Shown here one piece after another: positions 1 through 64,000 of a stretch of DNA of 64,000 bases. The stretch covers positions 558,001 through 622,000 of the forward strand of contig JAGKQI010000098.1 of assembly GCA_018806915.1 (NCBI GenBank). The letters run 5' to 3'. Origin of the DNA: Phytophthora colocasiae (lineage: Eukaryota; Oomycota; Peronosporomycetes; Peronosporales; Peronosporaceae). Each line of letters starts with the position of its first letter. Positions within the stretch are counted from its first letter, which is position 1. A program made the position numbers and the translations under genes. A model generated the notes under the pieces. That model searched no databases and was not told where the DNA came from. It saw only the letters and a program-made list of their open reading frames with translations.

Positions 1-603
1 CGGTGCTGTCCACTAGCTCGGACACACCGACTTCCAGCATCATAGCCGACTCGGCTCGATGCTCGCGCCAATAGCGCTTCTGCTTCCTAGCAGAGGTGGG
101 TTCATGACTCGCCAAAGCTCCACTAGGAGAGAAGTGCGTAGCACCTAAGGTCTTCGACCTTCAATCAATCCATGACTCGTGGCGCTCCAGCCACGCCATG
201 CCAAGGATGAGGTCGTACCTCGAATCCAGGTCCAGGACCAAGCAGCGTTCCACGCTATCGAAGTCCAAGAACTTCAGCCGCAGGTCCATGGGGACCTTGG
301 CTGCCGTGACACGGACGCCCGTCGCTAGACGGACTGTGACTGTGTCACCTCTTCGCGCTCGAAGCGCCTCCGCATACTGCTGACTACCGCCAACGGTGGA
401 GCGTCTGACATAGTTGCCAGACGCTCCCGAATCGATCAACACGATCCACGGCTTCTCGAAGCCCTTCACGTCCACCTGACGACCAGCAAGCCCTGCTTGC
501 TCACACGTTCCGTGTTCAAGAGCACGGAGCTCTTCGGGCTGGAGCCCCCGGTGCCTCTCACGCACTGCAGAACTCAGTTCTTCCCCAGTAGACCGCCCCG
601 CGT
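1..603 (-). pseudogene. Pol N-terminus with aspartic protease, element A
   Basis: Minus-strand start of Pol in the -1 frame relative to gag. It carries the aspartic protease of the retrotransposon, with the catalytic motif LIDSGASGNYV near position 425 and the conserved tail LILGMAWLERHE. The frame is interrupted by TGA at 161-163; the homologous codon in C and D is TGG (Trp), so this is a nonsense change. The rest of Pol lies outside the window. The frame does not have the 1-nt insertion that C and D carry just before the protease. Confidence 0.8.
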
Positions 604-625
604 CTACTGGGAGCCGTCGTTTCCC
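584..625 (-). promoter_or_regulatory. -1 ribosomal frameshift signal at gag-pol junction (element A)
   Basis: On the minus strand: slippery heptamer GGGAAAC in phase G GGA AAC (plus positions 619-625), a 7-nt spacer, then a 9-bp hairpin CCCAGTAGA/TCTACTGGG (584-611) around loop CGCGGGGCGG. The gag TAG stop is inside the 5' arm. The -1 frame stays open across the hairpin and leads into protease. The arrangement is seen directly; that it works as a frameshift site is inference. Confidence 0.7.
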
Positions 626-1575
626 TGGGCAGAGCCCGAAGCGGGACTCGCGGCAGGGTTGCGACCAGTCTGGCCGGCGCGCTCTTTGCGCAGAGGGCAG
701 TTGGGCCTCAGGTGTGTGGGACTACCACACGTGTAGCACCGACGAGTGCTCATACGCTGCACCGCAGCTCGTAGCTCGGCTACTTCATCTTCAGCATAGC
801 TGAGGTCCATGGGCTCGGGTCCCCCGGACCCTGTGCTGTTAGCACCGACCCTCGACAACTTAAAGTTGTGTTCAGCATTCAATGCCACGCTAACAGCGTC
901 CTCGAAGGTGCGAGGATTCTGACGGAATGCCTCCGTCCTGGCCACGCCAGCTCTCAGACCTTCCATGAAGATAGTCACAGTGACCACCTCAGGTAGAGGA
1001 TCGGCAGCCATGCCGGCAATGAGCGTGCGCAGCTCTTGGACATAGTCCACCAGGTCCTTCTTGCCCTGTCGGCAAGCAAGGAAGCGTGACCGCACGCGAT
1101 ACGCCTGGTTAGGTGGAGCAAACACTTGCGTAAGCTTGGCCTTTAGCTCACCCCAAGTGGGGAAGACCATTTCTACCGACGTCCCAGACGTCAAAGCCCA
1201 TTCTCGCGCTCGCCCTTCGAGCTTAGAGATGGCGAATGCCACGCGTTGGCCTTCCAACTGGAGCATAGCGTCCCCCATGGTCATTTCGACCTCTCGGGTC
1301 CACAACAGGAGGTTCTCTCCTTCGTGCCCGTGAAAGGTCTTCACGCTAAGCGTGACGGGCTTAGCTCTCGGAGCGGGATTAACTCCTTTTACATTCCGCT
1401 GAATGTGCTCAACGAGAGCGTTCTCGTACGAGGCAAATGCCTCCAGGCGCGCGTTGACGGCCTCCGGCCCTTGAGACGCAAGGTGCGCCATACCTTCCGG
1501 GCCCAGCAAGGACGTAAGCTTGTTAACCGTGTCCCGCTGACTCGGAGTCAAGTGAGCGTATGCTTCTGGCTCCAT
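604..1575 (-). CDS. Gag polyprotein of element A (intact)
   Basis: A 323-residue Gag precursor that would form the retrotransposon particle and bind its RNA. The central part is a Ty3/Gypsy-type capsid region (motifs [37 protein letters not shown]). The C-terminus has a CCHC zinc knuckle, CYTCGSPTHLRPNC. The ATG at 1575 is chosen over an upstream GTG; it follows the LTR and primer site by about 55 bases. The ORF ends in TAG inside a conserved hairpin, and pol follows in the -1 frame. Copies C and D share a 1-nt deletion that this copy lacks, so this is the least damaged gag of the family here. Confidence 0.88.
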   Translation of the reverse strand: MEPEAYAHLTPSQRDTVNKLTSLLGPEGMAHLASQGPEAVNARLEAFASYENALVEHIQRNVKGVNPAPRAKPVTLSVKTFHGHEGENLLLWTREVEMTMGDAMLQLEGQRVAFAISKLEGRAREWALTSGTSVEMVFPTWGELKAKLTQVFAPPNQAYRVRSRFLACRQGKKDLVDYVQELRTLIAGMAADPLPEVVTVTIFMEGLRAGVARTEAFRQNPRTFEDAVSVALNAEHNFKLSRVGANSTGSGGPEPMDLSYAEDEVAELRAAVQRMSTRRCYTCGSPTHLRPNCPLRKERAGQTGRNPAASPASGSAQGNDGSQ

Positions 1576-1632
1576 TCTCACAGAGAAACAGTCTTCAACT
1601 CAGGAGTTGGATTGACTACAAGTGCTACCAGA

Positions 1633-2042
1633 TGCAGCGGGGCTGCGTAGGTGTGCACCACACAGAGGAAGTTTAGTTGACTCGTAGAGTCTTGCTTGCA
1701 AGGCACCAGCCTTCGGTTCTATACAAGAACCAAGTAGTCCACTAAATACGGGACTCACATAGTCAGTGTCCCTATAATAAAGGACTAACACTAATTATGT
1801 AAAATGCAAACTGATTTTTATTTACTTTATTGCCCTAATCCTAAATGTAACGGATTTAGTATCTAGCATACTAAATCCTAACCAAAATGCAATGTGTGGC
1901 TCTCAGCCAATCTCCCCCTCACATGGGTACATGTGACGTGTGAGATACGATGTGTCATACACAGATCTGTGACGTGTGACCTGGCCGGTGTATACCACAC
2001 CAACTGTAGCCAAGGCGCGCAGCGCCGTGTAACCCCGTTACA
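1633..2042 (-). repeat. LTR of element A
   Basis: The LTR starts TGTAACGGGG and ends CCCGCTGCA on the minus strand. The first 15 bases form the palindrome TGTAAC-GGG-GTTACA. It is rich in short hairpins, for example GGATTTAGTA/TACTAAATCC and GGTTC/GAACC. The sequence TGGTAGCACTTGTAG two bases beyond the LTR is the putative primer-binding site. Confidence 0.85.
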
Positions 2043-2044
2043 GC

Positions 2045-2590
2045 CTGCTCATAGCTTACTTCTTCCTACTACGAAGGTCAGAATACTTGGTGGTTCAAAA
2101 GACTCGGTCATTTTACTGCCTCAAGTTCAAGGACGTTTACTTCACGGACGCACAAGGACGCGTAACACCAGTAGACAGCGCCACCGCAGTCACTATCAGC
2201 CTGAGCGGTGCGAAGAACGACCAATTCGGGCGTGGTGCATTACGAACGATTCACCGCTCGGGTGAATCCCGGTTGTGTCCCGTTAGCCCTCAAGCATATC
2301 CACAAGGCGCGTCGACAACTCAAAATGGCGAACTCCCACCACCTTTGCCTGGATCTTGACACAACGACCGTGGACAACGCTCTCAAACGCGTTGCTCGCA
2401 AAGTAGGTGCACCTCCGTCCAACTACGCCTCTCACTCGCTTCGGAGCGGCGGTGCTACGGCTCTTCTACGAGGCTACGTGGACAGTCTTGCAATCAAACT
2501 GCTTGGTCGGTGGACCTCCCGATGCTTCGAGGAATACCCAGTGCAGTCGGCAGCTTCAACAACAATGTTGGCACGGCGGATGGTCTGATG
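2045..2590 (+). pseudogene. Tyrosine recombinase fragment (Crypton/DIRS-like)
   Basis: C-terminal catalytic domain of a tyrosine recombinase of the kind found in oomycete Crypton- or DIRS-like elements. It would cut and join DNA through a covalent tyrosine intermediate. The first active-site Arg sits in LLRRSEYL (about 2060-2085). The H-x-x-R box is SHSLRSGGATALL (about 2430-2467). A Trp in LGRWTSRC and the candidate nucleophile Tyr in FEEYP follow. A frameshift near 2270 splits the domain. The N-terminal DNA-binding half is missing because LTR A abuts at 2042. It is a different family from the recombinase at 2990-4296. Class assignment rests on motifs only. Confidence 0.7.
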
Positions 2591-2989
2591 TTGGATATCG
2601 GCTCAAGACCGCTCGAGCAATTCATCTTGGGGCCGCTCACCACGCCCTTAATGCCGATCAATCAAACATTTGCCCCCGCCGTGGATCTGGACGATTAAGG
2701 AAATGTGGATCAGTCCGGAGGATGATCGGTTTTCCGTAGTGGTAAGATCCCAGGAAGAAGCTCAGCGTGCTTGATATGATTAATGACCAATCATGGCATG
2801 GATAATTTGATATTGACCAATACATTTCGTAAGGGCTAGGGTAAAATGTGGCTGACGTCGTGCCGACATTGTGCCGACGTTAAATGTAGGCACGAGGGGG
2901 AAAATATGCTGCGAGTCGATACCAACCGCTAGTTTAGCTCGTATCATTCACATATTTTCGATTGTGCCGACAGAAGAAACGAAAACAGT
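2591..2989. other. Stretch between two recombinase relics; no gene seen
   Basis: No ORF with recognisable similarity beyond a short tail of the preceding recombinase (to about 2698). The sequence TTGTGCCGACGTT-like words recur near 2860-2890 and could be part of a Crypton end, but no terminal repeat could be defined. Confidence 0.4.
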
Positions 2990-4296
2990 ATGAGCCTCCA
3001 AGACCTCACACCAGTAAACTCGCAGCGCGCTGAAGACAGCTATCAACACCTTCAGCCGCTTCCTCGCCAGTGAAAGGGTCACCATGGACTTCATCGCCGC
3101 CTCTCTTGTGGGTGACTCCAGTGGGTCGGTATTTGTGAAGCTCATGGATCGCTTCGGTGTGTATTTATTTGGCCTTTGTAGAAGGCCGACGGGGGAAGCC
3201 GCTAGCACGGAATTCGGTAATGAGTTACTACCGGCACGTAAAGAACTGGTTGCTCGATCCTACCCAAGACACAGGGCAAGCATCGAAAAGAAGCTGCTGA
3301 AGATGGCCCAGACTCTCGAGCGGAATTGCCTCAAGCGTGTAGAGGGAGGGATTATCAAGAAGGCACCCATGGACGGACTCTACTACGACGCCTCAAGCGC
3401 TAAGGACTATCAAGATGCGGCTCTGCTTGCTCTCATGTGGTACGCGTTCGGCCGTGCCTCCGACCTGGGCTTTGTCATGAAAGGAAATTTGTCTGTCAGT
3501 GCCGATGGAGTGGTTTTCGTGCGGTTGATTCGAGTGAAGACAGCTGAAGAGCAAGGTATTTCGCTTTCCCTGACAAGGCCAGCTTCATCACATGCCCTCT
3601 TCACTCAATCGCGATGGCGTTAGCTATGCAAGATCGTCCCTGCGCACAATTGCTCGACCACCCTCATCTTGCTGCTGGGAGCGACGAAGATATGACAGCT
3701 CCGATTGACATTCCGCTAACTGAAGCACTAGCTACATGCGATGACGTCGAGTACGCAAGTGAACCACCGCAGAAAAAGCGCAAGCAGACGGAAGATAACA
3801 TGAAGATACACGCGTACGTCAACCGAGTTGTCAAGTGTGCATCTGAAGCCCAAGCAAAAGCCAAGCCAACTGCATGATTGACATCTCATTCATTTCTGCG
3901 AGGAGGAGCTCAGCATGCAAATAGTGATCCACTGTTAAGTGCGCAATTGATCGTGGCTCATGGAATATGACGGCAACCAACAAGGCATTCGCGTACGTGT
4001 TCAACACAACAAGTGAAGACCAGAAGGTGTCAAGGGTTCTCAGTGGGTGGGACTCAAGCAAAAAGCCACCGGTACCAACTCTGTCGTGGTTTGACTCTAC
4101 AAGTCGCCAGCTAGCGTTGGAACTTGGCAATCTCCTGTTTCAGTCAAGCGTTTGTATCCAAGACAACGAGAAAAGGCTGAATGGGCGTGTAGCTGAAGTT
4201 CTCGTTGCCTCGTTGATTCAACACTTTCCAGAAGTACTTGAGCGCTACCCAATGTGTCTCTACGCAACAAGAATGAGGGAGTGTTTGATGACACTA
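2990..4296 (+). pseudogene. Crypton-like tyrosine recombinase, 5' part (split by element B)
   Basis: Recombinase relic running from an ATG at 2990 to the insertion point of element B; it resumes at 12346. Visible parts in order: an N-terminal helical region (INTFSRFLASERVTMDF), a core with DAALLALMWYAFGRASDL (about 3415-3470) where the active-site Arg is expected, the box HSFLRGGAQHAN (3887-3922), and WNMTATNKAFAYVFNTTSEDQ (3961 on), whose Tyr is the likely nucleophile. Frameshifts occur near 3055, 3560-3615 and 3930-3950. Crypton recombinases integrate elements without DDE chemistry. Decay was under way independently of the B insertion, because the frame is broken upstream of it. Confidence 0.75.
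4292..4296. repeat. Target-site duplication of element B, left copy (CACTA)
   Basis: CACTA immediately precedes the TG of the 5' LTR and recurs at 12341-12345 immediately after the 3' LTR. Five bases is usual for Ty3/Gypsy integration. Confidence 0.95.
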
Positions 4297-4756
4297 TGTA
4301 ACGGGGTTACACGTACAAGTGGTTGTACCACTTGTAACTCTAACAGTTAGGATAACTGTTAGAGGTTGGAAATGGGCCTCAGACCTTGGTGTGCTGTACA
4401 CACCAATGGATACATGGGCGAACCACATTATTGGATGGTTCGTGTGCATTTGTGCATATTATTGGTAGAAAGTAACGGATTTCTACCAATCACTGAGCAG
4501 AGTTTCTGCCAACCACACGTTGGCAGACCCTTTAGAAATAGATAACAAACAGTTTTAGGAGGTCCATAATTGGCTTATGCCAAATTCAATAACAGTTCTC
4601 ATTTTACGGTATTTTGCAGTTTAATTTAGTTATATTTGATTTAATTATACTTATTTAAATAAGTATACTTAAATTAAGTCTATTCTAATTGCACGCTTCC
4701 TCATACACGTAAGCGCACGTGTACGCCATCTAATAGGTCTAGGTAGACCCATTACA
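4297..4756 (+). repeat. 5' LTR of element B
   Basis: Begins TGTAACGGGG and ends CCCATTACA. It is an almost continuous chain of hairpins: 4297-4311, 4314-4336 (10-bp stem), 4338-4364 (11 bp), 4386-4406 (8 bp), 4419-4442 (7 bp), 4461-4490 (11 bp), 4505-4527 (8 bp), 4570-4583 (5 bp), 4646-4667 (perfect palindrome), 4704-4723 (7 bp) and 4731-4754 (9 of 10 pairs). Confidence 0.96.
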
Positions 4757-4758
4757 CC

Positions 4759-4774
4759 TGGTAGCACTTTGTAG
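4759..4774 (+). other. Primer-binding site of element B
   Basis: TGGTAGCACTTTGTAG begins two bases after the 5' LTR. Its TGG would pair with a tRNA 3' CCA end. The same start, TGGTAGCAC, is found in E (51154) and, with one T fewer, in A. The tRNA could not be named from sequence alone. Confidence 0.7.
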
Positions 4775-4805
4775 TCCGTCCCACGACCGACTGCAGTTCG
4801 TTCGT

Positions 4806-5788
4806 ATGGAGTCATACGAACGCGGGGTCGAGAACTCCCCAATGGATCAGGGATCCACTGGGACCCCACACATGTCCGTGACGCGCACGGACTGTGCCCA
4901 CCTGTCGGACCCAGAGTGGGAAGCTCTCCAAATACTTTCGCAAGTCATTGGAGAAGCGGCGGTAGCGACGATGCTTCGTACGCTATCGCCGACACGGCAA
5001 CATGGTGTTGCTCTGGAGTACATTGTTAAGGAGCAACGGGATGTTGCTGCCTCGGTGGCTTCTCCGAAGCCACGCGTGGAGTCGTTGAAACTCCACGTGA
5101 GTACCTACACGGGGAAGGAGGACAAGACCCTCCTTCGTTGGCTTGTCGAACTTGACACAGCCGTTGCGGCTCGACGTATCGTCGATCCGATGTCGAAGGT
5201 CGCGTTCGCCATGTCATGTCTTGGCGGACGTGCGAGGAGTTGGGCCTATGGGCGCCGACTCTCCGATGCTACGTGCTTCAGCACGTACGAGGAGTTCAAG
5301 GAGGAACTCAAGCTTGCGTTTGAGCCTCCGAAGAACGAGTTCAGATCGAGAGCGGAGTTTCTCGATCTGCAGCAGGGCAAGGATGATGTTCACACCTTTG
5401 CCCAGCGTGCTCGATACTTGGTATCGAACATAGTGGCCAACCCGATCGACGAGGCGACCAAGGTCGTCACGTTCATGAAGGGACTAAGAGATGGTCCTGT
5501 CAAGACGTATCTCTTCCGAGAGTATCCGAATACTCTCGAAGAGGCGATCAGCCTTGCAATGCAAGAGGAGTTTAGCCGGCGTCAAGCTAAACTCCATGCG
5601 AACGCGCCGAAGCCGGCGCGTCCTGTTGTGAAGACGGGAGGTCCGGAACCTATGGACCTCTCGAGTGCTACGACTGCTGGTCAACAGCAGCGTAGGAACA
5701 GCAGGTTCGATGTTACAAGTGTAGTAACATCGGTCACTATGCACGCGAGTGCACAGCGGGCGGGCGTTCAAAACGCCAGGACCAGTAG
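4806..5788 (+). pseudogene. Gag of element B (one frameshift)
   Basis: Gag precursor of about 327 residues. The capsid-like core includes LGGRARSWAYG, FEPPKNEFRSRAEF and GKDDVHTFAQRARYL, matching the order seen in A and E. The zinc knuckle CYKCSNIGHYAREC (5711-5752) lies in a different frame from the N-terminal 300 residues. A 1-nt deletion just before it, about 5690-5708, explains this. In the knuckle frame gag ends at TAG 5786-5788, inside the same hairpin that carries the stop in the other families. If the upstream frame were used instead, translation would end at a TGA after the hairpin and skip the knuckle. Confidence 0.82.
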
Positions 5789-5807
5789 GCGCGGGGCGTC
5801 CTACTGG
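5767..5807 (+). promoter_or_regulatory. Degenerate -1 frameshift signal (element B)
   Basis: TTCAAAA (5767-5773, phase T TCA AAA), an 8-nt spacer, then hairpin CCAGTAGG/CCTACTGG (5782-5807) with loop CGCGGGGCGT. The gag TAG (5786-5788) is in the stem. Geometry equals that of E, but the heptamer is not canonical because its first triplet is TTC. The heptamer itself lies in a small hairpin, GGCGTT/AACGCC. Confidence 0.5.
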
Positions 5808-6441
5808 TGATGCAGTCTCGCGTGTCGAGCTTGGACACGCGACGATGAGGACTGCTGCCCCCAGCGAGAAGGTTTCTCGCTGTAAGCTGCAAGATGACAA
5901 GCCAAACCTTGTCATCCTGAACGTGATGTCGAAGAGAGCGAACTCTCTTCGTGCCCTAGTGGACTCGAGCGCGTCGAACAACTTTGTTCGACAGGAAAGT
6001 CTTCGAAGGCTTGACTTCGAAGAGGCCGACACGCCTCGCGGCGTGTTGGAGGTGCGGTTGGCAACAGGTGCCACCGTGAGGACTGAGAAGCGCGTAGTCC
6101 GTGTGCGCTTCTCTTACAAACGAAGGACGTTTGCAGAAGATCTTATCGTCTTGGATCTAGACGATAAGTTCGACTTGGTATTAGGCATGCCGTGGCTTGC
6201 ACGGCATGACCCGGTGATCAACTGGGAGAAGCGTACGCTCGTACGCTTCAACAACACATGCGCGACAGAGAGCAATGGCCCTGTCAGTGCTGCACATGCA
6301 CCGGCCGGTGCATGTAAATCCCCAGTTGAGGCAGCAGCGGCCGCCGCTGCCTCCGATCGCCGCCGGCGACCATCAACGACTCCGGGAGTCGTTGTGAGAA
6401 AAAGTGTGTCGACTCAGAAATCTGAGCCGAAGGGTCGCGGT

Positions 6442-6600
6442 CACATGAGTGATGGTCAGGTGAATGTGAATCACCTGACGCATAAACATCTGAATGATGT
6501 TTGTCACATGAGTGATGGTCAGGTGAATGTGAATCACCTGACGCGTAAACATCTGAATGATGTTTGTCACATGAGTGATGGTCAGGTGAATCGCATTCAC
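6442..6600 (+). repeat. 63-bp tandem repeat in Pol hinge (2.5 copies)
   Basis: Units start at 6442, 6505 and 6568; the third is partial. Each full unit encodes 21 residues starting HMSDGQVNVNHL. Inside each unit are inverted repeats GTCAGGTGA/TCACCTGAC and AAACATC/GATGTTT. Confidence 0.9.
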
Positions 6601-6679
6601 CTGAGAGAAGGTAAAATACCGGTATTACCGGTATCCTTTGAGGTACTTCAAGCCCCCAAGGGTCGCGCCGACGACGTCG

Positions 6680-7015
6680 CGTCAACTCTGGGAGTTGACG
6701 AAATAAATAAAATTCGGGGAACCGAAAGGCGTGTGTCAGCTCTGGGAGCTGACGCCACTGGCGCGTCGCCGCTAGTTCTGGGAACTAGCGATCGTGCATC
6801 AGCTCCGGGAGCTGATGATGCGTGTACAGGCGAACATTCGCTGCTAGTTCCGGGAACTAGCGATCGTGCGTCAGCTCTGGGAGCTGACGATACGTGTACA
6901 AGCGAACACTCACTAGCGCAGGAAGCTAGCGAGAGCACGTCGACTCCGGGAGTCGACGATGCGGTTGCTTCATCCGCTCCGGGAGCGGATGGAGGCGCAG
7001 CGGTTCAGGGAACCG
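6680..7015 (+). repeat. Array of nine near-identical hairpins in Pol hinge
   Basis: Nine perfect inverted repeats with 6-9 bp stems and 3-nt loops TGG, CGG or AGG: 6680-6700, 6735-6753, 6770-6790, 6797-6817, 6843-6861, 6869-6889, 6938-6958, 6971-6991 and 7001-7015. Most have the core CTC-YGG-GAG or TTC-YGG-GAA. Each encodes a version of the peptide Ser-Ala-(Pro/Leu)-Gly-Ala-Asp or Leu-Val-(Pro/Leu)-Gly-Thr-Ser. Confidence 0.93.
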
Positions 7016-10000
7016 ACTGCGCGGCAGGAGGTGCTGGCGGTTGCAAACGCCCAGCACCCGAACAACCTGCGTGCTCACGTGCAGCAGCGCTGCACGCGAT
7101 GAGCGGCACTCAAGCCGGGTTTGATAGTGCGAGTCAGCGGAAGGAATCCGCTGACGATTGCGATAACGTCCCGTCCAAGGTGCGATGCCTTGGACGTGGA
7201 GCACCTGGAGCCGGGCTCCATGGTAGACCTTCGCGGCGCAAGCTCAGGGAGCTGCGCGAGTCTCAGTCCGGGACTGAGACGGGTGTATCTGCAGTGCAGA
7301 CACCGAGTGTCGAGACGTTGAACGTCTTGACACGTACTGGTACTGGGTTACAGTACCAGAGGATGCGGTTGGAGAATCCGCCGACGTGTGCGTCGGCGTT
7401 GACCGCACTTCCAACGATGAGTTGGAAGCGCTTCGCGCGGGACTTGTACGATGGACGCATCGAACAAATTTGCATTCTCTCGGATATCGAGAGAGTGGAG
7501 CGCGAGGCCGAAGAGCTAAAGCAGCTCGTCGTCGATGGGATCACTGAGGGTGATGACTCCCTCAGTGCAAAGACTAAGAAGCAGCGCTTCGAAGAGCAGA
7601 GTTGGGACTCGTTGAGGTCGAGTCCCTACTACGAAGTTCTACGGGAGTACAAGGATGTACTCCCGGACGAGATTCCTTCGGAGCTTCCGAAGGACAAGGG
7701 CGTACAGCACGAGATTGATCTCGTGCCGGGCACGAAGTACTGTGTTACACGGCAGTGGCCACTGCCGCGTGAACAAGTGTAGCGATCGACGACTTCTTTG
7801 AAAGTCGTCGTCTTGCAGGTCAAGTGCGGGAATCAAAGTCCCCGCACAGTGCTCCAACGTTCTGTGTTAAGAAACCACAGGGCGGCTGGCGCATCGTTCA
7901 TGCGTATAACAAGCTGAACGATGCGACGATACCGGCGCAGACGCCGATACCGCAAAAAGATGTTATCATCGATTCGATGGCCTTGAGCACTATCTTCAGT
8001 GCTCTAGATCTGCGTGATGGATTCTACCAAATCCTCATGCGTGAGAGGGACATCCCTCTCACAGCGGTAAGCACTCCAAGCGGTATGCTTTGGGAGTGGC
8101 TCGTCATGCCGCAGGGACTTAAGAACGCCCCTGCGACGTTCAATAAATGCGTGACACATCTATTGCGCTCGGTGCGCGACTTCGCACCAAGCTACTTCGA
8201 CGACGTGTTCGTCCACAGCCGGGCTGTGAACGGGAAGACGGACATTGAGATGCACAAGGTGCATCTCCGGAAGCTGCTAGAGCTTATGAGGAAACATAAG
8301 CTCTATGCGAACCTGAAGAAGTGTATCTTCGGGGCGAGCGAGATACCCGTGCTGGGGTGTCTCGTGGGGAAAGACGGCGTGCGCCCTGACCCAGAGAAGG
8401 TCAGAGTGATCAATGAATGGCCCACGCCATCCAATGTGAAGGAACTGAGGCAGTTCCTTGGGCTTGCCACGTACTAGTGCAAGTACGTGAAGAACTATGC
8501 GGGCAAGATTCGCCCGTTGTCACAGCTTCTCAAGAAATAAGCTGAGTGGATTTGGACGACCGAGTGCGAGGATGCATTCGGTGCAGTCAAGCAGGGCTTG
8601 ACTGAAGCGCCGATCTTGGCCGTGGCGGACCAAGATCGTCCATTCCACGTAGTGTGCGATGCATCCGACTTTGCAATCGGATGTGCATTGATGCAACACG
8701 ATCACGAAGGGCGTGATCGTGTAGTCTACTATCAATCGCGTCAGCTGAAGCCAGCTGAGCGTAACTATCCCGTACATGACAAGGAGCTCCTTGCCATGAA
8801 GTATGCACTCGCAAAGTTCCGAGTGTATCTACTTGGGAGTAGACCGTTCGTGGTCTATACAGACCACGCATCATTGCGTACGGCGATTAAGTCGCCGCAC
8901 ATCTCGCAACGTATGGTGAGATGGTTGTCCTTCTTCGCGGAATACAACTTCTGAATGATCATGACCTCCGGTTGAGGATCATGTTCGAGTATCACGATGC
9001 CCCCACGGCAGGGCATCCGGGTCGTGAGAAGACATACACTCTTCTCACGCGTGACTTCTACTGGCACCACCAGTACAAGTGGGTGCGCGAGTACGTACGT
9101 GCTTGCGAGGTTTGTCAACGCGTGAAGCCTGCGCAGTTCTCGCAGGCTCCTCTTCAACCACTACCGACTCCGTCGGAGTGTTGGCAGTCCATGTCCATGG
9201 ACTTTGTCTTCGGTCTTCCGCCTGACAGCAAGCGGAGGACGGGCATCGTTGTCTTTGTGGACAGATTCAGCAAGATGGTTCATCTTGCTGCCGTCCCGAC
9301 TACTGTTACAGCCGCGCAGACTGCGCGACTGTTTGTTGACATGGTGTTCAAACACCATGGCATGCCGCTCGACATTGTGTCGGACCGTGATCCACGCTTC
9401 ACAGCGCGGTTCTGGCAAGAAGTGTTTACACTTCTTAGTTCACAATTGTCAATGTCGACTGCGGATCATCCGCAGACGGACGGACAGAACGAACGTGTCA
9501 ACCGCGTACTGGGTGACACGCTGAAGAGCTACGCTCACTCGTTCCCGCATTGGAGCGAGTGCTTGCCGATGGCAGAGTTTGCCATCAACAACTCGGTGCA
9601 TGCCTCGACAGGGCATACACCGTTCTACGTGAATGCCATGAGGCATCCACGGTTGCCGAGCATGCTCGGCGGGGTAGCTTCCTCCTTAAGTGGGGGAGGA
9701 TCTACGGTTGCGTCCGAACAACCGCAGAATGCAACTGATAGCAGCACACTATCAGCTGCGGTGACGCGTGCGACGTCTCGTTCGAGCAGGAACGAGCGCG
9801 CGATATCTGTGCCGGGCACAGACATGAGAGATGATAGCGAGCAGGCAGGGCCTGCTGCTGACAAGGGCGACAAGCTGAATGGATTCAGCTCGGGTGCGCT
9901 AGACTTTCTCCAGCGAAGACAAGCCGTCATACGGTTTGTCCAGGATGCTATCGCAGCTTCTGTCGATCGACAGAAGCTGAACGCTGGTACTGTTGGTAGA

Positions 10001-10232
10001 GGCAACACAAATGAATTCGAAAAGGGTTCATTAGTTTTGTTAGCTACACAAAACCTACCTAGACATGCAGTGTCTGACTTTGGAGCAAGCAAGCTTGCTC
10101 CAAGATTCATTGGGCCGTTCAAAGTACTTGAACGGCACGGCAACGCGTACCGGCTGGACATACCGTCCAGCATGAGGCTCCACCCGACCTTCTACGTCGG
10201 GCGGTTGAAGCCGTACGTGCAGCACGGACTAC

Positions 10233-11780
10233 CTAGGGTTGGTAGTCCGACTGAGCAGCGCGAGATGCCTGGAAGGCCTTCTCGAGACCGTCGACACGGT
10301 CGATCAACCGGCTCACTCTCGTCCCAAGACCGGACGAGAGGTTCGAGGCAGTCTGAGCTGCCTCGCAGACCTCAGCACGGAGGACACGAACCTCCTGCTT
10401 CAGAGCCGCTATCTCAGCGCTCTGTGTCTGCTCCAGCGCAGCAACTCGATCGTGCAGGGCACGATCGTCATGGTCATAGCGTTGACCATGCGGAGGGAGT
10501 GTTCCCACCCCCTCCGCCGCCGTTGCGCGACGCGTGTGGAGCGATCCGCTGGATTGTTGAGCGGATCGTGGCTCATAGGAGAACGAACTCTCAAGGGGTT
10601 CGTTTTCGTATTCGTTGGAGAGGATTTCCTCCCCATCGAGATACATGGGAGCCGCGGAACGTCCTGATGGAGGACGTTCCGGAAATGGTGAGGGCGTACG
10701 AAGCCCACCATAACTTGCAGGGGTAAGCCCTGCACGAGGAGTGCTGCGGTTAGCCACAGCACTCGGAGCCTCGCGTGGCACAATACGACCACGGAGCTCC
10801 TTGATGTGATCGGGTACACGGACGACCGTGTACCCCAGGAGATCACTTTCAGTGAGACGTGTTGCCAAGGGTTGGCAACACGGGCAGGGTGTGCCAAAGG
10901 GAACGGCACATGGGATCCCCGCTTCCATGGACTGATCATGGAGGCGTTCACACTTACCACGCGTAGTGTAAGTGTAGTAGCGATCGCGAGCCGCAGCAAC
11001 GCGCTCGCGATATGCCTTCGGGTCTTTGTTGAAGTTTTCAACAAAGGCGTTCCACGACTGACAAAGTGCCTGCCACTCTGGCACTTTGCTCTTGCGCGAA
11101 GTCTTCTTCGCTGCATAGTATCGGAGCTCGTGGAAGAGCCCGATATAGTAGTCGCGTCTTTGAGTCTCGGACTCAAAGACAACCTTAGCGGCGACGTCGT
11201 CGTCGTTGATACTGTTGCATGAGTACAACAGTATCGGGTTCGGTGGTGAACTAGCACCGAACCGATCATGGATTTCTGCCTCAGTAGGCGTCCATGGCGT
11301 GCGCACTGGCGGATCAGTGCGCGGGGCAGTGAGCGCCCTCGGCATGGGGGACGCTTCATCATCACTGCGCGGACGCTTCGAGCTTGAAGCGTCCGAGGCC
11401 TCATCACGAGGTCGTCGAGATCCCACGGGTGGGTCTGACGTGTCTTCGGACGAAGACACGGGAGCGGGAGCCTTGACATCAACCTCCCCATCCTCGACAT
11501 CCTCCTCGTAGTCGAGGATGTCTTCGTAGTCCTCTCCAAAGAGTTCTTTGAGAGGGACAGCAGGATTCTTAATCTCTGCTAGAGAAGAAGACTTCTTCTT
11601 CTTCTCATGCTTCTCCTTATGGAGAGCATGGTACTTGGTGACAGAGAGCTTCTCTGTCGGACCGCTGGAAGCAGCAGTACTAGTGGGCACTGCTGAGGTC
11701 GTTATTCCTGCTGCAGAGGCAGCAGGTGAGGCTTGCGCGTCCGCAGAAGCGGACGGAGACGTGGGCGTTGGCGAGTCCAT
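10233..11780 (-). CDS. Antisense ORF of element B (515 aa, coiled coil)
   Basis: Intact minus-strand ORF with an ATG at 11780, 101 bp from the 3' LTR, ending inside the pol linker; it overlaps pol by 494 bp. Seen in the protein: a Ser/Ala/Thr-rich N-terminus, a lysine run (HEKKKKSSS), an acidic stretch (DILDYEEDVEDGEVD), a central region with SWNAFVENFN and a Cys cluster (CERLH ... CAVPFGTPCPCC), then a C-terminal heptad-like segment beginning DRVAALEQTQSAEIAALKQE. No known family recognised. The ORF has no frameshift although the sense genes of the same copy have several. Transcription would need a promoter reading leftward from the 3' LTR. A structural, silencing-suppressor or targeting role are all possible; none is shown. 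Confidence 0.6.
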   Translation of the reverse strand: MDSPTPTSPSASADAQASPAASAAGITTSAVPTSTAASSGPTEKLSVTKYHALHKEKHEKKKKSSSLAEIKNPAVPLKELFGEDYEDILDYEEDVEDGEVDVKAPAPVSSSEDTSDPPVGSRRPRDEASDASSSKRPRSDDEASPMPRALTAPRTDPPVRTPWTPTEAEIHDRFGASSPPNPILLYSCNSINDDDVAAKVVFESETQRRDYYIGLFHELRYYAAKKTSRKSKVPEWQALCQSWNAFVENFNKDPKAYRERVAAARDRYYTYTTRGKCERLHDQSMEAGIPCAVPFGTPCPCCQPLATRLTESDLLGYTVVRVPDHIKELRGRIVPREAPSAVANRSTPRAGLTPASYGGLRTPSPFPERPPSGRSAAPMYLDGEEILSNEYENEPLESSFSYEPRSAQQSSGSLHTRRATAAEGVGTLPPHGQRYDHDDRALHDRVAALEQTQSAEIAALKQEVRVLRAEVCEAAQTASNLSSGLGTRVSRLIDRVDGLEKAFQASRAAQSDYQP

Positions 11781-11860
11781 TGCGAAATGAACTCGGATTC
11801 TCTCGGGAACTTGACGGTCTTGTCAAGTTCTGTTGATTGACGTATCGAGACCGATACGTC

Positions 11861-11880
11861 GAATCTTAACGGGTGGATGG
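11861..11880 (+). other. Candidate polypurine tract of element B
   Basis: The sequence GGGTGGATGG directly precedes the 3' LTR. It is weakly purine-rich compared with the tracts of C and E. Confidence 0.4.
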
Positions 11881-12340
11881 TGTAACGGGGTTACACGTAC
11901 AAGTGGTTGTACCACTTGTAACTCTAACAGTTAGGATAACTGTTAGAGGTTGGAAATGGGCCTCAGACCTTGGTGTGCTGTACACACCAATGGATACATG
12001 GGCGAACCACATTATTGGGTGGTTCGTGTGCATTTGTGCATATTATTGGTAGAAAGTAACGGATTTCTACCAATCACTGAGCAGAGTTTCTGCCAACCAC
12101 ACGTTGGCAGACCCTTTAGAAATAGATAACAAACAGTTTTAGGAGGTCCATAATTGGCTTATGCCAAATTCAATAACAGTTCTCATTTTACGGTATTTTG
12201 CAGTTTAATTTAGTTATATTTGATTTAATTATACTTATTTAAATAAGTATACTTAAATTAAGTCTATTCTAATTGCACGCTTCCTCATACACGTAAGCGC
12301 ACGTGTACGCCATCTAATAGGTCTAGGTAGACCCATTACA
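11881..12340 (+). repeat. 3' LTR of element B
   Basis: 460 bp, identical to the 5' LTR except 12019 (G; A at 4435). Followed by the second CACTA target copy at 12341-12345. Confidence 0.97.
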
Positions 12341-12345
12341 CACTA

Positions 12346-12522
12346 GGGCTATCAAGATCTCAAGTGTTGGCGTGGAGTTCCGAATTGCAGATTAAGACAA
12401 CGAAAAAAGAACTAGAGGCTGCTGAAGAAACCGAAGAGACGTTTTCGAGGGAGGTCAAGCTCATAAACCACCAGTACTGTATCATCAGTGAGCTGGTGTC
12501 AATGAACAAAGCTTTGACAGAA
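12346..12522 (+). pseudogene. Crypton-like recombinase, 3' part after element B
   Basis: Continues in frame with the ORF that ends at 4296 once B and one CACTA copy are removed. It encodes a helical, Glu-rich tail (KKELEAAEETEETF) and is cut off at 12522 by the 5' LTR of element C. The same ORF was thus hit twice by Gypsy elements. What followed it before C arrived is not visible on the far side of D. Confidence 0.75.
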
Positions 12523-12932
12523 TGTAACGGGGTTACACGGCGCTGCGCGCCTTGGCTACAGTTGGTGTGCTATACACCATCCAGGTCACAAGTCACAGAT
12601 CTGTGTACGACACATAGTGTTTCTCACATGTCACATATGTAGCCAGTTGCTGGCAGTTAGCTCAGAGCCACACATTGCATTTTGGTTAGGATTTAGTATG
12701 CTAGATACTAAATCCGTTACATTTAGGATTAGGGCAATAAAGTCAATAAAAATAAGTTTGCATTTTACATAATTAGTGTTAGTTCCTTTATTATAGGGAC
12801 ACTGATTGTGAGAGTCCCGTATTTAGTGGACTACTTGGTTCTTGTATAGAACCGAAGGCTAGTGCCTTGCAAGCAGGACTCTACGAGTCAACCAAACTTC
12901 CTCTGTGCCGTGCACACCTACGCAGCCCCGCA
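12523..12932 (+). repeat. 5' LTR of element C
   Basis: Starts TGTAACGGGG at 12523. The right edge is taken at CCCCGCA; the A copy reads CCCGCTGCA there, so the last bases and the primer site (now TCGGTAGCAC) have mutated. D shares this altered end. Confidence 0.8.
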
Positions 12933-12991
12933 GCCTCGGTAGCACTTGTAGTCAATCCAACTCCTGAGTTGAAGACTGTTTCTCTGTGAGA

Positions 12992-13962
12992 ATGGAGCAA
13001 GAAGCATACGCTCACTTGCCTCCGAGTCAGCAGGACACGCTTAACAAGCTTACGTCCTTGCTGGGCCCGGAAGTATGGCGCACCTTGCGTCCCAAGGGCC
13101 GGAGGCCGTCAACGCGCGCCTCGAGGCATTTGCCTCGTACGAGAACGCTCTCGTTGAGCACATCCAGCGGAATATAAAAGGGGTTAACCCCGCTCCGAGA
13201 GCTAAGCCCGTCACGCTTAGCGTGAAGACCTTTCACGGGCACGAAGGAGAGAACCTCCTGTTGTGGACCCGAGAGGTCGAAATGGCCATGGGGGACGCTA
13301 TGCTCCAGTTGGAAGGCCAACGCGTGGCATTCGCCATCTCTAAGCTCGAAGGGCGAGCACGAGAATGGGCTTTGACGTCTGGGACGTCGGTAGAAATGGC
13401 CTTCCCCACTTGGGGTGAGCTAAAGGCCAAGCTTACGCAAGTTTTTGCTCCGCCTAACCAGGCGTATCGCGTGCGGTCACGCTTCCTTGCTTGCCGACAG
13501 GGCAAGAAGGACCTGGTGGACTATGTCCAAGAGCTGCGCACGCTCATTGCCGGCATGGCTGCCGACCCTCTACCTGAGGTGGTCGCCCTGACCGTCTTCA
13601 TGGAAGGCTTGCGAGCTGGCGTGGCCAGGACGGAGGCATTCCGTCATAGCCCCCGCAGCTTCGAAGACGCTGTCAGCGTAGCATTGAATGCCGAACACAA
13701 CTTTAAGTTGTCGAGGGTCGGTGCTATCAGCACAGGGTCCGGGGGACCCGAGCCCATGGACCTCAGCTATGCTGAAGATGAAGTAGCCGACCTACGAGCT
13801 GCGGTGCAGCGTATGAGCACCCGCCGGTGCTATACATGCGGCAGTCCCTCACACCTGAGGACCAACTGCCCTCTGCGCGAGGAGCGCGCCGGCCAGAATG
13901 GCTGCAACCCTGCCGCGAGTCCCGCTTTGGGCTCTGCCCAGGGAAACGACGGCTCCCAGTAG
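12992..13962 (+). pseudogene. Gag of element C (frameshift near start)
   Basis: Same Gag as in A. The ATG at 12992 opens a frame that is lost at about 13071, where one G is missing (GGAAGTATGG against GGAAGGTATGG in A). From 13075 the proper frame continues through the capsid region and the zinc knuckle [14 protein letters not shown] to TAG 13960-13962 in the junction hairpin. D carries the same deletion, so it predates the duplication of C and D. Confidence 0.85.
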
Positions 13963-13982
13963 ACGCGGGGCGGTCTACTGGG
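13941..13982 (+). promoter_or_regulatory. -1 frameshift signal (element C)
   Basis: GGGAAAC (13941-13947, phase G GGA AAC), spacer GACGGCT, then hairpin CCCAGTAGA (13955-13963) / TCTACTGGG (13974-13982) with loop CGCGGGGCGG. Gag stop TAG at 13960-13962. A GCCCC at 14026-14030 could in principle pair with the GGGGC of the loop, but it also sits in its own small hairpin. Confidence 0.7.
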
Positions 13983-16900
13983 GAAGAACTGAGTTCTGCA
14001 GTGCGTGAGAGGCACCGGGGGCTCAGCCCCGAAGAGCTCCGTGCTCTTGAACACGGAACGTGTGAGCAAGCAGGGCTTGCTGGTCGTCCAGGTGGACGTG
14101 AAGGGCTTCGAGAAGCCGTGGATCGTGTTGATCGATTCGGGAGCGTCTGGCAACTATGTCAGACGCTCCACCGTTGGCGGTAGTCAGCAGTATGCGGAGG
14201 CGCTTCGAGCGCGAAGAGGTGACACAGTCACAGTCCGTCTAGCGACGGGCGTCCGTGTCACGGCAGCCAAGGTCCCCATGGACCTGCGGCTGAAGTTCTT
14301 GGACTTCGATAGCGTGGAACGCTGCTTGGTCCTGGACCTGGATTCGAGGTACGACCTCATCGTTGGCATGGCATGGCTGGAGCGCCACGAGTCATGGATT
14401 GATTGGAGGTCGAAGACCTTAGGTGCTACGCACTTCTCTCCTAGTGGAGCTTTGGCGAGTCATGAACCCACCTCTGCTAGGAAGCAGAAGCGCTATTGGC
14501 GCGAGCATCGAGCCGAGTCGGCTATGATGCTGGAAGTCGGTGTGTCCGAGCTAGTGGACAGCACCGAGTGCGAGGACCGCAGTCCTGTTGAGCGCGTAGC
14601 GCTGGTTGACAGTGAGTCAACGTGTGGGCAGAGCCCACGTAATCCCTGTTGGGAGGCACGTACTCCGCCGAGCGATGCTGGTCGTGGACCAAGTAGATCG
14701 CTGAATGTCTCTGACATTGGACCAGCTACGGTCATTGATTGTGCAGCGGCACGTACTCCGCTGAGCGACATCGGTCATCGACCGAGTGGATCGCTGAGTG
14801 TCTCTGACACTGGGCCGAGAGAGGCCGACACTTGTGCGACGGCACGTACTCCGTCGAGTGGACGTTCTTCGGCTAGACGACGACGTCGTAAGGCCCTTTG
14901 GGCGAGACGCTCTGCGTCTGAGTCGTCCGTGACGTCGAGTGCCGACGCACAGGAGGGCTGTGGGCAGCTATACACTCTGGTTGATGGATGGAGTGGACGG
15001 CAGTGCCGAAGGCAGCGTCCTGCTGGACGAACTGCCGAGTGTTGACAAGCTCCTTGAGCTAGAGGAGATGTCGTTCGCCGACTTTGGCGATGCCTTGAAG
15101 GCTGGCGAACTCGCCGAGGTGGTCATCGTCCGACCTGAAGAGAAGTTAAACTCATCGTCCCTCGTTGACGAGTCCGTCTTGGCCGAAGTCAAGAGGGCGT
15201 TGAACGCCAGGAGTGGATCGGAGATCCTCAAGAATCCCTCGGATCCCTTCTACTCCTTGCTGAAGGAATATGGAGACGTTGTCTCGAAGGAACCACCGAG
15301 TGGCCTGCCTCCTGACAGAGGCGTTCGTCACGAGATCGACTTAGTTCCCGGAACTAAATACTGCGTGGCCCGGCAGTGGCCTCTTCCTAAAGAGCAATGC
15401 GATGTCATTGACGCCTTCTTCCGTGCGAAGCACGCGGCGGGTCTCGTGCGCGAGAGCAAGTCTCCGCACTCCGCGCCTACGTTCTGTGTCAGAAAGCCGA
15501 ATGGCAAGTGGCGTATCGTTCACGCTTTTAACAAGCTCAACGCTGCCACGATTCCGGCGCAGACGCCGATTCCTAGGAAGGATGTTCTTCAGAACAACAT
15601 GGTGGGCTGCACCATGTACAGTGCGCCCGACTTAGTCGATGGCTACTATCAGCTGCTCATGCGAGCCAGTGATATTCCGCTTACAGCGGTGAGCACCCCG
15701 AGCGGTATGCTCTGGGAGTGGCTCGTCATGCCCCAAGGGCTGTCGAATGCGCCTGCAACGTTCAATCGTCTGGTGACGCAGTTGTTCAGCCCCCTGCGGG
15801 CATTCGCACAGACGTACTTTGACGACGTGTTCGTCCACAGTCAGGCCGAACACGGCAAGACTGACGTCGAGGTGCACGTGGAAACACGTGAGAGCTGTGC
15901 TCGAGTGCATGCGCACGAACAAATTGTACGCCAACGCAGACAAGTGCGTCTTTGGCGCGGAAGAAATCCCCTTCCTAGGGTGCTTCATTGGGAAGCATGG
16001 CCTTCGTGCTGATCCAGCTAAGGTCAAGGCCATTGTGGACTGGCCGGTTCCCTTGAACCAGAAGGACTTACGTAAGTGGCTGGGCTTGGCCAACTACTTA
16101 CACAAGTATAGCGAGAACTACGCTGAGTTGGCTCGGCCACTGACGGATCTCCTTAAGAAGGATGCCGAATGGGTATGGCGTGCTGAGCACGAGAGTGCGT
16201 TCACTTGTATCAAGGATAGCCTGCTTCAGGCACCGATACTGGCGTTGCCAGACCCCGCTCGTCCGTTTATCGTCGTCTGTGACGCCTCGGACTTTGCCAT
16301 CGGCAGTGCTTTGCTACAAGCGGACGCCGAAGGGCGCGAACGCGTCATTGCGTTTGAGTCTCGGCAGCTCAAGGCTGCTGAGGAGAACTATCCAGTTCAT
16401 GACAAGGATCTACTTGCGATGAAGTACGCTCTCGAATTCAGGGTTCACCTGCTCGGCTCCAAGCCGTTTGTGATCTACACGGATCATGCGTCACTACGCA
16501 CAACGACGCAGTCGCCTCACCTCTCGCAGAGGATGGCCCGATGGCTCTCCTTCTTTGCGGAGTATAACTTCGAGGTGAAGTACAAGCCTGGCAGGCAGAA
16601 CGTCCTCGCTGACGCGTTATCACGTCGCCCGGACTATGCGTTATCTCATGTCACCTCGGTGACATCGTCCGTGACGGATATGGTTCGAGCAGCGTACGCT
16701 CAGGACGACTCCTGTGTCGCGCTGCTTCAAGCTCTAGGGAGCGATGAGTTTAAGGGAGCAAAGGTGACTCTGTCACGACGCCAAAAGGCTACAGCCTGGA
16801 AGGCGGTCTGCTGTACTACAGCACGGGTCAGGATGACCCACCACGTGTGGTGGTTCCTCACGATGAGGATCTGAAGTACCGTATCCTCTACGAGGCCCAT

Positions 16901-18580
16901 GACACACCCACAGGCGGCCACCACGGTCGCGAGAAGACCTACGGCTCGGTGAGCTCCATGTACTGGTGGCCGAAGATGTACAAGGGGGTCAGCACAAATG
17001 TGCACACGTGCGAGACGTGTCAGCGGGTTAAACCCTCGCCGCATGCGGCTGCGCCTTTGGCGAGCTTGCCTGTACCCTCTGGGTGTTGGCAGTCCATAAG
17101 TATGGACTCTGTGGTTGGCCTGCCGAAGGACTCGGCAGGAAACACGGGCGTGGTGGTCTTTGTTGACCGTCTGAGCAAGATGGCTCACCTAGCGGCTGTG
17201 CCGGACACCGTCGATGGCGCTAGTACAGCGACGTTCTTTATCGATCGGGTCTTCCGCCAGCATGGGCTACCAGAGACCATTGTCTCGGATCGAGACCCCC
17301 GTTTCACGGGTCACTTCTGGACATCCGTCTTTTAAGTGCTTGGCACTCGACTGGACATGTCCACGGCGGACCATCCGCAGACCGACGGTCAGACTGAACG
17401 CGTGAACTGCGTCCTGAAGGACATCCTCCGCAGCGTATGCGCTGGAACGCCGAAGCGTTGGAGCGCTATGCTCACTCTCGTTGAGTTCTCAATGAACAAC
17501 GCGGTGCATGCCTCGACAGGCTTCACCCCGTTCTACGTGAACGGCCTTGCGCATCCGCGCGTCCCGCTCACTCCGCCACGCGGTAGCCTTGGGCTTGGTG
17601 GGGGAGAGGCTGTGCCGTCGCTCGACTCCGAGCTTGCTGATGTCAGCCCCCTTGCTGCTCGCAAGCAAGTCCATGACTTCCTCTCGATGAGGCTTAGCGT
17701 CTTACGCCGTGTGCGTGACGCAATGGCTGAAAGCCAAGATGTTCAAAAGGAACAAGCTGATGCCAAAGGCAGAAGCAACATGTGGGAGTTCAAGGTCGGT
17801 GACCACGTTTTATTAAACGCTAAGAACCTGCCTACACACGCAGTGTCAGCCGTCTTCAAGACGAAGTTGCGGCCGCGCTTCATTGGACCGTTCACGGTCG
17901 TGGCCAAGAAGGGCCTGGCATACACGCTTGACTTGCCAAAGCGTATGCGAACACATCCTGTGTTCTACGTGGGCTTGCTTAAGCCATATCGGGACCCTGC
18001 TCTTGTGAGTTCTGAGGCGCTGGCGCCGAGTCGGACGAAGGCTGCACGGCAGCAGGTGGCAGAGCCACAGGTGGTTGCATCCGAACCAACAGGTCTTGTC
18101 GATCCGGAGCAACGTGATGCTCGAGGTCATAGACCCGCTGATGCAGCACCAGAGGCGACTCAGACCGGTCCCCGCGACTCTAAGTCTCCTCGAGACCAGT
18201 CGCTAAGCGATGGGTCGGATGACCGACGTGGTGGTCGTGCTCCTTCACCGAGCCCACGCGGGTCTGCAAGCAATGCAGCGCGTCTACATTTGCAGCACGA
18301 GAACCCATCGACCGCTCGTCCTCCTCCCGCTCTGCTCGATGAGCAAGGTGAGCTTCACTATCACGTGGATCGCCTGATGGCGCGGCGTCGTCGCCGAGGT
18401 CACAACCAGTATCTGGTGAAGTGGCGAGGTTACCCTCACTCACAGAACTCGTGGGAGTTTGAGGTGCCACTACGGCAGGATTGCCCCGACGTCGTTGACG
18501 CGTATGATCGGGCACCCCCGGTGTTAGACCGCCCGTTGGGCGTGCGACGGAGTCGCCGGGTGCCAAGCACCTCCCACTAA
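13963..18580 (+). pseudogene. Pol of element C: protease to chromodomain (broken)
   Basis: Protease motif LIDSGASGNYV (14127 on); RT with YSAPDLVDGYYQ and YFDD (about 15814-15825); RNase H with CDASDFAIG, YTDHASL and the complete ADALSRRPDY linker that B lacks; integrase zinc finger (GHHGREKTY ... CETCQRVK); catalytic core (MDSVVGL, SDRDPRF, TERVN); chromodomain (VDRLMARRRR ... WRGYPHSQNSWEF). Breaks: 1-nt insertion near 14088, frame change near 15000, frame change near 15880 in RT, frame change near 16810-16870, and TAA 17333-17335. It ends at 18580 after the chromodomain. Enough is intact to place the element among chromodomain-bearing Gypsy elements. Confidence 0.88.
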
Positions 18581-19455
18581 GGTGGGAGTCCACAGGGTCG
18601 TTGCTGAGCTCAGGCTCTGACCCGTAGCTGCAATACTTGCAGCAAGCACGTCGGTGCTGTCGATGTGGCATCGAATGCTCAAACTGCAAGCTCAGTAGAG
18701 CTACATGCGCCTGGCGCGCGTGTTTCAAGGGTCTATGACCCTTTAACAACACTGGCCTATGGCCCGGAGCTTCGCGATCATGAAGCGAAGATGGTTCGTG
18801 ATGAACAACCGTCTTAATGACGTTCTCTCTAAACGGAAAGTGGTGATGGAAACGGATTCTATCCGATCACCTGACGCTGGAAGCGTTCAATGGGTATGAC
18901 TATGTCATGAGGCACTGTGGATGCCAGGGATGCCAATGCATTGGACCCCGCATGCTGCATAGCAGTAGGAGGTAGGCAAGCTCCTCCTAAGCGACAGCTT
19001 AGCTGTCTGGTGCTCGTTGTCGTGTCTACGACTGTGCCGAGCACGTGTATTCACAAGACACAGTGTCTGTGACACATAGTGGCGCTTGCGCCTGCTTCAA
19101 GGACAACTTGGGCATCAAGCCCTGCACACAGTGCTCATCCGAGGGTCACGTTAACAGTGAAGCGAGTGGGCCCCACTGCTATGTTGTTCGTGGAACCGTT
19201 GGTAGCTTGGAAGGCTTGCCCTGTGGATCACTGATCCAGTAATATCATAGATACGCCACCTGTGGCCTTCTTGCCATGCCCGTAGAGCCCCTTGACTCGA
19301 GCCAGTAGGCCCAGGTGTGTGCCAAGTGGCATCGCGTACGGAAGCGTGTAACACGCACGAGAGACAGCGCCGTCCGCGCAAGACAAGGTGCCGTGGCCAT
19401 CAGCCGATAATCGCGTCGTGTGTTTACACTTTCCGGATACGGTATCCGGAATCTT
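18581..19455. other. 3' region of element C between pol and LTR
   Basis: About 870 bp in the same position as the antisense ORFs of B and E. Only fragments are open: plus 19045-19242 with several Cys (GACACFKDN, CTQCSSEG) and minus 18180-18752 and 19151-19381. The minus strand near 19340 reads TLPYAMPLGTHLG, faintly like IPCAVPFGTPCP of the B antisense protein. It may be a decayed antisense gene; the link is weak. Confidence 0.35.
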
Positions 19456-19469
19456 GGTGGGGGAGAGAG
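19456..19469 (+). other. Polypurine tract of element C
   Basis: GGTGGGGGAGAGAG immediately before the 3' LTR, a typical plus-strand primer site. Confidence 0.75.
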
Positions 19470-19842
19470 TTAAACGGGGATGTTACACGAATGTTTCTCG
19501 TTGGTGTGTGACACACGTGGATACATTTATGTGGGTACATAATGGTGTGGCAAACACGAGTAGATACATAGATGCCTCACGTTGCATTTTGATTAGGATT
19601 TAGTATGTTAGATACTAAATCCGTTAAATTTAGGATTAGGGCAATAAAGTCAATAAAAATCAGTTTGCATTTTACATAGTTAGTGTTAGTTCCTTTGTTA
19701 TAGGGACACTGACTCTGTGAGTCCCGTATTTAGTGGAATACTTGGTTCTTGAATAGAACCGAAGGCTAGTGCCTTGCAAGCAGGACTCTACGAGTCAACT
19801 AAACTTCCTCTGTGCGGTGCACATCTACGCAGCCCCGCTGCA
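19470..19842 (+). repeat. 3' LTR of element C
   Basis: Starts about TTAAACGGGGATGTTACAC and ends CCCCGCTGCA at 19842. Its first 100 bp match the LTR start of D, not the 5' LTR of C. From GGATTTAGTA on it resembles all copies. Confidence 0.82.
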
Positions 19843-20507
19843 CCACACGTTGACTCACTGTCAACCAGCGCTACGCGCTCAACAGGACCGTGGTCCTCGC
19901 ACTCGGTGCTGTCCACTAACTCGGACACGCCGACTTCCAGCATCATAGCTGACTCGGCTCGATGCTCGCGCCAATAGCACTTCTGCTTCCTAGCAGAGGT
20001 GGGTTCATGACTCGCCAAAGCTCCACTAGGAGAGAAGTGCGTAGCACCTAAGGTCTTCGACCTCCAATCAATCCATGACTCGTGGCGCTCCAGCCACGCC
20101 ATGCCAACGATGAGGTCGTACCTCGAATCCAGGTCCAGGACCAAGCAGCGTTCCACGCTATCGAAGTCCAAGAACTTCAGCCGCAGGTCCATGGGGACCT
20201 TGGCTGCCGTGACACGGACACCCGTCGCTAGACGGACTGTGACTGTGTCACCTCTTCGCGCTCGAAGCGCCTCCGCATACTGCTGACTACCGCCAACGGT
20301 GGAGCGTCTGACATAGTTGCCAGACGCTCCCGAATCGATCAACACGATCCACGGCTTCTCGAAGCCCTTCACGTCCACCTGGACGACCAGCAAGCCCTGC
20401 TTGCTCACACGTTCCGTGTTCAAGAGCACGGAGCTCTTCGGGGCTGAGCCCCCGGTGCCTCTCACGCACTGCAGAACTCAGTTCTTCCCCAGTAGACCGC
20501 CCCGCGT
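19843..20507 (-). pseudogene. Protease region of element D (truncated)
   Basis: Minus-strand protease with LIDSGASGNYV and LIVGMAWLERHE, as in C. The 1-nt insertion before the protease is shared with C. Substitutions relative to C are few, for example GGACCACGG for GGACCGCAG. The reading frame stops at the junction with the LTR of C. Confidence 0.82.
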
Positions 20508-20529
20508 CTACTGGGAGCCGTCGTTTCCC
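20488..20529 (-). promoter_or_regulatory. -1 frameshift signal (element D)
   Basis: Minus-strand GGGAAAC (plus 20523-20529), 7-nt spacer, then the hairpin CCCAGTAGA/TCTACTGGG (20488-20515) with the gag TAG in its stem. Same as in A and C. Confidence 0.68.
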
Positions 20530-21478
20530 TGGGCAGAGCCCAAAGCGGGACTCGCGGCAGGGTTGCGGCCATTCTGGCCGGCGCGCTCCTCGCGCAGAGG
20601 GCAGTTGGTCCTCAGGTGTGAGGGACTGCCGCATGTATAGCACCGGCGGGTGCTCATACGCTGCACCGCAGCTCGTAGGTCGGCTACTTCATCTTCAGCA
20701 TAGCTGAGGTCCATGGGCTCGGGTCCCCCGGACCCTGTGCTGATAGCACCGACCCTCGACAACTTAAAGTTGTGTTCGGCATTCAATGCTACGCTGACAG
20801 CGTCTTCGAAGCTGCGGGGGCTATGACGGAATGCCTCCGTCCTGGCCACGCCAGCTCGCAAGCCTTCCATGAAGACGGTCAGGGCGACCACCTCAGGTAG
20901 AGGGTCGGCAGCCATGCCGGCAATGAGCGTGCGCAGCTCTTGGACATAGTCCACCAGGTCCTTCTTGCCCTGTCGGCAAGCAAGGAAGCGTGACCGCACG
21001 CGATACGCCTGGTTAGGCGGAGCAAAAACTTGCGTAAGCTTGGCCTTTAGCTCACCCCAAGTGGGGAAGGCCATTTCTACCGACGTCCCAGACGTCAAAG
21101 CCCATTCTCGTGCTCGCCCTTCGAGCTTAGAGATGGCGAATGCCACGCGTTGGCCTTCCAACTGGAGCATAGCGTCCCCCATGGCCATTTCGACCTCTCG
21201 GGTCCACAACAGGAGGTTCTCTCCTTCGTGCCCGTGAAAGGTCTTCACGCTAAGCGTGACGGGCTTAGCTCTCGGAGCGGGGTTAACCCCTTTTATATTC
21301 CGCTGGATGTGCTCAACGAGAGCGTTCTCGTACGAGGCAAATGCCTCGAGGCGCGCGTTGACGGCCTCCGGCCCTTGGGACGCAAGGTGCGCCATACTTC
21401 CGGGCCCAGCAAGGACGTAAGCTTGTTAAGCGTGTCCTGCTGACTCGGAGGCAAGTGAGCGTATGCTTCTTGCTCCAT
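20508..21478 (-). pseudogene. Gag of element D (frameshift near start)
   Basis: Minus-strand Gag with ATG at 21478, the same 1-nt deletion as C (about 21395), capsid region and zinc knuckle [14 protein letters not shown]. It ends at TAG in the junction hairpin. Differs from C by isolated substitutions. Confidence 0.84.
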
Positions 21479-21537
21479 TCTCACAGAGAAACAGTCTTCA
21501 ACTCAGGAGTTGGATTGACTACAAGTGCTACCGAGGC

Positions 21538-21955
21538 TGCGGGGCTGCGTAGGTGTGCACGGCACAGAGGAAGTTTAGTTGACTCGTAGAGTCCTGCTTG
21601 CAAGGCACTAGCCTTCGGTTCTATACAAGAACCAAGTAGTCCACTAAATACGGGACTCACAGAGTCAGTGTCCCTATAATAAAGGACTAACACTAACTAT
21701 GTAAAATGCAAACTTATTTTTATTGACTTTATTGCCCTAATCCTAAATGTAACGGATTTAGTATCTAACATACTAAATCCTAATCAAAATGCAACGTGAG
21801 GCTCTGAGGCCATCTACGTATCTACTCGTGTGTGCCACACCATTATGTACCCACATAAATGTATCCATGAGTGTCACACACCATTATGTACCCACATAAA
21901 TGTATCCACGTGTGTCACACACCAACGAGAAACATTCGTGTAACATCCCCGTTAC
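21538..21955 (-). repeat. LTR of element D
   Basis: Minus-strand LTR starting about GTAACGGGGATGTTACACG and ending CCCCGCA. It contains a direct duplication of about 42 bp (CACACCATTATGTACCCAC occurs twice, near 21836 and 21878); the 3' LTR of C has one copy. Confidence 0.8.
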
Positions 21956-22006
21956 CCTCAGGCTCTTGGGACCCCCGATCTCACGTGCGCGAGGGGCTTG
22001 CCAGAT

Positions 22007-24110
22007 CTATGGGCAATATTTGTCCGGTATCTTCCAGATGCCGGACCCAAATATGAGTGTCTCCGGGAAATCCTTGTGCTTCAAAACCTTGGACACTGCC
22101 GCTCGGTATTGACTCAGTAGAGACACTCGACGAAGCCCACGTTCCTTCTGCTGTTCACCGGATAGTAGGTCAGCGTCAGGGTCCATTATCACCCAGTGGG
22201 TGCGTTCCCACAGCGCTTGAGTGTGTTTGTTCATCAGGGACGCGAGTTCTTCGATGTCCGCCTGAACCAAGGGACAGAGGTCTTCACGCCTGTGAAAGTA
22301 CTGCTCGGTCCGGCGGTTTTGGTACATGGCTTCCCAGGGAGCTGGTACCTCGTCCAACAGAGCTTGGTACTTCCTGGAACTCCACCGTTTCTTCAAGCGC
22401 ACCAGACTGTGTCTGTGGGGCTCGAAGTCTGGGAACCCAGTAGTCTGGCCGATGGCCGTCTTGGTGTCACTGGTTGGCTGAACCGGGATCCCTTAGTACA
22501 GCCACGACGAACAATGTGTGTCCGGGGCCTCAATCGTCAGCAACTCTTTTGGTGTCAGCGACATGTACGGCTTGGACACCAGATTTGACTTCCCGAGATT
22601 ACCAGAAGGTTGCATGTCCGAAGGACTCTTGTGCGACTTGGAGTCTTGAGACGTGTTCTTGGAACTCGGCTTGGGAGAACCACCAGACTTCTTGCTCTTG
22701 GGACTTGTTGTGGAGGTGGTATCGGATTTCTGACTGCTCGACTTGGACCTAGCTGCCTCGTGCACACTGCCCCGCTTGGATTTCTTGGTGGGGATTATCG
22801 GGCCAGAGTCGTCAGTGTCACTGGACTCATAGTCCCTCGGACGCTTGGTGCCAGAATGCGAGTGGTCATCAGACCCCTGGTCATCAGACTCACTGCTGCT
22901 GCTATCGGCATCCTTGTCGCTGGACTCCTCATCGCTTGACGAAGTTTTTGTTCGCCAGACGCCTTGAAGTCCGGGTCCTTCTGAGGGTCATCCTCTGTGG
23001 ACTCAGGCTCACTGATGGGATACGGGACGTGAGCATCCAGTGCCTCCCAGATCAGTGGCTCCACATCGCGCTTCTGGAGACGGCATAGTTCTTCTTCTGC
23101 CATCTTGTAGTTCGTCTCTGGGACGTACGAAGTCCACGAGGTCTCATTCAGCTTGCGCCAGTACATCATGCTCACTAGCATTTGTACAAAGGGGCGCCCC
23201 GTGAACAGGCTGTGGGCAGGCTTGTCCGTGCGAAGCCATTTCATCGCAGTCTCGTAAGCAATGCCAGCGAGCAGAGCCAAGCGCAATTCCGGACGAACTT
23301 CCTCCAAGACGACTCCAGCCGGCAACGTGGTGTGAACCGCGTCCTTGGATACAGTGGATTTAGCGTTCGCTGGACGTACCGAATCAATGCCAGGTGTTTA
23401 GTTCTTGAGGCAATCCTGGGGAACTCGGGTGCGATGTTTTCCAGAAGACTTGGTTGACGTGGTGGGTGACGATGGTTTGGTCGCGAGTCTTGCCCGATTT
23501 CTTGGAATCGCCAACGGAGTCACTAGAGACTGTAACTCCGCCCTCGGTGCGCGTCAGGTCTAACACGTTAGCCGCTTTCTTGGCCTCCGCAGCTTGGTCG
23601 AAGCGGACCTTTGCTAGACGCTTGGAGAAGTCTGGGATTGCAGTCTTGCGCTGGTCCATTGCAGTCACGTTTAAGATGGTATCCCAGTCCTCCGGTGGCA
23701 CTTTTCTATCTTGGAAGTTCACCAGAAGCTCTCGGAGACGCATCCAACTGCCGTTCAGCTCTCCGTGTTCGAATAAGTACCCCAAGAGTCTGTGACCGTG
23801 GTCGTGGGGCGCGTCTTCAACAGCTGAATTTCCGCTTGAGAGTCCTTCAAGCGCTCTTCCAAAGCCGACTTTTCAGCCTCCAGAGCGTCAATCTGGTCTT
23901 GATAGTGAGACTTAGACTCTGCGCTCAGACGATCCTCGATCTGACCGGCAGTACGCCGGGCGTCCAGAACTACATGACGCCAATACTGGCAGTTGAAGAC
24001 CCCTGACGCTTGAGATCTTCAGACTCGTTCCGCACAGTGGCAGCATCCACCAGAGATGTGTTGCCCTGGGACTCAACTTGAAACACAAGTCTGATGTGTC
24101 CGGCTTATGC
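22007..24110 (-). pseudogene. Decayed gag-like gene of unknown element
   Basis: Long minus-strand coding region broken by several frameshifts. In order: a coiled-coil-like segment (about 23780-23940, with ALEAEKSALEERLKD), a region with PPEDWDTILNVTAMDQRKTA (about 23700), a middle block with AMKWLRTDKPAHSLFTGRPF (about 23230), a Ser/Asp/Lys-rich low-complexity stretch (22560-22960), and a C-terminal block ending ETLIFGSGIWKIPDKYCP and a stop at 22007. The layout (coil, globular part, basic/serine-rich tail) would fit a structural protein of a retroelement, but no zinc knuckle, protease or RT is next to it and no family was recognised. It begins right of the LTR of D. Confidence 0.45.
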
Positions 24111-24119
24111 AAGCAATAT

Positions 24120-24310
24120 TCCAGATATTACCAGTTTCCGATGAACAGACTCCGACGTACAAGACTCCGATGATCAGACCCAAGTGTCACGACTCTGGTA
24201 TTACGACTCTGATGCACATGATTCCGAAGGACGTGGTTTCGATGAACATGTCTCCGACGCACATGATTCCAGACCCTGACGAACAGGATACCAAGACTCT
24301 GACACTCTGA
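24120..24310. repeat. Degenerate short tandem repeat
   Basis: Irregular units of about 12-15 bp built on ACTCCGA/ATTCCGA and GACxxACA words, for example GACTCCGACGTACAA followed by GACTCCGATGATCA. Probably an eroded minisatellite; the open frames across it are by-products. Confidence 0.5.
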
Positions 24311-26059
24311 AGTCCACCCCATACTGAAACCAAGTGTACCCAACACGACCTCACGCAGTCAAGTGACACGCAACCCACTCGTCCCTGTAATGACATCATT
24401 AAGTGTTGACTCGACAAGATCCGCTGTACCGACTACCATAGTGAGCCCAAGTGAAGATTCCTGAGTTATACTGAGACCAAGTGTACCTGAGAATATGGAA
24501 GACAGAAGACAGAGAGATACCAGATAGATAACCAGAGTTCAATTTGCATCGTGATAAGGAGTTCAATTTTGCCTTGTCATACCGACTGCTATCTGCCTGC
24601 TGCTTCTTGTAAGTATTAGACCACGACAAAGCTTTGAGTCGTGTGATCTCTCACCTATCAAGCCCCCTTAGGTGGAGATCAGCGTAACGTAGCGACCTGA
24701 GAGGACCCACCTATTCCATTTCCTAGTTGGGTCGTTTGTCTTGTCTCTAGCGGTAGCCCATTTCATATTGTACGTTTGGACAGATTTTGGGAGCTAAATA
24801 GTCGCTCTTAGGACGCTCGGTAGACTGTTGTATATAACCGATAGTGTATTGGTTTAGTTTCCCTCTATATATTAGAGGGTGGTGCGCGAAAGTTAGAGGG
24901 ATACCAGACCAGGTGTCTGGTGAACATATCCCTAGTTGACCTGGAGTACTAGCCCACTGCTCAAGGGCCAGGAAAGAATAAGAGCAGCTACATATTTGTA
25001 TATCAGAACTCTATATTGAGGTTATCTTAGAAGTCTGGTAACAGGACTTCCCTTTGTATTAATTTCTTTTTTTACTTCAGAAAACTCCGGCGTACACAAG
25101 TGTTCACCGGAAAACGTTCGACTCTCAAGCGCTCCAGTGAGGGCCAGAAGGACATCCAACGGTCTACGCAAGGAACCCTCACTCTCACATACACTCTCAC
25201 GACCCCGGCGAGGGTCTCATTACCAAGACAACGAACCTACGAGGACAGCACAAGGTAACACACGCCCGGCTTGCTGTGTGACTCTGGTATCACTACCGGT
25301 AGTCACATTTCCAAGGTTCACTGTACGCCCCTGCACCGCGGTAAAAGTTGCACCGACTTTGCGACAGGATCCTTGAACCATCAATCGTAGCGCTGGACGG
25401 TAACGGGATGAGGTCTCTCAGAGATACGCTCTTCTAAGAGATTTTCCGCCAGGAATTAGGCACTCATCGTCGGGGAAAGTCCGGCGACCAGACAGAGTGT
25501 ATTTGACCTTCAGAGTTGTGCACACTCTGAAGTACACTTCTGGTCCTTTGAGCCCCTTTACAGTCAGGCGAAGGTTTATCCACAATCTTCCACATATGTC
25601 ACACGGGTGCGGCCACGTCCCAGGCCCCCCTCTCTCGCTTGAAACCCATAATATAACCAACCACATCGTAACGTAATATCCACCTGTCGCTCGAAAACTG
25701 GAAATAGCATCATGTCATGCTACTTCGCATAGCATGATCTTCATGCCGATCGTGAGATGCACATTTTGTTTGGATAGTTTTTGGCCTTTGGTGGCGAAGT
25801 CATGTCGAGCTGTCAAGTAGGGCCTCCAGCGTGCACACACACATCGTCCTGCAATATCTTATCTATTGCGGCAGCTATCCATTTACTCCTCCAATGTTGC
25901 AACCTGCATGCGTGCAAGTGTCCAGCAGTGATCTAATTCCCTCCAACCTAACTTAGCTCAGGACACCATGAAAACAGCTGATGCAAATCGCATTCTAGGA
26001 TCCACAATGTCTGGGAGGTATACATTTGCCCCGATTCTATCTTTGCCTTAGCAGGATGC
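24311..26059. other. Intergenic stretch with possible LTR-like segment; no gene
   Basis: No convincing coding region. An inverted repeat GATCTCTCACCT/AGGTGGAGATC lies at about 24644-24681. TATA-like words occur at about 24829 (TGTATATAACCG) and 24864 (CTCTATATATTAGAGGG). The block 24650-25070 could be an LTR or leader of an unrecognised element, followed by a plus-strand coding-like piece near 25140-25260, but ends and partner could not be found. Confidence 0.35.
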
Positions 26060-27330
26060 CTACGCAAAGATCCACTCGTCGTTGCTAATATCGGTATCGG
26101 AGTCGATTTCGCCGATCTGTTCGTCCAGAACGTGCAACCCAGCAAGATCGGCAATCAGCGTGTTCGCATTGCAGTCTCGGTCTTTGTGAGCTACAGCAGC
26201 AGAATCAAGTTGTGACGACGGCGCAACATCCCAGGGCAAATCGGCCTTTTTGAAGCCGTGCGCAATTGTAGCTGCTGATAGCTGCCCTCAAGATTGTGCG
26301 ATCCATTTCGCCACATCTTCGCGGCTTGGTGGCAGCGTTTTAAATGGGTTTTCTTTCTCAGCAGCGTGATCTTTTAGTTGCTTTCGCAGGAACGCGATCC
26401 ACATGCCGCGCATTTGGGATTTGAATGGGGCATTCCTAGCGACGTCGCTCCGGCAGGCACCTTCAGGAAGTGCACGTTCAACTCCTTAGCACAAGCAACG
26501 ACATCAGGTGCCCAATGCCCTGAAAAATCGTCCCAGGCGAGCAAGATTGGTGTACCTCTATCCTGCCGGTCACCAAAGTGGTGCCGTAGAAAGTCCAGAG
26601 ATAGTTCATGGTTCCACCAGCCTGTGCAATATCTAAGTTAGAAGCGAGAAATTATGATACTATTTTGAAAATCCCATACCTTTTAAGTTGCCGTAAATTT
26701 CCAAGTCCTCTGATTCATGTAGTTTTTCAAACATGTATTCCAAACCCTCAACGTAGACGCTTAATATCTGCCTCTGAGTTGACGTTCTTTGCCCGCGATT
26801 ACGGCGCTTTCAAAACAACAAAGGGCGTGTATTTTTGCCCGTTATTATCCCCCAATAACATTACCTGTTCCTACCAAACGTTCACGCTTTCGTACGTGCC
26901 CTTGTTAGTTGCACAGGCCTGCTCTAGCTTAGTCACCTTCTTCTTCCATTTACTTAAAAGCTTGCGACGGTTGCTGTATTCCGCAGGGTGTAGATTAGGC
27001 CAGAATTCCTTGATTGTCTGCCTGGCGTTGGCAGTACTGCGATAACGCTTAGCTGCACGTAGTTTATCTGTGACTTGTGACCTGGATGGTGTATACCACA
27101 CCTATTGTAGCCAAGGCGCGCAGCGCCGTGTAACCCCGTGTGAACGTCTCTCTCGTTCTCGTGCTTTCCATTCTACCGCCTTCTTCACGGAAACGTGGGC
27201 GCCCGACAGGCTTGTGCTCCTCCTGGAGCGGCTCTGCTGTTGTTGCACGGGCTTCGGCTCCACCTCTGGCCATACGGGCTGAATCTTGTCTTGAATGGCA
27301 GCACGCCACAAAAATCGAAGCGCCAAGTTC
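26060..27330 (-). pseudogene. Pogo/Tigger-like DDE transposase relic
   Basis: Minus-strand transposase of the Tc1/mariner superfamily, pogo-like. N-terminal DNA-binding region (KRYRSTANARQTIKEFW, about 27040), core with LLGDNNGQKYTPFVVLK (about 26840), then LLAWDDFSGHWAPDVV (about 26520) holding a catalytic Asp, and the C-terminal tail to TAG at 26060. The segment that should hold the third catalytic Asp (QPADVAW-like) is missing: the frame jumps from GATSL to NAPFKSQMRG at about 26440. Further frameshifts and a TGA near 26290 (Trp expected) are present. An LTR tip of the A family interrupts the N-terminus. No terminal inverted repeats could be assigned. Confidence 0.72.
27066..27138 (-). repeat. 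73-bp tip of an A-type LTR inside the pogo-like relic
   Basis: Matches the first ~75 bp of the LTR of A (compare 1964-2038), including GCCAAGGCGCGCAGCGCCGT. Only the U3 start is present, without the TGTA terminus and without the rest of the LTR. Confidence 0.8.
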
Positions 27331-27734
27331 AATGTCGCCGTTGACAGAGGTTGTGATTCGTATCGCTATGATTGGTTGAAACCCTGTGTCGCCCGCTCGG
27401 TATTGGTAAAAAAAAATAATTTTTATATTTTGTAGTGTATAATGTGTTAGTATTTGGTGAACTATTGGGCGCCTTCCGCAACGGGTAGAAAACGCTTATC
27501 GAAGGAATTTTAAATGGATGTTTTAATGCTAGGGTTCGGGGACACAGACGACCCTCTTCAAGGCATGGTCCTTCAAAGTCCTACCAAAACCCCTCATTAA
27601 GCCGTTTGATTTAGTCGCTGTTATCTGTCCCATCTCCGTAATGGGTACACGAAAAGAGTCAATTTGTTCAGGACAAGTTTGACAGGCGTATCTTCAGAGG
27701 GCGCGAACCACATTTCCAGAGCGGGAAGATCGCC
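27331..27734. other. AT-rich stretch upstream of Helitron ORF; no gene
   Basis: Contains an A9 run and AT-rich words near 27410-27450. No ORF of note. The 5' end of the Helitron probably lies here but could not be fixed. Confidence 0.35.
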
Positions 27735-30700
27735 ATGCACGGAGCTGCGTTGATGGTGGCGGCATCGTCGCATTTGAAGGTGCGAAAACGAGTTGCTTCT
27801 GCCCTGAAGGGAGGGTTAGCTTCAGCTGCGGAGACTGTTCAAGTGGTGATGACAGCAGAGGACGATGGCGCTACCAATCGGATCGAACAGTCCACAGAGG
27901 AGAGACTAAAGGAGATGAACCGTATTCGTGTACGCCGATTCCGGCTCAAGAAGCGCACAAAGTTGGCAAGCGCAGTAGTCACCGACGCTGGAGGTGATAG
28001 CGGAGCATGCGCTGGTGAAGGTGACGAAGTTGCAGAGGACGAGCAAGCGAGGACAGCCGGGGAGGATGTAGCTGACAACCAGGTCAAGCGGTTGCTGGAG
28101 GAGGGACGCAAGGAGACGAACCGCATTCGACAGCGTCGGTTCCGGTTCAAGCAGCGAGCGAAGCGGCAAAGCGAAGTAGTCGCCAGCGTTGGTGGTGAAG
28201 GTGAAGGTGGAGCAGGTGCTGGTAAATGTGACGAAGTTATGACCGAAGCCGCAGAGGACGACCAAGTGAGGACAGCGGAGGAGGACAACCAGGCTGGTGC
28301 CTGTGGAAAAAAGAAAAAATCGAATCGTATTCGACAGCAGCAGTATCGACAAAATCACACTACGGATATCAAAAACGAGACTTGCCGATTCGACAACGAG
28401 CTTAGTTCTGGAGAGCGAGCACACTGTATGAAGGAACTGCAGAGGGCTCTCGGTCCAGAAGGTCTAGACGAATGCGTGTGCGCTTCGTGTGATCGCCTGG
28501 TACTGCGTTGCGTGTCGCGCAGAGTGAATGACGCTGAGATTGACTATCTCACGATGATGACGAAAGCTTTGCACGTGGACACGTCCAAACTACCTGAAGC
28601 GCTAGTTAATCAGTATCGTCCCCCGGATCATCTAACTACGCTTCATGGCGCTATGGTATCTCCCCGTGCGATACAGACCTACACCGATGAAGATAATTCC
28701 CTACGCTGTTGGCTATTGGTGTGCAAGGAGTGTGACATCAATATTCAGCACGGCAGACTACCGAAATTTGCGATAGCAAATGGATTCTTTGTTGGGAGAC
28801 TTCCGGAACAGCTACGAGACTTAACACTGCCAGAACGGTTCATGACACAATTGGCGAGTGTTGTAGCCCTGACTCGAGTGATGCGGGGTGGCCGCCATCG
28901 GTGCATACGGTCGCACTGCATTGCGTTTGACTGTACACCGGGCCCGCCAATATCGTTGCTACCGCGGTCGCTAGCTGGAGTGTCCTCGTATCGCGTTGTG
29001 ATGGTTGGCGAGTTTACCGCGGGGCAAGTTGACCAAGTTCGCAAGTTGCATCGAATCAGAAACAAATCGGTTCGAGATGTGGTTGGGTTTTACAAGTCAC
29101 ACAATCATTTGTACGCAGATATATCGGGAGATGAAGATGTGATGAATCGTGGTTTTACTGATGATCGTGTCGAGCAAATATTTGTGGAGCACATTCCAGA
29201 TCTTGATGGTAAATTAGATGATGAGATGAATGGAGAGCAACAAAGCGTTCGCGGTGACTCTGACGCTTGGCGTGTGGTGGGTGAAGAAAACGAGTGCAGA
29301 ATGATTGAGAGGCGCATAGCTTTATCGAATGATGGTATGCGCTGTAAAGCACGCCAATCTGACTGCGGTTAATGCAAATGAAAGTGGAGAACGTGAATTT
29401 GAGATCCGCAGATCTAATCACATTGCAAATGACATTTCTGGTGATCTGCTGGCCCGAATGTTTCCCCATCTATTCCCGTTTGGCCGGGGAGGTCCTGGAG
29501 AGCACCGACGGATTAGTGTATCGGTGCAAGAATGCACCAAATACTATTCTATGCTGAGCGGGCTTCAGTTTGCTGAAGATGAGCTTTTCTTACTGGTTGC
29601 GTTCGATCGAATCTCGTTGAACAACATGTATATTCAAAACCACATACGATGCCAACGCTTTCCACATCTTCTGGAAGGCTACGACAACCTCAGCGCGGAA
29701 CAGTTAAGCAAGGCATTACTCGAAAACGAGAGGCGGCGCCAAGGGTGCTTACCATGGAAATCGTCGGAGGACACTGTTGCTCAACGGTTTCTAAAGACAG
29801 TCGAAATAGGCACTCGATCTGTCTGGGGAAGTAATGCCGAACGAGCTCAGTGTCGACACAAAGCCTTTGCCTATCAGGCTAGATTCGAACAGCCGGCTCT
29901 CTTCATTACTTTGACCCCCAACACCGACAATTCTTTGGTGTTGGCACAGTATACGGGGATTGCATCGCTTGATACACTTTTTGACATCCTGGAGGCTCGT
30001 CTACCCAGTAAAACAGAGCTACGAGAAGCAAGCAAAGGGAATGATTGTGCTTCGGCTCGCCTCTTCATTCGGCAGGTTGATGCATTTATTCGATGTGCAT
30101 TAGGTATGGATCCTACCACGCACAAACGACTACCGTTTCGCGGCCTGTTTGGAGACGTCAAGGCTTTCTTTGGTATGGTCGAAACGCAGGGCCGGGGTAC
30201 TCTACACATTCACTTTCTTATATGGCTAGACAACTGCCCTCAAAACTCAATTGCTACGGAAAAACTATTGAATTCTTCTCTGGGCAAAGAGTTTTGCCAG
30301 CTCGTGACTTCATACGCCGATAGTGTCGTTCGAAATGACCTGCTTATTCCTCTTGATGAATGCGGCTGTTCTAAGTGTGGTGCTACGTTTGACAACCTCG
30401 TTGCCCTACCAATTCCAGACCAATCCCGCAAGAAACTGCAAAGCAGTCATCCTCCAGCTCGATTTAGGCGCCATGTAGTGGAGCCAGTGTTAGCGGAGTG
30501 TAGCTGCTGCGGTGCGAAATTCAGTTCGCAACACGTCATCCGAAATGCTCTGCTAAAGGCCCGACCAACGTTTTGGCCTCCATGGGAGCGTCATCTATCT
30601 GCTCACGAAATCGAGGATCAGGCTCGCCTGGAGATAAAGTGCCGGAACTCAAAGCAGCATGCTGTAAATAAAGTTTGTGATCGCGAGTCAGTTCATGCAA

Positions 30701-32530
30701 GCTTTTGCAGCGAGACATCGATTCGTGACGGGACATCAGAGCTGCTCGAGCAGGCGAATCGCCGTCAGATGGCTCTATGCAAAGCCGATGACGATCCTTT
30801 CCGCAATGACGCATTGGCAAGACTAATTGAAGCGTTACCACCGCTTTCCACCGATGCTCGATTATCGAAGCAATCTCTAAACTACATGGTTTCCGCTTTG
30901 GTTGTGTTGGTCAAACACACCTTTGGTGCCACACAACTAGCTGCTTCAAGCAATCTGTGGTTACAGCGAACGACTCTTTCTGTCGCTACCGTTTTCCTCG
31001 CCCGCGCTTCGACGCCACCTCGTTTAAATCGTCTGGCGTGGAGCTAAAACGGACTCTCGGACATGAATTTGTAAATGGATTTAATTACGAGATAATGGCC
31101 ACATTTAGATGCAATCACGACATCCAGATCCTGTTAGGCGGCAGCGATGCTACCGAGCGAATACACTACTGCTGTAAATATGTAACGAAGCAGCAAAAAC
31201 GATTGGATTCGCAAGTGGCTGTTGCTGTGGCCGCGTTGAAGAGACGACAGATACGTGAAAGTGTCGAAGAGATTGCTGCTGGTTTATCTGCTCCTAATCA
31301 ACACGTTGTCGCTCGTAAGCGCGTCGCTGCCCTCGTCTATAATTTGACCAACCGCCAGGAAATTGCAGGACCTCTAGCAGCTCTCTACATTTACCGTGGA
31401 TCGTGTTGCTACTCGAGCGCAAAGTGTACGTCATTGCCTCTTGGAGATGTGATTCGACAGCTAATGAGATTAGACGATTATTCCTGCAACCTTGTCAACG
31501 ATGCTGATGAAGCTAAAAAAACAAATTTTCGTGCTGTATCCTATCTTGACGACTACATTTTCCGGCCCAAGATGCTTGAGGAGTTGAGCTTGTACGAGTT
31601 TTCTATGTGGTACTTCAGAAAAAAGCACGCGCGAGCTTCGAGTAATAGGCTAAGCTTCGCTTGTGGTCACCCTCTAAGCGCAACACACTGTTTAGGAAAG
31701 CGGTACAAAGAGGTTGTACCAGTCGTTCAAAACTTCCGGATGCCCAACACTGTAGGAAAAGCAACAACAGAGAAGAAATGCAAGTACGCGGTGCTTGCCT
31801 TGGTTCTCTTCAAGCCATTTCGAGACCTGGACGATCTCATTGGTTGTGCTGAATGCTTCGATGAACAAAGGTGGATCGATGCCTACGAGCAGTGGACACC
31901 CCAGTGTAGTGAATTTTCTCGAACCATTATGGATAACATGGCTGATTATTATAGTGGGTTCGAGAGGGCAAAACTACGAAGGGAAGCAGCAGTTGCAGCT
32001 GAACAGGGTGATTTTAATGCCGATTCTGACGATGACTCAAATGACGAAAACGATGATCTGTTTGTTGCCGACGATCTAGACGATGTTGATTAGCTTGAAG
32101 AGGATGAGGAAAATAGAGGGCTACTCCAGATGTGGAAGCTAGAAGGCGATCCAGACGCCATCTTGGAGAGTTCGACACTGCACCCGGCTGCTTGTCCAAC
32201 ATCACCAAACCCTAACAGGAAAATTGCATACATGATGGACCTTTTTTAAGAACCGAGAAATGCTACGGGGCGTTGCTGAAAACTCGACACTGGGGCCATA
32301 TTCGGCATTGCCAACTTCAGAACTACCGCCCATCCCTTCTATGAGAAAGTGGGTAAAAGATGTTCACATTGACAATGCGTTGACTTTGAGTCTGGACCCA
32401 ACAGCAATGCCCGATCACTGTACAGAGGTGGTGGAGCTGCTGGATAGCTCTCTAGTTGGGTCTAATATGACCTGGCAGCCTTCGACAGCTTTATCGCATG
32501 ATCCTAAGGTGGTAAAAAAATTTCGCTAGT
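27735..32530 (+). pseudogene. Helitron Rep (HUH endonuclease) part
   Basis: ATG at 27735. The N-terminus has three arginine-rich repeats of the form NRIRxRRFRxK separated by acidic spacers (27920-28350). A Cys/His region follows (CVCASCDRLVLRC). After a frameshift near 29365 comes the Helitron helicase-like N domain and the HUH motif in GRGTLHIHFLIWL (30190-30228). After another frameshift near 30950 the tyrosine motif YCCKYVTKQQ follows (about 31168-31197). TAG at 32091-32093 interrupts a tail that continues to 32530. In an intact element this protein nicks and joins single-stranded DNA at the element ends. At least four frame breaks make the copy inactive. Confidence 0.83.
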
Positions 32531-32587
32531 ATTTCAGATACTTCAGCTGCATTCACCCTGAACGAGAGACAACACTGGGCTTTTTAA

Positions 32588-34132
32588 ATGATAGGGAAAG
32601 CCTTATTAACGAGATGGAGACTTGCAGAGGAGTCCTATGATGCAGGCGAGACGCTAAATTCGGTACTGCGTGACAGCCAGCTTCTTATGTTCCTGGGGGG
32701 TGAAGGAGGTACAGGGAAGAGTCGAATCGTAGAGTCTGTCCAGGCACTTTGCGGAAGCTGGAGCCGTTCCGAGTGTGTTGTTAAGACGGCACTGACTGGT
32801 AAAGCAGCGACACTCATTGGGGGGCGAACTTTAGCAGGATTTCTGTTGCAAATTCGAAAGAAGAGCGCAAGCGATGAGATTGCAAAACTCGATCTAATTA
32901 TTATCGATGAGGTTTCTATGATGAAGAAGTACCAGCTTTCACAGCTAGACAAGCGCTTACGTATTGCGAAGAGAGTTTTTGATGTTCCGTTTGGTGGTGT
33001 TCACGTGGTGCTAGTTGGCGACTTTTTGCAGTTGCCTCCGGTGGGGGGAGAACCGCTATATAAAAACCCTTCTACAAAGACAAATATGTCAGCAGACGAG
33101 CTCGCTGGCTATCAGCTCTGGTGCGAATTTAAGAATGTCGTGATCTTGAAAGACTTGGTTCGGTTCAAAGCGGATCCAGAATGGGGTCGTGGTTGTCAGC
33201 AGGCGCGCTTCGGTGTCTGGACTCCTGAATTTGTACACATAATTAATTCGCGGGTCTTGACATCTGAGGATGCTATACAGGAAGTAGCTACTCAACAAAC
33301 TTATGATACTTTCGTGACCCCGGACAACTCAACAAGAACGTCGATCAACAACCTATACATTTCAACAGCAGCAAAGATACTACCGAAAGGTGAGCATCCA
33401 GTTCGTGTGGTAGCAAACTTCAAGGGTAAGCTATCTGGGCTCCGCACGGCCGAAGTGCGAGACATTATGGCGCTTCTGGACTCCAGATTTGGTCGCATGG
33501 CTCCATACCTGGACTTGATCGTCGGTATGCCAATACAAATTACGCAAAACATTCGACCAGCAAAAATGGTCGCGAACGGGACTCTTGGTCGTTTAGAGGC
33601 TATTTGCTTTCAACCTGGCACGACATTTCGACTAGTTCATGACAGCGTTGCCGACATGACGGTGAAAGTTCCCAGTTTGCCTCCATCTGCAGTGCCTGTC
33701 CGACTTGATCGCGGTCCAGACGCCAGTCCAGTGTTGTCCGAAACATATTCCCCCTGTTCTTCGACAGCGAAGGCTACGGCGCCTGCAATATTTCTCTTGC
33801 TGGGGTTGTCGGCGGTGTACCCCGTTCTCTGTCCACTCGGATTCAGCAGTTCCCGTTAGTGTGCCGTGTCTTCTACCGTGTACAAGGTACAGGGGGAGAC
33901 TTTGAACAGCATGGTGGTGACAGAGTGGCGGTCTAGTAACTCTTTTGCGAACAAGAAGGAACAGCCCTACCTATTGGTGTCGCGTGTAACAAGCAGATCT
34001 GCTTTTGCAGCACTATCACATCTAACGAGCGATATAATTGCTTGGGCCCGACCCCCGCAAGCTGCAATCGATGAAGAGGCTCGTCTCGAGCGCCTCAGCT
34101 GCGAAACTATTGCTCGACTACATAATTCATAA
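32588..34132 (+). pseudogene. Helitron PIF1-like helicase part
   Basis: Superfamily 1 helicase of the PIF1 type, normally fused to Rep. Walker A FLGGEGGTGKSRIV (about 32690-32730), Walker B LIIIDEVSMM (about 32895-32925), GDFLQLPPVGG (about 33018-33050) and the C-terminal motif YKVQGETLNSMVV (about 33880-33920) followed by LLVSRVTS. A frame change at about 33640-33860 splits the last third. In a working element it would unwind DNA during rolling-circle transfer. Reading-frame order is collinear with Rep, which argues for one original polypeptide. Confidence 0.83.
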
Positions 34133-34332
34133 CCGTGTTCGTTCCATGAAATACATTAATCAAATGGTAACAAAAAATCTGTTGTGACCGAACACCGTCA
34201 GGGTGCGTTGATCCCCGACTCAATTAAGTAAAACTCGGATTGTTGAGTGCAGTGAACGGTTTGGTCGTGCACGAACTATAGCCACAAGGAATTGACCCGT
34301 TGTGTCGATCTCAGCGGTGAAACGGTCTGGAC
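34133..34332. other. Short spacer between Helitron and aconitase pseudogene
   Basis: No ORF. GACCGAACACCG near 34187 and CGGTTTGGTC near 34256 are partly complementary and could be remnants of a Helitron 3' hairpin, but no CTRR end follows. Confidence 0.3.
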
Positions 34333-35008
34333 TTGAACATTGAACCAAAGAGTGAGCATTTGGCGTTCCTGTACGTGTTCGACGAGTGGGATGACAAGGA
34401 TACGGTCGATATGCCGGTGCCGATCCTGGAGAAGGGCAAGTGCACTACCAACCACATCGGTATGGCTGGACCGTTGCTCAAGTACCGCGGCCACTTCGAC
34501 ACAACCTCTGTCGGTGCCGAGAACGCTGAGAACGACGAACAGCGTGCTGAACTAGTTTACGGGTGAGTTCGCCAAGTCGCCAACCAGTGCAAGGCGAACG
34601 GTGTCAGCTAAATTGTGATTGGTGACGAGAACTACGGTGAGGGCAGCTGCATGAGCAGGCTGCGCTGGGGCAACGTCACCTCAGTGAATGCACCGTGATC
34701 GTGAGTGAGACGAACCTGAACAAGCAGGGTATGCTGACGTTGACGTTCGCCAATCCGGCGGACTACAACAAGATCTCGGGCAACGGCAGGGTCGGCATCC
34801 TCGGTTTGCAAATCGTCACGCCCTGGCAAGCCGCTGACCCTGTTCGTGACGCCCGCCTCTGGTACCGTTTCGTTCGACATCACGGTAAGCCACACGTTCA
34901 ACGACGACCGGATCGGCTGGTATAAGAACGGCAGCATTCAGAACTTGATGAAGAAGAGCATGCCTAAGCGGTTCGAACAGGCAGACAAACTTAGGAAGGG
35001 TGCCTAGC
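34333..35008 (+). pseudogene. Aconitase C-terminal pseudogene
   Basis: Matches the C-terminal swivel domain of mitochondrial-type aconitase, the TCA-cycle citrate/isocitrate isomerase. Recognisable pieces: GKCTTNHIGMAGPLLKYRGH (about 34435-34494), IVIGDENYGEGS (about 34616-34651), ETNLNKQGMLTLTFANPADY (about 34709-34768), and SHTFNDDRIGWYKNGS (about 34890-34938), ending KGA and a stop at 35006-35008. Stops at 34563-34565 and 34608-34610, a deletion after GEGS that removes the conserved substrate-binding Ser-Arg-Glu segment, and a frameshift near 34835 make it a pseudogene. The N-terminal three quarters are absent. No introns and no clear poly(A) are visible. It lies 200 bp beyond the Helitron helicase. 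Confidence 0.8.
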
Positions 35009-35367
35009 AACTGAATAGAACGGATAAAGATGTCTCGCATTTGGTGTGAAGTCATGGTCACTTTTAACATATACAGGTTCTTTCTCCCTCTCCACAGCTG
35101 TGCTCTTCGCACCGCTTGCCGGTCTTGTCAGGGGGCTTAGCACATGAATTCCATAGTTGTATCACTCGGCATAGTTTACGCTGGAGAAATGGTAAAAGGA
35201 ACATATATTGACAGGGGTCGCAAAGCTTCTGTACTACACGCGTCACAGCAGCATGAAAAACTAAACAGAAACCATAAGAAGACGTAACTAGCTTTGTAGA
35301 CCCCTCCTGTGCACCGTTAGTCAAGTGTCGGGCGCACGGAGTTAAAAAAACATTCCATGGTAACGGT
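35009..35367. other. No gene seen
   Basis: No supported ORF; minus-strand open frames here are extensions out of frame of the neighbouring relic. Confidence 0.4.
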
Positions 35368-35900
35368 TCAGGTGCTTCCGAAGTGAGGTCGCCCCGCTGC
35401 TCCGGAACGGACAGTTCCAAACGAGCAAAACTTCTCATCAACAGGGCGAGTGTCGTCTTCCACCTCAACGAAATCAGGAACATGAGTGACCTGTCGAGCG
35501 TAACGCGGAGTATCGAGGATCCCATGAACACACACGTTGCTGCGTTGACACCCCGCCAGTGAAAAAATGAAGTCTCCTCGGAATAGAATGAGGTCGCCCT
35601 TGTTAAGCCGGATAAGCTTCCGGTTGGATTGCATGGCGATGTGATGATTCCACCCATAGCCATACAAAAATGTGTTGTCCTCTAGAGCAATAAGGACGGA
35701 CCCAGGGAGAGAGCACACATCCATGGCCGCTCTACCAGACTCCACAGGCACATACTCGCGTCGCACGAGCTGGTCCTGAGCCCCAGATCTTGTCTTAACA
35801 AATTCCCACTCCGCCGCAGTAGCCACAGGAAAAAAGGTCTTGATGAATTTCTCCAGACCAATTGTGAGCTCACGCGCAGTATCGTCAGGGAGTGCCGCAC
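35368..35900 (-). pseudogene. Decayed double-stranded beta-helix-type protein
   Basis: Minus-strand open frame of about 175 codons without a clear start. It runs DTARELTIGLEKFIKTFFP, VLIALEDNTFLYGYGWNHH, KGDLILFRGDFIFSLAG and VCVHGILD. The GD-x-x-x-F-x-G-x pattern resembles the second strand pair of 2-oxoglutarate oxygenase or cupin folds, where HAGAG would be expected; here the metal-binding His position reads IFSLAG. I believe this is a decaying copy of a repeated oomycete gene of unknown role. Upstream frames to about 36148 look like its broken N-terminus. Confidence 0.35.
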
Positions 35901-37612
35901 GACTTCGATGATCGATGAGGACACCGTCCCAAGTATCCGGGAGCCAGAATCTTCGGGTCGAGCGAGTGACCGTAAACGGTTTGCTTCAAGCGTCGAGAAC
36001 GCTCGGAGGAGCTCAACATGACCGTGAGCCTTGAGGTTGCGTGGTGCAAACATTGCAGTTGCGGAAGCCTTGGTCGCTGGATGCTCGTTGCTGGCAAATT
36101 GAAATATGAGCTACGCAAAATCTGCTCCGTCAAACTTCGTTCTATCACCCCAGCATAATGAATGCCTTATGGAACATATTGGACGCCTCGGACACTACTA
36201 GCTATAGTTTGCATTCACTTGCGTGTATCCCTAACCTAGCGATGAGCGAGCACCACGGTGAGCAAGGTTTTTTTTTTTTTACAGATCGACTCTGGTGGAT
36301 ATGGTATGCCTGGCAGTGTCACCGCTCCAGCGATGGATCAATATGCGACCCGGTCAGCTCATACATATATCCACGACGTTGAAGTGCAACAGCTTCCCAA
36401 TCAGTGCAACATAGTTCTCGAGGCACTTTAATAAAAAAAGCATACAGAAACTTCACCTCCAGCGACGTTGAAGTTGCCCTTCTGAATAACGTGAAGACAT
36501 TCACGATCATAGGAACAACGTCGTTATGCTTGCTCGACAAGGCGCCAAAACGAGCCCTTAAACGCGTCTTAGTGTCTACATATACTAGTAGCGGCTGCAG
36601 CTCCATGGTTTTCGCTTTGAATGAGCATTGCTTATGTAATAATCGAGTGCGCTTACCACGTAACTAACCCTTAACAAAACTCCAATCGCTCAGCACATTT
36701 TTCTGCAGGTTTCTACAGCAACAAATTAGGTATCAATCCCAACATTTGACCCAATGAAGTAGCACACTTAGTACTGGTATCAATATACATGTTCTACTAA
36801 CTATCATAGCAACACAGGCTCACCATGTAGAGCGACAGATCTCACACCCCAAAAATGAGCAACGACACTGACATTGGTCTTTCAAAGCCAACTTGTCGAA
36901 ACCACTGCTTCCGTTAGCTCCGTTTTCTTGTCTACTGCCCACTGCGAGTTAGCTGGGCGATACGCATCATGCCTAAGAAGTTACAGTCCTTGATGCGATG
37001 GACGTTGCGTCACTTGAACATTGAACATGTTGATTTGACGAGCGGCATGGTCCATGGCCCATGACGTCCGTGGTGCATCTTTCTTGCCGACTATGGTGAA
37101 GCCAATCGGCTTCGGAGACAGATAGTCGCGTCTGTGGAGTTTTCGTGACATTGAACGCGGTAGCTACCACCCGGCGGCTTTGGATTGAGCCCCATCACAG
37201 TGGCCCACCGCTTTTCCAAGTCGGCGCTGAGATGGATATGCACTTGTACAGCGCTTGATGTAGTGACTACGCAAAATCAAGTGTAAGACTACGTTCGAGT
37301 CTGATGGGGTACCGTTTTTTAGGCAGCGCAGACTGCACTGTCACTAGAGCTATACGCTGACCCAGCACAGTTTGTCAGGTTAAACCTCCTTCATGTTGAA
37401 GTTTTGAGGCACTCTCACCGCCAGTGGTATGTGGTGTGTTTTTTTTAAAAGCATACGGGGTTGGATCCTTCTGCTCTTCAATTATCGCTCGCGTTTGAAA
37501 AACACTAGACGCCCAGCATTTAATATCAGCTACGGCACAGGACTACACAACAATGCGAATCCACACCCTCAGATAGTGAGCCTTCATCATTGTGTCATTT
37601 ACGAATATCCAC
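35901..37612. other. Mostly unassigned; small ORF at 36319-36606 (minus)
   Basis: A 95-codon minus-strand frame (36319-36606, with ALQRRGYMYELTGSHIDPS) looks protein-like but is not recognised and has no clear start. Around 36990-37250 the minus strand reads VHIHLSADLEKRWATVMGLN before stops, possibly another gene relic. T12 run near 36270. Nothing else supported. Confidence 0.3.
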
Positions 37613-38368
37613 ATGACTGTGAAAGGCAAATCTGGAAACCCAATCGCCACGGCTCCTGTTAGCAGCGGAAGTAAAGGAGTAAAGGTGAAATCAGCTAAGC
37701 AGATAGTAACAGCAGTTGCTGTTCCACGTTCAGCTCCGCGTACAAGACAGAGTCGTGAGGTCTCGGAAGACTCGGAAGGCTCCAGCGAAACTCAGTCGTC
37801 GCCACCGCCACGGCAGACACCGTTCGAGCGTCTGCGTGAGCTGCTCGATACGCCGGGTAGAAGTCGGCGCATCATATCCGCTGTAGAAGGTATGGAATAT
37901 GTCGAGTCGTTAAGGTTAAGCTAATCACTGGATTGTATTTAACGCAGATCTTCAGGATCATCTGAAAGGAGAGACCCAGGAGAAAGTCAAGCTGCGAATG
38001 AAGCTCTTATGGGTGTCCGATCATACCTACAGAGATTTGAAGCTTGTCCGACTTCACTTTGTCGATGCAGACTCCCCGGAGCCGCTCCAAGACCAGATCA
38101 CGGTATGAATACAACACTGAAGGGGTATGGGTCACAACACTAACTACTTATGATCAACCAGCTTTTCCGTGAGCGCTACGACACAGACCGCCACACAGTC
38201 AACTCGGTGCTTCTGACCGGCACCATGTGGAACACGACGTCAGACTCGGACGAACTTCTTATTCCTGGCACCGTCGTCACTATCAATGACTACTCCAATC
38301 TGAAGCTGTTCCGTGACGCAGACTGTCAAGCTACCTTCAAACTGAGGGACCTTACGTGGGATTCGTAG
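37613..38368 (+). CDS. Three-exon gene of unknown function (212 aa)
   Basis: Exons 37613-37889, 37948-38102 and 38162-38368 join to one frame of 212 codons. Intron 1 (37890-37947, 58 nt) starts GTATGG and ends CGCAG; it is phase 1 and the joined codon is G|AT. Intron 2 (38103-38161, 59 nt) starts GTATGA, has the branch-point-like ACTAAC and ends CCAG; phase 0. The N-terminus is basic and Ser/Pro-rich (TRQSREVSEDSEGSSE), then FERLRELLDTPGRSRRI, a helical/charged middle, and a beta-rich end (LLIPGTVVTINDYSNLKLF) that could be an OB-like barrel. The ATG at 37613 is the first in frame. Family not recognised. Spliced frame and intron sizes argue for a real host gene. Confidence 0.6.
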
Positions 38369-38476
38369 CAGCTCGCTTTGGAAGGAGACACGGGTGTATG
38401 TGTTCGCATCATTATGTTCTTACTGCATAGTAGTCAGTACCCTGCATATCACTCCGGCTTCCACAAGGTAACCTAA

Positions 38477-38617
38477 TGCGAAGCTTTCTGAAAGTCCAAC
38501 TCAGCTTGATGTATCTGGCGTAGACAAGGCTCTCGAGAGCGACGACGATCGCATCGTTGCCCAGCGCTTGTCGTATATTCCGGTGTCAGCAAATATTTGG
38601 ACGGAGGTCACAAGATA
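38477..38617 (+). other. Possible further exon downstream
   Basis: An open frame ending RLSYIPVSANIWTEVTR and a stop at 38617 looks like coding sequence. Together with QLALEGDTG read after the TAG at 38366-38368, it suggests that the gene at 37613 once continued, or that an alternative splice skips the stop. Confidence 0.35.
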
Positions 38618-38994
38618 GAATGAGCACCATTGTTGTATGTAGTTTTGAATCTGGCTGTATTGATCGGTGTTGGTTTGTTGCTCTGGCTGCCACTATCGTT
38701 GTCTTCGCTGCAGCTCAATGAAGTGCCTCATCTGGGCACCCTCGTGTTCAGGACGTGCAATTCACCGAGAACTACGTATACCTGCATCTACAATTGGACC
38801 TCCTTGCAACATGCCAGCGTGCTTCAAGGGTGATGAGCAAAAACGAACTCTCGAGAAGGCACGCCATCCCACCACCACGGATAACTTGCCACTTCACAAA
38901 ACGCCACGCACGAGGAGGAAGAGCCAAGGTAATCGTCACGCTTACTTATTGTTGCTGTGCTGTAAAAGAAGTCCCCCACTCGCTCCACGTGAAG

Positions 38995-39753
38995 ATGACC
39001 AAGCCACAGGGATCCCGAAACTACAGCCAGGACGAACAACAGCACCTGCTGTCAATCCTGGGAGACGCGCTACCGCAGCGTAAAGCTGATTTGGACGCTG
39101 TATGCGTACGATACAACCGCAGCAAAGACTTACAGTGGGCGGAGCGCAGTGCGGCGAGTTTGAAGCGTAAATTTGTGGGCTTGTGTTCCACAACGTCTTG
39201 TGAAAGCAACATAATCAAGTGCAAAGCGTTGGAGCTGAAGCGGAAAATCGTGAAGCGTGCTACCACCACAAGGCGTCATGACGTGCATGTGCACCCGAGG
39301 TTGCCTCAAAACGACGCACCTCTCGACGAGAGAGACGTGGCGCAATTTGCAGAACGTCATGATGTGGATGAATGTGTTGAGGATGCATCGCAATCAAGAA
39401 CGTATGTGCCTTCCATTGCTGACAGATCCAGCACCAGTTTGTGGCTTGCTGAGAATCATCAACCTGAGCTGCCGGCACTTCCCGAGGTCAACAATGGCTC
39501 CACGGTTCAGTACGGCAGTGCATCTAGCCCATATCAGGCACCACCCACTCATGAGCACATTCACTGCGACGTAATCCACCTCTTTTTGTGGTTTCAACGA
39601 CGCGATGAGCAGCAGCTAAACCGCTGGAAGGATATTGAACGACAACACGAGCAGGATATCTGCGCCGTGACCGCAGACACAGAGAATTACTGGAGAGAAT
39701 TGCGTCCCTTAAAGCGACGTCGACAGGCTAAAGGTAAAATCAAACCAGTCTAA
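38995..39753 (+). CDS. SANT/Myb-like DNA-binding protein (oomycete type)
   Basis: 252-codon ORF from the ATG at 38995. The first 85 residues form a SANT/Myb-like trihelix (GSRNYSQDEQQHLLSILGDA, LQWAERSAASLKRKFVGLC) of a type repeated in oomycete genomes; a basic helix (ALELKRKIVKRATTTRR) follows. The C-terminal half has a helix with IHLFLWFQRRDEQQLNRWKD and ends in a basic KRRRQAKGK signal-like tail. The frame is open upstream to 38755, but this ATG starts the conserved block. Predicted nuclear DNA binding. It could be a host regulator or a former transposon gene; no transposase is beside it. Confidence 0.6.
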   Translation: MTKPQGSRNYSQDEQQHLLSILGDALPQRKADLDAVCVRYNRSKDLQWAERSAASLKRKFVGLCSTTSCESNIIKCKALELKRKIVKRATTTRRHDVHVHPRLPQNDAPLDERDVAQFAERHDVDECVEDASQSRTYVPSIADRSSTSLWLAENHQPELPALPEVNNGSTVQYGSASSPYQAPPTHEHIHCDVIHLFLWFQRRDEQQLNRWKDIERQHEQDICAVTADTENYWRELRPLKRRRQAKGKIKPV

Positions 39754-40135
39754 CAGCTTGCTAGAGCATATACCGGTATCCGTTTGAGCATTCAACTACA
39801 TGGACGTTTCACTCAACTCACTTCCCTGTACACGTGCTTGATGATCTACGAGAGTGTGGTACTGTCGGAGTTTGGTGCGCAGATTATCGCAAACGAAGCT
39901 TGCCTGGTTGTTGCGTGGCTCAGGGCCTCATCAGGTCGCGTAGATTGTCGTTGAGCTCTAGGGATCCTCATAAGAGGACAGATCGATCGATGTTTTCTCT
40001 GCAGCAGCGCGTAAAAGAGCACTCATCTCTGGCAAAGGCTTAAAAAGTATCTATCTCGCCGGAATGGAATGTTTTTTTATAAAGCTACATTATCTTCAAG
40101 CTACCAATACTTGTTCGCTTTTCCATTTGTTCCTC
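39754..40135. other. Intergenic region upstream of histone gene
   Basis: No supported gene. The small plus-strand ORF at 39834-40043 has no recognisable content. Confidence 0.4.
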
Positions 40136-40150
40136 TCACTTTCAATTCTG
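40136..40150 (+). promoter_or_regulatory. Oomycete-type initiator (Inr+FPR-like)
   Basis: TCACTTT (40136-40142) fits the Inr pattern TCAYTYY and is followed at once by CAATTCTG (40143-40150), close to the FPR pattern MAWTTTNC. It lies 58 nt upstream of the H4 ATG. Confidence 0.55.
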
Positions 40151-40207
40151 CTTCACGGACCTGATCAGCGCAGTGATCCAACAGACCAGAAGAAATCCCG
40201 AGCCTTC

Positions 40208-40495
40208 ATGCCTGGCCGCGGAAAGGGCCCCAGACGCCATCGGCGCGTGCTACGCGATACTATCCATGGCATATCAAGAAATGATATCCGCAGACTTGCG
40301 CGCCGTGCCGGAGTCGTTCGAATGTCGGAATTGGTGATTGGAGAGACCAGTGCAGTGCTCAAGGTTTTCGTTGGCAACCTCGTGCGCGACGCCGTCGTCT
40401 ACACACAACACGCCAGGCGTAAAACAGTCACCACCATGGATGTTGTCTACGCACTGAAGCGCCAAGGCCGCACCCTGTACGGATTTGGATCGTGA
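40208..40495 (+). CDS. Divergent histone H4 with shortened tail
   Basis: 95-residue H4 homologue, without introns, from the ATG at 40208 (the preceding open frame is leader). The histone fold is recognisable: [30 protein letters not shown], and the nearly invariant end [20 protein letters not shown] then RTLYGFGS. The tail is only [12 protein letters not shown] before VLRD: eight residues shorter than standard H4, keeping Lys5 but lacking Lys8, Lys12 and Lys16, and with Arg in place of Lys20. Many core positions also differ ([24 protein letters not shown]). It would assemble with H3 into nucleosomes. A specialised H4 variant is more likely than a pseudogene because the frame is intact and changes are mostly conservative. 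Confidence 0.85.
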
Positions 40496-40774
40496 GCTTC
40501 TACCATTTTGCCGGCGGGGTAGCACATCGGAAGCAGCCATACCAGCAGAAAAAGCGAGGTCAAGGACGATAGCTCTTATACCCCGCCCATCTTGGCACCG
40601 ATTAACAGGTTAAAACTAAAGAATACATATAATCTGCCATGTTGGAACAGAACACTTCAGCACTTCTAGCTTCAGATGAGCTCGTGTGCACAAGCACATG
40701 ACCCTGCAAGCATGACAACAATAACAGTGCAATACTGTGTCTCGACGAGCGCTACACTTACTTCTGCTAAAAAA
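40496..40774. other. H4 3' flank up to LINE target site
   Basis: No gene. Short inverted or histone-type stem-loop not evident. Confidence 0.4.
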
Positions 40775-40789
40775 ACATCTAGTCAGGTG
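40775..40789. repeat. LINE target-site duplication, left copy
   Basis: ACATCTAGTCAGGTG; the identical 15 bp recur at 58047-58061. The left copy adjoins the T-run that is the LINE 3' poly(A) on the minus strand. Confidence 0.9.
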
Positions 40790-40817
40790 TTTTTGAAGGA
40801 TTCTCTATTTATGTTAT

Positions 40818-43800
40818 TTAACTAACCATAGAGTCCTGTAGTTTTTGTAGGCTTTGCCTAATACTTGTAGATTCTGCATCCGGAGGCCAAGAAGGGCTAT
40901 CATCTAGGATTCTTTGTCTACTGAGCATTTCTTGAAGTCTTTGGGGGAGGTTTTGAACGAGAAAGCTCCCCAATTGCATGCCACCGGACAGTGAGAGCTT
41001 GATCAACTTTGCCGCTGATGATGCTTGTTTCAGGGACGTGGTCGCCCAGATGTACGAGTTAAAACCGTAGTAAAGATCTTTCCGCTTTGGACGATGAACT
41101 GGAGGAGTGGTCCCCTGGATTACCAATTGAGTTGTGCTTGGAATAGTTTGTTCTCGGATCTTGTCCAGTGCAGCAAAGATGATCAGGTCTGCAAATTCCC
41201 TTCGTACTATTGTGCTGGCAGCTTTGTGTACTCCTACCACTTCAGCTCTGTACCACCCGTCTGCTTTCAAACTCCATATTACCCACGCACCACGAGTCTC
41301 CGTTGGTTTTCTTACCATGTGGAATTGAATGATCCATGTCTCCAGGAACATAGGTTGTTCCTGTGGCGGAACCTCTCGAAAGACACTGTAGCATTGTGCT
41401 AAGCAGTGCCTTTTTACATACGACTCAGCACTGGCTGTCCACGCTCGAATTATTGCTGTCGTCTGAAAATGAGCAGCATTCCAGACTATTTGAGCAACGG
41501 CTTTACTGGGCACTTGCTCTGCGTCAAATATTTCTTTGTTCCTGATTCTCCATAGCATGCACTGGGTACATGTTGTCCAAATTAACCATAGTACCTTCAT
41601 TGCTGCACAAAGATCTGATGACCACTCAGGAATCATCAACGCAGCGGCAGCCATGAAGTCTGGGGATAATTTTGGCGCACTTCGAGATGCAATAAAGGGC
41701 AGTAGTCGTTTGAGTTCCCCTCGAGCTGGATAATGGCCGAACCATGCCGCTATCCATTTAGTCCAAGCACCTTGAGCACGTTCACATTCCCACACAATAT
41801 GCTCGATGGATTCAGGTGTACTAGTGCATTCTTGATACGAGCACTTCCTATCATCCGGCCAACCAGCATGAAATAGATTGAGAGTTCTTGTACATATTCG
41901 GTAAACCGTCCAACGTTGATAGTCCGTAAGTATTCCATCGTGTCGCCAGATATCCCGAGGTTTCTGCCTTTGTGCTGCTTCCGCCCATGGGTTACTATTA
42001 GCTGCATCAATCATCTTATCGAGGACATGCTGCACAACGAATTTAGGTTTTCGTCGAACTCGTTTAGCTCTAGCCTTGCGAATTACACCTCGAATATTTT
42101 TTGCGTATGTAGCTTGTGGTGCTTCCCATGGTGTTGAATGCAGTAAAGGAGTGGCACAAAAGGCTGCGCCAACAACACGTTCCAGATATTTGATTGTATC
42201 AAAGTCCCGATCAAATATTCTGTTTGGATTCCGCCAGACAATTCTCCATGTCCATCCATCCCCGTTTTGTTCCATTCTGAAGACCTCCCCCCTAGGCGCT
42301 GTCTTGGAAAATGCTGTAACTACATGGAACCCCGACACTACCCAGAAATATTCCCGTTTAAGTGAAGGCCATTTCCACCTCTTGATATCTGTTGTTCCAT
42401 GTCTCCATACTTGATCTGGTATACTTCCAAAGACACTTGCACACCATCTTCGTATTTGACGGTGGTGTTGTACCTTAAAGGGTCTTACTGCAATTGGTGG
42501 GTTCAAAATAAATTTTCCTGGCCCGAGACTCAATACCTGGAGATGCATCAGTGAGCACGGGTACATCACAGGGAAATCACTAGCCTTGAGCGGTTTACCG
42601 AATTTATCCACTATGCATGAGTTATTACACCAGTTTCCAGCCCGATAAAATTCCATTGAATTGACAGAAATTTCTCCTTTTGTTGCAGATTCCAATGCGC
42701 ACTGCAAAGCCCCACTGTGGTGCCAGTAACAAACGAGAGATTTGGTCATAGCGTTGACTCGTTCTGGAGTTCCATCCTCCGGATGAAGCTCAAGGCGATT
42801 CGTTTGATCCGCCCAAAAGTCCAGTCTCCCCAACTCTTGGACAGTGGAGTAGCTTCCATCTACCCGCTTCCTGCGACTTCGTCTAACCTGGTCATTCGAT
42901 GTTGGCGTAAATATACAGCAATCGGGTGTATAGTTTTGTTTTGGGTGGGCAAGGTGATGCCATGCCGCGGTGTAGCGGTCGGGTACACACTGCATCCAAT
43001 TTTCTGCTTGATTCATTCTTGTGCATTGTAGAGCAAGCTCGATATCCTGTAGTCCAAGTCCTCCCTGATCTTCAGGTGCAAACATTAATCCTGGTGGTAC
43101 CTTGTGCTTGGTTCTAACGTCCCTCGTCGTTCCTCGCCAAACAAATCTCTTCTGAAGCTGTTGCAGTTGCCTTAATGCCTTTGGCGTTATTGGTATATGC
43201 TGTCCCGTGAACAGAATGGCTGGCAACACCACAGTATTGAATAGTATAACTCTCTGCTTGACCGAATTTGCGACTTGTGTTGTTACTTGAAGCCGTCGTT
43301 TAATGTTTTGAATTCGTATTTCCCAATTTAATCCAATAGTATCCGATGTCCCGAAATGATATCCAAGTATTCTAGTGGACTCTTCATCTCCAAGTACCGG
43401 GTACCCATGACATCTGTGCTGGTTCCAAGCCTTGTTGAGAGGGATGACTACACTTTTACTCGGCTCCACATGTAAACCGGACAGTTCCCCAAACCGTTTC
43501 AAAATTTGATTCAGCGGTTTAAGTTGTCGTGTTGATTCCAAGAAAACAGTGCTATCATCGACAAACCCGTTAAAACTATGGCGAAGCCCTTCCGACCCCG
43601 GTATTTCCAGTCCAGTTATATCAGGATGCGCTTCAATAGCTCTGCCAAGAAAGTCGACTGCTAGTACAAACAGCAAAGGTGCCAATGGACATCCTTGCCG
43701 TATTCCAGATTCCACCGCCCATTTTGTCGATTCTTCACCATTCACGAGATAGCTAGCTCTAGTGTCATTGTGTAAGCTATGAATTACATCGAGAAATTGT

Positions 43801-45793
43801 TGAGTACTGGGCTAGTGCCGCTGCCATAAAATCCCTGCTCAAAGTATCATATGCTTTCCTTAAATCCAAGCAGAGTATCGCAGGAGAGTCCATCCAGTCC
43901 ACATCAAGATTCTTCATCTGGGTTAACAAGAGAGCTTGCACCATAGTCACACTTCTCGTCATTAGTCTCCCACGAACAAACCCTTGTTGTCCAGCACTTA
44001 TCAATCGTGGAAGTACCTTATGGATACGATTCGCGTAAATCCTCCCTAAAATCTTGTATGCGGTATTGAGTAATGATATAGGCCTGTAGTCCATTGCGTT
44101 AGAAGAATCCCCTTTTTTTCGGAGAGGAATTATCACTGCATCCAAGAAAGATGGTGGTACTGGATCTCCATTTTGAATAGCTCGATATACCTCCACCAAA
44201 CATACGACTAATTCTTCTTTAAAGTCCTTGAAAAAATCATGGGATAAACCTGAAGACCCCCCTGTTTTGTCGCGGGGAAGTTGATCAATTGCTTGTAAGA
44301 TCTCCTCCTCTTTGATGGGGCATATTATTTCCAGTTGCTCATCGGGATATAATTGATTTTCTACTGGAACTTCATGAAATAATTTCAGAGCATTTGGCAG
44401 ATCTGCTGACGCCACAGTGGCATGCGTAGACCCTAATACGTTGTTCCATTCACTCGCCATCCTCTCTGCTGTTGGCATTGAGTCTGGATAAAAGTGCCCT
44501 GCTGATGGCTGGATAGATGAAATTCGTTGGTCCCTTTGCCAGTTCGCATTCTTTTTGTAGAAGTGCTTCAAATTTGCTGCCGACGGTTGTAATATGTCAC
44601 CAAAACTTTTATTACTCCATGAAACTCGTTCTTCATAGGTTACGCGCTGTAGATCCGATCTTGTCCTAGCTGAAGCTCGCCTTTCAACTTCAAGCCGACC
44701 ATAATGGTAGGTTAGACGCTCTCGATGAATCCGCGTGACATCCCTAATCACATCCGAGAGTTGCTTGGCTAACTCATCCCAAGCTTTTGTCGGACAACTC
44801 TTCTGCTCAAATTGTGTCACCAATCTCTTAATCCGTTTTTTTTATCTGAGTGCGTACCCACTCCGGTCGGGAAGTGTAAATTGGGTACCGTGCCTTCCTC
44901 TTAGTCTTCTGAATAGGAGCGGATTTGTTAGCTAGCCAAAGTCGGGGTTCCTGGTGGTCAGAGTAGCAAACTGGATCTCGTGCTTCAACCCATTGGGTCG
45001 TATCTGCAATTTTGCTGCTAACATAGAACCGATCGAGTCTGCTCGCCGAGCGTTTTCTCCAAGTATAATATGTCAGTGGGTCCGGTATACTATCTTCATC
45101 AACGTGGGTTGTTAGCGTTGTAGCATCCAGTAATTCATAGTCGTCAATAATTCGGAGAAGCTCCAAACTTTCACATGGTGCTTGACTTGGCTTGCCATTG
45201 ATCAACCTGTCCTGACGCGGGTACAGAACTGCATTAAAATCACCGCCTAATATCGTAATTTGGTCTCCCTCCATCCAACCGCAAAGTTTATCAAAGAAGG
45301 TTTTCCTCTTGTTTCTGTCCGGTGGCGCGTAAATGTTAATTAATCTCCAGCCTTCAAATTCAACAGCAATCCGTCTATCAGTCCAACTCTGTTTCTTCCA
45401 TGGTGTAATTTTTCCCGCCATTTTGGGGTGAAATAGAATTCCCACCCCTCCCGATCTCGTTGTCGTCGTAGTCCAGTAACTTAGTGGTGTCTTTGGACTG
45501 CAAACGCCCTATACATGATGCCATAATTCAGTCATCTTCTCAATTTCTACTGCTGTTGTTAAATGTGTATCTTGAACAAATATAATCTCCGCCGGGGAAA
45601 CTTTGACGTGCTGTTTCCATCCTCGAAACCATTTTTCTCTTCGTTTTTCTGTAAATCCTTGTAAATTCTGCGAAATTAATTGTATATCCGTGCTTGTCGT
45701 GTTCCGTTTTCGTTTTTCACGGTCCGAACTGTAAAATACGTCCTGCAATATTGTACAGGTCTGCATACAGGTCTGGAAAGTCCGTGATTTCAT
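40818..45793 (-). pseudogene. LINE ORF2: endonuclease, reverse transcriptase, Zn motif
   Basis: Starts about ATG 45793, 27 bp beyond the ORF1 stop. AP-type endonuclease (LISQNLQGF, FVQDTHL, GGDFNAVLYP near 45230, SASRLDRFYVS, SDHQEP), then RT with AIDQLPRDKTGGSSGL, MDYRPISLLNTAYK, GFVRGR, SGIRQGCPLAPLLF and the catalytic FVDD (43554-43565), then a long C-terminal part with a zinc-binding-type motif (CSYQECTS ... EHIVWECERA, about 41785-41850). Defects: TAG at 45509-45511, one extra A in an A8 run near 44835, and a frame change near 43780. Otherwise it is nearly complete. It would nick the target and copy the RNA by target-primed reverse transcription. Confidence 0.88.
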
Positions 45794-45817
45794 CTTCTGT
45801 TGGCTGACTTACCATAG

Positions 45818-46453
45818 CTATTCCTCCATTGTCTCAACCTGCCCCTGCAGATTTAGAGACACTGTAGCAATCGTCGACTCAAACGCCGCCAAGTTACCGT
45901 CTGGATCAGCCCTGTACCAAACTTTCTTGAGTTCTCCATGTTCCTTAAAAGCGTGGAGTAATCGTTTCACAAAGGAGGGACAGTCAATTCTTCCTTGAGG
46001 TAGCTGCTGTCCGTTCATCACTGCCAGTTCAGGTGCATAAGAATATGCTGCAACTATTAGCCTCGCTAGTTGACCTGCCTGTACTCTCTTGCAGAGTTTA
46101 AGCAGCCCCACTCTTTCAGGTTTGTACTGTCGAAGCTGGGCCCATAAGTCCCGTCCGTGCATGTACGAATCGTTGACCATTTCATCTCTCTCAGCCACCA
46201 AATAGTTAATAGTCTCGTTCAACTGATCTTTGCTGGAATCATCTCCCTGCAAGTCACGCAATGTGACCAGTCCATGGTGTAGGCAGTCGATCCGGATTTT
46301 TCGGGTCCATTCTTGTAGAATACTCGCATTTACAGATCGCAGCACAAACTCCGGGGAATCGACTGTTTATAAACTGTGCAACAACTTGAATGGGTGTGCT
46401 TTCACTGCATTTCTCCACACTGGTGAGTCTGCTGGTAGTGCTGGAAAAATTAA
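45818..46453 (-). pseudogene. LINE ORF1, C-terminal segment
   Basis: Continues the ORF1 frame after the hAT insertion: KTFSS is followed by LIFPALPADSPVWRNAVKAH, then an in-frame TAA near 46370, then a helical region and the stop TAG at 45818-45820. It ends two dozen bases before the ORF2 start. No domain recognised in this part. Confidence 0.7.
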
Positions 46454-46482
46454 GCTGCTGATTCAGCAGCTTAATTTTTCCA
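46442..46482. repeat. Palindrome at broken left end of hAT remnant
   Basis: 20-bp arms (46442-46461 and 46463-46482) around a single T. The left arm is LINE sequence ending in the hAT target duplication GCTGCTGA; the right arm is its exact inverted copy. Confidence 0.9.
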
Positions 46483-47540
46483 AATCGCGACGCTTCAGCG
46501 CAAACTCAAGACGGTCAAGCGCATAGCCATTTTGAGAAGGAACGGTTGCAAACTCAAGCCTGTTCCGCTCCATGAAATCCGATGGAGTGGGGTGTTCCGA
46601 CTTCTGCGTCGGTACGAAGAACTCCAGCCGTATCTACATCTTTTCGTCAACGACACGCAAGTCGAACGGGATCTTCCCAAGGACGTACCGGATTCAGACT
46701 ATCGGCGCAAACCCATTGTCGACTTCTTGCCATCCGCAGAGGAACACGTTCAGATCATGCAGCTCTTGGAGGACCTGAAGATACTAGATTCGACAACGCT
46801 CTTTGAGCCTGGTACGTGATATTTTTGACGAGCTGTTGTTAGAGTTTCCAGAGATGAAGACACGCCTATCAACCGAAGCCACCATTATTCAGTCCAAGGA
46901 CTTTGAAAGAGCTGTCGTGAAGGTACAAAATAATCAGGATTCTGTCCTAACCACCAAAGAAGCCGCAACGCTGGCTAGACTCATCCGCCCAGAAATTGTA
47001 GCAGCACGCGCTGCAAAATCTGCCAGTAAGAAGGCAAAACGGCGCCGTATCCAAGAAGAACCGGAAACCAACTTGGAGACATCAGGCAAAAAACGACGGC
47101 GTACAGGAAAAGAAGTGATGGAGTCGATCAACATTCGAGCTGCAATGCGCGTAAAGGAGGCATCAATATACTCGGATCTCACGTGGCTGCCAGCCACTTC
47201 GGTACAAGTAGAGCGTCTTTTCTCCAAGATTAAGTGCATGCTGGGGTATCTTCGGAAAAGCATCAGTCATGAGACGCTCGAGACCTTACTTTACCTGAAG
47301 ATGAACTGGGACTTAGTGACGGACGAAGTGATTTCGAACGCCGTGAAACGCGCAGTTGAGGACGACAACGAAGAAGAAGCAGATCTCTAAAACCGTAGTT
47401 CTTAATCTGGAAGAAGTAGATAGAGACCCCCTTTTCAATAATTGCGTAAGTGCCAAATATTGAGATTGCCGCTCCCTCCCTTATTGTCCCCCTACAATAA
47501 TACCCCTTTTTCAATAACAATACATTTTTGGAGACCCCTG
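46462..47540 (+). mobile_element. hAT transposon remnant, 3' half
   Basis: Right end is TTTTTGGAGACCCCTG, giving a terminal CAGGGGTCTCC when read inward. 8-bp target duplication GCTGCTGA at 46454-46461 and 47541-47548. The left terminal repeat and the 5' half are missing and replaced by a palindrome. Confidence 0.8.
46508..47390 (+). pseudogene. hAT transposase, C-terminal half
   Basis: Begins without a start codon in the region KLKTVKRIAILRRNGC, continues with LHEIRWSGVFRLLRRYEEL (a conserved hAT RW segment), and after a frame change near 46795 runs through a basic linker to the C-terminal dimerisation domain: YSDLTWLPATSVQVERLFSK (about 47173-47232) and LETLLYLKMNWDL. It ends at TAA 47388-47390. 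The N-terminal BED finger and the first catalytic Asp are missing. This is a dead copy whose right end is preserved. Confidence 0.82.
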
Positions 47541-47548
47541 GCTGCTGA

Positions 47549-50500
47549 AGGTTTTCCATTCCCCCGCTAGACCATTCCAGTGCTCCCTTTGAATGTGTTC
47601 CTCTCGACGCCTTTCACTTGTAGATATCCTGTGAAGAGCAAACCGTCTTCGATAGTCTGCAACAGGTCTATCGTCCGGAGGATCCAGTTCTTGTGGACAG
47701 TTCTCCTTTGTAATCCTCGAAGATTGCTTGAATCTCTTCGTTTCATCCATTTCTACATCACTGTTGTTCGGAGAAGCGTCACTTGCCATGTCCTCGTCAA
47801 GCAGATTCCGCTGCCACATTTTCAGCGTTTCAACTTTTGTTGCAGCCATGAACTCCATGAGTTCTACTTGAGGACGGTCGTCCCAGTCCAGTCCGATCAG
47901 AAGTTTTTGTACCGCTGGGGATAACCTTGTAGCTCCCAGTTTTGAAATCTCTAGTTGGTCTTCCTTCCGGGGTCCTCCACTCTCGATAATACTTTGGAGC
48001 TCTTGGCGATCTTGAGTCGTGAGTCCTTGTTGATTTATTGCTTTCTCAAGCTGCTCAGTCATGTTTCTAGGAAGCGATTCCATTGAGGCTACCTCATTCT
48101 GCTCGATTTCTCCTGAGATAGATCCTCCTGTTGTACACTTCTGCAACCCTTCTGCCATATCCGCCAACGAACGCTTCTTCTTTTTGCTCCCCTCACTCAA
48201 CGCTATTGGAAGTGTTTCCACGTTATCCTCCATTTGTACGTTTTCTTCATGTCCAAATTTTAGCCAGGAGTAATGCTGTGTTCCGTATTGGAGAACAATT
48301 GGGAGGTGCTGGGTGACTGTCGGTTGTTTACACTGATGCTGTAAACGCTTTAACCATTCTTTCGGCTCGATGTTGAATTCCCCTGCTGTTTCAATCTCGA
48401 ATTCTGCGGTTGTTTGCTTGAGTGGTTCAAACACTTGAAAACTGGGACATTGTAGACCATCCAGTGCTACAATAACGTAAATGGTCGTTTCAGGAGTTTA
48501 CGCGTAAGCCATAAGGTTAGCTCGGATCCCCAAAGTGTTTTCGCTAGGAAAGATGTACGTTTTGAGCTAGTTGAACAGATATCCTCTACCTGTTCCATCA
48601 ACATCCTCTTGGATTCGTCCACTGTCAATTCAGCTGCTTGATCTACCCACCTCTGTAGGAACGCCTTTCGATTCTCATGGGGATACTCTTCTTCATACCC
48701 ATGGGATAATGCCATCACCATACCCTTTTTCAATTTCGCAGTAATACTCTCGATTGCCGCGGTTCCTTCAGACGTCCTGAAAGTTTCAGATAGCAAGGCC
48801 ATTGCAATCGCGAGATACTGGCAGTTTCCAGTTGCTGGTGTCATAGTGGGGAATAGACCACAACCGTCTATTACTCTCTGCCCCGACTCCGTGGACAGAT
48901 CTAGGCTCTCAATGTCCAACTCATGAAGACAACTCGTTAGCTCCCAGTTTGGCTGTTGGTCCCGTCGAGCTAGCGCCTCCATGATTAGTCTCTGTTGTCG
49001 TGAGAGTGCTTGGGGACGTCTGATGTTTCTCGGTTCTGTCGAGCTCGCCTTGTCCTCCTCTGCAGATACCATCTGTGATCCATCCTCACTAACTAGATCG
49101 ATATCTTCCTGGTTCTCTGATACATTTGTTTCTGGGTTTTCTGCATTTGTTTTCATATAATCACGTACAAACGGTTTTGTTGCTTTGCCTCGTCGCCCTT
49201 GTGACTTTGGCATAAACCATTTCGATCCCTCTCCTTGTTGTTCGTCCTGCGTCGATTTCTTCTCCTCGGCCGTGTCTCGCTCCTTCTGAGAATACTCCTG
49301 CGTTTCCTGAGCACCTGCTGCCCCCTCGTTCTCCATTTTCCGCTCTCGTAATGCCTTCCACATATGCTGAAGCTCTTCAAAGCTGGTTACTGTGGATTTT
49401 CCTTTTTTCAGTAGCTTAAGCTCCGTTGCTGTCACTGTCAGGCAGCTACTTTCTGCTTTCCAGTGATCAGATGATGCTCTACATTGCGCAACAGTGTGAC
49501 CAGGCCTTCCACAGTTATAGCAGGGTGGTGCTGGGTTATTTCCTGCGTGATGGACTAATATTTTAGTTCCAACCCAATTGATAAAGCGAATTCCATCCAG
49601 AAACGCTGGGCAAGCCGGAGACTTGAAGTAAATCTCCCAAGCTCCTGTTTGGAACGTCTGTCTTCCCCATTTTGGCTCTTGAAATGTCGTAAATTCTTCG
49701 TTGAACTTGGACCTTATGTAGGCGTCCAACCCAGCTTCGTCCAGAAATCGCGAAACATTGAGAAGCTTCACTTTGTAGCGATCATGTTGACGTTCGTTCG
49801 TCAATCCATCTCGACCCACTTGGCGACTCCACACCCTTCAAGGGTGCAAGCGGCAAGGGTGACCCTTGCCGCTTGTTCCTCCACTGACCCATCCTCCAGT
49901 ATATCGTCCGGGTGTGCGTTAGTGAGCAAGAATCGTCTGCTACGAAATGGCACCGATTTATAAACCCTTGCCCATTTATTAGCTGCTTCTCGAGTCCAGA
50001 AAATCAGGTGTACTTAGTGCTGTTGAGCGTTATAGCATACCTGTTTAGTCTCTCCCAGCATTTGTGTGAGCTCTCCTAAATCAAAGTCTCTGCGTTTTGC
50101 GCCCTGTAGCATGGCATTGCACAGCCTTTCACGGGTTTGGAAGTCTGCATACACCGGGAATTGGTTTGGTAGACGGAACAACAGCTCACCCTCCACTTGA
50201 GCATGTATGGTGTTCTGGATTAGCCTCAACATAGTATTATCCGCCGTTCGCATCAGAAACTGTGGTAATGACTGCGCGAGTATAGTGCCTTCTAGCATTC
50301 CCTGTACAATATGTTCCTCCACTTCTGTAGGTGCTCTTAGTTCCGTTGGAAAGTCGTAGGGGGTTTCGAACTCTCTCCGCATAGTTGCAATCTCTTCAGA
50401 TGAATATACATCCGTTTTATACTGGACAATGGTAGACGGCTTTTCTTCCATAGGATCGTCCGTATCCGCTGGGGTTGGGCTCAGGAGCGGATTGTGCGAC

Positions 50501-50998
50501 CAGGGATTCTCAGTTTGGGCGCGCTGCACTTTGAGGTTACTTTCCTTCAACTGAATAATATTCAACAAAGTACTTCTGCTATTGTAGACCGATACTGCAA
50601 TATCCCGAAGCATCCGTTGCCATTGTTGGATCGTACCATCGTGTTGACTAACCAGCGTATCAAACAGTCGCAGCAGTTGCATGATCTCCTCATTCTTAAG
50701 ATTGGGATAGTGTGCTTTTTCCTCAGGCAACTCTGTCTTCTTTTGCTGTAAAAAAACACTGGAAAACATGTTCTGCACCAGTCCCTCTTCGTGGTACTCT
50801 TGTTCCCACGCGTCTTGTGTTCTACACTCCAGCAATTTTTCATACATAGCTTCAAATGACAGGGAACTATGCTTTGTCTCCCACACATCTTCGACTTCGT
50901 CGTAGACTGAGCGTTGATTTTCTTCGTCTGCTCTGGTTCCCCCCAATTTGCTTTTCGCAACCTTCATCTTCTCGGTTGTATTTCCTTAGTTTACCGGA
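47549..50998 (-). pseudogene. LINE ORF1, main part with zinc knuckle and OTU-like domain
   Basis: Follows the Gypsy E insertion. The first 317 codons (50967-50014) are helical and not recognised. After a frame change near 50000 comes an RNA-binding-like region and a CCHC knuckle CYNCGRPGHTVAQC (about 49484-49525). A Glu/Lys/Ser-rich linker follows, then an OTU-like cysteine-protease domain: GNCQYLAIAMALL (about 48798-48836) with the nucleophile Cys and GTQHYSWLKF (about 48256-48285) with the matching His, separated by one frameshift near 48470. The end is a helical region cut by the hAT remnant. OTU domains usually remove ubiquitin; in LINEs they have been reported but their role is unclear. 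Confidence 0.72.
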
Positions 50999-51151
50999 TG
51001 TGACGGGCTTCTGTCACACGGTCGCCGTGGTGCACGGCGACCAATTAGATTAGCTTGTGTTTTGTTGGTTCACGGCGCCCGACCCGGGCGCCACACAGAT
51101 TCAATAGACAGAGTTTCATTTATCACAAACAAGGAGCACCGCCCCGTTACA
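50999..51151 (+). repeat. 5' LTR of element E
   Basis: TGTGACGGGC ... CCCCGTTACA. Very short. Hairpins: GTGAC/GTCAC, GGTCGCCGTG/CACGGCGACC (51020-51042, 10-bp stem) and GGCGCCCG/CGGGCGCC (51074-51092). Putative primer site TGGTAGCACTTTGTAG at 51154, two bases after the LTR. Confidence 0.96.
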
Positions 51152-51184
51152 TCTGGTAGCACTTTGTAGTCCGTCCACACGACC

Positions 51185-52202
51185 ATGAACGACGCTTCCT
51201 ATTTCACTGAAGGGGCTGGTGCTGCCCTCGAGCATGCCAGCTTCCCCCACTTGTCCGCCTTCGAGTGGGAGGCGCTACACCGCCTTGCCGCGGTGTCCGG
51301 AGAAGGAGTCATCAAGACCTTGCTGACTGCCGGAACGGAAGAAGATCAACGACTGGCTGCTCACGAGTTCATGGCGCGTGAGCTCGCCGACCAAGAACAA
51401 GACTGACATCGTGAAGCTCGATGTCTCCTGCTACAGTGGCGATGGCGCCGCTCGCCTCCAGCTGAACCGCTGGTTCTGCGAGATCGACATCGCGATCGAA
51501 GCTCGGCAGCTGTCTACCGAGTTCGCTCGTACCCGGTTCCTTTTGTCCAAGTTAACGGGGAAGGCCAAGGAGTGGGCGCTCGGCAAGCTTGTAGCCGACC
51601 CCTCCTGTTTTAAAACGATGGAGTCACTGAAGAGCGATCTCCGCCTGGCCTTTGAGCCCCCTCAAGACGAGCGTGTTCAACGCTCGGCGTTCCTCTCGCT
51701 AAAGCAGGGACGGATGTCCATGCTCGAGTACATCCAACGGGCTCGTCACTTGGTGTCGTGCATCACGACAAATCCGGTGGACATGGCGACTCAAGTCCAT
51801 GTCTTTATCTCTGGCATGAACGCTGGTTACCAGCGCTTCTATCTGACTCGGAAGACGCCCGACTCGCTGGAGGAAGCGTTTGAGACAGCGCTGCGAGAAG
51901 ACTACAGCGTGTCCGCCTCCGAGGCATTCTCTCTCACCAGACCTCCAACTACGGAGCCCGAGCCGATGGAGATTGACGCCATCCAAGATTATCGTGGTCG
52001 TCGGCATGACAGCTCGCCGACGACATCTGCCCGTCCAGCTCCGAATACTGGTCGCGGTTCACGCCCTCTTCGATGCTTTCGCTGTCGGAAACTCGGACAC
52101 CGCGCGGCTGTGTGCCGCGCCCCTGCGCCGGTACTCGCACACGTTGTTGCCGCCGATGCGGATGATATGGTCGCCGACCCAAAAAACGGCGACGACCAGT
52201 AG
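51185..52202 (+). pseudogene. Gag of element E (one frameshift)
   Basis: ATG at 51185. N-terminal 70 codons (with LSAFEWEALHRLAAVSGEG, similar in place to the B Gag start) run into TGA near 51404; the frame changes at about 51395 and continues through the capsid region (LTGKAKEWALG, FEPPQDERVQRSAF, GRMSMLEYIQRARHL) to a zinc knuckle CFRCRKLGHRAAVC (about 52075-52116). It ends at TAG 52200-52202 in the junction hairpin. Role as for the other Gag proteins. Confidence 0.82.
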
Positions 52203-52221
52203 GTGCGGGGCGCCCTACTGG
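52181..52221 (+). promoter_or_regulatory. -1 frameshift signal with canonical A AAA AAC (element E)
   Basis: AAAAAAC (52181-52187) in gag phase A AAA AAC, the classic retroviral -1 heptamer; spacer of 8 nt (52188-52195); hairpin CCAGTAGG (52196-52203) / CCTACTGG (52214-52221) with loop TGCGGGGCGC. Gag TAG at 52200-52202. The -1 frame is open from about 52166 and leads directly into pol. A GCCCC at 52266-52270 could pair with the loop GGGGC. Confidence 0.8.
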
Positions 52222-55200
52222 ATGTGATGTGGAAGACGAATCTCTGGTGGCAGATCCTCCTCCCAGCCCCCCTGTGCTTCATGCGCAATTCTTTGCCACC
52301 ACCTCCGGCAGTGATCCGAGACTGATCATCCTCAGTATACACGTCAATGGCGCGAAGCGTCCGCTTCGCGCCCTGCTGGATTCAGGCGCGACGAACAACT
52401 TCGTTCGCGCCGAGAGTTTGTCGGTGTTACCGGCGGACACGCGAGTTAGGGACGGCCCCGGCCACATGGTTGTAAAGTATGCTGACGGGAAGCCGCGGCG
52501 TGTCCCGCGGCGTTCTGCCACCTTCTCTTACGAGTTCGACGGTTTCTATGGGTCCGATGACTTTCTGGTGATCGAGTTGAGCGGATCCTTCGACTGTGTC
52601 TTCGGTATCCCGTGGCTTGCTCGTCACCAGCCTCATATTGACTGGTTGGCTCGAACCGTCCGCCCGCGCGACATTGATGTGAATGCGGTATTGACATCCC
52701 TGTGCGGGACGCCCAACCGATGGCCGCACGTTGCAGTCATGGACCCCAACTCCATGACTCCCGCTGTATCCGAAGTGAGCGATGGCCCTTCGGGTGCTCG
52801 CGAGCCTGTGACGTGTGCCGGTCTTGAGCAGGTGACTCAAGACATGTCTGACGTGGTCGAGCATGAGTTCCCACGTCCCGATGAGCAGCGGCTCTCGGCA
52901 ACAGACAACACCGTGGTCGAACAGGGGTTCCCACGCCCGGATGAGCAGCGGCTCTCCGTTGACGATGAACAAGAAGATGTGGTTGAGCGTGGTCTCCCAC
53001 GCGCGGTCGAGCAGGGGCTCCCGCATGTGGTTGAGCAGGGGCTCCTGATAGAGTTGACGCCGATGTCGTGTCTCGGCGTCTGAGTACAGCAGACTTGGTC
53101 GAGCGTGGTCTCCCACTGCCTGCTACGGAAGTGTTTACCCGGCCAGTCCGTCGCCGTGGCCGTCGCAAGCCCCGGCGACCCCGCGTTCCTCCGAATGAGT
53201 CAGACGCGTCTGACTCCGAGGTTATCTCCGTTCTGGTGGGGGATGACGCGGCATCGATCCCGCGAATGCACAATGTCGAAGTTGCACGCCCGCCGTGCGA
53301 TGCATCAGAGATCACCAAGTTGCCTGGTCTGTCTTGGAAACACTTTCTCCGCGACTTGAAGCATGGTGAGATCGAGCAGGTTTGCATGATCGTCGCGGAC
53401 AACACCGCGACGATCGCGGCTGTCGATGTAGACGCTGGTGACCCAGCGTCCAATACCCGGGAACGCCCGAAAGGCGCTGAGCCTAAGTCCGCCCGCGAGG
53501 CTCGCTACTTGGCTCAGTCGTTGCGGCACTCGAAGCCGCCGGCAACCCAGTCGCCCCCCTGGTTCGCGAGTTCATCGACATCTTCCCTGATAAGGTGCCA
53601 GCCGCCCTTCCACCGGACCGCGGAGTCCGACACGAGATCGACCTCGTGCCTGGTGCGAAGTATTGCGTGACGAGACAGTGGCCGCTTCCCCGTGATCAAG
53701 TCGAAGCAATCGACGCCTTCTTCGAGGGTCGCCGACAAGCCGGCCACGTCCGTGAGAGTTTGTCCCCGCACTCCAGTCCGACATTTTGCGTGAAGAAAGC
53801 AACCGGTGGATGGCGGATCGTCCACGCCTTCAATAAGCTCAACGATGCCACCATCCCGGCGCAGACGCCGATCCCGAGGAAAGACATGGTGCTCGACACC
53901 ATGTCGGGCAGCACCACATACAGCGCGATTGATCTGATGGACGGCTTCTATCAGATCTTGATGCGGGAGGATGACGTACCGCTGACTGCAGTCAGCACGC
54001 CCAGTGGAATGCTTTGGGAATGGCTTGTGATGCCTCAGGGGCTAAAGAATGCTCCTGCTACCTTCAACCGAATGGTGTCGAACTTGCTCCGCCCGTACCG
54101 GGACTTCGCGCCCAGCTACTTCGATGACATTTTCATCCACAGCCGTGCTGAACGAGGCTTGACGGACGTCGAGGTGCATCTGCAACACCTGCGGCAGGTG
54201 TTCGAAGTGATGCGAGAGAACAAGCTGTACGCCAACTTGAAGAAGTGTATCTTCTGCGCTCCCGAGATCCCAGTGCTCGGGAGCTACGTCAGCAAGGAAG
54301 GTGTCCGTGCTGACCCCGAGAAGATTGAAGCCATCTGCGCTTGGCCCGTGCCTCAGGATCAGAAGCAGCTCCGGCAGTGGCTGGGGCTCGCGACGTATCT
54401 TCACCATTACTCGAAGAACTTCGCGCTGACCATCCAACCGCTGTCTCAACTCCTGAAGGCAGACGCCATGTGGTCATGGCGCCCCGAGCACCAAACAGCC
54501 TTCGACGCGGTGAAGACGAGTTTGTCGACCGCGCCCGTCTTGATGCTTCCAGATCACTCCAAGCCGTTCCACGTTGTATGCGACGCGAGTGACTTCGCGA
54601 TCGGCTGTGCCTTGATGCAGTTTGACGACGAGGGCCGCGAGCGAGTGGTGAGTTACCAGTCGCGACAACTGAAGCAGGCGGAACGGAATTATCCGGTCCA
54701 TGATAAAGAGCTGCTTGCCATGCGCTACGCACTCATCAAGTTCCGTGTGTATCTCCTAGGCGAGAAGTCCTTCGCAATCTACACAGATCACGCGTCGCTG
54801 AGGACAGCGACGAAGAGCCCCCACTTGTCCCAGCGCATGGCACGCTGGTTATCGCTCTTCTCCGAGTACAACTTCGTCGTGCATTACAAACCGGGCAAGT
54901 CCAACATCCTCGCCGACGCGCTTTCACGCCGGCCAGATTACGTGCAGCGCGGCCGCCACGCAGTTGGCGACGAGGATGATGACGACTGTGCCGTCTGTAT
55001 CGCCGAAAGCGTCGCTGCCGCTGAAGTCACAGCGACCACACCGCTACGTGACCTGATCGTCGACGCGTATAAAGGATGACGCGTCCTGTTCCGAGCTGAT
55101 CGACTTCCTGCGCAACCCCAGTGGCTCAGCTGAGCGCAAGCTGTCCTCACGAGCACGCGCTCGTGTCGGCCGCTACTCACTTGAAGGCGAGCTGCTGACT

Positions 55201-57068
55201 TACCGCGTCGACCAAGAAGATTGCCCCCGCGTCGTCGTCCCGCTTGACGACGACCTCCGAGCTCGGTTGATCCACGAGTTCCATGACACCCCAAGTGGCG
55301 GCCACCTCGGTCGCGAGAAGACCTTTGCATCTCTCTCTCGCGACTTTTATTGGCCACACATGTACAAGTGGGTGAGGAAGTGGGTGCGCTCGTGTGAAGC
55401 GTGCCAGCGCGTGAAACCGGCTCCATCAAAGCAGGCCCCGCTCCGACCGCTCTCAGTCGCCACTGATGCGTGGTCGTCTGTGAGCATGGATTTCGTCTTC
55501 GGCCTACCTCGGGATACTCGAGGTCGTACGGGTATTCTGGTCTTCGTCGACCGCTTCAGTAAGATGGTTCATCTCACTCCGGTAGCAGCCTCGATCACTG
55601 CGCAACAGTCTGCTGCGCTCTTCGTTGACGTGGTGTATCGCCACCACGGTCTTCCGTCCTCGATTGTGTCGGACAGGGATCCTCGATTCACGTCCGCCTT
55701 CTGGAGGGAGCTCTTCAAGCTGTTAGGGACGCGGCTGAGTATGTCCACCGCGTCGCATCCAGAGACGGACGGCCAAACCGAGCGCGCTAACCGAGTCGTC
55801 GAAGATGTACTACGCAGCTTTGCCACGTCGTTCAAGTCATGGAGCTCTTTCCTGCCGATGGTGGAGTTCGCCATCAATAATGCCGTGCACGCGTCAACTG
55901 GCTTAACGCCGTTCTTCGTAAATTTCGGCCGTCACCCGCGCGTTCCGGCGCTCCTTGGGCTGGAGCGCCCCCTTCCAGTTCAACGGTCAGAGAATCACGA
56001 CGCTGCAACTGCCACCCCCACTGGTGGTGCCTCCGTCACGACGCACGAGATGGCCGCTGTCCCGAATGTGAACGCGGTGAGCACGAGGTCTTCCACGCGG
56101 ATCCCAAGCCAGCGTCCTCTTACACGGGCCGCCGCGCGAGCGGCGACTGCTTCTCCACGGGACGTTGCCGCTTGGACCAGTCGGACGCTAATCAACCCGC
56201 GTCCACGTCGCGCAGCCGAGCTTCACGCTGCCCCCGATCCGGTCGCGCCTACTGAGCCTCCGCCAGCAAACTTTGCGCCCAACGCGGCGCCGCAGCGAAG
56301 CGACGCTGCGGCTGTCCATGAGTTCGTGCAACAGCGCGAGTCAATTGTCCGCTACGTCCGCGATGCGATTGCTGCAGCCGTCGATCGCCAGAAGGAGAAT
56401 GCCGACCGCAGCGGGCGCCGTAACGTGGAAACATTCCACGTTGGAGACCAAGTCCTATTATCTACCAATGGGATTTCCCCAACGCTCGTCACGAACTTGG
56501 GCGCGAGTAAGCTCGCGCCGCGATTCATTGGACCGTTCAAGGTGTCGAAAGTCATTGGAGATGCTTATCGGCTACAGCTACCGCCTACAATCAAGCTACA
56601 CCCTACATTTTACGTCGGTCGACTTCGTCGCTACCACCCAGCGTCGCTTCCTAGCGATAATCCGGTACCGCGTGACGCGGTACCCACAGCTCCTGCCGCA
56701 AGACTCGATTCTCACGCTCCAGCTGGTCAACGCGATGCTCCAGGCGCTCCAGGCGACGTTCCATCGCCCACTCGCGCTCGGTTCCTTCGCGACGGTCCGG
56801 CCCCCCTTGTTGATTGTGATGGTGACGTTCGTCACATCGTGGAGGCCATTCTTGACCACGATGACTCGACCAGTGGTCGCAGCGCTCGTCACTGCGACGG
56901 GGATATCCCGAGCTTTCGCCGGTACCTGGTACGGTGGATAGGTCCGCTGGACGACAGCTGGGAGCCCGCTCCACCCTCCTCGAGGACGTTCCAGGCCTCG
57001 TTGAGGCGTACGAGTCGGCTCTGTTGGCGCGGGATGATCCTCAGGGCGCGGTAGTGAACCGCGCCTAG
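52203..57068 (+). pseudogene. Pol of element E: protease to chromodomain (frameshifted)
   Basis: In the -1 frame after gag. Protease LDSGATNNFVRAES (52378 on), hinge repeats, RT with YSAIDLMDGFYQ and YFDDIFIHS (about 54117-54143), RNase H (CDASDFAIG, YTDHASL, ADALSRRPDY), integrase zinc finger (GHLGREKTF ... CEACQRVK), core (MDFVFGL, SDRDPRF, TERANR) and a chromodomain (HIVEAILDHDD ... WIGPLDDSWEP). Frame changes near 53085, 53560, 55072 and 56985; from the last one the true end is TAG 57066-57068. RT, RNase H and the linker are in one open frame of 494 codons (53595-55079), so the enzyme core is well preserved. Confidence 0.9.
52855..53125 (+). repeat. Pol hinge repeats in element E
   Basis: Four to five degenerate units built on Val-Val-Glu-(Gln/Arg)-Gly-Leu/Phe-Pro-Arg, at DNA level around GTGGTCGAGCAGGGGTTCCC. 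They occupy the same protease-RT hinge as the B repeats but are unrelated in sequence. Confidence 0.75.
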
Positions 57069-57555
57069 CCTCGTACAGCGACCGGCGATAAAGCTCGATC
57101 CACTGCTTCTCTTCCTCAGTCTTTGGATACTCTTTCACGATTTGCGCCCAGTCAGCGTCGCCCGGTCGCGGCGTTCCAAAGCGGCGACAGCCGGCGCAGC
57201 CTTCAAGGTGATGGACGTAACAGCAAGGACGATCCTCGTCCCAGGACAGCGAGCACACGCGCGCCGCCAGCTCTCCCAGCGCGTGGCGCTGATGGGTCTC
57301 CTCGCGGCCTTCTATTGTCGCCATGAAACGTCGCGCACCCTCTGCGTTCCAGCGTCGGACGAAGGCCGTCCACGCGGCATCAAGCGAGCGCTGAGTCACC
57401 GCGAGCGTCGCGGTGACGGGCTTGCCCCGCGTCGAACGCCAGCGTCGGAACAACTCTCGCATCTCGTCGGGACTCAGCGGGGCCTCGAAGCCACTGCAGT
57501 CGTGCAGCGGCCACTCTCGGAGAGTCTGTGCGTAGGTGTGGCTTGTGGTGTTCAT
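56596..57555 (-). CDS. Antisense ORF of element E (319 aa)
   Basis: Intact minus-strand ORF with ATG at 57555, 59 bp from the 3' LTR; it overlaps the sense pol end (chromodomain) by about 470 bp. Seen: an N-terminal region with PLSPDEMRELFRRWRS, SLDAAWTAFVRRWNAEGARR, a His/Cys cluster (CCYVHHLEGCAGC), an acidic stretch EYPKTEEEKQWIELYRRSLY, a Pro/Arg-rich linker and a Trp/Ser-rich end over the pol overlap. Position, Trp-x-Ala-Phe-Val-x-x-x-Asn motif and Cys cluster recall the B antisense ORF, but overall similarity is low. No family recognised. It may be a real gene expressed from the 3' LTR in reverse, or an ORF favoured by high GC; conservation would decide. Confidence 0.5.
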   Translation of the reverse strand: MNTTSHTYAQTLREWPLHDCSGFEAPLSPDEMRELFRRWRSTRGKPVTATLAVTQRSLDAAWTAFVRRWNAEGARRFMATIEGREETHQRHALGELAARVCSLSWDEDRPCCYVHHLEGCAGCRRFGTPRPGDADWAQIVKEYPKTEEEKQWIELYRRSLYEARRGSLPRPEDHPAPTEPTRTPQRGLERPRGGWSGLPAVVQRTYPPYQVPAKARDIPVAVTSAATTGRVIVVKNGLHDVTNVTITINKGGRTVAKEPSASGRWNVAWSAWSIALTSWSVRIESCGRSCGYRVTRYRIIARKRRWVVATKSTDVKCRV

Positions 57556-57599
57556 CGTGAAGCAATTTGAAGATTGAGAAGCTCTTCAGGCTTCTTTCT

Positions 57600-57613
57600 A
57601 AGGTGGGGGGTGG
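57600..57613 (+). other. Polypurine tract of element E
   Basis: AAGGTGGGGGGTGG directly before the 3' LTR. Confidence 0.8.
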
Positions 57614-57766
57614 TGTGACGGGCTTCTGTCACACGGTCGCCGTGGTGCACGGCGACCAATTAGATTAGCTTGTGTTTTGTTGGTTCACGGCGCCCGACCC
57701 GGGCGCCACACAGATTCAATAGACAGAGTTTCATTTATCACAAACAAGGAGCACCGCCCCGTTACA
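57614..57766 (+). repeat. 3' LTR of element E
   Basis: 153 bp, identical to the 5' LTR. Followed by the second CCGGA at 57767-57771. Confidence 0.97.
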
Positions 57767-57771
57767 CCGGA

Positions 57772-57858
57772 CTTATCTCTTGGAGGGTTCTCTGCTAAAG
57801 CAGCTTCAGAAGCGCTTTTCAGCGCACCTGGATCAGGAGGATCTCCATTAGCCCCCAT
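57772..57858 (-). pseudogene. LINE ORF1, N-terminal segment
   Basis: ATG at 57858 starts MGANGDPPDPGALKS; the frame runs to the E insertion and continues from 50998 to about 50965, where a frame change is needed to enter the 317-codon block. This gives the likely ORF1 start. LINE 5' UTR is 57859-58046. Confidence 0.55.
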
Positions 57859-58046
57859 GTTGCGTTACGACTTTCAGGAAGATCGCAATGCTTCAAATAG
57901 AGGATCGTATAGTCAATCAAGGTCGAGTCGTTGAAGAGTCGCTGGAAAGCTGATCTCAATACTGCTAGGTGATGCACTCCCACGCACCACTGATTTGTTC
58001 TTGTGCGGCAGATCGAAGTGAACGACCGGTCGCAAATTCGGAAGTG

Positions 58047-58061
58047 ACATCTAGTCAGGTG
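58047..58061. repeat. LINE target-site duplication, right copy
   Basis: ACATCTAGTCAGGTG, identical to 40775-40789. Confidence 0.9.
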
Positions 58062-58262
58062 AATACAAGATGTACATACTAGATTACATCCAAGATCGCA
58101 CAATCTCTTCCTTACGAACTGTGACATTCCCCCGGGACTCACAGGCCCGGGCTAATAGCAGTGCGGGTTTTAATGCGCGGGTTAGGGGTTCAATAAACCG
58201 TTTTCTACCGGTTGTGGAAGGCATTGGTACTTTTGTCCCTTTTTTCATATCCAATCAAAAAT
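58062..58262 (+). promoter_or_regulatory. Upstream region of exportin-4
   Basis: 201 bp between the LINE and the ATG. CATTGGTACTTTTGTCCC (about 58224) is initiator-like, and CCAAT lies at about 58250. The LINE insertion is therefore about 200 bp from the start codon. Confidence 0.4.
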
Positions 58263-61200
58263 ATGGAGGCGCTGGAGGCCGCTTGCGCGGCGCTGCATGC
58301 GCCACCTACGGGACCCGAAGCCGAACGTCGTCGAGCGGAGGCTGAAGCTGTACTAGAACATTTTAAGCGTAGTCCCAGCGCGCTTGCCGATTCTATGACA
58401 CTGCTGCGGAACAGCCACACGTCTCCAGTTGTGCAGTTCCATTGCGTAGCCACTATCCGGGAGGTGACATTGCAGCAGTGGACGCTACTGGCCCTACCTG
58501 AGAAGTCTCAGGCCCTGGACTTCCTTATGCAGTTCATACTGGAATGTGGATCAACATTATCAAGATTTGTGGCGGCCTCTGCGCTTCAGACCGCGGTACT
58601 TCTGGTAAAGCGCGGCTGGCTGGATCGCCTCGAATCGGAGCGCTCCGCCGTGCTGCAGCAGATGGGCGTTATGTTGCAACCTGGAAATGCCATTTCTCAT
58701 CGTTTATTGGCTGCCAAGTGGCTACTGGCGTTCGTGACGGAATTCTCGTCAGCGTCGAGAGCAAGCAACATGATGCAGCCTGTGGAGTTCCATACTAAGT
58801 CTAGGCGCACACTGGAGAAAAGTGGAGGACTCAAGGCCATTGTTGCTCTAGCGGTACCGTTGCTTGAGGATTCAATCCGGAGCACCACGACAGCTTGTGG
58901 TGATGCCGGTGCTGCAGGAGACGGCTGGTCAGAGCCGGCCATCAGCGACGCGATACCTGCAGAACAACTCGAGTTGCTGGATGCAGCTTTTCGGCTTTGT
59001 GTGGAACTGTTGAACTGGCAGTTTGAAGACCCGAGAGTAGGAAACTTGACGTGGAGTATGAGCTCATCGTCGAACGATGACGACACTGGCAATCGACCGG
59101 TACTTACCCCGCAAGCTTCGTGGAGACCCATTCTCGTTCGACCAGATCTGATTCACTCAGCTTTCAACACGTACGCCTTCTTCCGTAACGTTGCAGCGAA
59201 GAATGAGACGCTGCTTCATTTGGCTCGACAGTTCCTTATTCAGCTGGCATCGCTACAAGGCCCTATCTTCGAGCGCAAATCAGAACAGGTTCAGTTTATG
59301 GGTGAAATCTTCCGCGGTGTAGTAAAAGTGGTGCACAATCCGTTCCTGGATCTGCTGGCGCAGTCTGATATTACCGGCTACGAGTTAGCTACACGTGAGT
59401 TGATCGACTGTTGCCAGCTTCTCTTCCGACTTGTCAACAACATAGGGCTAGAAGCCCTCCTTGGAGCCAACTCTGGGCAGCTTTTCTCTTCATTTATCGA
59501 AGAGTTGGCTTCTTTAACCAGCAAGCTTCTGCACTCGGCTCTAGATCGGATTCAACGTCACTTACGTGACAATCCCAATGAAGCAATTGATGAGCTTTGG
59601 GAACTCGAGGGTGTTGATATCCTTTTCGATGCGTGGGTAGCGCTCATAAATGACCCGCAGCTTTTAGAGGTTGGAGCCTCCAGACCAGAGGCAGAACAGG
59701 CGCTAGTGATTCTGAGCAAGGCCTCAGCTCCCGTTGTTGAGCTCTATTTACAGGTTCAGCTGGAGTTATGCGCAGTTGAAGTTTTAGCCGATCAGGATGA
59801 AGACGAAGACGTAGAAGACAACGCCGCCAGTAGTGCGCGGGAGCAATATGAGTTGGCTGCAGCTCTGGCGAGGCTGAACACGTCTGCATCAGCTGTTTTG
59901 CTCGTGTCGCTGATTCAGTCTTTAATGTCGAGGGTGCAGCAGGAACTGGCGAATCTCCAAGGTCGTGATGAAATGACCCCTGTGCTGTCTCAACTATTTG
60001 AGAAGCTGCACTTTGTTATTCTCTTTGTGGGGCTTTTCCTCGCAGATGATTTTGAAGGCGAACGGCCAGGTATTCCGAACCGAATCCATGTCACGCTTCG
60101 GAGTGTTGTCAATGCCGAAGACTCTCCCGTGGTTAACCTTATCATGCTGGTGATGAGCCACGTTCTTGAGTTCGAAACCTCACGTCTCGCTCAAAACCCA
60201 ACAAGTGACTGTGTCAGTCCTTTTGTATCCGAGTGTCTGCTCAAAGCAATTACGCGATTGTGTGCAACGTACCTTGCTCCAGATGTTGTTGTTGATTCGG
60301 GTGATGTGGCTCCTGCGCTGCGGCAAGTTTTCGGTTTTCAGAATGGAGGGCGCGCTGGTGAGCTGTTAACTTTCCTGGTTCAGAAGGCAACGGTATATCT
60401 GCTTCACTGGCCCACCCAGCCAGTGGTCATGGAGAATCTCATCGAATTTCTGTTGGTTCTCTCTAACACGAAAGCTATAAACTCGGTTTTGGGGTCGGAG
60501 ATGTGGCAATCATTGGTTCAAGCTAATTCCGCTGCTGGGTCTTTCATGACTGCCGCCGGTGGAAACACGTCTGCACTGAATTCTGCCGTTGCCAGGATTC
60601 CAGCCAACCTTCGAGGCCAATTGACAGAGGCTTTGTGCCGAGCAGGCATGGCGTCGACTGATGGGAATATGCGGGTAGCGCATTTCCAGGCTGTGAGTCA
60701 CCCGGTAGAGCAGCGTCTGCAGCAGCTCATCGCGGCGCCAAACTTTGAATCCAAGCAGACAGCGAATGTTGTGCGCGTCCAAGAAGAGCTCAAGTTGCTT
60801 GTTGAAATGTATTCAGGTATCGGGCGCTCGGCTGAATCAACGAGCCATGCTCCTATCACAGCGTTCTGCCTCCCTGCTCTACCTGTCATTGTAAAGATCT
60901 TCCAAATCTTTCAGGGTGACTCGCAGATTGTCAACCTTATCCTGAACTTCTTTTGCCTGATGGTGGAAGCGCAGCTGTGCTATCTCGCACCTGCCAACGC
61001 ACTACAGGTGTACACAGCGAGTGATGAACTTGTTCGCGCTTACTGCCGTCACAACCTTGGCAAGAAGAGTATGCTGGGCGACGCTGAGGAGGAGAGCTAC
61101 GTCGATCTAATGGCTCTGCTTACGTTACTCTCTCATCTGGTGTCGAAGGACTTCATTGACTTCTCGGAAGACGCGACGTCGGAGCAGGAGCAGGCAGACG

Positions 61201-61874
61201 TCAGTCGTGCTTCCAGTGTGGTGGCTGATGTGGTCTTTTCGGGTCTACGCCAAGTCATTCCGCTCATGACAGAACAGTTGCTGGCATATCCCAATCTGAG
61301 CAAGCAGTATTTCACACTGGTGTCGTACATGGTCGAAGTTTACGCTGAGAAGCTAGTTTCGCTGACTAGTGAGCTTTTCCAGATGCTTCTTCACTCATTG
61401 CTGGTTGGCATTCATCATGTGTCCATCGATGTTGTTCGTCAGAGCTTCCAGGCTCTTGGGGAGTTAGCAGGTTACCATTGGAAGGCACTCCAGAGCCAGA
61501 AATCAGGGCTTGCGGCCCACCTGCAGCAGCACCCAGACATGTTTATGGCTTTCCTGCGTGTTATTTTCCGCATGGCTCTTCTTGAAGACTTCAATCCTGC
61601 TATCCTGGATGCATGCTCTGGTACCCTTTACCCGCTCGTTTTGATTGAGCAAGCGCGCTACACTGCATTGGTCGAGGAATTTAGCCAGGAATTGGCCAGT
61701 GTGGACGCCGCTAGTCAACAGAGGTTGGCAGCAGCATTTACGGAGCTCATCAGCTTTTTAACACCCGGTGACATTGCTACAGGCACGGCGACTACCCGCA
61801 AGATGCGGATGCAGTTCAAGACGAATTTGTATGCATTTGTGGCTGAGGTACGGGGATTCCTCCAGGTGAAGTAA
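58263..61874 (+). CDS. XPO4: Exportin-4 (importin-beta family nuclear transport receptor)
   Basis: Single-exon gene of 1,203 codons. Exportin-4 carries cargo between nucleus and cytoplasm with Ran-GTP; cargos known in animals include eIF5A and SMAD3. The protein is built of HEAT-like helical repeats throughout. Diagnostic similarity is clearest at the N-terminus (VQFHCVATIREVTLQQW, FILECGSTLSRFVAASALQTAVLLVKRGWLD) and at the C-terminus (FMAFLRVIFRMALLEDF, LYPLVLIEQARY). Length is close to the about 1,150 residues of the animal protein. The ATG at 58263 is preferred to an upstream in-frame GTG because the family similarity starts there. An acidic loop lies near 59795-59830. No frame defects, in contrast to the surrounding elements. 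Confidence 0.88.
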   Translation: MEALEAACAALHAPPTGPEAERRRAEAEAVLEHFKRSPSALADSMTLLRNSHTSPVVQFHCVATIREVTLQQWTLLALPEKSQALDFLMQFILECGSTLSRFVAASALQTAVLLVKRGWLDRLESERSAVLQQMGVMLQPGNAISHRLLAAKWLLAFVTEFSSASRASNMMQPVEFHTKSRRTLEKSGGLKAIVALAVPLLEDSIRSTTTACGDAGAAGDGWSEPAISDAIPAEQLELLDAAFRLCVELLNWQFEDPRVGNLTWSMSSSSNDDDTGNRPVLTPQASWRPILVRPDLIHSAFNTYAFFRNVAAKNETLLHLARQFLIQLASLQGPIFERKSEQVQFMGEIFRGVVKVVHNPFLDLLAQSDITGYELATRELIDCCQLLFRLVNNIGLEALLGANSGQLFSSFIEELASLTSKLLHSALDRIQRHLRDNPNEAIDELWELEGVDILFDAWVALINDPQLLEVGASRPEAEQALVILSKASAPVVELYLQVQLELCAVEVLADQDEDEDVEDNAASSAREQYELAAALARLNTSASAVLLVSLIQSLMSRVQQELANLQGRDEMTPVLSQLFEKLHFVILFVGLFLADDFEGERPGIPNRIHVTLRSVVNAEDSPVVNLIMLVMSHVLEFETSRLAQNPTSDCVSPFVSECLLKAITRLCATYLAPDVVVDSGDVAPALRQVFGFQNGGRAGELLTFLVQKATVYLLHWPTQPVVMENLIEFLLVLSNTKAINSVLGSEMWQSLVQANSAAGSFMTAAGGNTSALNSAVARIPANLRGQLTEALCRAGMASTDGNMRVAHFQAVSHPVEQRLQQLIAAPNFESKQTANVVRVQEELKLLVEMYSGIGRSAESTSHAPITAFCLPALPVIVKIFQIFQGDSQIVNLILNFFCLMVEAQLCYLAPANALQVYTASDELVRAYCRHNLGKKSMLGDAEEESYVDLMALLTLLSHLVSKDFIDFSEDATSEQEQADVSRASSVVADVVFSGLRQVIPLMTEQLLAYPNLSKQYFTLVSYMVEVYAEKLVSLTSELFQMLLHSLLVGIHHVSIDVVRQSFQALGELAGYHWKALQSQKSGLAAHLQQHPDMFMAFLRVIFRMALLEDFNPAILDACSGTLYPLVLIEQARYTALVEEFSQELASVDAASQQRLAAAFTELISFLTPGDIATGTATTRKMRMQFKTNLYAFVAEVRGFLQVK

Positions 61875-61942
61875 AGGAACAAATAGATGATCATGAAAGC
61901 CACGGGTTTCTACTAATACGTAGTACGAAATTACACGACGAT
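61875..61942. other. Short intergenic gap between convergent genes
   Basis: Exportin-4 and the kinase gene converge with only 68 bp between stop codons. No terminator-type signal seen beyond AT-rich words. Confidence 0.6.
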
Positions 61943-64000
61943 TTACGCTTCCTGAACGTCCAAGGCTACAAAATCTAACCCGTCCACGTTACCCTGGTTT
62001 TTCGGCGTTACAACGGCATCATCGATTCCCAAGAGCTTTATAGTGAGAACATTTTCATCGACAGCAGGTTTGGATCTCCACCGTAATCTCTGCTGCGTTG
62101 TTCGAGTCGTATCGAGGCGTTGCCCCAGCTTTCTACACCGACAACTTGTACATGTACCACAATTGACGCTCGTACTGGTGGGTGTTGATACCTCATAGAA
62201 TTGAAAGGGATTCGATCCTGTAGGGTTGTTCTGAACACTGCAATGGTCCTCTGAAATTGAGCATGTCAACGACAGTCTACAGCTATCGTTTGAATTCAAG
62301 CCAAAGCGGTCCAGCTGTCTCTTTAGGTCATCATCAAGTGGACTTTCGTCACTTGTATCAATAGCCACTGGGGACGACTTTAGTTTTTTCAGCGGCTGGC
62401 ACAACAGAATGTTGTTGTCATCGAAAAAATACTTCAGTCCGGTGTTTTCAAAACCGTAAGCATGTTTCCTGTGATGCAATAACCCTGCATCCATGAACGC
62501 ATTTCCCAGCCGCACTGCTTCACAAGGATTGTGAACGAACTTCAGATCTTGCAAACGAGCTACAATCACTTCACCCGTGCACTGTTTTGGTATGTACTGG
62601 AAACAGAGTAGCTCGTGTCATTAACCAATTCTGGTACAAGTTCCATCGCAAAGACAGCTAGCAGTTCCTCTTGGACACTTTCGAGAACATTCACGATGTC
62701 CTGGGATCTTGGACGTGCTCGAGCATTTGGCTGCCAGGCAGCTTCAATGATATTGTGTAGGTCTCCATGGAGCTTGCCATACTTCGTCTCCAATTCAATC
62801 GCAGGTCTTCTACCTTCCACCACGCTGGCAAATACCTGGAAATGATTGTTCTTTAACTCGGGAAACTTTTCCATACCTGGATGTAATACGTCCCACATCG
62901 TCATGGCTAGCGAGTAAACATCAGCAGCTTCTCCGTAAGCTGCAAGACCCGCCTTGCCGTTGATAATCTCAGGTGCCATGTAGCCTACTGTTCCTTTCAC
63001 GGGGAAGGAATTCATTGTCGATTCAACTCCAGCAGCCTTTGGAGTACTTCCAAAAGAAGCATAATCCGATAAGGTATCTGGAATTGTACTACCCTGAGAT
63101 CGATCAACTGAAAGAGGTTTGTCAGGCCGTGCCAAACAACGAGATTCGCCAAAATCAGTGAGCTTTACAGTCCCATGAACATCTACGAGGAAGTTATCTG
63201 GTTTGATATCTCGGTGGAGGAATGGTGGCGAGAAACTGTGCATATACGCAACGGCGCGCGCTGCATCCAGCATGTAGCACACGTTAAGCAACAGTTGCCG
63301 ACGAGTGTGATATCGTTGGCCGTCTTTTGGAAACCGAAGTTGAGCTGCGCATGTGATCTCACCAAGCGTACCTAGGCACAGTTCTGACACGAGGCAAATT
63401 GTCGGCGGATACACACACATGCCATGAAATTTGACGATATTTGGGTGTTTTAAGGCCCCGCAGAGAGCAGCTTCCTGCGAAAACTCAGTCACCGCGTTCT
63501 CATCGAAGAGCAACGGTGTGTACACTTTCACTGCCACAGGCGTAACTGCGTTTAAGTATCCACTGACAACCACAGCGCTAGATCCTGTCCCGATTTTCTT
63601 CTCCAGCTTTAAATGTGCAAAGTCGATGATGAGGTTTCGGTGCATTTCAATCAAAACATGGAGACCCTGTGAAGATATTCGTTCATCGATACTGTGCCGG
63701 TGTCGAAACACTGTGTGGAGCTCGACAGCTCGTTGGCCCAAGCCTCTCCAGAATTCAGTGTCAGCTTTTAACACACGCCAAATCACCACAGGAACGATAC
63801 CAGTCCACAACACTGTAGCGTACGTGAGAGCAAAGCCCACAGTATTAGACCCCAAAGAAAAGGAGAAATCACTGCCAAACTGCAAGAAAGAATGTAGGAA
63901 GATAAAAAGACAGAATTCTCGCAACGTTCGCTGGCTTGCTCGGGTTGGGAGCCGCACAAATACGAACACGAAGAACAGAAGCAGCAACGTGCGAGCAGCA
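61943..64000 (-). CDS. TKL-type protein kinase with membrane N-terminus and DEP-like C-terminus (partial)
   Basis: Minus-strand gene cut by the right window edge. Exon a (64000-62656): hydrophobic segments (LCLFIFLHSFLQF, VGFALTYATVLWTGIVPVVIW) consistent with membrane spans, then a kinase domain with Gly loop IGTGSSAVVVSG, VAVKVY lysine, HRDIKPDNFLV, DFGES and YMAPEI. Intron 62597-62655 (59 nt, minus strand GTCTTT ... TTTCCAG, phase 0) joins to exon b (62596-61943), whose start (QDLKFVHNPCEAVRLGNAFM) resembles a DEP domain, followed by a Ser/Cys-rich tail. Without splicing the kinase frame ends at 62566. Oomycete TKL kinases with membrane segments are common. Probable signalling role at a membrane; substrate unknown. 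Confidence 0.75.

Follow-up and report, generated by a model that had tools for sequence, protein, structure and literature searches.

Genome-scale ordered RNA structure is found in some RNA viruses, where pairing within the sense RNA normally uses G.U. Element B, a Ty3/Gypsy retrotransposon of Phytophthora colocasiae, resembles these viruses in folding far beyond shuffled sequences over its whole length. However, it is a retrotransposon, its structure consists of discrete short perfect stems without a preference for G.U, and it appears to be constrained only while mobile. Perfect inverted repeats within conserved coding sequence have been described in the mitochondria of Nematomorpha, with arms of 43 bp on average and up to 142 bp (PMC6649704), whereas the arms in B are 6–13 bp, occur at ~22 per kb and extend over an entire mobile element, including its LTRs. 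Perfect Watson-Crick stems are also shared with the RNA hairpins that template switching creates and maintains; the hallmark of that process, compensated double changes (PMC8794818), is nearly absent among young B copies. With chromodomain Ty3/Gypsy elements of oomycetes (compare Chronos, PMC5348765), B has in common the order of LTRs, gag, protease, reverse transcriptase, integrase and chromodomain. B is distinguished by hairpin saturation and a conserved antisense gene; the terms "hairpin", "palindrom", "inverted repeat" and "antisense" are absent from the main text of the Chronos paper (PMC5348765). The sequence-only reading knew of no retrotransposon saturated in this way, and we likewise found no such description in the limited literature searched.

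Structure and hairpin content of element B

All coordinates are positions in a 64-kb window of P. colocasiae DNA, the whole stretch that was analysed. The main features of B are listed below, with inverted repeats in each frame compared to the mean of 30 synonymous-codon shuffles.

4297..12340, + strand: element B, Ty3/Gypsy; ~180 non-overlapping perfect hairpins (stem 6–13 bp, loop 0–12 nt)
4297..4756, + strand: 5' LTR, TG...CA, with 12 hairpins of stem at least 5; by BLAST, ends set by eye
11881..12340, + strand: 3' LTR; by BLAST and by eye
4292..4296 and 12341–12345, no strand: target-site duplication CACTA, two copies; by eye
4743..5810, + strand: gag frame (Retrotrans_gag, Ty3_capsid); 22 inverted repeats vs 3.7
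5728..7782, + strand: protease frame (RVP_2) and hairpin-rich linker; 56 vs 9.8
7773..8477, + strand: reverse transcriptase frame (RVT_1); 13 vs 2.8
8891..10726, + strand: integrase, SH3 and chromodomain frame; 40 vs 6.2
10236..11822, − strand: antisense gene, 529 aa, without a Pfam domain, conserved; 39 vs 8.7

B is a Ty3/Gypsy LTR retrotransposon of the chromodomain type, as seen from its LTRs, target-site duplication, domain order and chromodomain. The LTRs (4297–4757 and 11881–12341 in the BLAST alignment, 461 bp) are 99.8% identical. Retrotrans_gag, Ty3_capsid, RVP_2, RVT_1 and rve follow one another in the Ty3 order in consecutive frames, all above cut-off. A chromodomain (PF00385) 3' of the integrase scores 46.2 bits in B and 44.3 in the related family G, and no match was obtained in family F at E <= 0.001. 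The pol frame of the window copy is broken 3' of the RVT_1 frame, and positions 8478–8890 lie outside any open frame; RNase H was found in F and G.

Perfect inverted repeats with a stem of at least 6 and a loop of at most 12 were counted. B (counted over 4297–12342) contains 203, or 25.2 per kb, and their arms make up 37.9% of the sequence. Fifty dinucleotide-preserving shuffles gave 22.1 ± 4.1 with a maximum of 31, so the density is about nine times that expected by chance. When tiled without overlap, 180 hairpins remain, whose arms and loops cover 47% of the element; the initial description of B as almost entirely built of inverted repeats was thus overstated, although the strong excess behind it is real. 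The dense run in the 5' LTR, first read as eleven hairpins, comprises 12 at a stem of at least 5, with arms and loops covering 55%. Four individual hairpins cited earlier are all present at their positions, the last with a stem one pair longer than reported:

5055..5073, + strand: stem 8, loop 3
8247..8267, + strand: stem 9, loop 3
8278..8305, + strand: stem 11, loop 6
8696..8722, + strand: stem 11 (cited as 10 bp), loop 5

The hairpin texture was said to continue through gag and pol, and it does: the excess in the five open reading frames is 4.5- to 6.5-fold, and the observed count was reached by 0 of 30 codon shuffles in any of them. The stem-length spectrum peaks at 9 bp, and stems are perfect and end abruptly. 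Gaps between hairpins are approximately random (CV 0.85–1.21), with no even tiling, and the hairpins show no consistent preference for a codon register. A weak relation between stem length and stem GC is seen in B only. The loops of B and G are low in base C. Hairpin richness is present at all 30 B loci (window copy included), which are spread over many contigs, while their flanks mostly have 0–8% hairpin coverage, with some at 11–23%.

The comparison of densities proposed in the sequence-only reading separates B, far above both dinucleotide and codon shuffles, from the exportin-4 gene XPO4 (15 vs 10.8 in shuffles), the LINE (27 vs 26.2) and the Helitron (18 vs 20.8), all at chance, in agreement with codon shuffles. 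Family H, a further family of Ty3 type in this genome, is also at chance. Crediting the excess to B alone proved too narrow, since within the window C, F and the partial copies A and E share it, as do G and F2 at other places of the genome (9.9–21.1 repeats per kb vs 2.4–3.8 shuffled). The members in the window, with observed and shuffled counts, are:

1..2057, − strand: partial copy A of family C; 33 vs 5.0
12521..18900, + strand: family C element (stretch as counted); 73 vs 18.9
19838..21815, − strand: partial copy E of family C; 32 vs 5.3
50999..57766, + strand: family F element, 153-bp LTRs 100% identical; 67 vs 22.9

The hairpin excess is therefore neither host-wide nor general to retroelements. 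The stem lengths in excess differ between families (5–6 bp in C, from 7 bp in F), and G, C and F, the Ty3 families related to B, mostly carry other hairpins than B does. DNA of relatives from other species was looked for among viral and genome contigs, and none was confirmed; in its integrase region, a relative of B in P. idaei is 72% identical.

Variation among copies of element B

We compared copies of B over 3.5 of its 8 kb:

4297..7800, + strand: stretch aligned over 30 copies, in which inherited variants shun foldable stem pairs (copy comparison)

Variants present in at least 3 copies were regarded as inherited. A stem pair was defined by its neighbours only, as an earlier version that took stems from the window copy was biased; a further version used each of the 30 copies in turn as the reference. 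The window copy (locus L001) was left out, as were copies locally less than 75% identical to the window (85% in the first test and in one version of the main test) and any column or pair that could be read in fewer than 20 copies (15 at pair choice). Sites belonging to any other inverted repeat with a stem of at least 5 were removed from the outside class.

Inherited variants occur at 5 of 456 stem sites and at 98 of 1687 sites outside, a ratio of 0.19 (block bootstrap 0.04–0.41). Singletons, in contrast, are evenly spread (55/456 vs 194/1687). The depletion extends to third codon positions (2/124 in stems vs 58/467 outside). A looser definition of pairs gave a ratio of 0.66 (0.44–1.01). The LTR by itself shows no depletion (3/63 vs 6/215), and no constraint is seen between two loci of family C that are 9% apart (0.090 of pair sites differ vs 0.112 outside, p 0.23).

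The pairs that vary most are those that could not fold. Inherited mismatches affect 11 of 23 pairs with a gap of less than 3 nt, a fraction inflated by the choice of the longest stem form, which affects outermost and innermost pairs equally; the corresponding counts are 9/449 for interior pairs, 2/65 for outermost pairs and 4/45 for innermost pairs with room for a loop. With each copy as reference, the means are 41% (25–57%) for gaps of less than 3 nt vs 2.1% for interior, 2.2% for outermost and 5.7% for innermost pairs with room. Similarly, inherited variation is 15% at 0–1 nt from the hairpin center, 0.9% at 4–5 nt and 3.3–6.6% beyond 10 nt, while singletons stay at 7.5–16% throughout. Because inherited variants avoid foldable pairs and not unfoldable ones, this pattern points to selection on the folds in these 3.5 kb, and selection probably maintains the folded hairpins of B during its mobile phase.

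Pairs that exist in two Watson-Crick forms are rare: 1 of 232 neighbor-defined pairs and 0 of 449 interior pairs, with 1 compensated vs 21 single changes between the family C loci. Several hairpins deserve individual description:

6373..7281, + strand: 12 of 13 hairpin units with a TCNGGGA core, arms covarying (the thirteenth at 4839–4861)
6582..6604, + strand: hairpin with a 3-nt loop seen in two orientations (CGC in 11 copies, GCG in 8, GAG in 6)
6869..6889, + strand: hairpin for which most other copies carry two substituted arms, perhaps through exchange between adjacent units
7206..7220, + strand: hairpin with a compensated pair beside a 1-nt loop, an unfoldable pair (CG in 22 copies, TA in 5)

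The folding strand

The sense strand of B folds at −23.4 kcal/mol per 200 nt relative to shuffles, and that of G at −21.3, compared to +1.3 for exportin-4. Each strand, sense or antisense, folds much more strongly than its own shuffles do. A slight folding advantage of the antisense strand may stem from strand composition and was given no weight.

Selection on the sense RNA alone is not supported, as G.U is tolerated no better than A.C. Mismatches of G.T and A.C type number 18 vs 22 in one comparison and 56 vs 83 in another; family G alone tilts to G.T (21 vs 10). At foldable pairs, the inherited mismatches are 8 G.T, 7 A.C and 6 other, and the singletons 53, 42 and 53. Since G.U is not favored, the results suggest that folding takes place in single-stranded cDNA, or in the RNA of both strands, rather than in the sense RNA alone. 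Both RNA strands may be relevant, given the conserved antisense gene in B. Selection for RNA structure, one of the explanations offered at the outset, thus fits the 3.5 kb compared, where foldable pairs are spared inherited change, but not in the form of sense RNA alone.

Origin and role of the hairpins

Our preferred explanation, with a probability of roughly 0.6, is that selection preserves the hairpins as folds of single strands at the replication stage, with a predicted role in shielding the RNA and cDNA. Each family would have gained most of its hairpins separately, through point changes subsequently retained by selection. The folds would block annealing of the exposed strand to complementary strands, by which we mean long-range self-pairing, an antisense transcript and host small RNAs. 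Small RNAs of 24–30 nt in Phytophthora derive mainly from transposable elements (PMC3804510). The LINE and family H lack hairpins in the same genome, an argument against a silencing pressure acting throughout the host. A more ambitious version would describe a hairpin armor in a Ty3 clade: hundreds of short Watson-Crick hairpins, mostly gained per family, that lock both strands locally and keep RNA and cDNA from complementary strands, the element's own antisense transcript and host small RNAs, as a sequence-wide anti-silencing trait encoded at synonymous positions and maintained through selection on stems. In this full form, the proposal is tentative and rather improbable.

Quasipalindrome correction, in which near-palindromes are perfected when reverse transcriptase folds back or changes template there, would generate hairpins by mutation pressure without selection. 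Perfect stems with abrupt ends made template switching our first working idea, and the idea was set back by the comparison of B copies. The strong covariation of the TCNGGGA arms, with only 2 G.U cells, the loop inversion at 6582..6604 and the confinement of the excess to certain LTR families are also consistent with it, and fold-back repair inside one strand would likewise spare unfoldable pairs. However, symmetric repair predicts that about half of the repaired changes are compensated, or ~11 from the observed deficit, against the one pair and none reported above, and the loop inversion is the sole case among 21 hairpins with variable loops. Among 678 multi-change clusters (666 scored, 12 being too close to ends), 9 show a reverse-complement gain in the rarer form, 34 decay and 623 neither. 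Neither arm polarity (126 hairpins) nor arm asymmetry (310 comparisons of stem at least 7) is detected, two comparisons of little power, given the saturation of third codon positions from one family to another (~67% identity). Repair should also preserve perfect palindromes, but few are common to families. The correction mechanism put forward in the sequence-only reading is thus disfavored by the copies themselves, and we consider it improbable, slightly more so than a role in packaging or assembly, which is itself unlikely. The hairpins would in that case serve the Gag or integrase of the element as binding sites scattered along it, with a preferred stem length in each family, which accords with the family-specific spectra, with constraint acting in the mobile phase and with the restriction to certain LTR families. 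Yet by eye the allele table reveals no loop or stem sequence that the hairpins share, sites in sense RNA should show the tolerance of G.U that is absent here, and the number of sites would be very large. Processing of the hairpins into small RNAs that regulate the element recalls the inverted repeats of P. infestans, which yield the most small RNA per megabase (PMC3804510), but stems of 6–13 bp are shorter than a 21-nt duplex, and this role is very improbable. Least probable is an artefact of composition, codon usage or assembly: the excess survives dinucleotide and codon shuffles, the same hairpins recur at 30 loci on many contigs, and the window also contains a host gene and other elements that stay at chance.

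The variation in B reveals a constraint on nucleic-acid folding across the testable part of a transposable element, synonymous sites included, with a built-in control in that identical pairs vary freely after a copy has inserted. Genome sequence alone can thus show which structures a retrotransposon requires in its mobile phase. Such elements are not neutral at their synonymous sites, and dating or selection tests that assume neutrality would be biased. If packaging were the role, the hairpins would represent dispersed signals tuned per family; the predicted shield, if true, would be a new means for mobile DNA to resist its host.

Element B and its inverted repeats

Element B, at 4297–12340, encodes gag, protease, RT, integrase and chromodomain domains and is a Ty3-type LTR element. 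This copy has an interrupted pol frame, and a CACTA duplication, read by eye, flanks the element on either side. Its LTRs, and the antisense frames of B and of two other families, are located as follows.

4297–4756 and 11881–12340: LTRs of B, 99.8% identical
10236–11822, minus strand: antisense frame of B, 529 aa, between pol and the 3′ LTR
L064:5549–7953, minus strand: antisense frames of G (a Ty3-type family elsewhere in the genome), 476 and 358 aa, positioned as in B
56596–57585, minus strand: antisense frame of the related family F, 329 aa, positioned as in B

In a DNA search of the genome (92.5 Mb, 105 contigs), 40 of 401 candidates were scored, one being the window itself and the remaining 39 matching at 95–97% identity. 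The two LTRs of B differ at a single site, 4435 and its 3′ LTR partner (A or G), which lies in a hairpin loop and is also polymorphic across B copies, about half and half; the difference may therefore be inherited from two templates and is not necessarily a measure of insertion age.

The antisense gene of B is conserved: its 529-aa protein has 496 homologues at E≤0.001, Phytophthora-named in all but three of the 120 matches listed, the closest (83%) being from P. citrophthora. A Pfam scan of this protein found no domain. The antisense frames of G match no Pfam family and do not clearly resemble the B protein. Elsewhere in the window, a 74-bp piece (27066–27139) matches the start of the LTR of the related family C (12527–12600) in inverse orientation, at 96% identity, and directly precedes Helitron-like frames; the end of a plus-strand frame at 39974–40495 resembles histone H4, as read by eye.

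Perfect inverted repeats (stem at least 6, loop at most 12) number 203 in B, versus 22.1±4.1 in 50 dinucleotide shuffles, and their arms cover 37.9% of the element versus 3.4%. In five B ORFs the count is higher than in any of the 30 synonymous-codon shuffles made for each, at 4.5 to 6.5 times the shuffle mean, while exportin-4 (94% identical to its Phytophthora capsici and 93% to its P. oleae counterpart), the LINE and the Helitron remain at shuffle level. The excess noticed in the sequence-only reading is confirmed, both dinucleotide and codon shuffles being surpassed, and it is wider than described. That reading knew of no retrotransposon saturated with short hairpins, and our full-text search, which reached few subscription journals, likewise found no description of one. 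The hairpins of B are perfect, with abrupt ends, and local, the excess being confined to loops of about 0–14 nt; a second stem-length peak occurs at 9 bp (46 observed, 0.1 expected). The protease frame contains a 63-bp tandem repeat of hairpins (6440–6604).

Distribution and origin among families

Inverted repeats are also in excess in G (L064, 8237 nt; 174 versus 23.5 in shuffles), C (73 versus 18.9), F (67 versus 22.9) and F2, elsewhere in the genome (47 versus 17.5). No excess is seen in a further LINE locus (18 versus 18.2) or in family H (L065; 17 versus 21.6), which is classed as Ty3-type from its gag-like, RT, RNase H and integrase domains, and whose LTRs were not found within the 9 kb fetched. 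With H and this LINE locus at chance and other LTR families in excess, the trait is a property of certain LTR families, neither of the host genome nor of all retroelements. Among 30 Copia loci (shuffles 1.8–4.5%), coverage is 7.4–9.9% in nine (L040, L042, L044–L048, L058 and L060; own shuffles 2.3–4.0%) and 2.0–6.8% in the others, so that Ty1-type elements may have a milder form of the trait.

Within this one genome, B, G, C and F differ in their stem-length and loop-length spectra. The stem-length excess lies mostly at 5–6 bp in C, at 5–9 bp in G and from 7 bp upward in F, and G has an additional threefold excess at loops of 21–40 nt. Judged by LTR identity (B 99.8%, F 100%, G 99.6%), B, F and G are all recent, so that time since insertion does not account for their ranking.

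Of 307 stem pairs in which two families differ at both positions, 122 are Watson-Crick, a proportion close to that of control pairs outside hairpins (479/1286), which suggests that the hairpins mostly lack a common ancestral origin. Some hairpin centres coincide above chance (B with G, 9/39, about 1.8 expected), and some of these sit, by eye, at protein motifs nearly palindromic in DNA. Two loci on contig C99 (L061 and L062) are mosaics in which C-like sequence switches to B-like inside the RT gene, beside LTRs that match those of B at 99% identity, a pattern that recombination between two co-packaged RNAs would give.

Inherited variation and the fold

Thirty B copies were compared over 4297–7800 (3.5 of 8 kb), all DNA-level comparisons being among copies and families of one genome. 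Variants in at least three copies were assumed to have passed through transposition, and singletons to be mostly post-insertion; stem pairs were defined solely by neighbouring pairs. Shared variants occur at 5/456 stem sites versus 98/1687 outside (ratio 0.19, block bootstrap 0.04–0.41; 0.25, 0.06–0.54, once the repeat-rich 6400–7020 is excluded), and singletons at 55/456 versus 194/1687. Outside stems, shared variants reflect ordinary protein constraint (58/467 third versus 32/948 first or second codon positions), and at third positions within stems they fall to 2/124.

Fold-back requires about three unpaired bases, so the innermost pairs of hairpins with 0–2-nt loops cannot form. Inherited mismatches affect 11/23 of these pairs, compared with 9/449 interior, 2/65 outermost and 4/45 innermost pairs with room; singletons show no such contrast. 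When every one of the 30 copies serves in turn as reference, the mean frequencies are 41% for unfoldable pairs, 2.1% interior, 2.2% outermost and 5.7% innermost with room. Inherited variation is 15% at 0–1 nt from the hairpin centre, 0.9% at 4–5 nt and 3.3–6.6% beyond 10 nt, while singletons range over 7.5–16% throughout. The conserved feature is the fold itself. These contrasts argue against any requirement for palindromic double-stranded DNA in itself.

Selection, template switching and the folding strand

Selection on structure, one explanation already offered, is supported by the stem depletion of shared variants in the 3.5 kb tested. Several observations count against it: under a looser pair definition the ratio is 0.66, its upper limit reaching 1.01; depletion is absent from the LTR taken by itself (3/63 stem versus 6/215 outside); two C-type loci 9% apart have 0.090 differences per site in pairs versus 0.112 outside (p 0.23); hairpin spacing is about random; and H and a LINE manage without hairpins. 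The other explanation, that template switching during reverse transcription perfects hairpins, is not supported. Fold-back repair would likewise be expected to spare pairs unable to fold, but symmetric repair should convert roughly half of the missing variants (some 11) into compensated pairs, and two Watson-Crick forms occur in 1/232 neighbour-defined and 0/449 interior pairs. The two C-type loci show 21 single changes and one compensated pair, loop inversion was seen once among 21 hairpins with variable loops, and tests of hairpin arms for template switching were negative, at low power. Thirteen units with a TCNGGGA core score 0.695 for covariation versus 0.244±0.041 in shuffles, and they contain 29 doubly changed cells and two G.U cells; such long-term covariation is compatible with either selection or template switching.

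Sense RNA would tolerate G.T mismatches. Inherited mismatches at foldable pairs are G.T in 8 cases and A.C in 7; the corresponding counts are 18 and 22 for internal mismatches over five families, and 56 and 83 overall for stems containing a single odd pair (B 20 and 46, G 21 and 10). Sense and antisense strands surpass their respective shuffles in folding by about the same margin. Since G.T does not exceed A.C and both strands fold alike, we infer that the folding form may be single-stranded DNA, or that folding may be needed on both strands. Selection on structure is supported in the part of B tested, and the role of the folds is a prediction.
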